NCBI GenBank assembly: GCA_030429045.1 | Contig: JAUIEA010000023.1 | Span: forward strand, 1-36,771 | DNA length: 36,771 nucleotides | DNA from: Bacteroidia bacterium | GTDB lineage: Bacteria > Bacteroidota > Bacteroidia > Chitinophagales > Saprospiraceae | Direction of reading: 5' to 3' | Shown: one piece after another, positions 1 through 36,771 of the stretch | How positions within the stretch are numbered: the first letter of the stretch is position 1 | Layout of the letters: every line of letters starts with the position of its first letter | Notes under the pieces: model-generated | The model's database searches: none | What the model was told of the DNA's origin: nothing | The model's input: the letters and a program-made list of their open reading frames with translations, nothing else | Translations under genes and position numbers: made by a program

Positions 1-193
1 TTGAACTTTAAACGGCCAGACCTCGTAAACGAGTCCCCAGCAACAGGCAACCTGGAACCAGGAATTTCGCCCTATTTGCCTTGTGAAATCACCCGTTCCA
101 GTTCCCTCGTTCGATCAATCCGACAGATGACCGCCATCATTTGAAAAGTGGGGGTTACGGGTGACATTGGCAGTGGACCAAAACCGTCACATC
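1..193. other. Upstream region without a recognised gene
   Basis: No convincing coding frame is visible on either strand. The stretch has two small palindromes, CTCGTAAACGAG at 24-35 and CCTGGAACCAGG at 51-62, and ends in the likely promoter and leader of the coiled-coil gene. A GTG at 161 is in frame with the next gene and is an alternative start. Confidence 0.4.
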
Positions 194-802
194 ATGAACA
201 CACAACTCAAAGACCCTCCAGTCCAGAAAGACCTGACCAGACTGGAGAAAATGCAGGCCTTCTTCGAAGAGCTCGAAGTCCAGATGACTCTGGGCCGGAA
301 TGAATTCCAGGACTTGTGGATGCGGGAAATGAAAGATCTGCGTCGGTTCTTCCACGAGGAAAAAAACCTCCTGCGGGAAGACCAGGAAATGTTCCGGGAC
401 ACCTGGGATCGCGTGATCAAGGCAGTCGATGCCCTGGACACGTCGATGGAAAAGGTGGAAAAGGATATCGACAAGGTCTGGAACAAACAGAAGCCCAACC
501 TGGAGTTGCGGATTTCCGATCTGCGCAAGGAATTGAAAGAGACCGGGGAAGACTTCGGGAATATCTTCGCTGATGCCCTGGATCGGTTCCAGAATCAGAA
601 GAACATTCCTGAGGGTGAATTCCACGATGAACATCCACAGTCGATTGATGATCGTATGGATATTCTGAAAAAGAAGGTCCAGGAATTCCAGCAGGACTTC
701 AAGGAAAAATTGCCGGATGATCAAAAGATCACCGCGTTTAAAACTGAGGTTGGCGAATCCTTCGACAGAATGAAAAAAGCATTCCATGACCTCTTTGCCT
801 GA
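194..802 (+). CDS. Coiled-coil protein of unknown function, cotranscribed with an ABC1-type kinase
   Basis: About 202 residues, almost entirely charged amphipathic helix, with no signal peptide, membrane segment or cysteine. Long heptad-like stretches run from about residue 12 to 135 and 150 to 200, rich in Glu, Lys, Asp, Phe and Met. The composition is like phasins or apolipoprotein-type helices, but I do not recognise a named family. The ATG at 194 was chosen; a GTG at 161 would add 11 residues, and neither has a clear ribosome binding site. The 3' end overlaps the ABC1-kinase start by 17 bases, so the two are probably translated together, and a role at a lipid surface is possible but only inferred. 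The pattern of charged and hydrophobic residues supports a real gene; the long open frame on the opposite strand is its shadow. Confidence 0.75.
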   Translation: MNTQLKDPPVQKDLTRLEKMQAFFEELEVQMTLGRNEFQDLWMREMKDLRRFFHEEKNLLREDQEMFRDTWDRVIKAVDALDTSMEKVEKDIDKVWNKQKPNLELRISDLRKELKETGEDFGNIFADALDRFQNQKNIPEGEFHDEHPQSIDDRMDILKKKVQEFQQDFKEKLPDDQKITAFKTEVGESFDRMKKAFHDLFA

Positions 803-2606
803 CCGTCCAAACGATCTGACTGAACGCCAGGATGATGGCCAGATCAACCGCCCGCCACCGTCGGAAGAAGGTGACGGGCGTCTTGATGAAGCCGGCATCT
901 TACCCTTTCCGGAGCCGATCAAGGTAAAAGAGCATAAATCCCCGTCACTGATCAGTCGATATGAAAAGGTGATCAGTGTTCTGATCAAGTATGGATTCGC
1001 CGATATCATCGCACATCCGCCTTTCAGCCGGTTCATCCCCAGGTCGGATCGATGGGTTCCCCATGTACATGGAAAGTCGGTCTTTGCCTATACACGGTAC
1101 GAGCGCATGCGCATGGTCTGCGAAGAGCTGGGCACCACTTACATCAAATTCGCCCAGATCGCCAGCAACCGGCCCGATCTCCTGCCGGAAGAACTGCTGG
1201 TCGAATTGGAGAATTTCCAGGACAATGCCCCGATGGTCGAAGCGGCCTCCATTCGCCAGATCTTTATCGGCGAATTTGGCAAACCACCTGAAGAGCTGTT
1301 CCAGGAGTTTGACTATTCACCCATCGCCTCTGCCTCCATGGCACAGGTCCACTACGGCAAACTGGTTGACGGCCAGGAAGTCGTGTTTAAAATCCAGCGG
1401 CCGGGAATCAAAGAGATCATCGAGCTGGATATTCAGATCCTTCGTCAGCTGGCAGGACTTCTGGAATCCTACTTTCCCCAATACAATTCCTTCCAGCCCC
1501 AGGAGCTGGTCACCATGTTTGAGGACAGTATCCGAAAGGAACTGCACTTCCGACATGAAGCCTCCAATCTGGTTCGGTTCAGGACGAACTTCAAAGGCAA
1601 TCCCGACATCCACGTACCCTCGTTTTACCCGGAATTCTCCACGGATCGGATCATTTGTCTGGAATTTATCCGGGGGTACAAGATCACCGATCTTCCCGCT
1701 TTGAATGCCCTGGACATGACCGGTCCGGAACTGGCCCTGAAGGGGATCAGCCTCTATTTTGAACAGGTCTTCGATCATGGCTTTTTCCATGCAGATCCTC
1801 ACCCGGGCAATATTTTTATCCTGCCAGACAAACGAGTCTGCTTCGTCGATTATGGCATGATGGGGGTGGTGCTGGAAAATGACAAGGTCCTGATGGCCAA
1901 CCTCCTCTTGTCCATCGCTGATCGGGACATCATCGGATTGAAACGCGCCCTCCTGAAGTTTGGGAAGATCGAAAAACTGCCAGAAGACAAAGACAAGGAA
2001 CTGGAGTACGATCTGTCGGAGTTCCTCACCGAGTATACCACCATGACCCTGGAGGATATTGAAGGGACAGAAGTGATGGCGGCCGTTAACCGGCTCTTCT
2101 TCAACTACAAGATCCGTATACCCCCCAATATGCTCCTGCTGATCAAGGCCCTGGTGATCATCGAAGGGGTGGGACTGAAACTGGATCCCTACTACAATAT
2201 CATTGAGAATATCACCCCATTTGTGCGGCGGCTTCTCGCTCGAAAATATCATCCGGCCAAACTGGGCCGGCAGGCGGTACGGGCTGCCGGTGATGCGGTA
2301 CGGTTGTTGACCGCCTTGCCGGAAGATTTCATGGAAGTGATGCGCAAGGTCCGCCAGGGCCGATTGCATATCGAATTTGAACATACCGGTCTGGACCCCT
2401 TCTATCGGGAGATGGACCAGGTCTCCAATCGACTGGCCTTCTCCATTCTGGTCGCTGCCCTGATCCTGGGCTCAGCTCTCCTGGTCATCGCACACATCCC
2501 CCCTTACATCTATGGCATCTCTGCATTAGGGTTTGTCGGATTTGTGATATCCGGGCTCCTGGCCCTCCGCCTGATCTGGTCGATCCTGAAACATGGTAAT
2601 TTCTGA
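786..2606 (+). CDS. ABC1/UbiB (AarF) family atypical kinase-like protein with C-terminal membrane anchor
   Basis: 606 residues. UbiB/COQ8 proteins are ATP-binding kinase-like proteins needed for quinone synthesis or lipid handling at membranes. Diagnostic motifs are in order: KFAQ at 121-124 (the KxGQ motif, with Ala for Gly), the Ala-rich loop ASASMAQVH at 181-189, the ATP-site lysine in VFKIQRPG near 202, KELHFRHEA at 252-260, HADPHPGN at 336-343 and VDYGMMG at 355-361. Two hydrophobic helices close to the C-terminus (about 545-600) fit the usual membrane anchor. The first 50 residues are Pro/Asp/Glu-rich and probably disordered. It overlaps the coiled-coil gene upstream and is followed after 133 bases by Mla-type transporter genes. 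No ubiquinone or menaquinone synthesis gene is nearby, so a lipid-transport link is as plausible as a quinone link. Family assignment is firm; substrate is unknown. Confidence 0.93.
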   Translation: MTSLPDRPNDLTERQDDGQINRPPPSEEGDGRLDEAGILPFPEPIKVKEHKSPSLISRYEKVISVLIKYGFADIIAHPPFSRFIPRSDRWVPHVHGKSVFAYTRYERMRMVCEELGTTYIKFAQIASNRPDLLPEELLVELENFQDNAPMVEAASIRQIFIGEFGKPPEELFQEFDYSPIASASMAQVHYGKLVDGQEVVFKIQRPGIKEIIELDIQILRQLAGLLESYFPQYNSFQPQELVTMFEDSIRKELHFRHEASNLVRFRTNFKGNPDIHVPSFYPEFSTDRIICLEFIRGYKITDLPALNALDMTGPELALKGISLYFEQVFDHGFFHADPHPGNIFILPDKRVCFVDYGMMGVVLENDKVLMANLLLSIADRDIIGLKRALLKFGKIEKLPEDKDKELEYDLSEFLTEYTTMTLEDIEGTEVMAAVNRLFFNYKIRIPPNMLLLIKALVIIEGVGLKLDPYYNIIENITPFVRRLLARKYHPAKLGRQAVRAAGDAVRLLTALPEDFMEVMRKVRQGRLHIEFEHTGLDPFYREMDQVSNRLAFSILVAALILGSALLVIAHIPPYIYGISALGFVGFVISGLLALRLIWSILKHGNF

Positions 2607-2727
2607 CGCCTTTCCACTTCATATGGCTACAGATCTTTTATATCCTCTGAATGGAAGGGTGGTCAACCAGTATTTGAGTTCAGCTATGAAATCTCTTCTC
2701 CAAATTTTCTTCCTCCTCGGAACCCCG

Positions 2728-2735
2728 TAACTTGC
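2728..2735 (+). promoter_or_regulatory. Possible Bacteroidota -7 box before mlaE
   Basis: TAACTTGC resembles the Bacteroidota -7 consensus TAnnTTTG and lies 4 bases before the mlaE ATG. It suggests that the transporter genes can be transcribed separately from the kinase gene. No convincing -33 TTTG is seen. Confidence 0.35.
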
Positions 2736-2739
2736 ATGC

Positions 2740-3510
2740 ATGAAACTTCCTCTTGGCACCCAACGAACCCTGGCAGAGATCGGCGACATCAGCCGGTTCA
2801 CCTGGCGGTTCTTCCAGGAGTGGGGGAAGCCTCGATTCGAGGTCCAGGAATTCTTCCGGCAGTGTTATATGATCGGCAACCGGTCTCTCGGTCTGGTAGC
2901 CATCACCGGATTCATCCTGGGCCTGGTCATGACCATCCAGTCACGGCCGACCATGGCACAGTTCGGAGCGGAAGACTGGATCCCGGCCATGGTTGCCATC
3001 TCCATCATCCGGGAGATCGGCCCGGTGGTTATCGCCCTGATCTGCGCGGGTAAGATCGGCTCCGGCATCGGTGCCGAACTGGGCTCCATGAAGGTCACCG
3101 AACAGATCGATGCCATGGAAGTATCCGGCACCAACCCCTTCAAATATCTGGTGGTGACCCGAGTGTGGGCCACGACCCTGATGGTTCCCATCCTGGTCAT
3201 TTTTGCAGATTTCATTTCCCTGTACGGATCCTACCTGGCCGTGAACATGCGCGGGGTCACCTCCCTGGCCCTGTTCACCCAGCAGGTTGTCGACAGCCTG
3301 GTATTCAGCGATGTGCTTCCGGCATTTATCAAGACCTTCTTTTTCGGATTTGCCATTGGCATCATCGGTTGTTATAAAGGCTATACGTCCAGCAAGGGTA
3401 CAGAAGGGGTCGGCCTGGCAGCCAACTCGGCCGTGGTGGTCGCCTCACTGATGGTCTTTATCATCGATTTGCTGGCCGTGCAGATCACAGATCTTCTCGG
3501 ACTTACCTGA
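2740..3510 (+). CDS. mlaE: MlaE-family ABC transporter permease (phospholipid trafficking)
   Basis: 256 residues, the usual length for MlaE/YrbE permeases, with an N-terminal interfacial helix and about five membrane segments. The family signature region around EQIDAMEVSGTNPFKYLVV (about residues 127-145) is clear, preceded by GSGIGAELGSMKVT. MlaE forms the inner-membrane channel through which lipids pass between the inner membrane and the MCE protein. Its TGA stop shares a base with the next ATG (TGATG at 3508-3512), so mlaE and mlaF are translationally coupled. This is the core gene order mlaE-mlaF-mlaD; the soluble partners MlaB and MlaC are not present in the window. Confidence 0.95.
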   Translation: MKLPLGTQRTLAEIGDISRFTWRFFQEWGKPRFEVQEFFRQCYMIGNRSLGLVAITGFILGLVMTIQSRPTMAQFGAEDWIPAMVAISIIREIGPVVIALICAGKIGSGIGAELGSMKVTEQIDAMEVSGTNPFKYLVVTRVWATTLMVPILVIFADFISLYGSYLAVNMRGVTSLALFTQQVVDSLVFSDVLPAFIKTFFFGFAIGIIGCYKGYTSSKGTEGVGLAANSAVVVASLMVFIIDLLAVQITDLLGLT

Positions 3511-4271
3511 TGCCCATGACACCCACCTCAAATAGTTCCGATCGGGAGGTTGTCCTGGAAGTCAAACACCTCTACAAGTCCTTTGGCGACAATCACGTCC
3601 TCAAGGATTTCAACATCGATCTCTATCGCGGCGAGAATCTCGTTGTCCTGGGAAAATCCGGATCCGGAAAATCCGTGCTGATCAAATGCATCATTGGATT
3701 ATTGCATCCGGAACAGGGCGAGATTCGCGTCCTGGGCAAGAATGTCATCGGCCTGGACAAAGAGCAACTGGATCGGATGCGGACCCGGGTGGGTTTTCTC
3801 TTCCAAAGCAATGCCCTCTATGACTCGATGACGGTCCGCGAAAATCTCGAATTTCCGTTGCGCCGCCACGGTCGGGACAAGAGTCACAGTGAGGTCAACG
3901 ACCTGGTCATGGAATCCTTGGTCAATGTTGGTCTTCCGCATGCGGTCGACCTGATGCCTTCCGAGCTATCAGGAGGCATGCGCAAACGGATCGCCCTGGC
4001 CCGGACCATGATCCTCAAACCGGAGATCATGCTGTATGATGAACCGACCACCGGCCTGGATCCGATCACCTCTAAAGAGATCAATGATCTCATCCTCAAA
4101 GTGCAGGAGATCTACAAGACCTCTTCTATCATTATCTCTCACGACATGGGTTGTGTCAAGTACACCGCAAACCGGGTGGCCCTTCTCGTTGAAGGAAGAT
4201 GTTTTGCTGCCGGATCATATGAAGACCTCCAGGCACATACTGATCCTGCAGTAAAGGGTTTTTTTCAATAA
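3510..4271 (+). CDS. mlaF: MlaF-family ABC transporter ATP-binding protein
   Basis: 253 residues, a single ABC ATPase domain. Walker A GKSGSGKS is at 48-55, the Q-loop near 99, the signature LSGGM at 153-157 (LSGGMRKR, typical of the Mla/Ttg2A group rather than the common LSGGQ), Walker B IMLYDEP at 173-179, and the H-loop His in IIISHDMG. It is expected to power MlaE at the cytoplasmic face of the inner membrane. The start overlaps the mlaE stop by one base; an alternative ATG two codons later (3516) cannot be excluded. mlaD follows after 9 bases. Confidence 0.95.
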   Translation: MPMTPTSNSSDREVVLEVKHLYKSFGDNHVLKDFNIDLYRGENLVVLGKSGSGKSVLIKCIIGLLHPEQGEIRVLGKNVIGLDKEQLDRMRTRVGFLFQSNALYDSMTVRENLEFPLRRHGRDKSHSEVNDLVMESLVNVGLPHAVDLMPSELSGGMRKRIALARTMILKPEIMLYDEPTTGLDPITSKEINDLILKVQEIYKTSSIIISHDMGCVKYTANRVALLVEGRCFAAGSYEDLQAHTDPAVKGFFQ

Positions 4272-4280
4272 CTTTCCATT

Positions 4281-5261
4281 ATGGAGAAACAGACTTCCAG
4301 AAATATTCGACTTGGTTTATTTGTCATCCTGGGCCTGGGTGCCATTATCACCCTGCTCTATTTCATTGGCGCGAATCAGAATCTGTTTGGCAAGAACTTC
4401 ACCATGGAGGCCTACTTCAAAGATGTGAGTGGGCTGCGCGTAGGGAATAATGTCCGTTTTTCCGGGATCGTCATCGGGACTGTCAAGGATATCACCATCA
4501 AAAGTGACACGTCCGTCCAGGTGGTCATGAAGATCGATGACAAGCTGGTCCAGTTTCTCAAACAGAATGACGAAGCCAGTATTGGTACGGATGGCCTGAT
4601 GGGGAATAAAGTGGTCGATATCGAAGCCGGTCCTGCCGGTGGTGCGCCGGTTCAGATGGGTGATCGAATTCGAACGAAAGAGGCTCTGGATATGGATCAG
4701 ATGATGCGCACCCTGGACATTACCAACCGCAATGTGGCGGCCATGAGCGAGGACCTCAAGGAAACGGTCCAACGGATCAATCGCAGCATTGCCGTGTGGG
4801 AGATCCTGGATGATGCGGAACTTCCGCAGTATGTCAAGAATTCACTCAAGAACCTGCAAGCAGCCACCGTCAAGGCCAATACCCTGGTCGCCGATGTGAA
4901 TGCCCTGGTCAATGATGTGGCCACAGCAGAAGGGGGGATGGTGGCCCTGCTCAAGGACTCAACCCTGACCCATGATCTGGGTGAAGCGGCCATGCGGATC
5001 CGCAATGTCTCCGCGCAAGCCGAAAAGCTGACCACCCTCCTGGATGCGTCCGTACGATCCATTGACAAGGACCTCAAAACAGGTGGAGGACCGCTGAATG
5101 CCATGCTCCGGGATTCCACCATGACCTCTTCCATCGATCGGAGCCTACAGAATATTGAAAAAGGAACCAACGGTTTTAATGAAACCATGGAAGCCCTGAA
5201 GGCCCATTGGCTCCTGCGGGGATACTTCAAACGGCAGGCGAAGAAAGCGGAGAAGGAGTAG
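4281..5261 (+). CDS. mlaD: MlaD-like MCE-domain lipid transport protein
   Basis: 326 residues. A single N-terminal membrane helix (about 10-30, RLGLFVILGLGAIITLLYF) is followed by one MCE domain (about 38-120) containing the typical FKDVSGLRVGNNVRFSGIV segment, and then a long helical, coiled-coil-like tail (about 130-310). MCE proteins form hexameric rings in the periplasm that pass lipids between MlaE and outer-membrane partners. The helical tail is longer than in E. coli MlaD (about 180 residues) and recalls tailed MCE proteins whose helices make a needle or tunnel; that comparison is inference. It ends the transporter operon; downstream is a repeat-rich intergenic stretch. Confidence 0.93.
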   Translation: MEKQTSRNIRLGLFVILGLGAIITLLYFIGANQNLFGKNFTMEAYFKDVSGLRVGNNVRFSGIVIGTVKDITIKSDTSVQVVMKIDDKLVQFLKQNDEASIGTDGLMGNKVVDIEAGPAGGAPVQMGDRIRTKEALDMDQMMRTLDITNRNVAAMSEDLKETVQRINRSIAVWEILDDAELPQYVKNSLKNLQAATVKANTLVADVNALVNDVATAEGGMVALLKDSTLTHDLGEAAMRIRNVSAQAEKLTTLLDASVRSIDKDLKTGGGPLNAMLRDSTMTSSIDRSLQNIEKGTNGFNETMEALKAHWLLRGYFKRQAKKAEKE

Positions 5262-5264
5262 GCG

Positions 5265-5317
5265 GTTGTCGGTTGTCTGTTGTCAGTTATTTCGTTATTG
5301 AGTTATTGGGTTATTTC
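5265..5317 (+). repeat. Tandem 7-mer then 8-mer GTT-unit array
   Basis: Three 7-base units (GTTGTCG, GTTGTCT, GTTGTCA) are followed directly by four 8-base units (GTTATTTC, GTTATTGA, GTTATTGG, GTTATTTC). It starts 4 bases after the mlaD stop. No gene is seen in the 347-base interval up to 5608. Confidence 0.75.
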
Positions 5318-5365
5318 GAGGAAAGAGGGACTCTGGGAAATTTTAAATCCCCCCTTTGGTTATTT

Positions 5366-5424
5366 GAATTTGGGATTTGGAATTTGGAACTTATTTGTCA
5401 TTTGGGATTTGATAATTGGAATTT
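5366..5424 (+). repeat. Degenerate GAATTTGG/GATTTGG heptad array
   Basis: Imperfect units of about 7 bases (GAATTTG, GGATTTG, GAATTTG, then ATTTGG, GATTTGA, TAATTGG, AATTTCC) interrupted by CTTATTTGTC. A related short stretch occurs at 25228-25266. The array is noncoding in appearance. Confidence 0.65.
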
Positions 5425-5452
5425 CCTTATGATTTATGTTTTGGAATTTCGG

Positions 5453-5489
5453 TAGTCGCTTGTCAGTTCATTCTTTATTGATTTACTGC
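5453..5489 (+). repeat. Degenerate second copy of the GTT-unit array
   Basis: CTTGTCA, GTTCATTC, TTTATTGA and TTTACTGC follow the same order as units GTTGTCA, GTTATTTC, GTTATTGA and GTTATTGG of the array at 5279-5309. The two GTT-type blocks therefore flank the GATTTGG block. Confidence 0.5.
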
Positions 5490-5595
5490 CCCGACCGTTG
5501 GGATGCCCTTATTTGGATGGACTCAGAAACCCAGCCTGCGGCTCACAGGCAGGAACGCAGGGACCATGAATCCTTCCTACAATCTTCATCTATTG

Positions 5596-5603
5596 TACAT
5601 TTG
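5596..5603 (+). promoter_or_regulatory. Bacteroidota -7 box (TAnnTTTG) before the exchanger gene
   Basis: TACATTTG is an exact match to TAnnTTTG, 5 bases before the ATG at 5609. If transcription starts about 5-7 bases after the box, the mRNA would be leaderless or nearly so. No good -33 element is seen. Confidence 0.5.
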
Positions 5604-5608
5604 CATCC

Positions 5609-6574
5609 ATGTTGATCTACATCCTGTTTGTGGTGGGTCTGTTCCTGGTCATCAAGGGAGCAGACTGGTTGGTGGAAGGTGCAGGCTCCCTGGCTCGTGA
5701 ATATGGCGTTTCCGACCTGGTGGTCGGGTTGACCATCGTGTCTTTTGGCACCTCGTTGCCTGAACTCATTGTCAACCTGCTGGCCAGCTTTCAGGGTAGT
5801 TCCGAACTGGCCATCGGAAATGTACTCGGATCCAATATTGCCAATATCCTGCTCATCCTCGGTGCAGCTGCCCTGGTCGGCAATCTGCCGGTTAAGCGGC
5901 CCACCGTTCTTTCAGAGATCCCTTTCTCCCTGGCTGCCGCACTGCTGATCGGCTTCCTGGCCAATACGACCCTCTTTGATCCGGGAGCGGGCATGGGCAT
6001 TGACCGGCCTGAAGGGGTGATCATCCTCTTCTTTTTTCTGCTTTTTCTGGTCTATATCCTTGATCTTGCCAAGCAGGATCGATCGATTCTGGGCAAGTCC
6101 CCTGAAGCGACCGGAAAGGGAGTCACCTCCAAACAGATCATCCAGATCGGCGCGGGTACGATCGGCCTGTTCATCGGCGGCAAATGGGTGGTCGACGGTG
6201 CCATATCTATGGCCACCGCCATGGGGATGAGCGAAGCCTTTATCGGTCTGACCATCGTGGCCATTGGCACCAGCCTGCCAGAACTGGTCACCTCCGTAGT
6301 CGCCAGTTACAAAGGGAACACAGACATTGCTGTGGGCAATGTGGTGGGCTCCAATATCTTCAACCTGCTTTGGGTATTGGGCCTGAGTGCCACCATTCGT
6401 CCCCTGGATTTTCAAGTGCCCTCCAATGTGGATATCCTGATGATCATCCTGGCCAGCAGTCTGGTCCTCGTCGCCCTGGTCGTAGGCAAGGGTCTTAAAA
6501 TCAAACGGATAGAAGGCGCATTTTTCCTTCTGGTATACTTCAGCTACCTCGCCTACCTGGTGATGCGTGGATAA
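5609..6574 (+). CDS. Calcium/sodium antiporter, CaCA family (YrbG-like)
   Basis: 321 residues with about ten membrane segments in two inverted halves. Both alpha repeats are explicit: GTSLPELIVN at 47-56 with GNVLGSN at 70-76, and GTSLPELVTS at 220-229 with GNVVGSN at 243-249; the acidic residue of each PEL supplies the ion site in this family. A short cytoplasmic loop (about 152-175) separates the halves, as in bacterial YrbG-type exchangers rather than long-loop eukaryotic NCX. It probably exchanges Ca2+ for Na+ or H+ across the inner membrane. In E. coli yrbG is next to mla genes; here too the exchanger follows mlaEFD, although a repeat-rich spacer and an own -7 box intervene. Confidence 0.93.
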   Translation: MLIYILFVVGLFLVIKGADWLVEGAGSLAREYGVSDLVVGLTIVSFGTSLPELIVNLLASFQGSSELAIGNVLGSNIANILLILGAAALVGNLPVKRPTVLSEIPFSLAAALLIGFLANTTLFDPGAGMGIDRPEGVIILFFFLLFLVYILDLAKQDRSILGKSPEATGKGVTSKQIIQIGAGTIGLFIGGKWVVDGAISMATAMGMSEAFIGLTIVAIGTSLPELVTSVVASYKGNTDIAVGNVVGSNIFNLLWVLGLSATIRPLDFQVPSNVDILMIILASSLVLVALVVGKGLKIKRIEGAFFLLVYFSYLAYLVMRG

Positions 6575-6655
6575 TCCCGGTTTTACCTGAAGTATGTGTT
6601 GAGCTTGAAGGTTAACCAATCGTTATTTATCTGGCCAGGGCCCGACCTCCAGGAG

Positions 6656-6663
6656 TAATTTTG
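6656..6663 (+). promoter_or_regulatory. Bacteroidota -7 box before the first HYC_CC_PP gene
   Basis: TAATTTTG matches TAnnTTTG exactly and lies 13 bases before the GTG start at 6677. It is the likely promoter of the copper-efflux locus. Confidence 0.5.
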
Positions 6664-6676
6664 TATTATTGTTTAG

Positions 6677-7129
6677 GTGAAACGTCTAAACCCTCTCAAA
6701 AAATGTACAGCCATCCTGCTTTCAGGACTGGTTTTGATATCCACTTGGGGCTACTCAGTGGATCAACATTTTTGCCAGGGCAGGCTCATCAACACACGGT
6801 TTTTCAGTGCGGCACCCTCCTGTTCCAGCGAGGCAATGAAAGCCTGTCCAGTTCACCCGGCACCTTCTGAAAGATCCACTTCATCTCAATTTCACAGGCC
6901 GCCCTGTTGTCAGAATTCAGGAGTTTATGTGCATATAGAAATGAATGGCAAGTCAGCATCAGAGACTCTGTCGCTGGCAAAAATGGCACCACCACCTGCT
7001 CCCATTTATGTCAATCTTTCTATCCGGGAGTCGCTGTTTTTATCCCATCTGACCCTGTGGACCAGATGGATGCACCCTCCTCCCCTCCTGCGATCAGATT
7101 GTCGCTGGACCTCTTCCTACCGCTGTTAG
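6677..7129 (+). CDS. HYC_CC_PP-type small Cys/His-rich exported protein
   Basis: 150 residues from a GTG start, with an N-terminal signal-type hydrophobic helix (about 10-25). After it come HFC at 31-33, PPCC near 75-78 and MHPPP at 132-136, matching the pattern for which the Bacteroidota HYC_CC_PP family is named. There are further Cys at 49, 57, 142 and a C-terminal Cys at 150 (ending YRC). The middle is Ser/Pro-rich and low in conservation. It precedes the CusA-like pump on the same strand with a gap of 126 bases, so a role in sensing or binding copper or related metal in the periplasm or outer membrane is likely but unproven. A paralogue at 19623-20069 shares the same motif order and the same YRC ending, which supports this as a real gene. 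Confidence 0.75.
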   Translation: MKRLNPLKKCTAILLSGLVLISTWGYSVDQHFCQGRLINTRFFSAAPSCSSEAMKACPVHPAPSERSTSSQFHRPPCCQNSGVYVHIEMNGKSASETLSLAKMAPPPAPIYVNLSIRESLFLSHLTLWTRWMHPPPLLRSDCRWTSSYRC

Positions 7130-7255
7130 TCAAATCTTTCCCCGATGGGCTCTGAATGCATTTGTATTCGGTCGACCATCCTGTCTTGGTCATTCCTGCG
7201 CCTCATTGCCACTGGTTGACCACAGTCATTCTTCACCCGGGAAAGTCCTGCATTT

Positions 7256-10200
7256 ATGTTATCCAGTATCATACGTTTCTTTCTAGAGAACAAGCTCGTC
7301 GCCTGGCTGCTTCTCCTCTTCTTTATCGGATGGGGGATCGTCAATGCACCTTTTGATCTCCCTGTGTTCTGGCTGCCCAAGGACCCCGTGGCTGTGGACG
7401 CCATCCCGGATATCGGCGAAAACCAGCAGATCGTCTTTACCAAATGGATGGGACGTTCGCCGCAAGATGTCGAAGACCAGATCTCCTATCCGCTCACCTC
7501 TTCATTGCTGGGCATCCCCGGTGTCAAGTCGATCCGCAGCAGTTCAATGTTCGGCTTTTCGACCATCTACATTATTTTCCAGGATGACGTAGAGTTCTAT
7601 TGGAGCAGGTCCCGGATCCTAGAGAAGCTCAATTCGCTACCCACCAATTTGCTGCCCGAGGGCGTACAACCAGCCCTGGGTCCCGATGCAACGGCTCTGG
7701 GACAGATCTTCTGGTACACACTTGAAGGGCAGGACTCCCTGGGCAATCCGACCGGTGGATGGGATCTGCATGAATTACGGACCATCCAGAATTTTTACGT
7801 GCGCTATGGATTGACAGTGGCAGAAGGCGTGGCAGAGGTGGCTTCCATTGGTGGCTACGTCAAAGAGTATCAGATCGACGTAGATCCGGAGGCGATGAAA
7901 GCCCATCGCATCACCCTCGATCAGGTGATGGCCGCAGTTCGGGGCAGCAACCTGGACATCGGTGCGCAAACCATGGAGATCAACCTGGCGGAATACTTCG
8001 TCCGTGGACTCGGCTACATCCAGAACATTGAGGACATTGAATATTCTGTCATCACGTCCAATGATAATGTCCCGATATATATCAAGGATATCGCCAGGGT
8101 CAATATCGGACCCGCCACTCGGCGAGGGGCACTTGACAAATCAGGTGCAGAAGCCGTGGGCGGCGTTGTCGTAGCCCGATACGGGGCCAACCCCATGGAA
8201 GTCATTCAAAATGTCAAATCCAGGATCGGTGAACTGGCCCCGGGGCTACCCACCAAGACCTTGGAAGACGGGACTGTGAGCAAGGTCCGCATTGTGCCGT
8301 TTTATGATCGAACACAGTTGATCCAGGAGACCATTGGCACCCTCGAAGAAGCACTGACCCTGGAAGTTCTGATCACCATCATCGTGGTGATCCTCATGTT
8401 ATTCAATCTGAAATTCTCATTGCTGGTCGCGGGTACCCTTCCAGTGGCTGTCCTGATGTGTTTCGTGGCCATGCGACAATTCGGGATAGATGCCAATATC
8501 GTCTCGCTTTCGGGAATCGCCATTGCCATCGGCACCATGGTGGACATGGGCATCGTCCTGACAGAAAGCATGGTCAAAGGGATAAAAGAAGCCCCGCCCG
8601 GAAAACCCTTGCTAACGACCGTGTATGAGGCGACCATGGAAGTTGCGTCCGCTGTGATCACAGCGGTTGCGACCACTATTGTCAGTTTTCTACCCGTCTT
8701 TGCCATGGAAGCCTCCGAAGGGAAATTATTCCGGCCGCTGGCATTCACCAAAACATTTGCCTTGCTGGCTTCCATCGTGATCGCCATCACCATCCTCCCT
8801 GCGATGGCACACAGCCTCTTCTCCTTTCAGCCGCGAAAGGCCCGATGGCAGATGGGCATCAATCTGATCCTGATCATCGGTGGCATCCTGGTGGCCGGTT
8901 TATACAATTTCTGGTTTGGGATGATCATCATCTTTGTCGCCTTGCTCGAATTGATCAGTATATGGGCCTCCGTTCGATTCTCTAAAGACACGATCAAGGC
9001 TGTTCAATGGGGTAAAAATATCGTGTACAGCCTTCTGGTGACCTTTTTTCTCACCAGGGCCTGGATGCCACTAGGGGTAGAAGCCAGCCTCTTGACCAAC
9101 CTCCTGTTTGTTGTGGCCATCATCGGTTCATTGATGGCGTTGTTCTTCACCTTGATCCACTTCTACGAAAAGATCCTCCTGTTTATCCTGCGGATCAGAT
9201 GGGTTTTCCTGGCCCTGGTCACCGGATTGGTCATTTGGGGGTTTTCCATTTTCAAACACACCGGACAGGAATTTATGCCCGCCCTGAATGAAGGGTCATT
9301 TCTGTTCATGCCGACGTCCATGCCACATACAGGTATGCAGCAAAATCTGAATTATTTGCGCACGCTGGACATGGCGGTGACGGCCATCCCTGAAGTCGAA
9401 TTGGTGGTGGGCAAACTGGGTCGGGTAGAGAGTCCGCTGGACCCTGCCCCGGTCTCCATGTACGAAAATCTGATCCAGTATAAATCTGAATACAAGACTG
9501 ATGAAAATGGACATCGTCAGCGGTTCAAAGTGAATCGTTCAGGTGATTATGTTCTGGATAAAAACGGAGATCACATTCCGGACTCCAATGGCAAATATGT
9601 CCGTCAATGGCGCGACCATATCCACTCACCTGACGACATCTGGAAAGAGGTCCTGCAAGTGAGCTCTCTGCCCGGTGTCACCTCTGCACCCAAGCTGCAA
9701 CCGATCGAAACGCGGCTGGTGATGTTACAGACAGGGATGAGAGCCCCGATGGGCATTAAGGTCAAGGGGCCGGACCTGGCCAGTATTGAAGCGTTTGGCC
9801 TTCAGCTCGAAGATATCCTCAAAGAAGTCGATGGCGTCAAAGCCTCGGCCGTATTTGCAGATCGTATCGTTGGCAAACCATATCTGGAATTTGATATCGA
9901 CCGGAAGGCACTGGCCCGATACGGGTTGACCATCGAGCAGGTACAACGCTATATCCAGGCCGGGGTGGGTGGCATGACGATGACGACCACCGTAGAAGGT
10001 CGCGAGCGTTATCCGGTCCGCATCCGATATCCCCGTGAGCTGCGGTCCGATCCGGACATCGTCGAGCGCATCCTCATTCCGGTGAAGTCGGGAGGACAGA
10101 TCCCTCTGGGTGAACTGGTGACCACCCAGTACCGCCAGGGCCCTCAGGCCATCAAGAGCGAGGACAGTTTCCTGATCGGTTATGTCCTCTTTGACCGGGA

Positions 10201-10963
10201 TCAGGATCAGGCAGAAGTAACCGTCGTCGAAAATGCACAAAAGCATATCCAGGACAAGATCCAGGCGGGAGAACTGATCGTCCCTCCAGGAATCAGCTAT
10301 CGATTTGCCGGCACATATGAACAACAGGTTCGTGCCAGTAAAAAACTGGGCGTCGTTCTACCGATCGCCCTGGGCATTATTTTCCTGATCCTGTATTTTC
10401 AATTCCGGTCAGTGGCCATCACCTCCATGGTTTTCACCGGCGTGTTCATCGCATTTTCTGGTGGATTTATCATGCTCTGGCTGTACGGGCAACCCTGGTT
10501 TATGGATGTGGATATCCTCGGTACCAATATTCGCGATTTCATGCAAATGAAAACCATCAACCTCAGTGTAGCGGTCTGGGTCGGGTTCATAGCACTTTTT
10601 GGCATCGCAACAGATGATGGTGTCCTGGTGGCCACCTTTCTGAAAGACAGTTTCAAAAGCAATCAACCCACCACGAATGCAGAGATCCGTCAAGCTGTAG
10701 TAGAAGGGGGCTTGCGGCGGGTTCGCCCGGCCATGATGACCACAGCAACCACACTACTGGCCTTACTACCTGTCCTGTCCAGTACCGGCAGAGGGGCAGA
10801 TGTGATGGTCCCCATGGCCATCCCTTCATTTGGAGGTATGGCATTACAGGTACTGACCATGTTCACAGTCCCTGTCCTTTTCTGTATGTGGAAGGAGGGT
10901 CAGCTCGCCTGGAAAAATAAGTTTGGAAACGAAAATGAGAGCTCCGATGAGATCATTCTATAA
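7256..10963 (+). CDS. cusA: CusA/CzcA-family RND heavy-metal efflux pump
   Basis: 1235 residues; an inner-membrane proton-driven pump moving Cu+/Ag+ or divalent metals out through a TolC-like channel. The heavy-metal RND signature is present: VPFYDRTQLI at 347-356, the TM4 segment GIAIAIGTMVD with Asp430, and FMPALNEG after TM7. The porter region is Met-rich (LFMPTSMP, MLQTGMRAPMG), which favours monovalent copper/silver over zinc. It is about 190 residues longer than E. coli CusA because of two inserts: about 525-640 with extra membrane helices between TM6 and TM7, and about 742-790, a charged segment with DENG and DKNGD turns. Similar inserts occur in Bacteroidota homologues as I recall them. 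The start follows a 126-base gap after the HYC_CC_PP gene and the end overlaps the next gene. Confidence 0.95.
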   Translation: MLSSIIRFFLENKLVAWLLLLFFIGWGIVNAPFDLPVFWLPKDPVAVDAIPDIGENQQIVFTKWMGRSPQDVEDQISYPLTSSLLGIPGVKSIRSSSMFGFSTIYIIFQDDVEFYWSRSRILEKLNSLPTNLLPEGVQPALGPDATALGQIFWYTLEGQDSLGNPTGGWDLHELRTIQNFYVRYGLTVAEGVAEVASIGGYVKEYQIDVDPEAMKAHRITLDQVMAAVRGSNLDIGAQTMEINLAEYFVRGLGYIQNIEDIEYSVITSNDNVPIYIKDIARVNIGPATRRGALDKSGAEAVGGVVVARYGANPMEVIQNVKSRIGELAPGLPTKTLEDGTVSKVRIVPFYDRTQLIQETIGTLEEALTLEVLITIIVVILMLFNLKFSLLVAGTLPVAVLMCFVAMRQFGIDANIVSLSGIAIAIGTMVDMGIVLTESMVKGIKEAPPGKPLLTTVYEATMEVASAVITAVATTIVSFLPVFAMEASEGKLFRPLAFTKTFALLASIVIAITILPAMAHSLFSFQPRKARWQMGINLILIIGGILVAGLYNFWFGMIIIFVALLELISIWASVRFSKDTIKAVQWGKNIVYSLLVTFFLTRAWMPLGVEASLLTNLLFVVAIIGSLMALFFTLIHFYEKILLFILRIRWVFLALVTGLVIWGFSIFKHTGQEFMPALNEGSFLFMPTSMPHTGMQQNLNYLRTLDMAVTAIPEVELVVGKLGRVESPLDPAPVSMYENLIQYKSEYKTDENGHRQRFKVNRSGDYVLDKNGDHIPDSNGKYVRQWRDHIHSPDDIWKEVLQVSSLPGVTSAPKLQPIETRLVMLQTGMRAPMGIKVKGPDLASIEAFGLQLEDILKEVDGVKASAVFADRIVGKPYLEFDIDRKALARYGLTIEQVQRYIQAGVGGMTMTTTVEGRERYPVRIRYPRELRSDPDIVERILIPVKSGGQIPLGELVTTQYRQGPQAIKSEDSFLIGYVLFDRDQDQAEVTVVENAQKHIQDKIQAGELIVPPGISYRFAGTYEQQVRASKKLGVVLPIALGIIFLILYFQFRSVAITSMVFTGVFIAFSGGFIMLWLYGQPWFMDVDILGTNIRDFMQMKTINLSVAVWVGFIALFGIATDDGVLVATFLKDSFKSNQPTTNAEIRQAVVEGGLRRVRPAMMTTATTLLALLPVLSSTGRGADVMVPMAIPSFGGMALQVLTMFTVPVLFCMWKEGQLAWKNKFGNENESSDEIIL

Positions 10964-12212
10964 TTACATCCTGACAGGCTTCTTGTTGTGTCTGTTCAGC
11001 TTATCCGGTTCGGCGCAACCTCTTGCCGAATTGCTGGCTGCATCGGATAGTGCCAATCTCGAGCTGCAAGCCCTGTATCACGAATACCTTGCAGCACGTG
11101 AACGGGGGCCTCAGGTCAGTCAGTTACCCGAACCCGAGGTTGGATTGGGGCTGTTTGTCCTGCCAGTCGAAACCCGGCTTGGGCCCCAATGGGTACGGTT
11201 GAGTGCCTCGCAGATGTTCCCCTGGACAGGCACCCTCCAAGCTCGGGAAGATGTGGCGATTGCTATGGCATCTGTTCGGTATGAGCGTATTGCAGCGACG
11301 AGGCTTCTGCTTCATGATCGAATCCGTAAGGCCTATATCCGCCTCCAGGAACTGGACAGGAAACAGGTCATCATTCAAGAGAATATGCGGCTCACAAAGG
11401 AACTGGAAAACATTATCACCACGCGGGTAGAAACGGGACGGGCCAGTCTGGCTGACCTCCTCCGCATTCAGGTCAGAATCCGGGGATTGGAAGAGGAACT
11501 GCACCTGCTTGAAAATCTGAAACGCATCCCACAGGCATCGATCAATCAGGCCCTGAATCGAAATGTAGACCTGTCTGTTGTCCCGAAGGACTCGCTTGTT
11601 CTGGCCCATCTCAATCATGATCGGGATCCACTGTTTGCAGCCATTCGAGATGAACACCCCAACCTTCGCATACTGGCATTACAACAGGAAGTCTCCCAAA
11701 AGAAGATCGAACTCAATGCATTGGAAGGCAAACCTTCACTGACTGCAGGGATTGACTATATCGCTGTTGGCAACCGCAGCGACGCCCAACCCGCAGGAAA
11801 TGGACGGGATATTCTTTCCCCGAGGATCGGGATTCGGATACCGATCTACCGGGACAAATACCGGGCAAAAGCGCAGGAAGAAAAATGGACCATTCAAGCC
11901 CTGGAATACCGGAAGGAAGATCAGTTCCTGGAATATCAGAAAGAGGTAGCGCAGGCTTACGCCGATTATGAAGATGGCCGTATCCGGCATGCACTGGCCA
12001 GGGAACAGCAAACCATCATTCGATCGGCCATCGAGCTGCAAATGACCACCTACAGCACCAATGGAGCAGGCTTCCTGGATTTACTCCAAATGGAAGATCA
12101 GCTCCTCCAATATGACCTCCAGATGCTATCTGCCATGGTAAAAACTCAGATGGCCATGGCGCAACTCCAAAAAATCATTCCTCAATCAGAACGACCCGAT
12201 CATGGAGAATAG
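10935..12212 (+). CDS. TolC-like outer-membrane efflux protein (CusC role)
   Basis: About 425 residues. A signal peptide (cleavage near GSAQ, about residue 28) is followed by two long helical TolC-type repeats (outer membrane efflux protein family), the usual length for this class. Helical hairpins such as LEHKQ-like and LTKELENIITTRVETG segments and the YRDKYRAKAQEEKW region fit the periplasmic tunnel. The gene begins within the last codons of cusA: ATG at 10935 or 10947 would both give a good signal peptide, and a start at 10923 is also possible. It overlaps the adaptor gene by 11 bases, so pump, channel and adaptor are translated as one unit. Metal specificity is inferred from the neighbours. 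Confidence 0.9.
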   Translation: MRAPMRSFYNYILTGFLLCLFSLSGSAQPLAELLAASDSANLELQALYHEYLAARERGPQVSQLPEPEVGLGLFVLPVETRLGPQWVRLSASQMFPWTGTLQAREDVAIAMASVRYERIAATRLLLHDRIRKAYIRLQELDRKQVIIQENMRLTKELENIITTRVETGRASLADLLRIQVRIRGLEEELHLLENLKRIPQASINQALNRNVDLSVVPKDSLVLAHLNHDRDPLFAAIRDEHPNLRILALQQEVSQKKIELNALEGKPSLTAGIDYIAVGNRSDAQPAGNGRDILSPRIGIRIPIYRDKYRAKAQEEKWTIQALEYRKEDQFLEYQKEVAQAYADYEDGRIRHALAREQQTIIRSAIELQMTTYSTNGAGFLDLLQMEDQLLQYDLQMLSAMVKTQMAMAQLQKIIPQSERPDHGE

Positions 12213-13953
12213 AACAATCATTATTCTGATAAGCCTTGCTGCAGTCCTTGGTCTTTGTGCCGGGTATATGTTATTTGGTGGATCTGCTTGGGATACTGTA
12301 CCTGACTCAAAAGAAAATAACCAGCAAGTTGAGACCGAAAGTGAGATATGGACCTGCTCCATGCACCCGTCTGTTCGTCAACCGGAACCGGGACAATGCC
12401 CGATCTGTGGTATGGATCTCATTCCGTTACAACAGGGGACATCCGCCGGCGATCCCCTGGTATTGGAAATGACCCCGGAAGCCGTAGCACTGGCCAATAT
12501 CCAAACCCTGGTGGTCGGTCAGCAAGGTGAGCAAAAGGCTGGTACCATCATCCTCTCTGGTAAGATTAAAGCTGATGAACGACGCATTGCCACTCAAGTC
12601 GCACATGTGCCGGGGCGTATCGAAAAGCTGTATGTCACCTATGCCGGCGAATCCGTTCGAAAGGGCCAAAAAATGGCCACTGTATATTCTCCGGAATTGG
12701 TGAATGCACAACGTGAACTTCTGGAAGCGATCAAATGGAATAAAACAAAACCACAGCTGGCAGAAGCGGCACGAAACAAATTGCGGTATTGGAAAATAGA
12801 TGACGTTACGATTCGGAATATCGAAGTTACAGGGAAGGTGCAAACATCCATAACCCTTTATGCAGACCAGGGGGGCATCGTGTCAAATCGCCATATTGCT
12901 GCTGGAGATTATATCCAGGAAGGAGAGGCATTATTTGACCTGGTGGACCTCAGTCGGCTCTGGGTCCTTTTTGATGCCTATGAAGAAGATCTGGGCAAGA
13001 TCCGCATGGGAGATCAGGTCGCGTTTACCGTACCCGCGAATCCGGGCAAAACCTATCAAGCCAGGATCTCCTTTATAGACCCGGTTATTGATCCGCAAAC
13101 CAGAATAGCCACTCTGCGTGCAGAACTGGCAAATTCTTCTGGTTTGTTTAAACCCGAGATGTTTGTACGAGGCACCCTGACCAGTAGATCGGCCCAAAAA
13201 ACAAATCAGTTTGCCATTCCAAAAACCGCAGTGTTGTGGACAGGAAAGCGGTCTGTAGTCTATGTCCAGGAGCCAGATATGGACATCCCTTCCTTCTCGT
13301 TCAGAGAGATCACTCTGGGTGAGTCCGAAGGTGATCACTACCAGGTAGTAGACGGATTGGAAGGCGGCGATCGCATTGTGGTGAATGGTGCTTTTGTCAT
13401 TGACGCTGCTGCCCAACTGAACAATATGAACAGTATGATGAACCGGCAGGTTCGATTGAAAGAAACGAAAAGGTCATCCTCTCTCCCCGACTACACAGCC
13501 TCGACTCCTGCACGGTTCAAACAACAACTCGGCCTGGTCGCCGATGCCTATCTCCAGTTGAAAGAGGCACTAGTGGCTTCATCACAGCAAAAGGCCTCCA
13601 GGTCTGCGGATCAATTGATCCGGGACTTGTCCAAAGTGGATATGTCACTGGTCAAGGGCGAGGCTCATCTCTACTGGATGGATCAGGCCAATGCCATGCG
13701 TTCACACAGTAACCTGATCGCGAAAGGGGATCTGGAAAAACAACGCGAGCAATTCCGATTTCTATCCGATGCACTGATCCAAACACTGAAGGTATTTGGT
13801 ATTTCAGAGCACACCTATTACATCCAACATTGTCCTATGGCCAACAACAACAAAGGTGCCAGCTGGATCAGCTTAAACCATGTTATCCAGAACCCCTATT
13901 ACGGCGACAAGATGTTGACCTGTGGAGCAGTCATCGATAGTCTGGAAGATTAA
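12202..13953 (+). CDS. cusB: CusB-like membrane fusion protein with N-terminal heavy-metal-binding domain and C-terminal DUF3347
   Basis: 583 residues. An N-terminal membrane helix (about 5-25) leads to a heavy-metal-binding domain with WTCSMHP at 50-56 and CPICGMDL at 66-73. The adaptor body follows, with the lipoyl/barrel-sandwich half around HVPGRIEKLYVTYAGESVRKG (split lipoyl motif) and a beta-barrel to about 400. The last 150 residues match the DUF3347 type, ending in IQHCPMANNNKGASW and NPYYGDKMLTCG. The protein links CusA to the TolC-like channel and probably hands Cu+ to the pump through its Cys/Met/His sites. It closes the operon; stop at 13953. Confidence 0.93.
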   Translation: MENRTIIILISLAAVLGLCAGYMLFGGSAWDTVPDSKENNQQVETESEIWTCSMHPSVRQPEPGQCPICGMDLIPLQQGTSAGDPLVLEMTPEAVALANIQTLVVGQQGEQKAGTIILSGKIKADERRIATQVAHVPGRIEKLYVTYAGESVRKGQKMATVYSPELVNAQRELLEAIKWNKTKPQLAEAARNKLRYWKIDDVTIRNIEVTGKVQTSITLYADQGGIVSNRHIAAGDYIQEGEALFDLVDLSRLWVLFDAYEEDLGKIRMGDQVAFTVPANPGKTYQARISFIDPVIDPQTRIATLRAELANSSGLFKPEMFVRGTLTSRSAQKTNQFAIPKTAVLWTGKRSVVYVQEPDMDIPSFSFREITLGESEGDHYQVVDGLEGGDRIVVNGAFVIDAAAQLNNMNSMMNRQVRLKETKRSSSLPDYTASTPARFKQQLGLVADAYLQLKEALVASSQQKASRSADQLIRDLSKVDMSLVKGEAHLYWMDQANAMRSHSNLIAKGDLEKQREQFRFLSDALIQTLKVFGISEHTYYIQHCPMANNNKGASWISLNHVIQNPYYGDKMLTCGAVIDSLED

Positions 13954-14062
13954 TTCACGATTGTCCAACATCGATAAGAGTCTTCTTATTGAGCTCCGCT
14001 TTGTCAGTTTAACGTCAAAAAGCCAATCAATCCGGTTAAAAAATGAAAAAAATGCCCACCTT

Positions 14063-14087
14063 CAAAAGCTATGACTTGAGCTTTTTG
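14063..14087 (+). terminator. Weak hairpin followed by T-rich tract, possible end of the cus operon
   Basis: AAAAGCT (14064-14070) pairs with AGCTTTT (14079-14085) across an 8-base loop and runs into TTTTTG. The stem has only three G/C pairs at most, so this is a weak terminator candidate about 110 bases after cusB. The 248-base interval to 14201 has no convincing gene; TACTTTTC at about 14176-14183 is a possible -7 box. Confidence 0.3.
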
Positions 14088-14201
14088 TATTTTATCGAAT
14101 CCACTCTACCAGGCCTTGAAGTCTTTTTTAAAACCCTGGTTTCCCCCAAGGCTAAATTCATTTTCTTCACGCCTTTACTTTTCTTCATTAAACGCTATCC
14201 A

Positions 14202-16382
14202 ATGCAACGTTGCTTACTCTTATTTACGTTATTACTCCTCACATCTATAAGCCTTTCTGCCCAAACGCTCTATATGGAGGATTTTGAAGCAGGCACCCAA
14301 CCTACAGGTTGGACCATTACTTCGAATGCATCCGATGACGGTTGGCGTTTTGGTACAGCTGGATCCTTATCCAGTATTGACTTCGCCATCACCCCGAATG
14401 GGACTAACGGTATTGCGGCCACCAATGATGATGCCTGCAATTGCGACAAAGAGATGGACATCCTGATCAGTCCTCCTTTTGACCTCTCATCCGTAACGGC
14501 CGTCACCTTGCAATTTGACCTCTTTTTTGGCGCCGAATCGTATAATGGGATCACTGAAACCGGCATGGTCCATGCCTCTGTGGATGGCATCTCCTGGGAT
14601 CTGCTGGACGACCTGCACGGACATAGTGAATGGGATTCCCACACCATCGACCTGACCAATTACGCAGGAGAGAAAATGGTGTATATCCGTTTCACATACA
14701 GCGATGGAGGCGACTGGTTGTATGGCATGGCCATTGACAATGTGGCACTGGTCGTCCCCCCTGCCCTGGATGCCCGCATGGACCATATCGATATGTATCG
14801 GGTCGGTGAAACAGATGTACCCATTGGCATTACCGGCCATCTTTTCAATGCCGGATCCACCCCGATCACTTCATTTGAAATTGCCTATTCCCTGAATGGC
14901 ACGCTTGCCGGTTCAGAGGTCATCGATAATATGACCATTCCGGCCTTCACGTCAGGTGCATTTGCTTTAACCAGCCCCTGGATTCCCGATGCTTCCGGAG
15001 ATTATACCGTATCCATCGACGTTGTCGCCGTCAATGGCGAAATGGATGAGGACCAGACCAACAATGCCCTGGAATACGATATTGAGATCTTCGAAAAAGT
15101 CACCCCACCAAACCTGATCGATGACTATCTGGTAGCTGACCCGATCTTTCATGCACTCCCCGAGGCTTCCAAAGACCTGGACAAACCCAATGATCTGGAT
15201 TTCTTTCCGATCCTGGGCAAGGATGAATTGTGGATCGTCAACGAACGCAATGAAAGCAGTGGGGGTAGTACGCTCACAATCAACAATGCAACATCAGAAA
15301 ATCCGACTTACCTCCACCGCGTCGACGGCAATGCCTGGCACTTCATGTCTATCCCAACCGGGATCGCATTTGGTAACAATCTGAATTTCGCCACCTCGCC
15401 GGGTGTCAAGGATGCCAATCACAGCAATGGCACCTTTACCGGGCCGACATTGTGGTCCAGCGATCCGGACATCTATGCCAAGCCATCCGGTGGGAATGGC
15501 AGTCACCTGGATATGCTCCACGGCAGTCCGTTCAGCATGGGCATCGCCCATGAGATTGATAATGTCTATTGGGTCTTTGACAGCTGGAACCAAACCATTG
15601 TCCGTTATGATTTCCAAGAAGATCACGGACCCGGAAATGATTACCATGGTGATGCACTGGTCAGAAGATACCTGGAAATCACTGTCAACAGGGATGGAGA
15701 CGTTCCCAGTCACATGGTATTAGACAAATCAACCGGTTGGTTATACATTGTCGACAATGGCAACAACCGCGTCTTGCGCCTGGACATTCATTCAGGAAAC
15801 GTGGTCGGGGACATTCCGCTGATCAACGAACCCCTTGCAGAACATTCTGAAATGGGCAATGTGACCTGGGAGGTCATTATTCAGGATAGCATCGACCGCC
15901 CTTGTGGAATTGAGATCATGGAAGACCGTCTGCTCGTCGGAGACTATGCATCAGGCGACATATATGTGTATGACATCAATGACTTTCAGGAACTGGGTCG
16001 CATTTCCACTGGATCGGAGGGTTTGACAGGGCTGAAAATTGGCCCCAATGGCCATATCTGGTATACCAATAAACTGGAAAATACGGTCACCCATATTGAA
16101 CCGGGAATGGTCAGTGGCATCAGCGACAATGCGCTTGCGGCCAGGGTCAACCTGTCACCCATCCCGACAAAAAACACCCTGTTTGTCGATCTCACGGATC
16201 TGTCCTTGAATGGCGAGGCTACGATTCACATTCTGGATGCCGCAGGGAAAGAAGTGTTGTCGACCCGGATGCAAGGCGATCAAAAGGAACTTCAACTAGG
16301 CCATCTTGCAGATGGAACCTATTGGTTGAGAATTCAAAAAGAGGGTCATCAAATGACCAGAAAAATAGTCCTCACAAAATAA
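14202..16382 (+). CDS. Secreted multidomain protein with beta-propeller and T9SS sorting domain
   Basis: 726 residues. The ATG at 14202 was chosen because it gives a clean signal peptide (MQRCLLLFTL to SLSAQ, residue 21); the frame stays open upstream to an ATG at 14043. After the signal comes a jelly-roll of the MAM/choice-of-anchor J type (about 22-185, EDFEAG, ISPPFDLS, DNVAL), then an Ig-like CARDB-type domain (about 188-305, DEDQTNNALE), then an NHL-like propeller (about 320-640, with repeated LYIVDNGNNRVLRLD and GPNGHIWYTN blades). The last about 75 residues are a T9SS type A sorting domain ending in MTRKIVLTK. Ligand and function are unknown. It sits between the cus operon and a convergent di-heme gene. 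Confidence 0.88.
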   Translation: MQRCLLLFTLLLLTSISLSAQTLYMEDFEAGTQPTGWTITSNASDDGWRFGTAGSLSSIDFAITPNGTNGIAATNDDACNCDKEMDILISPPFDLSSVTAVTLQFDLFFGAESYNGITETGMVHASVDGISWDLLDDLHGHSEWDSHTIDLTNYAGEKMVYIRFTYSDGGDWLYGMAIDNVALVVPPALDARMDHIDMYRVGETDVPIGITGHLFNAGSTPITSFEIAYSLNGTLAGSEVIDNMTIPAFTSGAFALTSPWIPDASGDYTVSIDVVAVNGEMDEDQTNNALEYDIEIFEKVTPPNLIDDYLVADPIFHALPEASKDLDKPNDLDFFPILGKDELWIVNERNESSGGSTLTINNATSENPTYLHRVDGNAWHFMSIPTGIAFGNNLNFATSPGVKDANHSNGTFTGPTLWSSDPDIYAKPSGGNGSHLDMLHGSPFSMGIAHEIDNVYWVFDSWNQTIVRYDFQEDHGPGNDYHGDALVRRYLEITVNRDGDVPSHMVLDKSTGWLYIVDNGNNRVLRLDIHSGNVVGDIPLINEPLAEHSEMGNVTWEVIIQDSIDRPCGIEIMEDRLLVGDYASGDIYVYDINDFQELGRISTGSEGLTGLKIGPNGHIWYTNKLENTVTHIEPGMVSGISDNALAARVNLSPIPTKNTLFVDLTDLSLNGEATIHILDAAGKEVLSTRMQGDQKELQLGHLADGTYWLRIQKEGHQMTRKIVLTK

Positions 16383-16392
16383 TTCGATCCTG

Positions 16393-16435
16393 AAAAAAAA
16401 GGGCTCTCCGATACACATCAGAGAGCCCTTTTTTT
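16393..16435. terminator. Bidirectional Rho-independent terminator
   Basis: GGGCTCTC (16401-16408) and GAGAGCCC (16421-16428) form a perfect 8-bp stem with a 12-base loop, flanked by a run of A on the left and a run of T on the right. It lies between the convergent stops at 16382 and 16450 and can end transcription from both sides. Confidence 0.93.
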
Positions 16436-16449
16436 ATATGTAGAAAATA

Positions 16450-17526
16450 CTAATTCGGATCACTGTAGGCCGGATTGGTCAAAAATGTCTCATCCGTCAG
16501 GGTATGAAGGAATGCGATAATATCCGACTTCTCCTGTGCGGTCAATCCCAAGCCGCCGGGTTGAATATTATACTGCATTAAAAATTCAACCGTCGATGAA
16601 TTTTTGGCACCCGTATTATAATGGTCCATTACTTCTTCCAGGGTGGCAAAACGACCATCGTGCATATACGGTGGCGTTTTGGCAATATTCCGCAGGCTGG
16701 GCACCTTGAACTTGGCCCGGTCAAATGCATTCATCGTTACCATTTCTCGACCCGTATCCGTAAACTCCGCATCTGTATCCAGGCCATTATTCATAAATTC
16801 ATCATTGGTGAAATTATGCCCTGCATGACAATGGAAACATTCGGCACCACGTCCGGAACCTGTGGGATCAAATTCTGCAAAAAAGAGTTTCCGTCCGTTT
16901 TCCTCTTCCGGCGTCAAGGTCACCTCCCCTTTTAACCATTTATCGTACTTGGCGTCTTTCGATACCAGGGTAAACATAAATTGCTCCATGGCCAGTCCCA
17001 TACGCTCGGGCGTGATCTCATCATCACCAAATGCGCGGATAAACTGATCCCGGTAGGCCTGATTGGCTACCAGTTTGGCGATCGCCCCGTCCAGGGTCTC
17101 ATTCATTTCTAACGGATCCTGGATGGGTTTCAAGGCCTGATCCCGCACAAGCGGTGCACGACCATCCCAAAACATGCCATTGTAATGCCAGGCGACGTTC
17201 ATCACCGGCATGGCCTGGCGCTTTCCATCCAGTCCTTCCACGCCGACACTGAACCGACGAATATCCGAAAAGGCGTCCACCTGCAAGTGGCAATCGGCAC
17301 AGGATTGGGAACGGTCACGTGACAGGTCTTTCTCATAAAAAAGCATTCGGCCCAATTCTACACCGGATACGGTGAGGGGATTATCCATGGGTAATACCGG
17401 ATCAGGAAAATCACCGATATCCAGGGTATAGGGCGTTGGATCATAGACGGCCGGATCCACCGGGTCCGGCTTGCAACTGCAGATTGCCATCATCGGGACA
17501 ACCAGGATCAAATAGATATTTTTCAT
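16450..17526 (-). CDS. Di-heme cytochrome c peroxidase/MauG-family protein (lipoprotein)
   Basis: 358 residues with an export signal and an early Cys (near 16-18) suggesting a lipoprotein. Two c-type heme sites, CADCH at 76-80 and CFHCH at 230-234, define the bacterial di-heme peroxidase/MauG superfamily. The inter-heme Trp region is intact (GMFWDGRAP at 117-125), as is FKVPSLRN at 273-280 with PYMHDGRF at 286-293 and DHYN. Family members reduce peroxide or use it to oxidise residues in a partner protein, in the periplasm. It is the last gene of an operon with an MbnP-like protein and a second di-heme protein, 6 bases after the latter. Either peroxidase or partner-modifying activity is possible. 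Confidence 0.92.
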   Translation of the reverse strand: MKNIYLILVVPMMAICSCKPDPVDPAVYDPTPYTLDIGDFPDPVLPMDNPLTVSGVELGRMLFYEKDLSRDRSQSCADCHLQVDAFSDIRRFSVGVEGLDGKRQAMPVMNVAWHYNGMFWDGRAPLVRDQALKPIQDPLEMNETLDGAIAKLVANQAYRDQFIRAFGDDEITPERMGLAMEQFMFTLVSKDAKYDKWLKGEVTLTPEEENGRKLFFAEFDPTGSGRGAECFHCHAGHNFTNDEFMNNGLDTDAEFTDTGREMVTMNAFDRAKFKVPSLRNIAKTPPYMHDGRFATLEEVMDHYNTGAKNSSTVEFLMQYNIQPGGLGLTAQEKSDIIAFLHTLTDETFLTNPAYSDPN

Positions 17527-17532
17527 GTTGAA

Positions 17533-18549
17533 TTATTCTTGATGAAGGATCGGATTTTGCAGAAACGCCTCATCTGTCAGACTTTTTAGAAAGTTGATCA
17601 GATCATCTGTCTCTCTATCCGTTAACTGAAATGTCCGCAACAACGGACTTTTATTCGGGTGGTCCTGAATGCCATGCTGGTAGTGCAAAACCACTTCACG
17701 AAGATCTTTCAAACTGCCATCATGCATATAGGGTGCCGTGACTTCCACGTTTCTCAAACTGGGCACCTTGAACACGGCCCGATCAGATTCGATACCTGTC
17801 AGACGATAGCGCCCGGGATCAGCATACTCCTCGTAAAGACCATTATTCGCAAAAGACTGGTCCGTAAAAAGAAAACCGGAATGACAGGACGCACAACCCA
17901 GTCGATCACTCTGGAACAGATCCAGCCCACGGATGGCACTGGGCGACAGCGCTTTCCAGTCACCCTGATAGGACCACTGGTCAAATCTGGAATTTCCACT
18001 GATCAACGTCCGCTCAAAGGCCGCTATGGCCCGGGTGATCACAAAGGGATCGGGCGTTCGGCCATAGGCTCGTTCAGCCAGGTCCCTGTAGCGTGGAACT
18101 TCCCCGACCTTTTTGGCCACGTCCAGAATATTCGTCGCAAATTCATGGTGCTCCTGGATGGGTACCAGGACCTGCATTTCCAGGGTCGGCACGCCCCCTT
18201 CCCGCAAGAGCGCCACCTGGTAGCCGACATTGGCCAGAGAAGGTGAATTGCGCGTACCCACCCGATCCTCGACACCCAGGCTGAAGGCCAGGGTATCTGA
18301 AAAGGCATAGGCCGGGATGTGACAGGATGCACATGAACGGGAACTATCGACCGAGAGGATCGGATCGAAGAACAGGGCTTTCCCTAACTCCACACGTTCA
18401 GCCAGAAAGGCATTGTCAGCAGGAATGACCATCTCCGAAAATCCTGGAGGGGTCTCATACCTGTCCAGTTCAGGCAACTCTAGCTTGGAGCAGGATCCCA
18501 GGATCAAGCCGAGAAGAAGACAAACAACCGATCTGCGGACGATGGCCAT
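17533..18549 (-). CDS. MauG/MbnH-like di-heme protein coupled to the MbnP-like gene
   Basis: 338 residues, lipoprotein signal with lipobox LGSC (Cys20). Heme sites are CASCH at 73-77 and CASCH at 219-223. The C-terminal heme region is typical (FKVPSLRN, PYMHDGS, LHYQHG). Unlike the other two di-heme proteins in the window, the FWDGRA segment is replaced by LLREGGVPTLEMQ (about 114-126), so the conserved Trp expected near the two hemes is missing. The ATG shares its A with the TAA stop of the MbnP-like gene (TAATG), the tightest coupling in the operon, which makes this the best candidate for the enzyme acting on that protein. In methanotrophs MbnH oxidises a Trp of MbnP to kynurenine; transfer of that role here is inference. 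Confidence 0.9.
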   Translation of the reverse strand: MAIVRRSVVCLLLGLILGSCSKLELPELDRYETPPGFSEMVIPADNAFLAERVELGKALFFDPILSVDSSRSCASCHIPAYAFSDTLAFSLGVEDRVGTRNSPSLANVGYQVALLREGGVPTLEMQVLVPIQEHHEFATNILDVAKKVGEVPRYRDLAERAYGRTPDPFVITRAIAAFERTLISGNSRFDQWSYQGDWKALSPSAIRGLDLFQSDRLGCASCHSGFLFTDQSFANNGLYEEYADPGRYRLTGIESDRAVFKVPSLRNVEVTAPYMHDGSLKDLREVVLHYQHGIQDHPNKSPLLRTFQLTDRETDDLINFLKSLTDEAFLQNPILHQE

Positions 18550-19544
18550 TACTGCACCACAAAGGAGCTCCGGGCGATCAGGCGACCATGCTGGAAGAGA
18601 CCATAGAAATAGGTGCCCGCCTGCCAGCCCTGAAGATCCAGTTGGATCTGACCCTGAGCCGGTACATTTTGCCGGAAGGCGACCATCTGTCCCATGACAT
18701 TCATCACTTTCAGATCAACAGCCTGGATAGCCGGATCCAGATCCTGGGCCAGGGAGATCTGTCCCCGAGCCGGATTGGGTGTACCCGTCAACGACAAGGA
18801 GTTCCGGGCTACATCATCTTGAGCAGACAGGGCCGAGATGGTCAGGAAATCCTCCGTAGAGGCATTGGTCAGCATCTTCTGATTCTGTGAATTGCTGCCG
18901 TGATGGATCAGGTTGCCGATCATGGTCATCCCTTCAAACAATTTGGCATAATCCACATCCAGGTTGACGGTCAGCACGCCATTATCCGCCGTTACATCTC
19001 CATCGATGGCCGTGGTAAAATAGAGGTTGTCTCCCAGGTTGTGGTATTGAAAAAGGGACTCGGGAACCCCGTCATTATTATTGTCGACATAGCCTTCAAT
19101 GGCCATAAACCGGTAGCCTGCAGACCAGCCCCAGTGCATGGAGGGGTCCTGGAAACCCAGGGGATGACCCAACTGGTAGGTGGAGGGGTCCAGGTGGTTT
19201 TTTGCCTGGTCCACACCAATATGCACTTCCACACCCTCAATTTCATCCAGGTTCACATTACCGATATTCCAGACCACTTCCGGTTCGCTGGCATCCGCCA
19301 GGATATACTGATCGTTGAGAGTAGTCTTTCCACCGCCGACGCCGATCAGGGAGATCTCTGCCAGATAGAATTCTGCCCTGTCGATCTGCATGGTCTTCCC
19401 ATTCCAGATCGTAAAGAGTGTTTCATTGACCTTCAGCTCATCCCCATTGACCTTATGGTTGAATTTGAACTGAACTTCGTTGGTTTGGGCACCCAACATC
19501 AGGGCACCGGAAAAGAAAAATAGAAGAAGCGTAAACTGTTTCAT
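18549..19544 (-). CDS. MbnP-like metal-binding protein fused to a T9SS sorting domain
   Basis: 331 residues. Signal peptide to about residue 19 (LMLGAQ), then an MbnP-type domain (about 23-240): FKFNHKVNG, the IDRAEFYLAEISLIG strand typical of the family, HPLGF, the MHWGWSAGYRFMAIEG core with Trp138 and Trp140, FQYHNLGDN, and NLIHHGSN near 211-218. A T9SS type A sorting domain fills about 253-331 (TPNPARGQISL ... RLIARSSFVVQ). MbnP proteins bind copper after an MbnH enzyme converts a Trp to kynurenine. Here two di-heme genes follow in the same operon, one sharing a base with this stop. The sorting domain implies export through the outer membrane, possibly to surface attachment. Copper binding and Trp modification are not shown by sequence alone. 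Confidence 0.85.
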   Translation of the reverse strand: MKQFTLLLFFFSGALMLGAQTNEVQFKFNHKVNGDELKVNETLFTIWNGKTMQIDRAEFYLAEISLIGVGGGKTTLNDQYILADASEPEVVWNIGNVNLDEIEGVEVHIGVDQAKNHLDPSTYQLGHPLGFQDPSMHWGWSAGYRFMAIEGYVDNNNDGVPESLFQYHNLGDNLYFTTAIDGDVTADNGVLTVNLDVDYAKLFEGMTMIGNLIHHGSNSQNQKMLTNASTEDFLTISALSAQDDVARNSLSLTGTPNPARGQISLAQDLDPAIQAVDLKVMNVMGQMVAFRQNVPAQGQIQLDLQGWQAGTYFYGLFQHGRLIARSSFVVQ

Positions 19545-19563
19545 ATCCTGTTGATTAACACGT

Positions 19564-19573
19564 GAAAAAAGTA
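19564..19573 (-). promoter_or_regulatory. Possible -7 box of the MbnP operon
   Basis: On the minus strand TACTTTTTTC resembles TAnnTTTG and lies 19 bases before the MbnP-like ATG. It suggests a promoter inside the 78-base gap after the HYC_CC_PP gene. Confidence 0.35.
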
Positions 19574-19580
19574 AAGCGCC

Positions 19581-19600
19581 GATATCTCTGAACAGATATC
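19581..19600. promoter_or_regulatory. Perfect inverted repeat, candidate operator
   Basis: GATATCT, a 6-base spacer and AGATATC form a perfect inverted repeat just upstream of the putative -7 box of the MbnP operon, a usual place for a repressor site. A second small palindrome, GTTAGC-GT-GCTAAC (19614-19627), overlaps the stop of the HYC_CC_PP gene. Confidence 0.45.
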
Positions 19601-19622
19601 CGGTAGGAAACAGGTTAGCGTG

Positions 19623-20069
19623 CTAACAGCGATATTGACAAAACCGGGCCTGGGGATCCCACAGACAGGGTGGAGGATGCGCCCTGGGGGTGATCGAGGT
19701 TTCGTTCGCATCGGCCTGCCCGGTCAGGAGCATCTCAACTGACGATGGCAGGGTGCTTATTTTCGTTGGACCAGATGCAGCCACAATCTCCTGCTTGACG
19801 ATCTGCTGGATATCCAGATGCTGATAATGCACCCGATCCTGGCAGCATGGCACTCGCCGAACGGTGGTGATCCGTGTTTTTTTCAATTTGCAGCAGGTGC
19901 CGAGCGCCCGCTTGGGCTTGATCTTCAGAATACTGCAACAGGAGACCGCAGAACCATACAACCCCACCAGGCGGCCTTTGACCCGGCAATCATGGACCTG
20001 GCCTGACACGCCTGTACTGGAGACCAGTATCAGGACAGCAAGGAACAAAGAAGTGACGGGTTTAAGCAT
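19623..20069 (-). CDS. Second HYC_CC_PP-type small Cys/His-rich exported protein
   Basis: 148 residues. The frame stays open further upstream, but the ATG at 20069 gives a good signal peptide (cleavage near GVSGQ, residue 24). Motifs follow the family order: VHDC at 25-28, CC pairs at 44-45, 59-60 and 75-76 (PCCQD), and HPPP at 131-134. Two more Cys occur at 144 and 148; like its paralogue at 6677-7129 it ends in YRC. It is the first gene of the minus-strand group that continues with the MbnP-like protein and two di-heme proteins, after a 78-base gap. A metal-related periplasmic role is inferred from having one paralogue beside a Cus pump and one beside MbnP. Confidence 0.75.
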   Translation of the reverse strand: MLKPVTSLFLAVLILVSSTGVSGQVHDCRVKGRLVGLYGSAVSCCSILKIKPKRALGTCCKLKKTRITTVRRVPCCQDRVHYQHLDIQQIVKQEIVAASGPTKISTLPSSVEMLLTGQADANETSITPRAHPPPCLWDPQARFCQYRC

Positions 20070-20092
20070 GATCAGGTAGGACCGCAGTTGTT

Positions 20093-20100
20093 CAAAAATA
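20093..20100 (-). promoter_or_regulatory. Bacteroidota -7 box before the second HYC_CC_PP gene
   Basis: On the minus strand TATTTTTG matches TAnnTTTG exactly, 23 bases before the ATG at 20069. TTCG lies 20 bases further upstream, close to the -33 TTTG. Confidence 0.5.
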
Positions 20101-20219
20101 CTAAAAATCGAGTAGACTTGCGAATGACCGGGCAATCCACCCGCACAGGTATGGATCGTCAATTCCACATCTTTGCCATTTCGTGACAACAAGGGGCCGT
20201 CCGGCTTGTTTCTCCTCCG

Positions 20220-20227
20220 TATCTTTG
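20220..20227 (+). promoter_or_regulatory. Bacteroidota -7 box before uvrA
   Basis: TATCTTTG matches TAnnTTTG exactly and sits 8 bases before the uvrA ATG at 20236, so the leader would be only a few bases. It also supports 20236 as the start rather than the in-frame ATG at 20173, which lies upstream of the box. No LexA-like site was noticed. Confidence 0.6.
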
Positions 20228-20235
20228 CCCCCCTT

Positions 20236-23136
20236 ATGGCCGCTCCTGCGAAAAAGAAAAAACCCGAACCCTTCCGTCCGCTGATCACCGACAATGATCC
20301 GCATTGGATCCGTATCCGCGGTGCCCGGTCCAACAACCTCAAGAATGTCGATCTCGACCTGCCGCGCAACGAATTGGTGGTGATCACCGGAGTGTCCGGA
20401 TCAGGGAAGTCTTCCATCACCATGGATACCCTGTATGCAGAAGGGCAGCGCCGATATGTCGAAAGCCTGTCCGCCTATGCCCGGCAGTTCCTCATGCGGA
20501 TGAAAAAGCCGGATGTCGACATGATCCATGGCATCTGTCCGGCAATTGCGCTGGAGCAAAAGGTGTCTGGCGGAAACAATCGTTCCACCGTCGGATCGCT
20601 GACCGAGATCTATGACTTCCTGCGGATGCTTTTCGCCCGGATCGGTCATACATACTCCCCGGTGTCCGGTGAAGAAGTGCACAAGCAGGAAGTCAGCGAT
20701 GTCATTGATTTCCTGAAGACCCGAAAGGAGGATACACGCGCGGCCATCCTGATCCCCCTGCCGCTGAAATATGCCGACCGCACCGTGCAGCAGGAACTGG
20801 ACCTCCTCCTGCAAAAAGGATTCACCCGATTGCGGATGGATGGTGAACTCGTCCAGATCGAAGACTGGCTGGACAGCCATAAAGCCGATGCCCGGAAAAA
20901 ACTGGGAAAATGGGAAAAGGCCAGCGACCTCCTCGTCCTGATCGACCGCTTTGTCATTCACCATGAGGACGAAGACAACTGGAAGCGGATCGCCGATTCT
21001 GCCTTGACGGCATTCCAGGAAAGTGAGGGCATCTGTCAACTCCAGATTTATGAAGGGGAAGAGCGCACCTTCAGTAATCGATTCGAGGCAGACGGCATGA
21101 CCTTCCTCGAACCGAATCCACAACTGTTCAACTACAACAATTCCTACGGCGCCTGCCCCAGGTGCGAAGGCTATGGCAAGGTCATGGGAATTGATGAGAA
21201 CAAGGTGATCCCGGACACCAGTCTGTCAGTGTATGAAGGTGCTGTAGCCTGCTGGCGCGGGGAGGCCGGTGGCGAATGGCTGAAGGCCTGGCTCAAACAG
21301 GCGGCTCTCGTCGACTTCCCCATCCATCGTCCCTACTTTCAGCTGACAAAGGAGGAACGAAAAAAATTATGGCAGGGCATCGGTATCGCTCCCGGCGTGC
21401 ATGCCTATTTCAAGGCCCTGGAAGAAAAGACCTACAAGATCCAGAATCGGGTGATGCTGGCTCGCTATCGCGGACGGACCACCTGCTCGGAGTGCGACGG
21501 CGGCCGATTGCGGATCGAGACCACCTATGTCAGGATCAACGGTCGTCATATCATGGATCTGATCGATCTGCCGCTGACCGAACTGACCGTGTTCATGCAG
21601 GAGTTGACCCTGCCGGACTATGACCTGAAGGTGGCCAAAAGGCTGCTGCTGGAGATCAACATGCGATTGCAATTCATGCTGGATGTCGGTCTGGGCTACC
21701 TCACCCTCAATCGGGTGGCTGCCACGCTATCCGGAGGAGAGACCCAACGGATCAACCTCACCCGCATCCTGGGGAGCAACCTGACCAGCTCACTGTATAT
21801 CCTGGATGAGCCCAGTGTGGGTCTTCATCCGCGAGATACGACCCGGTTGATCCGCGTCCTTCGTCAGTTGCGTGATCTCGGGAATACGGTCGTGGTGGTC
21901 GAGCATGAAGAAGAGATCATTCGCGCTGCTGATTATCTGGTGGACATGGGACCGATGGCAGGCATCCACGGCGGATCGGTGGTTTTTGCCGGACCATTTG
22001 ATGAGATCGGCAAACGGGCTCCGGACAGCCTGACAACAGCCTATCTCAATGGCACGAAAGAAATTCCTACGCCCGCTACCCGTCGGAAGATCCTCGGGAA
22101 GATCACCCTTTCCAATGCCCGTTTGCACAATCTGAAAAACATTACGGTAGAGGTCCCCCTGGACACCCTCACCGTTGTCACGGGCGTCTCCGGATCAGGC
22201 AAATCGACCCTGATCAAACAGCTGCTTTACCCGGCCGTCCAGCAGGCTGTCGAAGTCCTGCAGGACGGCCGCACCCCGCAGGTCTCCAATCTGTCTGGCG
22301 ACCTCAAGCGCCTGACCGGTGTGGAAATGATCAACCAGTCTCCCATCGGACGATCCAGCCGTTCGAATCCGGTGACCTATGTAAAGGCCTATGACGCCAT
22401 TCGTGACTTGATGTCCAATCAATCCCTGTCAGTGATCCGGGGATACAAACCCAAACACTTCAGTTTTAACGTGGAGGGGGGCCGTTGCGAAACCTGCAAG
22501 GGAGAGGGCGAACAGGTGGTGGAAATGCAGTTTCTGGCCGATGTCCGCCTGGAATGCGAGGATTGCAAAGGGCGCCGTTTCAAGCAGGAAGTCCTGGAAG
22601 TGCGCTATCGGGAAAAATCCATCTTCGACATACTGTGCATGACCATCGAAGAGGCCCTGGAATTCTTTGCCGATCACAAGGATATTATCCAACGCCTCAA
22701 ACCCCTGGATGATGTGGGACTGGGCTATGTCCAACTGGGACAAAGCAGCTCCACCCTTTCCGGTGGGGAGGCTCAACGTGTCAAACTGGCCTCCTTCCTC
22801 GGCCGTGAAAATCAAAGCGAACATATCTTTTTCATCTTTGATGAACCGACCACGGGGCTGCACTTTCACGATATCGGCCGGTTGCTCGACGCCCTCCAGG
22901 CCCTGGTCGAACACGGGCACACTGTTCTGGTGGTCGAACACAATATGGAGGTCATCAAATCTGCCGACTGGATCATCGATCTGGGGCCAGAAGGCGGAGA
23001 CGAGGGTGGACATCTGGTTTTCCAGGGACGTCCCGAAGAATTGGTCAAGGTCAAAGGGTCCTATACAGGGGAATACCTGAAAGAAAAAATAGGCGCAAAA
23101 GGAAGCACAAAAAAACAAGCACAAAAAAACGAATAG
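20236..23136 (+). CDS. uvrA: Excinuclease ABC subunit A
   Basis: 966 residues, usual length. UvrA finds DNA damage and loads UvrB in nucleotide excision repair. Two ABC modules are visible: Walker A GVSGSGKSS at 52-60 with signature LSGGETQRINL and ILDEPSVGLHPRD; and Walker A GVSGSGKST in the second half with LSGGEAQRVKL and FDEPTTGLHFHD. Zinc modules CPRCEGYGK/CSECDGGRL and CETCKGEGEQ/CEDCKGRRF are complete. The N-terminus and the C-terminal tail are Lys-rich. It is a single gene, divergent from the HYC_CC_PP/MbnP group with a 166-base shared upstream region. The start at 20236 follows the -7 box. Confidence 0.98.
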   Translation: MAAPAKKKKPEPFRPLITDNDPHWIRIRGARSNNLKNVDLDLPRNELVVITGVSGSGKSSITMDTLYAEGQRRYVESLSAYARQFLMRMKKPDVDMIHGICPAIALEQKVSGGNNRSTVGSLTEIYDFLRMLFARIGHTYSPVSGEEVHKQEVSDVIDFLKTRKEDTRAAILIPLPLKYADRTVQQELDLLLQKGFTRLRMDGELVQIEDWLDSHKADARKKLGKWEKASDLLVLIDRFVIHHEDEDNWKRIADSALTAFQESEGICQLQIYEGEERTFSNRFEADGMTFLEPNPQLFNYNNSYGACPRCEGYGKVMGIDENKVIPDTSLSVYEGAVACWRGEAGGEWLKAWLKQAALVDFPIHRPYFQLTKEERKKLWQGIGIAPGVHAYFKALEEKTYKIQNRVMLARYRGRTTCSECDGGRLRIETTYVRINGRHIMDLIDLPLTELTVFMQELTLPDYDLKVAKRLLLEINMRLQFMLDVGLGYLTLNRVAATLSGGETQRINLTRILGSNLTSSLYILDEPSVGLHPRDTTRLIRVLRQLRDLGNTVVVVEHEEEIIRAADYLVDMGPMAGIHGGSVVFAGPFDEIGKRAPDSLTTAYLNGTKEIPTPATRRKILGKITLSNARLHNLKNITVEVPLDTLTVVTGVSGSGKSTLIKQLLYPAVQQAVEVLQDGRTPQVSNLSGDLKRLTGVEMINQSPIGRSSRSNPVTYVKAYDAIRDLMSNQSLSVIRGYKPKHFSFNVEGGRCETCKGEGEQVVEMQFLADVRLECEDCKGRRFKQEVLEVRYREKSIFDILCMTIEEALEFFADHKDIIQRLKPLDDVGLGYVQLGQSSSTLSGGEAQRVKLASFLGRENQSEHIFFIFDEPTTGLHFHDIGRLLDALQALVEHGHTVLVVEHNMEVIKSADWIIDLGPEGGDEGGHLVFQGRPEELVKVKGSYTGEYLKEKIGAKGSTKKQAQKNE

Positions 23137-23239
23137 ATCTCAAGCACAAAATCCGCATGATCAAAACGACATTTCGGTTCGGCGATTGAAGTCTGAACAC
23201 TGGATTTTAGTTGTGAATAGAATGTTGTCCTTTGGGATT

Positions 23240-23265
23240 TTTGACCAGGTGCCCTCCAGGTCAAA
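23240..23265. other. Hairpin downstream of uvrA
   Basis: TTTGACC (about 23240-23246) and GGTCAAA (about 23259-23265) pair, with an inner GG/CC pair after one A-A mismatch and a 6-base loop. There is no T tract directly after it, so it could be a weak terminator, an RNA structure or an operator. The rest of 23137-23385 shows no gene. Confidence 0.4.
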
Positions 23266-23321
23266 CCAGGCAGCAAGACCAGCCGCCCCCTTTGTATTAA
23301 CATGTAATAAATATTTATGTA

Positions 23322-23344
23322 TTTGTGGCGAAATCTGCCACAAA
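23322..23344. promoter_or_regulatory. Perfect 8-bp inverted repeat upstream of the Lgt-like gene
   Basis: TTTGTGGC, a 7-base spacer and GCCACAAA. It lies 41 bases before the chosen start at 23386 and just upstream of a -7-like TAACTTTC at 23363-23370, so it may be an operator. It falls inside the longer open frame from 23317, which argues against that earlier start. Confidence 0.45.
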
Positions 23345-23385
23345 CCAGGCCTGTCCTGTCCTTAACTTTCTGGAAAGTTATCGTC

Positions 23386-25179
23386 ATGGTGCTTGACTTT
23401 CCTTCTGAATCAAGGATCCTCATTTACAATGCTGCTCTCCTTTCCGGATTCATCCTGCTCTATCTGCGCGCCTGTTTCGTCGGACTCCGCGCCGGACTCA
23501 CCAAAGGGCCCTGGCTGGCATCCCTGACCATTCTGTTCATTGCCCTGGTCACCGGTATGCGCTGGGGTGGCATGTCCATCACTGATTGGACACTCCTGAT
23601 GCAGGGTGACCTGATGAAGATCCACCCCAGAGGGTTCTCCCTGATGGGTGGCATCCTGCTGTTCATGCCTGTATTCCTGATCTTGCAACGGCAGTTTCGT
23701 TGGCCACTTTCTGTCCTGGACCGCATTGTGGTCTGCATTCCGGTCGTCATTGCCATCGGGCGGATCGGCTGCCTGTTTGCCGGATGCTGCTCCGGCACAA
23801 TCTGTACCCTTCCGTGGGGGATCCATTATGGGATCGGTACTCCCACCTTTGCCGAACAGGTCCATTCCGGAATGATCGGTGCGACATCCACCCTCTCGAA
23901 TCCAGTACACCCCTTCCCTGCTTATGTCATCTTCCTGAACGGATGCATCGCCCTGCTGCTATACCGTTTACGTAAAAAGTTGCCTCATCCGGGCCAAATG
24001 ACCCTCTTGACCATTGCCCTGCTGTTTCTTTCCAGATTCATACTTGAATTTTATAGAAGCCCGGCCACCCTTCATGGGTTTGCGGTACCCGTCCTGGGTT
24101 TAAAAATGTCACAATGGATCCTGCTCCTGTCCGGACTATTCGCACTTTGGAAGGTCAGTCATCTCAAACCCGAAGTGGATCAGGACAAACCCAGAGAATC
24201 TTCATCCGCATATCCGTCGATCTGGATCAGCATCCTGTCATTCGGGCTTCTGGTGTTCACCTGGCCCAAATACAGCAGCCTCGAAATCATTCTGCTATCC
24301 ACCATCATTCTTCCGCTCCTCCTGCATCTGGCTTTTTCTGCATTTGCCAGGAAACGTACATTCCCGGACTATCTTTTGAACTGGGCACACCTGCCCAGCC
24401 TGGCCGCACTGATCATCATCATGCCAACGGATAGCCTTCCCCTTCACAGGACGACCCCGGACAGGTCCAGTTGGGTGCAATTGGGCTTTTCCATGGCGGA
24501 ATCTCCTTTTGAACAAAGTAAGATTGATCGATATACCCAACCGGATTGTGCAGGAGACAGTATTGTCACGCATACCTCCAGAATAAAAGTGATCAACTTT
24601 GCCGGAGACCTGGGTGTACACATGCTCCGCGACGACTCGGAGTTTGTGATCGGTTGTAATGGGATGTATACGGAAATGACCCGCTCTGCATCATCAACGG
24701 GTTATATCCCTGAAGGAAAATACTATTTCAGAAGCCTGGGCCCGTATATACAAGTGGATGGGCGGGTAGTGGGTGCGTCCATTGGTTGGCAATTTATAAA
24801 TACAAATTACCCGGGCGATACGGATTCTGATCTGATCTTGTTCCCTTCTGAACGCCAGCGCTTATTGCTCCGCTTTCGATTGGGACTGCGTCATCGTTTT
24901 TTTGTGGAGTACAATAAATTTCAGTGGAACAATTACCCGACACTCCCGGGCAATGCACATTCCTTTTATGCCGCACATGGATTAAACCGTCGGGATGGGA
25001 GCGCCTGTATTCGATTGGGCATCCACAACCCGAACATTTCATATGACAAAGTAAGGGTGTCCTTGGGAGGACGAATTCCAGTCTTCAATAAGGCAGTGCT
25101 CATTGAGCCAGAAATATTCACAAACCGGCATGGCTTTCAATATGCACTGGGAATGCGTTTCAATATGGGCAAACAGTAA
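23386..25179 (+). CDS. Lgt-like membrane protein with beta-barrel-like C-terminal extension
   Basis: 597 residues from the ATG at 23386 (an ATG at 23317 would add 23 residues without hydrophobic character). Residues 1-260 resemble prolipoprotein diacylglyceryl transferase (Lgt): multiple membrane helices, GRIGCLFAGCCSG at 125-137 in place of GRIGNF, and ILEFYRSP at 219-226. However, the Asn of GRIGN is Cys, and the HGG motif is MGG (about 88-90), so ordinary Lgt catalysis is doubtful. More membrane helices occupy about 278-350. Residues about 362-597 change character: alternating polar/aromatic strands (WVQLGFSM, YYFRSLGPYIQVDG, ASIGWQFINTNYPG, LLLRFRLGLRHRFFVEYN, FQYALGMRFNMG) like an outer-membrane beta-barrel or a strand-rich domain. 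Such a join of an inner-membrane enzyme and barrel-like strands is unusual. No frameshift is seen at the junction. Confidence 0.8.
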   Translation: MVLDFPSESRILIYNAALLSGFILLYLRACFVGLRAGLTKGPWLASLTILFIALVTGMRWGGMSITDWTLLMQGDLMKIHPRGFSLMGGILLFMPVFLILQRQFRWPLSVLDRIVVCIPVVIAIGRIGCLFAGCCSGTICTLPWGIHYGIGTPTFAEQVHSGMIGATSTLSNPVHPFPAYVIFLNGCIALLLYRLRKKLPHPGQMTLLTIALLFLSRFILEFYRSPATLHGFAVPVLGLKMSQWILLLSGLFALWKVSHLKPEVDQDKPRESSSAYPSIWISILSFGLLVFTWPKYSSLEIILLSTIILPLLLHLAFSAFARKRTFPDYLLNWAHLPSLAALIIIMPTDSLPLHRTTPDRSSWVQLGFSMAESPFEQSKIDRYTQPDCAGDSIVTHTSRIKVINFAGDLGVHMLRDDSEFVIGCNGMYTEMTRSASSTGYIPEGKYYFRSLGPYIQVDGRVVGASIGWQFINTNYPGDTDSDLILFPSERQRLLLRFRLGLRHRFFVEYNKFQWNNYPTLPGNAHSFYAAHGLNRRDGSACIRLGIHNPNISYDKVRVSLGGRIPVFNKAVLIEPEIFTNRHGFQYALGMRFNMGKQ

Positions 25180-25227
25180 GACAAATACGCCCAAAAAGCA
25201 AAAATCCAATAGCCGTTGCAGCCATTC

Positions 25228-25266
25228 GAATTTTGAATTTGGTCCTTATTTGTGAATTGGAATTTC
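25228..25266 (+). repeat. GAATTTTGAATTTGG-type intergenic repeat fragment
   Basis: GAATTTTGAATTTGG, CTTATTTGTGAATTGG and AATTTC recur in the same order as in 5366-5424. It fills the short gap between the convergent stops at 25179 and 25266. No hairpin terminator is visible there. Confidence 0.5.
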
Positions 25267-26444
25267 TACTTAAATGGGTTACTCCATTTCTCCTCCAACC
25301 CCACCGTCTCATCCGTCAGCGTGTGCAGGAATGCCACCAGGGCATCCCGTTGTTCCTGGCTGAAATTGAAGAGATTCGGCAGGCCATTCGGACGGACCAA
25401 TGGCGGATCCAGGGTCGGGTGACTTTGGACTCCTTCCGAATAATGGCCAATGACCTCATGGAGCGTTGCAAAGCGGCCATCATGCATGTACGGGGCGGTC
25501 AGGGCAATATTCCGCAAACTCGGCACCTTGAACTTGCCCTCCAGTAGCGGCTGGTTGAAAAATCCACCGACTCCCAGATCTACAGGATCAGAATCCAGGC
25601 CGTTATTGCGGGGGCCGGGAGCGACAAAATTGTCCGTGCCATGACACACGGCACAACCGGCACCATTCGGTGGCGGATTAAAAAAGATCTGCTTCCCCAG
25701 ATTTTCCTCCGCTGAAAAATTGGCAAAGGCTACATTTCCCTGGTCTTGAAAAACAGCTGGAAAGGCAGCTCGTCCTGCATCGTACTTGCTCTGGTAGGAA
25801 ATGATAGACCGGACAAATTGTGCCAGACTGCGGGAGATTCGTTCAGCATCAATGGATTCACTTCCAAACGCCCGTTTGAAAAGGATAGGGTATACCGGTG
25901 AATTCTTCAAGCGCGACACTAGTGTATCCAGGGTTAATCCCATCTCTACGCCATCCTGGATGGGCATCAATACCTGGTCTTCCAGGGTTACTGCACGTTC
26001 ATCCCAGAAAAAATGTCCGTTCTGATAATAGGCGGCCTGGACCAGGGACATGCTGTGCCGGCCTGTATGTCCACCTTCAAACCCTTCCGACAGGATCTTT
26101 TCATCCGAAAATCCGATCTCCTGTTTGTGGCAGGAGGCACAGGAGACCGTATGATTCCTGGAGAGTTGTGGATCGTAGAACAAGACCCGTCCAAGGGTCG
26201 CTCCCCAGTCCGTGATCATATTATTGGCCGGGGTATTGTCCTGACCGATAACAGGCTGAACAGTCAGATAATCCGGAAGTGAAGGTGTCGCATATAGAAA
26301 AGGTTCGGAAGGCAGATCCAGCACTCCAGCAAGGACCTCATCATCCAACTGATCCTGATCGGGAGCATCTTCCTTATTGCAGGAGGTCAGGATAACAAAT
26401 CCGCATGCCAACAGGCTGATACATACAATTCTAAGGCTCTTCAT
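25266..26444 (-). CDS. Third di-heme cytochrome c peroxidase/MauG-family lipoprotein
   Basis: 392 residues from the ATG at 26444; an ATG four codons upstream (26456) is possible. Lipobox LTSC (Cys22) marks an exported lipoprotein. Heme sites are CASCH at 102-106 and CAVCH at 264-268. The inter-heme Trp region is FFWDERA (145-151), and FKVPSLRN, PYMHDGRF and GHYSEG are present. It is longer than the other two by an N-terminal acidic linker (about 24-45) and an insert before the second heme. It stands alone, 85 bases downstream of a small membrane protein gene on the same strand, so its partner, if any, is not evident; it may be a plain peroxidase or act on an unlinked protein. Confidence 0.92.
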   Translation of the reverse strand: MKSLRIVCISLLACGFVILTSCNKEDAPDQDQLDDEVLAGVLDLPSEPFLYATPSLPDYLTVQPVIGQDNTPANNMITDWGATLGRVLFYDPQLSRNHTVSCASCHKQEIGFSDEKILSEGFEGGHTGRHSMSLVQAAYYQNGHFFWDERAVTLEDQVLMPIQDGVEMGLTLDTLVSRLKNSPVYPILFKRAFGSESIDAERISRSLAQFVRSIISYQSKYDAGRAAFPAVFQDQGNVAFANFSAEENLGKQIFFNPPPNGAGCAVCHGTDNFVAPGPRNNGLDSDPVDLGVGGFFNQPLLEGKFKVPSLRNIALTAPYMHDGRFATLHEVIGHYSEGVQSHPTLDPPLVRPNGLPNLFNFSQEQRDALVAFLHTLTDETVGLEEKWSNPFK

Positions 26445-26529
26445 GATCGCGATCAATTAGTCGACAGGGTGCTACTCAATGATTGGACGGATTGAATGGA
26501 GGAAGGTTGAATTCTGGATCGAAATAATG

Positions 26530-26988
26530 TCAGGATTCCAGGACCTCTTCCAGCTTCTCTTTGCGACGTTCTTTCTTTTTTTTCCGCCGGTCCGAACGCC
26601 GACGGATACCTGCTTTCCGTCCGAGAAGGGCATCAATGGCAAGCAGAACAAAAGCAGTATACCAGATCTTTAGCCCCCAGTCAGGTGACACACCGATCAA
26701 CTCCTCTGTCCCTTCCTGCGGAAGATGGTGAATACCCCATACCAGGGAGGCCATGGCCAGGGAGACCAGGATCACGATGGTACGACGCAATCCGCCATAC
26801 ATTCTGTAGGCCAGGAAAAAGCCAAGATTGGCCAACCAGGGCAAGCCCAGCATCCACTGCAAGTCGATCAGCCCGATCACCCCGAAAAGAACCAGGTGAT
26901 ATCCCTTCAGCTCGCTCCCGATAAAAACCGGCAGAAAAAGGGCCAGGACATAGGTCCAGAAAGCGATCCAACGCAGGGGGTGACGCAT
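26530..26988 (-). CDS. Small multi-pass membrane protein with basic C-terminus
   Basis: 152 residues with about four hydrophobic segments (about 8-28, 32-55, 66-88, 105-125) and a strongly basic tail from about 128 (RRRSDRRKKKKERRKEK), expected to lie in the cytoplasm. I do not recognise a family. The ATG at 26988 is preceded at 26993-27000 by TATCTTCG on the minus strand, a near match to the -7 box, so it probably has its own promoter although the moa operon ends 117 bases upstream on the same strand. Confidence 0.75.
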   Translation of the reverse strand: MRHPLRWIAFWTYVLALFLPVFIGSELKGYHLVLFGVIGLIDLQWMLGLPWLANLGFFLAYRMYGGLRRTIVILVSLAMASLVWGIHHLPQEGTEELIGVSPDWGLKIWYTAFVLLAIDALLGRKAGIRRRSDRRKKKKERRKEKLEEVLES

Positions 26989-26992
26989 GAGA

Positions 26993-27000
26993 CGAAGATA
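26993..27000 (-). promoter_or_regulatory. Near-consensus -7 box before the small membrane protein gene
   Basis: TATCTTCG on the minus strand differs from TAnnTTTG at one position and ends 4 bases before the ATG at 26988. Confidence 0.35.
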
Positions 27001-27105
27001 ATGGAAATTGCAGCGATTTTAACATTTCCATCCCCCTTCAAACCCACTTGCAACCTCTGGTAATGGCAATGCATGGATGTGAATCAAAAGAACAATGGTC
27101 AGGGA

Positions 27106-28023
27106 TCAGGCATCGTGACGCATGCCCTGGGCGACGCGAAAAATGTGCAGGACATAGGGAAACAGCGCATCCATGGTTTCCCGGGCTCCATTGGTTGATC
27201 CGGGCAGCGTCAGGACCAGTGTCTTTCCGATCATCCCGGCCACACCGCGACTGAGCATGGCAAACGGAGTTCTATCCTGCCCATACTTGCGGGCGGCTTC
27301 CATCACACCCGGAATCTCGCGATCGAGCAAGGGCTGGATGGTTTCTGGGGTGATATCCCGGGGAGACAATCCGGTCCCGCCGGTGAAGAGTAACAGGTCT
27401 GCTCCATCCGCGCCGGTGTATTCTGCCACGGCCTTCCGGATCGCATCCGGTTCGTCCGGGATCACCGTATACTGGGACACCTTGACCTCCCATTGTTCCA
27501 GTTTTTCCCGGATCGCCAGGCCGGCTTTATCGGCCTTGCTTCCGGCAGAAACACTGTCCGAACAAACCACGACTGCAGCCTGGAGGTCCAGATGAAGATG
27601 ATCCCTGAACTGTGATTTTCCACCCTTCTTTTTCACCAGGCGAATAGTCCCGATCTCTACGCCCTTGTCGATAGGTTTCAACATGTCATACATGGTCAGG
27701 GCCGTCACGGCTGCTCCATGCATGGCCTCTACCTCCACGCCCGTTCTGTAGATGGCATGCACCTCCACCTCGATATGGATCTGGTCGCCTCTGATCTCAC
27801 TCTGGATGGCTGCATACTCGACGGGAAGTGGATGGCAATCCGGAATGACATCCGAGGTTTTCTTGATGGCCAGCAGGCCGGCGGCCCGACTCATCTCAAA
27901 CACATTGCCCTTGGGTACCGTCCCCTGGCGAATGGCCTCCAGGGTGGCGGGGTCACTGACAGTGATCCGCGCTTCTGCAACAGCCTGTCGCAAGGTGTTT
28001 ATCTTATTCGTGATATTATTCAT
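27106..28023 (-). CDS. moaCB: Bifunctional molybdenum cofactor protein MoaC-MoaB fusion
   Basis: 305 residues. The N-terminal half (1-142) is MoaC, cyclic pyranopterin monophosphate synthase: KGNVFEMSRAAGL, SDVIPDCHPLP with the catalytic-region His, and VEVEAMHGAAVTALTMYDM through KPIDKG with the Asp/Lys pair. The C-terminal half (146-305) is a MoaB/MogA-type molybdopterin-binding domain with TGGTGLSPRDITPE at 214-227 and LPGS at 273-276, which adenylylates molybdopterin. Such fusions occur in Bacteroidota. The gene follows moaE after only 4 bases. MoaA, which would make the MoaC substrate, is not in the window. Confidence 0.95.
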   Translation of the reverse strand: MNNITNKINTLRQAVAEARITVSDPATLEAIRQGTVPKGNVFEMSRAAGLLAIKKTSDVIPDCHPLPVEYAAIQSEIRGDQIHIEVEVHAIYRTGVEVEAMHGAAVTALTMYDMLKPIDKGVEIGTIRLVKKKGGKSQFRDHLHLDLQAAVVVCSDSVSAGSKADKAGLAIREKLEQWEVKVSQYTVIPDEPDAIRKAVAEYTGADGADLLLFTGGTGLSPRDITPETIQPLLDREIPGVMEAARKYGQDRTPFAMLSRGVAGMIGKTLVLTLPGSTNGARETMDALFPYVLHIFRVAQGMRHDA

Positions 28024-28027
28024 ACGA

Positions 28028-28471
28028 CTATTGATTCACTTTCCAGGTACCCTCTGATTCGTCAAACATCTCCTTGCCCCAAATGGGCACATCTGCCTTG
28101 ATCATTTCGACGATTTCTCGCAATGCTGTAAATGCAGCATCCCGATGCGGGGAGCTGACAAATACAAACAGACTGATCTCTCCTGCCCGAACCGTGCCCA
28201 GGCTGTGATAGATATGCATGCATGTCAGCGGGTGAGCGGCAAATGCCTCTTCCCGGATCCCATGCACCTTCTGCATGGCCATCTCCTCATATGCCGTGTA
28301 ATCGATATGAGAAACCGTTCGGCCACCCTGCTCATCCGCACGCACCTGGCCCAGAAAAATGGCATGTGCACCGATGTCCGTTTTGGATTGATGCTTGGCA
28401 ATAGACTCTCCGATAAAACCAGCGGAGATCGGCCCTTCTACAAATATGTTCTTTGCTTTCTTTCCACTCAT
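28028..28471 (-). CDS. moaE: Molybdopterin synthase large subunit
   Basis: 147 residues from ATG at 28471; the frame is open upstream but that part overlaps moaD. MoaE with MoaD inserts two sulfurs into cyclic pyranopterin monophosphate. Family motifs are present: GAHAIFLGQVR near the N-terminus, DYTAYEEMA, HIYHSLGTVRAGE, VSSPHRDAAFTALREIVEMIK and VPIWGKEMFDESEGTW, including the active-site lysines. It lies 22 bases after moaD and 4 before moaCB. Confidence 0.95.
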   Translation of the reverse strand: MSGKKAKNIFVEGPISAGFIGESIAKHQSKTDIGAHAIFLGQVRADEQGGRTVSHIDYTAYEEMAMQKVHGIREEAFAAHPLTCMHIYHSLGTVRAGEISLFVFVSSPHRDAAFTALREIVEMIKADVPIWGKEMFDESEGTWKVNQ

Positions 28472-28493
28472 GTTTTCCTGGTTCAAGGTTGAA

Positions 28494-28742
28494 TTATCCG
28501 CCGGAATAGGGAGGCAATAAAGCCACCTGAGCACCCGGGGCGATCGGCTGGTTGTTCTGGACAACTTCCATGTTTACAGCGACTACAAACGGCAGGTCCT
28601 TTAATTCTGGAAAGGCCGCGATCAGTTCAGCTTTCAGCTGATCCGTATCCCGGGTCAGGGGCCACTGCTTTTCCTGGCCTCCCAGCAATTCTGCGATCAT
28701 GCCGAATGCGACCAGTTGAATATCTGTATCCTTTTCCTTCAT
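28494..28742 (-). CDS. moaD: Molybdopterin synthase small subunit (MoaD/ThiS-type ubiquitin-like)
   Basis: 82 residues ending in PPYSGG; the C-terminal Gly-Gly is the site that becomes thiocarboxylated by MoeB. The body shows the beta-grasp pattern (IQLVAFGMIAELLG, FVVAVNMEVVQNN, IAPGAQVALLPPYSGG). The ATG at 28742 shares a base with the TGA stop of the TSUP gene (TGATG), which fixes the start despite a longer open frame upstream. No MoeB is in the window. Confidence 0.93.
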   Translation of the reverse strand: MKEKDTDIQLVAFGMIAELLGGQEKQWPLTRDTDQLKAELIAAFPELKDLPFVVAVNMEVVQNNQPIAPGAQVALLPPYSGG

Positions 28743-29473
28743 CAGATCAATATCAGTTTTACAGCAGCGATCAACAGGACCGATGCCAGGAAGTACCGCA
28801 GCCAGTTCTGCCCCATCCATCGGGCACCAAGATAGCTCCCGGCGATCCCTCCCGCAAATGCTGCCAGGATCATCAGGGGCATCCGTGGGTCCAAGGCCAG
28901 GCCATCGGTGATCATCCCGCCCAATCCAGCCAGTGAATTGACCAGAATGAAAAGAGCCGAAACAGCAGCCGTTTCTTTCATATCGGCCCAGTGCAACAGC
29001 AGGATCAGCGGTGACAGAATGATGCCACCACCAATGCCGATCATCCCCGAAAACAGGCCGATTCCCGCTCCGGCAAGGATGGCCCAACCCCATTCAATCT
29101 TGCGGATCTCCCTGTCCTTCTGCCGGATCTGCCACAGCATTCGCACAACGGCTATCACCAGCAGGACCCCGAGAATCCGTTTGTACGCCAGGGGATCGAC
29201 ATCTATGGTCCCCCCGATAAAGGAGGCCGGTACAGAACCCAATGCAAAGGGCAGGAAGATGTTCATTCGAAAATAGCCCCTGTGCCAGTATTGGTAGAAG
29301 GCCAGCGATGCGACGATCACATTCAGGACCAGTGCAGAAGGACGCATCACTTCCGGAGCCAGACCGAAGAGGGCCATCACCGCCAGGTATCCGCTGGCCC
29401 CACCATGCCCGACGCTGGCATAGAAAAAGGCCACGGCAAGCAGGGTGAAGTAGAAGAGCAGGATCGGATCCAT
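28742..29473 (-). CDS. TSUP (TauE/SafE) family permease within the moa operon
   Basis: 243 residues, about eight membrane helices in two halves. The family hallmarks are ASVGHGGASGYLAVMALFG near the N-terminus and GLFSGMIGIGGGIILSPLI in the second half, with the repeated GGxxG turns. TSUP proteins move small anions such as sulfite or organosulfonates, or sulfur compounds. Position between the ModE-type regulator (10-base gap) and moaD (one-base overlap) suggests a job tied to molybdenum cofactor, for example oxyanion or sulfur supply, or handling sulfite for a molybdoenzyme. That is inference. Confidence 0.9.
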   Translation of the reverse strand: MDPILLFYFTLLAVAFFYASVGHGGASGYLAVMALFGLAPEVMRPSALVLNVIVASLAFYQYWHRGYFRMNIFLPFALGSVPASFIGGTIDVDPLAYKRILGVLLVIAVVRMLWQIRQKDREIRKIEWGWAILAGAGIGLFSGMIGIGGGIILSPLILLLHWADMKETAAVSALFILVNSLAGLGGMITDGLALDPRMPLMILAAFAGGIAGSYLGARWMGQNWLRYFLASVLLIAAVKLILI

Positions 29474-29483
29474 CGGATGAGGG

Positions 29484-29828
29484 CTAGGAGGTTTTGGCTG
29501 ATGACCTGCTTTGACTCAGGTAGTCCTTGAACCGTTGCTCTTCCCGTTGAAAAGCGGATAAAATTGCCCGTCCTTCCTCGGTCAGTGTAGCACCTCCACC
29601 ATCCTTGCCTCCCGTGGTACGCTCCACCAGTTGACAGGTGGCAGATGTATTCATCGCCCTGACCCGCCCCCAGGCCTGCCGATAGGTCAGCCCCAGCGAT
29701 TCTGCTGCCTTTCGGATGGAACCCAGGTCACGGATTCCCGCCAGGAGTGCGGCACGCCCCGGGCCGATTTCCAATCCCTGGCATTCCAGCCAGATATGTC
29801 CTTTCAGTGTGAATTCAGGAGCGACCAT
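29484..29828 (-). CDS. Single-domain ModE-type HTH regulator
   Basis: 114 residues from ATG at 29828 (an upstream in-frame ATG at 29849 would enlarge the overlap with moeA). It matches the N-terminal winged-helix domain of ModE: RAALLAGIRDLGSIRKAA, then the recognition helix region GLTYRQAWGRVRAMN at 46-60, and the wing GGKDGGGATLTEEG at 73-86. The C-terminal molybdate-binding Mop/TOBE domains of E. coli ModE are absent, so it may sense molybdate another way or need a partner. The gene overlaps the moeA end by 14 bases, within the molybdenum cofactor operon, and a ModE-box-like palindrome lies upstream of moeA. Confidence 0.88.
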   Translation of the reverse strand: MVAPEFTLKGHIWLECQGLEIGPGRAALLAGIRDLGSIRKAAESLGLTYRQAWGRVRAMNTSATCQLVERTTGGKDGGGATLTEEGRAILSAFQREEQRFKDYLSQSRSSAKTS

Positions 29829-31023
29829 GACCGAGCAGATGAACCTCAACGATTTCTCCCTCCGGCACTTCCTCCCGATCTTCCTCCAGCATGATCACCG
29901 CATTTGCCGGGGCGAAGGATCGCATGATATAGGAAAGTTGCCCCGACAAGGGCAGGACACCCTCTTCTGTGGCCAGGGCCTTCAGAAAGAAGGTGAGGCC
30001 CTTCTTTTTTTTGAATCCGGCCTTGAGGGGCAACCTGACCTTCTCCAGGAACAGGGATTGAAATCCCTGCATTTGTCTCAGGGCAGGATACACATATTGG
30101 TAGAAGCAACTGGTCACGGAGGCCGGGTTTCCGGGCAGGGCAAATACCAGGGTAGATCCGATCTGACCAAAAAACAGTGGCTTGCCCGGTCGCTGCCTGA
30201 CCTTGTAGAAATGTGTGTCTACCCCACCCTCTTCAAAGACCTGCCGCACGATATCGTGATCCCCCACGGATATCCCGCCGGTGATCAGGATGAGGTCGGC
30301 CCCTTCGGCTGCCTGTCGGAAACCCTCCCGGAAGGCATCCACATGGTCCCGAACATGGCTGACAGCCCGGGGAGTCACGCCTTCCGCATGCAGGGCAGCG
30401 ATCAGGGTATGTGAATTGGATTCATAGATATGACCGGGAGGGAGATCCTGACCCGGCTTCACCAATTCGGAGCCTGTAACCATGACATCGACCACGGGCC
30501 GCCGTCGCACCGGGACGGCAGCAATGCCCAGGTTGGCCAGGAAGCCGATGGCCCCGGGTGTCAGGAGTGTGCCGGCTTCCAGGGCCTGTTCACCGCTCCG
30601 GATCTGGGTGGCTTTCCCCCGGATATTGGCACCTTTTTTCAATGTACCGCTGGTCATGGCAATCGACTTTCCGTCAGCAGTGACCCATTCCTGTTGGATC
30701 ACCGTATCTGCACCCGGGGGCATGGGTGCACCGGTAAAAATGCGCATGACTTGTCCAGGGCCCACCTCCTGAGTGGGCCATGTGCCTGCCGGGATCTCGC
30801 CGATCAGTTGCCAGGAGGGAGGCAGGGGGTCTGTCCAGGCCAGGGCATACCCGTCCATGGCGGAATTGTCAAAGGGCGGCATATCCACGGGTGAATCCAG
30901 GGACCGACTGAGAATTCTGCCCCCAGCCAGCTCTACAGGGACGACCTCCTCTGGCAATTGCGGTGTATGGTTCAGCACACATTGCTGGGCTTCGGCCCAG
31001 GAAATGAAATGGGATTGCATCAT
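29815..31023 (-). CDS. moeA: Molybdopterin molybdenumtransferase
   Basis: 402 residues. MoeA inserts molybdate into adenylylated molybdopterin. Motifs: DMPPFDNSAMDGYA at 48-61, RIFTGAPMPPGAD at 94-106, the MoeA/MogA fold stretch DLILITGGISVGDHD at 243-257, RPGKPLFFG near 278-286 and LPGNPAS at 297-303. ATGs at 31023 and 31020 are adjacent; the frame stays open to 31134, but that extension would translate an octamer repeat and the palindromic operator, so it is rejected. It is the first gene of the operon moeA-modE-TSUP-moaD-moaE-moaCB. Confidence 0.96.
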   Translation of the reverse strand: MMQSHFISWAEAQQCVLNHTPQLPEEVVPVELAGGRILSRSLDSPVDMPPFDNSAMDGYALAWTDPLPPSWQLIGEIPAGTWPTQEVGPGQVMRIFTGAPMPPGADTVIQQEWVTADGKSIAMTSGTLKKGANIRGKATQIRSGEQALEAGTLLTPGAIGFLANLGIAAVPVRRRPVVDVMVTGSELVKPGQDLPPGHIYESNSHTLIAALHAEGVTPRAVSHVRDHVDAFREGFRQAAEGADLILITGGISVGDHDIVRQVFEEGGVDTHFYKVRQRPGKPLFFGQIGSTLVFALPGNPASVTSCFYQYVYPALRQMQGFQSLFLEKVRLPLKAGFKKKKGLTFFLKALATEEGVLPLSGQLSYIMRSFAPANAVIMLEEDREEVPEGEIVEVHLLGHGRS

Positions 31024-31040
31024 GGGCGCAAGATCGGAAT

Positions 31041-31066
31041 TCGTTATGACAATTCTGACATAACGA
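31041..31066. promoter_or_regulatory. ModE-box-like palindrome upstream of moeA
   Basis: TCGTTATG, ten bases, CATAACGA: a perfect 8-bp inverted repeat whose inner bases CA/TG also pair after one mismatch. The core CGTTAT-N12-ATAACG equals, from memory, the E. coli modA operator core with the same spacing. It ends 17 bases before the moeA ATG, where it would cover the promoter, and the operon encodes a ModE-type HTH protein. Confidence 0.65.
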
Positions 31067-31078
31067 CTCCGGAGAGGA

Positions 31079-31110
31079 GGTGATGAGGTGATGAGGCGAT
31101 GAGGTGATGA
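31079..31110 (+). repeat. Four tandem 8-mers (GGTGATGA)
   Basis: GGTGATGA, GGTGATGA, GGCGATGA, GGTGATGA in direct succession, one substitution in 32 bases. It lies upstream of the ModE-box-like palindrome in the region between moeA and the 61-residue gene. Confidence 0.85.
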
Positions 31111-31144
31111 AGTAAGAACGAAGCAAATATTCACAAGTGCTGAC

Positions 31145-31166
31145 AGGGCTCACGCCTGGGAGCCCT
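31145..31166. other. 7-bp hairpin between the T9SS gene chain and moeA
   Basis: AGGGCTC (31145-31151) and GAGCCCT (31160-31166) pair across an 8-base loop. On the minus strand it lies downstream of the 61-residue gene and could slow or end transcription, but no T tract follows. Confidence 0.35.
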
Positions 31167-31249
31167 TCGCTTGTCACGGGCTCATGAAGATATCTGCTCG
31201 ATCAGAAAAGTGGTATGGAGATATGAACGGAATACCGGAAATCACAAGC

Positions 31250-31435
31250 CTACAGCATGGACCGAACGGTTTCACCCGCCTCCTGCAACCAGGATTGATA
31301 CTCCTTGCGCAGCGGAAAACTTTCCTCTTGCAAGGTCTCACGGGCGGCGCTACCGATATGCCGGACATAGGACAGGTAGTGCGATTTTGCTCGTTCTTCG
31401 TTTAAATGTTCAGCCTCAAGCAAATAAATGCTCAC
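31250..31435 (-). CDS. Small helical protein of unknown function, coupled to a T9SS gene
   Basis: 61 residues, charged and largely helical, without signal peptide, Cys or membrane segment. The GTG start overlaps the TGA stop of the preceding gene (GTGA at 31432-31435), the usual arrangement for translational coupling. Amino-acid use looks protein-like (Glu, Leu, Arg, Ala, Tyr), but the gene is short and I recognise no family. It could be a degraded gene tail or a small cytoplasmic protein. Confidence 0.4.
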   Translation of the reverse strand: MSIYLLEAEHLNEERAKSHYLSYVRHIGSAARETLQEESFPLRKEYQSWLQEAGETVRSML

Positions 31436-33012
31436 TCCCGCATCACCACCACCCGGCTCGTCGCCACTGGCCGCTCATCGGAGTATAGCTGCAGGATATA
31501 CGTACCGTTGGGTACTTGCGATGTATCCCATAAGTGGAGATAGGCATAGGGCGAAAAGCGATGCCGATGGACCTCCCGGCCCAGGGCATCATGAATGACC
31601 AGCTCCGTATCCTTTCCTCCGTATTCTGGCAGGGTAATTTCGATCTGCACTGGTCCGCTGGCAGGGTTGGGGTAGATCTTCATTTCGACTTGAGGGCCAG
31701 GCTCGGCAATGGACGTGCTCAGCGTATCGCAGGGGCTGCCCTCCAGGGCACCCAGGCGATAATTTGGAATATTGGGGATGGCAATAAAACTCCAGGATGG
31801 AAAATCCATGGCATTGGGTTGTGCCCAACAATCGACACCTTTTAAGTCTGGATATTCAATGACATGCCAGGATTTTGTGCTGCTCGTCGTACAAATATAG
31901 ATTCGACCATCAGGGCCCCTTTGCATCAATGCAAACCCTGCATTAAATGGTGCCGGGAATGTATCTACAATGGCAATCGTATCGGACTGCAGAATATCGG
32001 CCTCCAGATCGACCTGCATTATGACTCGGCTGGAATTGTAGTAGCAGAATCGACTGTTTGAGCTGAACACGGTACTGGCCCCTGGCGGAAACACATCTGG
32101 AAGGACAATTTGACGTTCATTGCTCAATTCTCCAGAACACCGATCAAAGTCAAAAAAGGATAGACCGCAAGTGTTATTGTAGCGCACATAAGTCTTTCCA
32201 TCTGGAGAGAACGAATGAATGGCTGTCGCAGGGCAAGGTGTGTAATGATAGTCATACCCAATTTGTTGTTTGCTCAATTCAACTTGTCCATTACCATAGA
32301 AACGATACTTGTGATAATGGTCAGTACCTTTCTCAGGAACGACTACCCACCAATCTTTCCCGTTCCCATGCTGGCATGCTGCCGGAGATTCTGCATGGTA
32401 TCCCTCTACCTTAATATTAATTGAATCAACTGTTGGAGCCAAACCAGAAATATCTATAAGAGATTTATAGGCTGGCCACCGTGTAATTCCAAACTTACTG
32501 TCATCCTTCAAGCCCAGATGAAAAGCTAATACTTTTTTGGAGCCAATCGGCATGAATATCAAGCCAAAAGCCATAGGATAACTTCCTCCATTAACACACC
32601 AGGCATTGTACATGGGCCCTGGATTAAGAGTATCGCCACCCTGAATTATATTCCCAAAGCTATCAAATAGACGACATCCATTTGAAACCAAATGAAGGTT
32701 TCCATTATAATCAGCAAAACATGTAACCTGGTCAGAAAGATCAGCATTATTAAATACTATGGACTCAATTTCTACATCGCTAAAGTTAAAATCTAATAAG
32801 AAATTAACAAATTCACCTCCCCATTGAGCTCCATATCCATTAACCCAAACATAGTCATGTTTTTGAGCCTGGCACAAATGCACCAGGCTCAATAGAATGC
32901 TGATTAAATAGACTTGTTTAATGCTTAAGCAGGACACCATCAGCATGCCTTTTTCCATCCGAAGAGATGAATTTCCAAGATAAAAATCTGTTCTTGTCAG
33001 AAATCTTTTCAT
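31432..33012 (-). CDS. Secreted T9SS protein, copy B of a tandem paralogous pair
   Basis: 526 residues from the ATG at 33012, which overlaps the stop of copy A (ATGA). A signal peptide begins about residue 25 (MVSCLSIKQVYLISILLSLV), so an inner start is possible. The mature protein begins QKHDYVWVNGYG, then FNNADLSDQVT with NGNLHLVSNGCRLFD, the highly conserved block TYVRYNNTCGLSFFDFDRC and NSRFCYYNSSRVIMQVD, and RGPDGRIYI, a propeller-type blade motif. The last about 80 residues are a T9SS type A sorting domain (KIYPNPASGPVQIEITL ... TSRVVVMRE). Cys residues are numerous for a secreted protein. Function unknown; this resembles a family expanded in Saprospiraceae. Confidence 0.85.
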   Translation of the reverse strand: MKRFLTRTDFYLGNSSLRMEKGMLMVSCLSIKQVYLISILLSLVHLCQAQKHDYVWVNGYGAQWGGEFVNFLLDFNFSDVEIESIVFNNADLSDQVTCFADYNGNLHLVSNGCRLFDSFGNIIQGGDTLNPGPMYNAWCVNGGSYPMAFGLIFMPIGSKKVLAFHLGLKDDSKFGITRWPAYKSLIDISGLAPTVDSINIKVEGYHAESPAACQHGNGKDWWVVVPEKGTDHYHKYRFYGNGQVELSKQQIGYDYHYTPCPATAIHSFSPDGKTYVRYNNTCGLSFFDFDRCSGELSNERQIVLPDVFPPGASTVFSSNSRFCYYNSSRVIMQVDLEADILQSDTIAIVDTFPAPFNAGFALMQRGPDGRIYICTTSSTKSWHVIEYPDLKGVDCWAQPNAMDFPSWSFIAIPNIPNYRLGALEGSPCDTLSTSIAEPGPQVEMKIYPNPASGPVQIEITLPEYGGKDTELVIHDALGREVHRHRFSPYAYLHLWDTSQVPNGTYILQLYSDERPVATSRVVVMRE

Positions 33013-34547
33013 TCCATTTTAACCAATTTACCAACAGCCATTATTTTACCATTCGCATCACGAAGAAAATAATAATAGACTCCTCCTGGCCACAAACTGG
33101 AATCCACTCTGTGGAGAAATGCAAATGGTGGTATGCTCCCATAGTAGATTTCTCTGCCTGCTACATCAACAATCTCCAATTTGAATTCACGAGCATGTTG
33201 CAATCCTTCATCCAACTCAAATGTAAATCCATTTTGAACAGGATTTGGGAAAACCCGGTGACCGAACGAAGAGGGTGCTGCTGAAGTGATCTCACTCAAC
33301 CCCAGCGTATCACACGGACTGTCCTTCCAGGCGCCAAGACGATAATTGGGAATATTAGGCAAAGCCAGAAAACTGAGGAAGGGCAATGGCACTGCGTTCG
33401 GTCTGGCCCAACAGGCAGTACCTTTCAGATCGGGAAATTCAATCACATGATAAGTCTGCGTACTGCTGCCAGGAGAGATGTAGATCCTGCCATCCGGCCC
33501 TCTTTGCATCATCACAAATCCCGCCCCAGTAGGGGTGGGAAAGGTATCCAGAATGGCAATGGTATCCGGCTGGAGGATGGCATCTTCCATATCCACCTGC
33601 ATGATTACTTTGGATGAGTTGTAGTAGCAAAATCTGCTATTCGGACTAAACACAGTAAAGGCACCTGGCTTGAACACTTCAGGAAGTATAATACGTCGTT
33701 CGTTACTCAATTCTCCAGTACATCTATCAAAATCAAAGAAGGATAGACCGCAGGAATTATTATAGCGAACATACGTCGTACCGTCAGGGGAGAAGGAATG
33801 AAGACCATATGCATCACATTCAGGATAGGGATATTGGTACCCTATCGTTTGAATATTCAACAGTTCAATTCCATCAATACTGATTAAATAAGTTCGGTAA
33901 GTTGCCTTCCTATGCTCCGGAGTAATAATGACCCAATCTCTCCCATTCCCATGTTTGCAGGCTGAGGGACTTTCAACTTTGGTCGTACTGACAATATTAT
34001 TCGCAATTTCAATTGTGATATTGTCGTCCCCCAATTCTACTTTTGATAAATAAGAGGGAGTTAATGTTACACCAAATTGACTATCCAGGACCAAACGATT
34101 ATGAAAGAGGTAAACAGAATTCTCTTGTGGCAACATGATCATATTGAACATGACCGGATAGCTCCCATTGTTCTTACACCACGAATTATAGATTTCTCCA
34201 GGGTTTAATGTATCACCTCCGGGCAACACATGTCCCGTTGCATCAAACAACCTACATCCATTTGATACAAGCAACAAACTGCCATCAGCATCTGAAAAAC
34301 TGGTCACCTGATCGCTCAGATCTGCATTGTTGAACTCAATCGGTTCTGCTGTAACCGGTTGGTTGTGGAAATTCAACTCAAAATTTCCGAATATCCCGCC
34401 GTATTCTGCTCCGTATCCGTTCAGCCAGTGATAATCGTGTTTTTGAGTGTAGCCGCTTACGGCTACACCCAAAAACAACACAATCACAACGCCAAATCTA
34501 GTGTATGACCAGTGACCCACGTTCCCGGTTTTTCTGATCAATACCAT
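33009..34547 (-). CDS. Secreted T9SS protein, copy A of a tandem paralogous pair
   Basis: 512 residues. The ATG at 34547 overlaps the upstream gene by 50 bases; a GTG at 34520 is an alternative. The signal segment (FGVVIVLFLGVAVSGYTQ) is followed by KHDYHWLNGYGAEYGG and the same domain order as copy B: FNNADLSDQVTSFSD, SNGCRLFD, TYVRYNNSCGLSFFDFDRC, NSRFCYYNSSKVIMQVD, RGPDGRIYI and YRLGAWKDSPCDTLG. The C-terminus is a T9SS type A sorting domain (RVFPNPVQNGFTFEL ... GKIMAVGKLVKME). The middle is nearly identical between the copies while the N-terminal regions and sorting domains diverge. The cargo or ligand role is unknown. Confidence 0.86.
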   Translation of the reverse strand: MVLIRKTGNVGHWSYTRFGVVIVLFLGVAVSGYTQKHDYHWLNGYGAEYGGIFGNFELNFHNQPVTAEPIEFNNADLSDQVTSFSDADGSLLLVSNGCRLFDATGHVLPGGDTLNPGEIYNSWCKNNGSYPVMFNMIMLPQENSVYLFHNRLVLDSQFGVTLTPSYLSKVELGDDNITIEIANNIVSTTKVESPSACKHGNGRDWVIITPEHRKATYRTYLISIDGIELLNIQTIGYQYPYPECDAYGLHSFSPDGTTYVRYNNSCGLSFFDFDRCTGELSNERRIILPEVFKPGAFTVFSPNSRFCYYNSSKVIMQVDMEDAILQPDTIAILDTFPTPTGAGFVMMQRGPDGRIYISPGSSTQTYHVIEFPDLKGTACWARPNAVPLPFLSFLALPNIPNYRLGAWKDSPCDTLGLSEITSAAPSSFGHRVFPNPVQNGFTFELDEGLQHAREFKLEIVDVAGREIYYGSIPPFAFLHRVDSSLWPGGVYYYFLRDANGKIMAVGKLVKME

Positions 34548-36771
34548 CCCATGTCCAATAATACAAACCCGGTAACAGGCCAGTCAGTTCCACAGAAATT
34601 TCAGCACCTCCCATACTATTCAGTTGAAGATTCCGGACTACCCGTCCGGAGGAATCGTGCAAACGAAACCAGCCGGTACTCTGTACACCTGTCAGAAAGA
34701 CAACTCCTTTAGCAGGATTTGGTCGTATTTGGATACTACCTCTTGCCAGCGGAACACCTTCGCTTGATTCATTCATTTGAGCCTGAGTAGAACAAAAGAC
34801 TTCATCATCCCATAGTGTATCTACATATCCGAGATACACACCCCGGGCAATACCTACAGCTGGACCACCGATACCGACGCATAGTCCGGCTATACTATCC
34901 AGGACCATGAGTGAGGCCGAGTCAGGACGAAACCCGAGGGAATCTTGGATTGACAAAACCAACAGATACACGTCTTTGAGGTATGACTCATACGCATGCT
35001 CAGGTGAAAATGAGTCCAGTTCATCCTCCAATTCTTCCCGCAAGCTGTCCCGAAAGAACGAGACTTGTTCCCACAGAGTAGAATCAACAGCCTGGATATC
35101 TGTCAAGACATTCATCAGGCTGTCCCGTTCAACCAGTCTCAGTGAATCAACTTGCGCAGATCGAATAGTATCGATAGCATGAATTCTCCCTAATACCTGT
35201 TGGCCATGCTGTGTCCGCTCCAGCAAGTCATCGATGGTAGTGGTATCCATGCCGGCCATCTCTGTCCAGATCCGATTTTCGATCCCGTAGAGTGTCCGCA
35301 ATTGATCCTGATCGCCATGCTGAAACCAATTATTGGCTGTACTATCACTGCTCAACAGATCTGGGTTGGCCTCCAGTTTTTGAATCAGACTATACCGCAG
35401 CAACCAGACATCCTCATCGGAGTAGGCATTCAGACTATCTTGTAGCACACGTCCATCCGCCCAGGTCAGGGTCCGTTTTGATGGCCAATCGGTCGGTGCC
35501 TCTTCCTGGCAGACATCACCTGCTGCGCCCTGTTGCTTAAACCAGGCGCTCGAAGGATCAACCAAGGGGTCTGGCCAGTAAGGATTAGCCGAGGTGTGAA
35601 TATCAAATTGGGAAAGACCTGTTACTAAAAAATTGTCAGAATCATGCCTCGCAGCGGCCGTACCATAGGCTGTTGATGAAAGCCAATTGTTCATGGTATT
35701 GGCTTGTGGCCCGATGTTGGCATCCTGTGATCCGGCAGCTTTCAAGTCCAGCCCGACTTCATGTGAACCGAGGAAGTTACTGCCCAAGTTGGAGTCCTTA
35801 TTGAAGCCTCTAAATACGAATCCATATTCTGCGCTGTCGATCTGATTACAGTAGTAGTTATTCATATCTGCTGAATACGACAGAAAACCGTAGTGATCCT
35901 CGCCATCAGTGTGATCAATGATTGTGTTGCCGACGAAATGATCACCTAAATTACTCCCTCCAAGGTCAAAATAAGCCCGGGATCTCTCTTCAGTAAAAAT
36001 CTCTGTAAGATTGTCTTCACACAGAAGTCCCCTGTTGACATATCCTGCATAACCATCAGAAATGCCGCCGTCCAGAAGAATATGATTACCCGTAATACCT
36101 GCCTTTCCTTTCGAAGTGAACAGATGTATGATTTGCATTCTAAATGCTTCACGTGATGGTAAGAGGCCGAAGTATGAAGCCGACCCAAGATCAACTTCAA
36201 GTCGATTGTTGGCCACCTTCCAATTGTGGATCAGTGGAGCCGATATGTTATTGGATGAATAGATACACCGTTGAGCCTGAATGTCATTGTTTCTGAATCG
36301 AAAGTACCGTTCATAATTTCCCACTAACGCCACACCTTGTTGAAGGTCAGTGGCTCTACATTGTTCAATATCTGAATTCACAGCAGCAATAAAAAATCCT
36401 CTCCGACATCGTTCCATGGTGGGGCTTGACGTCTTCCCAAGTCCGATAAACTTGAGAAACCATTGTTGCCCTCCTTTCGATTCAACGTGAACAGCCTCTC
36501 CTGCCCAAGGCACATAACCATATTGGTTAAGGTCCGTAAATCGTGTATTCAAAATGGTCATGTTTGCATTCTGGCCGACAATGCCATAAGTCAATTCTGT
36601 CAAATGGTTTTGGGATTGGGAATGACCAATGGTGATTGCATCTACATCCTTCAACCAAATGCCTGCAAAAGCACGATCATTAAACAGGACAGGCTGCCCG
36701 GAATACGTTGGCAAAAATCCTAAGTCATACGAGATCAAGTTCCCTGCAATGGTTGAAGGGTGACCAAACTT
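34498..36771 (-). CDS. Right-handed beta-helix protein with T9SS domain, 5' end cut by the window
   Basis: 757 residues are visible; the frame is open to the window edge, so the true start lies outside and the TTG at 36738 is not a credible start. The N-terminal about 400 residues show parallel beta-helix repeats (short strands with Asn/Gly turns such as ITGNHILLDGG, NNDIQAQRCIYSSNNIS, VGNTIIDHTDG). An alpha-helical, coiled-coil-like part follows (RIHAIDTIRSAQVDSLRL, FFRDSLREELEDELDSF). It ends in a T9SS type A sorting domain (IQIRPNPAKGVVFLTGV ... GSLVIH). Probably a surface or secreted protein, perhaps glycan-related, though no catalytic motif is seen. It leads a chain with the two paralogues downstream. 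Confidence 0.82.
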   Translation of the reverse strand, partial: KFGHPSTIAGNLISYDLGFLPTYSGQPVLFNDRAFAGIWLKDVDAITIGHSQSQNHLTELTYGIVGQNANMTILNTRFTDLNQYGYVPWAGEAVHVESKGGQQWFLKFIGLGKTSSPTMERCRRGFFIAAVNSDIEQCRATDLQQGVALVGNYERYFRFRNNDIQAQRCIYSSNNISAPLIHNWKVANNRLEVDLGSASYFGLLPSREAFRMQIIHLFTSKGKAGITGNHILLDGGISDGYAGYVNRGLLCEDNLTEIFTEERSRAYFDLGGSNLGDHFVGNTIIDHTDGEDHYGFLSYSADMNNYYCNQIDSAEYGFVFRGFNKDSNLGSNFLGSHEVGLDLKAAGSQDANIGPQANTMNNWLSSTAYGTAAARHDSDNFLVTGLSQFDIHTSANPYWPDPLVDPSSAWFKQQGAAGDVCQEEAPTDWPSKRTLTWADGRVLQDSLNAYSDEDVWLLRYSLIQKLEANPDLLSSDSTANNWFQHGDQDQLRTLYGIENRIWTEMAGMDTTTIDDLLERTQHGQQVLGRIHAIDTIRSAQVDSLRLVERDSLMNVLTDIQAVDSTLWEQVSFFRDSLREELEDELDSFSPEHAYESYLKDVYLLVLSIQDSLGFRPDSASLMVLDSIAGLCVGIGGPAVGIARGVYLGYVDTLWDDEVFCSTQAQMNESSEGVPLARGSIQIRPNPAKGVVFLTGVQSTGWFRLHDSSGRVVRNLQLNSMGGAEISVELTGLLPGLYYWTWDGIDQKNRERGSLVIH

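Follow-up and report, generated by a model that had tools for sequence, protein, structure and literature searches.

An operon for an MbnP protein with a T9SS sorting domain and two di-heme enzymes recurs in Bacteroidota, often beside copper-export genes, and seems to be a new form of an established copper system

The window analysed here is the whole of a 36,771-nucleotide contig from a Bacteroidia bacterium of the Saprospiraceae (JAUIEA010000023.1, assembly GCA_030429045.1). Within 16450-20069 a sequence-only reading had placed four minus-strand genes, and all were located with the families claimed: a HYC_CC_PP-like, cysteine-rich exported protein (19623..20069, 148 aa), an MbnP with a T9SS type A sorting domain (18549..19544, 331 aa), and two di-heme CCP_MauG proteins, each with a lipobox cysteine, termed DHa (17533..18549, 338 aa) and DHb (16450..17526, 358 aa). 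The tight packing described earlier is also seen in the sequence, with the MbnP stop and the DHa start having one base in common (TAATG) and 6 bases separating DHa from DHb. The same window holds features absent from that reading. A second HYC_CC_PP protein (6677..7129, plus strand; NF047658 45.9 bits, cut-off 28) directly precedes a plus-strand heavy-metal RND pump of the CusA/CusC/CusB type (7256..13953) with CusA-like (7256-10963; TIGR00914 767 bits), CusC-like outer membrane (10956-12212; OEP) and CusB-like (12202-13953; HlyD_D23 and HMBD) components. The window also has a third di-heme gene, at 25266-26456. A 726-aa T9SS cargo protein, a possible associate, is encoded on the plus strand at 14202..16382, its gene converging on the MbnP operon; among 74 loci, 6 have a homolog of it scoring at least 100 bits no further than about 6 kb from MbnP. 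A consensus promoter scan found 5 sites with 3.9 expected, terminator-like sites numbered 8 with 3.6 expected, and no operator common to the window's two HYC promoters was found, their similarity being no higher than that of shuffles.

The MbnP protein matched PF20243 at 102.8 bits (cut-off 27) over residues 21-208 (18921..19484, minus strand). Its sorting domain, which makes up the rest of the protein from residue 256 onwards (18552..18779, minus strand), exceeded the cut-offs of both Por_Secre_tail (PF18962; 34.3 bits, cut-off 27; residues 256-316) and TIGR04183 (26.3 bits, cut-off 23), and the genome encodes SprA (2301 bits), the one part of the T9SS translocon that we searched for. A structural model (pLDDT 85.6) bears out the earlier assignment of an MbnP-like domain, aligning over 20..239 with the solved MbnP 7l6g in VIA-align (Z 17.8, r.m.s.d. 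2.8 Å, 204 residues aligned); as modelled, the protein shares the MbnP fold. The other VIA-align matches listed lay on the C-terminal part of the model. In Foldseek, MbnP chains of 7l6g took the six top places (first E 5.5e-8), with modest TM-scores of 0.39-0.49 and r.m.s.d. of 5.9-7.9 for the whole model including the tail. Searched against the PDB, the single MbnP sequence gave no match, a profile of T9SS-type MbnPs alone reached 7l6g at E 1.4 only, and a profile from 12 other MbnPs failed to retrieve 7l6g. The protein also missed the equivalog cut-off of TIGR04052 MbnP_like_WxW (41.2 versus 140 bits), contains no cysteine and hence no four-Cys motif of the kind named in the 7l6g title, and found no match in a plasmid search.

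The MHWGW motif (residues 136-140; 19125..19139, minus strand) places a Trp pair at 138 and 140, to which the sequence-only reading had drawn attention. Trp138 is the first Trp of the WxW, which we take to be the residue turned into kynurenine in Methylosinus MbnP, where a methionine is a copper ligand. Among 74 MbnPs the Trp at this position proved conserved, being present in all 27 proteins of the T9SS type, a set chosen by an M-H/Y-W-G-W motif that contains it, and in 41 of the 47 others. A count of Trp138 and Trp140 in 82/82 loci from genome_contigs was not taken as evidence of conservation because one search pattern contained MHWGW. His168 (19041..19043, minus strand) was found in 68/68 MbnPs with Trp138 and in 1/6 without it. 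Position 215 (His in the window; 18900..18902, minus strand) is His or Met in 65/68 and 0/6, respectively; it is His in 27/27 of the T9SS type, Met in some other MbnPs, and an alignment gap with a Met close by in Methylocystis parvus. The three positions are largely retained or lost jointly, a co-loss that rests on few events because five of the six Trp138-less proteins look like a single group of tandem paralogs. This pattern, together with His215 throughout the T9SS type, leads us to predict a Cu(I) site of two histidines and one kynurenine, as in MopE and CorA. Met136 was considered as a copper ligand and is unsupported, being retained in 4/6 MbnPs without Trp138; His137, examined as a possible hallmark of T9SS-type proteins, is not exclusive to them and was found in 10/47 other MbnPs.

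Both di-heme proteins have two CxxCH heme motifs (at 73 and 219 in DHa) and match CCP_MauG (PF03150, cut-off 25.6) at 164.1 bits for DHa and 173.9 bits for DHb. Both fall below the equivalog cut-offs for MbnH (TIGR04039, 362.85; 273.1 and 235.7 bits) and MauG (TIGR03791, 443.85; 210.4 and 190.7 bits). In the PDB, bacterial CCPs rank highest for DHa and MbnH 6e1c ranks highest for DHb (E 2.7e-50). In a tree that left aside second-tier DHa-like proteins (366-442 bits), members from such operons form separate DHa (support 100/99) and DHb (98/93) clades. A MauG-type tyrosine, Tyr290 of DHa, aligns with MauG position 294, stands in every alignment row (24, 16 and 9) and is the predicted axial ligand of a six-coordinate heme in both enzymes; the peroxidatic-pocket residues Gln, Pro and Glu are retained by both in nearly all rows. 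The two differ at the position that holds the inter-heme Trp in MauG and bacterial CCPs, a difference that the sequence-only reading had overlooked. Here the alignment gives Arg116 in DHa (18202..18204, minus strand; Arg in 22/24 and 65/66 DHa), whereas DHb keeps Trp120 (Trp in 16/16 and 55/55 DHb). A search of 61 genomes of the family gave 13 DHa matches of at least 500 bits, every one adjoining a T9SS-type MbnP; the Arg/Lys inter-heme type as such is not confined to T9SS operons, because the second-tier proteins adjoin other MbnPs. The residue before Trp138 in MbnP pairs with the inter-heme residue of the neighbouring enzyme (28/3/5/25).

A survey of the phylum, queried with the MbnP domain alone because T9SS tails match many proteins, found the MbnP-DHa-DHb set to be recurrent across Bacteroidota. 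Both di-heme genes are present in 41/59 loci with enough sequence, and a HYC_CC_PP gene lies directly upstream of MbnP in 17/70 T9SS-type loci, compared with 1/41 for other MbnPs. With the fold match, the conserved Trp and this recurrent neighbourhood all found, the earlier interpretation is supported overall. In the stretch covered, two loci (L052 and L058) carry DHa but lack DHb, and no di-heme gene accompanies another T9SS MbnP of the window's genome (C87). One locus (L062) reads HYC-CusA-CusC-CusB-AraC-MbnP-DHa-DHb on one strand, with a TonB-dependent receptor near the operon; another (L186) reads HYC-MbnP-DHa-DHb...HYC-CusA, also on one strand; and Lewinella cohaerens DSM 23179 (L188), a named strain with the arrangement, has CusC-CusA-HYC divergent from MbnP-DHa-DHb. 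A copper or heavy-metal gene, HYC_CC_PP included, occurs in 40/80 loci, the covered stretch of the other half containing no copper gene, and only 9/44 have Cus genes within about 6 kb. Linkage was taken from a protein search, since a TIGR00914 search at E 1e-150 left out the CusA of the window itself, a protein to which this model aligns in fragments. In three genomes (G000, G015 and G029) a window-type CusA and a T9SS-type MbnP stand on one contig less than 15 kb apart, and a weaker CusA (46% identity) is linked likewise in G002. The recurring Cus, HMA and P-type ATPase genes near MbnP suggest that the operon is part of a copper response.

The protein encoded upstream of MbnP is labelled HYC_CC_PP-like because its NF047658 score, 27.2 bits, is marginally below the cut-off. 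A profile of 17 relatives, from which this protein was left out, scores it at 50.2 bits (E 6.3e-14, 4070 ORFs) and scores a divergent relative, encoded upstream of MbnP in L104, at 27.9 bits, the next match having an E of 0.62. Residues H26, C28, C44, C75, C76 and P134 of the window's MbnP-linked protein are invariant in a 19-row alignment; the structure prediction (pLDDT 62.7) was too weak for a fold search. As to the suggestion that this protein is a new part of the system, the family is mainly a companion of CusA, which it precedes in 14/20 loci fetched; a shared component of the copper response therefore describes it better than a new component of the maturation machinery. With CusA as the commonest partner in those loci, a role as a specific maturation factor is not favoured. 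A literature search set outside the main MbnH/MbnP papers found no mention of HYC_CC_PP or of "metallo-mystery pair".

We consider it somewhat probable, taking the explanation as a whole, that the operon, as part of a response to copper excess, produces a copper protein for the cell surface whose Trp138 is oxidised by one or both di-heme enzymes. MbnP would be exported to the periplasm, one or both of the membrane-anchored di-heme enzymes would turn Trp138 into kynurenine with peroxide or oxygen, and T9SS would then take the matured protein onto the outside of the cell. There MbnP, one of its Trp residues altered by heme enzymes, would probably bind copper, with kynurenine, His168 and His215 as the likely holders of Cu(I). 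DHb is the more likely tryptophan oxidase, having retained the inter-heme Trp and being closer to MbnH; DHa, with Arg between the hemes and a strict form found only beside T9SS-type MbnP, may carry out a second, specialised step. The operon would act in the copper response together with HYC_CC_PP and the Cus-type pumps, and its most likely use would therefore be binding excess copper outside the cell. This explanation is slightly weakened by the second-tier DHa-like proteins and by the profile searches that failed for 7l6g. An extended form, which we think quite unlikely, has DHb making kynurenine of Trp138 and DHa performing a second oxidation (of Trp140, or a link to the conserved His137), to give a cofactor beyond plain kynurenine that T9SS sends to the surface across Bacteroidota.

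A variant compatible with the preferred explanation, and differing from it in the division of labour alone, is that only DHb modifies MbnP, DHa being a redox partner or docking factor devoid of oxygenase activity. The inter-heme Trp that DHa lacks is reported as necessary in MauG in the available part of PMC6405878, but the same source describes BthA of Burkholderia, with Ser at this place, as still forming bis-Fe(IV), and the loci with DHa and no DHb in the stretch covered also speak against the variant, which we rate as somewhat unlikely. The direction of the copper response could instead be reversed, with the matured surface MbnP gathering scarce Cu(I) when switched on by copper shortage, as proposed for MopE of Methylococcus capsulatus and CorA of Methylomicrobium album. 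In the available excerpts these are surface or secreted Cu(I) binders that use two histidines and one kynurenine, are copper-repressed and are co-transcribed with a di-heme protein (SACCP or CorB); the predicted T9SS-type site is of the same kind, and the TonB-dependent receptor of L062 would fit. The recurrent metal-related neighbours are, however, of the export or chaperone type (Cus, P-type ATPases, HMA proteins and HYC_CC_PP), and we infer copper excess rather than shortage, making acquisition unlikely. Very improbable in our judgement is that DHa and DHb are ordinary peroxidases acting on peroxide under copper stress, with MbnP an unmodified copper or redox protein exported alongside. The conserved peroxidatic pocket and the CCP matches of DHa agree with such a role, but the axial-type Tyr at MauG 294 in every row, the tie of strict DHa to T9SS-type MbnP and the pairing of the residue before Trp138 with the inter-heme residue all argue against it.

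If the preferred explanation holds, this operon would take protein-derived kynurenine copper sites beyond the methanotrophs, into a group of environmental Bacteroidota, and would connect such sites with copper export, with secretion by the T9SS and with a Cys-rich family that is uncharacterised. The operon also offers natural variants for the role of the inter-heme Trp in MauG-type enzymes, lost in DHa and kept in DHb within one operon, and for the ligands that make a kynurenine Cu(I) site, His/Met as against His/His.

The closest known system is methanotroph MbnP/MbnH (7l6g, 6e1c; PF20243, TIGR04052, TIGR04039), with which the window operon shares the modelled MbnP fold, a WxW with a conserved first Trp, an adjacent di-heme enzyme with the MauG-type Tyr and a copper-linked neighbourhood. 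It differs in its T9SS tail, in having two di-heme enzymes, one without the inter-heme Trp, in His at 215, in the absence of Cys as against a four-Cys motif, and in scoring below the equivalog cut-offs. Oxidatively matured surface copper binders are already known in methanotrophs as MopE and CorA, which have a site like the one predicted here and a co-transcribed di-heme protein; no T9SS tail is mentioned for them in the excerpts available, and they are copper-repressed, whereas the metal-related neighbours here are export genes. MopE and CorA were not among the matches listed in three PDB searches with MbnP profiles, in Foldseek or in VIA-align, and MbnP is described as not markedly similar to them in the part of PMC3621798 available. 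BthA is like DHa a di-heme CCP_MauG protein with an axial Tyr and no inter-heme Trp, but has Ser where DHa has Arg, and the available part of PMC6405878 mentions no MbnP substrate for it. Cus-type efflux with HYC_CC_PP, the commonest setting of that family in the loci fetched and present in the window itself, forms a separate operon, and before MbnP stands another HYC_CC_PP-like gene.

The four same-strand genes that the sequence-only reading had described between window positions 16450 and 20069, encoding an HYC_CC_PP-like protein, an MbnP with a T9SS tail and the two di-heme proteins DHa and DHb, were borne out by gene calls and lie on the minus strand, and the one-base MbnP/DHa overlap and 6-base DHa/DHb gap that it had claimed are both present in the sequence. 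Family searches placed the MbnP clearly in PF20243, with a T9SS tail, and both DHa and DHb clearly in CCP_MauG; both enzymes carry a lipobox Cys (by pattern), and SprA of the T9SS is present in the window's genome. The HYC_CC_PP-like gene scored 27.2 bits, narrowly below the NCBIfam cut-off of 28, and 50.2 bits with a profile from 17 relatives that excluded the gene itself. A second HYC_CC_PP in the window (45.9 bits) lies immediately 5' of a CusA/CusC/CusB-type pump. Between the HYC_CC_PP-like gene and MbnP (19545-19622), an imperfect inverted repeat, GATATCT...AGATATC, was spotted by eye and could be an operator or attenuator. Convergent with the operon, at 14202-16382 on the plus strand, is a gene for a 726-residue T9SS cargo protein, which may be a further member of the copper set; homologs scoring at least 100 bits lie about 6 kb or less from MbnP in 6/74 loci, and one is directly upstream of it at locus L132 (2328-4511).

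An AlphaFold2 model of the window MbnP, built from 15 relatives (pLDDT 85.6, pTM 0.66), supports a structural match to MbnP, which the same reading had named as a check. VIA-align matched it to 7l6g, the solved Methylosinus MbnP, with a Z of 17.8 (rmsd 2.8, 204 residues), and the runner-up entry (Z 9.6) was confined to the tail of the model. The top six PDB matches in a structure search were the six chains of 7l6g (best E 5.5e-8), with TM-scores of only 0.39-0.49 computed over the whole model including the tail. The link is weaker by sequence than by structure model. A PDB search with the single window sequence gave no match; profile A2, a mixture of T9SS-type and other MbnPs, reached 7l6g at E 2.7e-4, profile A3 (T9SS type) at E 1.4 only, and the search with profile A5 (12 other MbnPs) did not return it. 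The A2 alignment pairs MHWGW with MAWNW of 7l6g, and His168 with VHVG.

In Methylosinus MbnP the first Trp of WxW is reportedly converted to kynurenine, and the copper ligands are said to include His and Met. We aligned 74 MbnPs, comprising the best search matches and fetched stretches rather than a random draw. His168 is His in 68/68 proteins with Trp138, and 65 of these 68 carry either His (49) or Met (16) at position 215. Among the six proteins without Trp138, His168 is kept in one and His/Met215 in none, and Met136 is retained in four and His127 in all six. Given this pattern of retention and loss, Trp138, His168 and residue 215 appear to behave as one site, probably with few independent losses behind it, because five of the six Trp138-less proteins resemble one group of tandem paralogs. 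The sixth is the T9SS-tailed MbnP of genome G021 (locus L066), which has also lost residue 215 but retains His168. Its fetched stretch contains no gene labelled as di-heme, and the genome gave no DHa match at E 1e-95. The T9SS-type MbnPs in the alignment all carry His215 (27/27), as do 82/82 MbnPs in loci from a genome-contig scan (best 80 of 387 relatives), which, with Trp138 and His168 co-conserved, predicts a site of two His and kynurenine for this type.

Tandem MbnP pairs were seen in the window's own genome (G000:C248; L008 1445-3068, plus strand) and at L037, L050, L051 and L063. One copy in such pairs lacks Trp138, His168 and residue 215, all three, and these copies are apparently copper-dead paralogs retained beside a live one. 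The same genome holds a second T9SS-type MbnP on contig C87 (G000:C87:21742-22296; L006 7386-8360, minus strand) with MHWGW, His168 and His215 intact; no di-heme gene was labelled in the surrounding 9.6 kb, and maturation of this protein may fall to the window's di-heme enzymes acting in trans.

PF20243 MbnPs occur in 59 of the 61 genomes sampled from the window's family, and those of the T9SS type make up a distinct subset (15 matches of at least 258 bits in 13/61 genomes; next match 156 bits). DHa gave 13 matches of at least 500 bits in 12/61 genomes, every one adjoining a T9SS-type MbnP; the two such MbnPs without it are the orphan C87 copy and a G003 copy located roughly 200 bases short of the end of its contig. 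Second-tier DHa-like proteins (366-442 bits) in these genomes often adjoin second-tier MbnPs, and DHa-like enzymes are thus not limited to T9SS operons. Across the phylum, T9SS-type matches of at least 152 bits were found in at least 13/395 genomes from six families, a lower bound because at most seven candidates were scored per genome. The genome-contig scan yielded 387 relatives, the best 80 of which were studied (57 clusters at 60% identity); Lewinella cohaerens DSM 23179 is among them, and many of the others are MAGs labelled Saprospiraceae, Lewinellaceae, Chitinophagales or Flavobacteriales. The neighbourhood recurs in other genomes, as had been anticipated: in those of the 80 loci with enough sequence, DHa lies downstream of MbnP in 54/64, DHb in 47/59 and both in 41/59. 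Where both are present in the best 80, the order is DHa-DHb in 46 cases and DHb-DHa in 7. One locus titled as a Poseidoniaceae archaeon MAG (L187) has an MbnP-DHa-DHb layout like that of the Flavobacteriales locus L184, and its contig is therefore probably misbinned.

The most unexpected feature is the presence of two dedicated enzymes, one with an inter-heme Trp and the other with Arg. When 50 di-heme proteins from the studied loci, second-tier DHa-like proteins being left out, were placed in a maximum-likelihood tree, they included a DHa clade (24 members, support 100/99) and a DHb clade (16 members, 98/93), all from operons with a T9SS-type MbnP. Outside both fell nine partners of other MbnPs and, on a long branch, the window's third CCP_MauG-type di-heme gene (25266-26456, minus strand), for which no adjoining MbnP was found. 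The inter-heme position, ten residues N-terminal of a conserved Gln, is Trp in 16/16 DHb and 8/9 of the others and Arg in 22/24 DHa; 80 further loci gave Trp in 55/55 DHb and Arg in 65/66 DHa. An axial-type Tyr is present in every row of the first alignment (24 DHa, 16 DHb, 9 others) and in all DHa and DHb rows of the further loci bar one gapped; in those further loci the pocket Gln, Pro and Glu are retained except in two rows. Tyr290 of DHa aligned to MauG residue 294, the Tyr for which PMC6405878 considers a substitution by His. According to the same source, MauG needs its inter-heme Trp for bis-Fe(IV) stabilization and TTQ formation, and BthA, which like DHa lacks this Trp but has Ser where DHa has Arg, still forms bis-Fe(IV), so the Arg alone would not imply an inactive DHa.

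A di-heme gene lies just downstream of 62 of the 74 aligned MbnPs, and the residue before Trp138 correlates with the inter-heme residue of the neighbouring di-heme protein. With one gapped row dropped, His was paired with non-Trp in 28 cases and with Trp in 3, and other residues with Trp in 25 and with non-Trp in 5 (Fisher p 4e-9, relatedness ignored), which supports the suggestion that enzyme and MbnP substrate evolve as pairs. One run in genome G168 (L082/L104) reads MbnP-lipoprotein, DHb, MbnP-T9SS, DHa; every MbnP here is paired with a di-heme enzyme of its own, a hint that DHb originally served a lipoprotein MbnP.

HYC_CC_PP gave 58 match rows in the family search, and CusA is the next gene in 14 of the 20 places fetched, mainly the strongest. 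Among the best 80 loci, HYC_CC_PP stands directly upstream (same strand, within 700 bases) of a T9SS-type MbnP in 17/70 loci with enough sequence (14/53 clusters); it does so for other MbnPs in 1/41 with enough sequence, a single case that is the mixed operon L095/L104, also holding a T9SS-type MbnP. Present in 33/80 loci, it is the commonest clustered family after MbnP and the di-heme proteins. With a single representative scanned per non-Cus cluster, the same 80 loci contained HMA proteins in 9, CusB in 8, AraC regulators with a Cys-pair N-terminus in 6, and HMA-bearing P-type ATPases and HMA-MauE fusions in 5 each. Cus genes lie about 6 kb or nearer in 9/44 loci, and a copper or heavy-metal gene of some kind, counted partly by the GMTCxxC motif that we take to mark such genes, was found in 40/80, 26/80 without HYC_CC_PP, these being raw counts with no matched control. 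The link is most evident at L062, which reads HYC-CusA-CusC-CusB-AraC-MbnP-DHa-DHb on one strand, at L186, where HYC-MbnP-DHa-DHb is followed on the same strand by two genes assigned by cluster as AraC-type and HMA-MauE-type and then by HYC-CusA, and at L188 and L179, where CusC-CusA-HYC is divergent from MbnP-DHa-DHb. The window's closest relatives (L128, L129) conserve HYC-MbnP-DHa-DHb with a CusB gene near. HMA-MauE fusions such as that of L198 (1738-2478, plus strand) lie near the MbnP operon, and besides the 5/80 there is one at L057 (10134-10853, minus strand). MauE is otherwise a helper in methylamine dehydrogenase maturation, like MauG.

Taken together, these comparisons support a reading in which the operon product would be a copper protein matured by oxidation, exported through the T9SS and encoded in a copper-response context. 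Export genes among its neighbours favour a role in copper excess over acquisition, but MopE and CorA, methanotroph copper proteins with kynurenine, operate in copper shortage, so that acquisition may be the role here too.

The combination of a T9SS-type MbnP, two di-heme enzymes and HYC_CC_PP was not found in the literature searched, outside which the primary MbnH/MbnP papers lay. Already known are the MbnP/MbnH pair, described in 2013 (PMC3621798) as conserved far beyond methanobactin producers, and the surface kynurenine copper sites of MopE and CorA. The MopE site is reported to comprise His132, His203 and Kyn130 (PMC3423442) and CorA has the same two-His-plus-kynurenine arrangement (PMC3912023); the set reported for these two proteins is the one predicted for the T9SS-type MbnP from its conserved residues.
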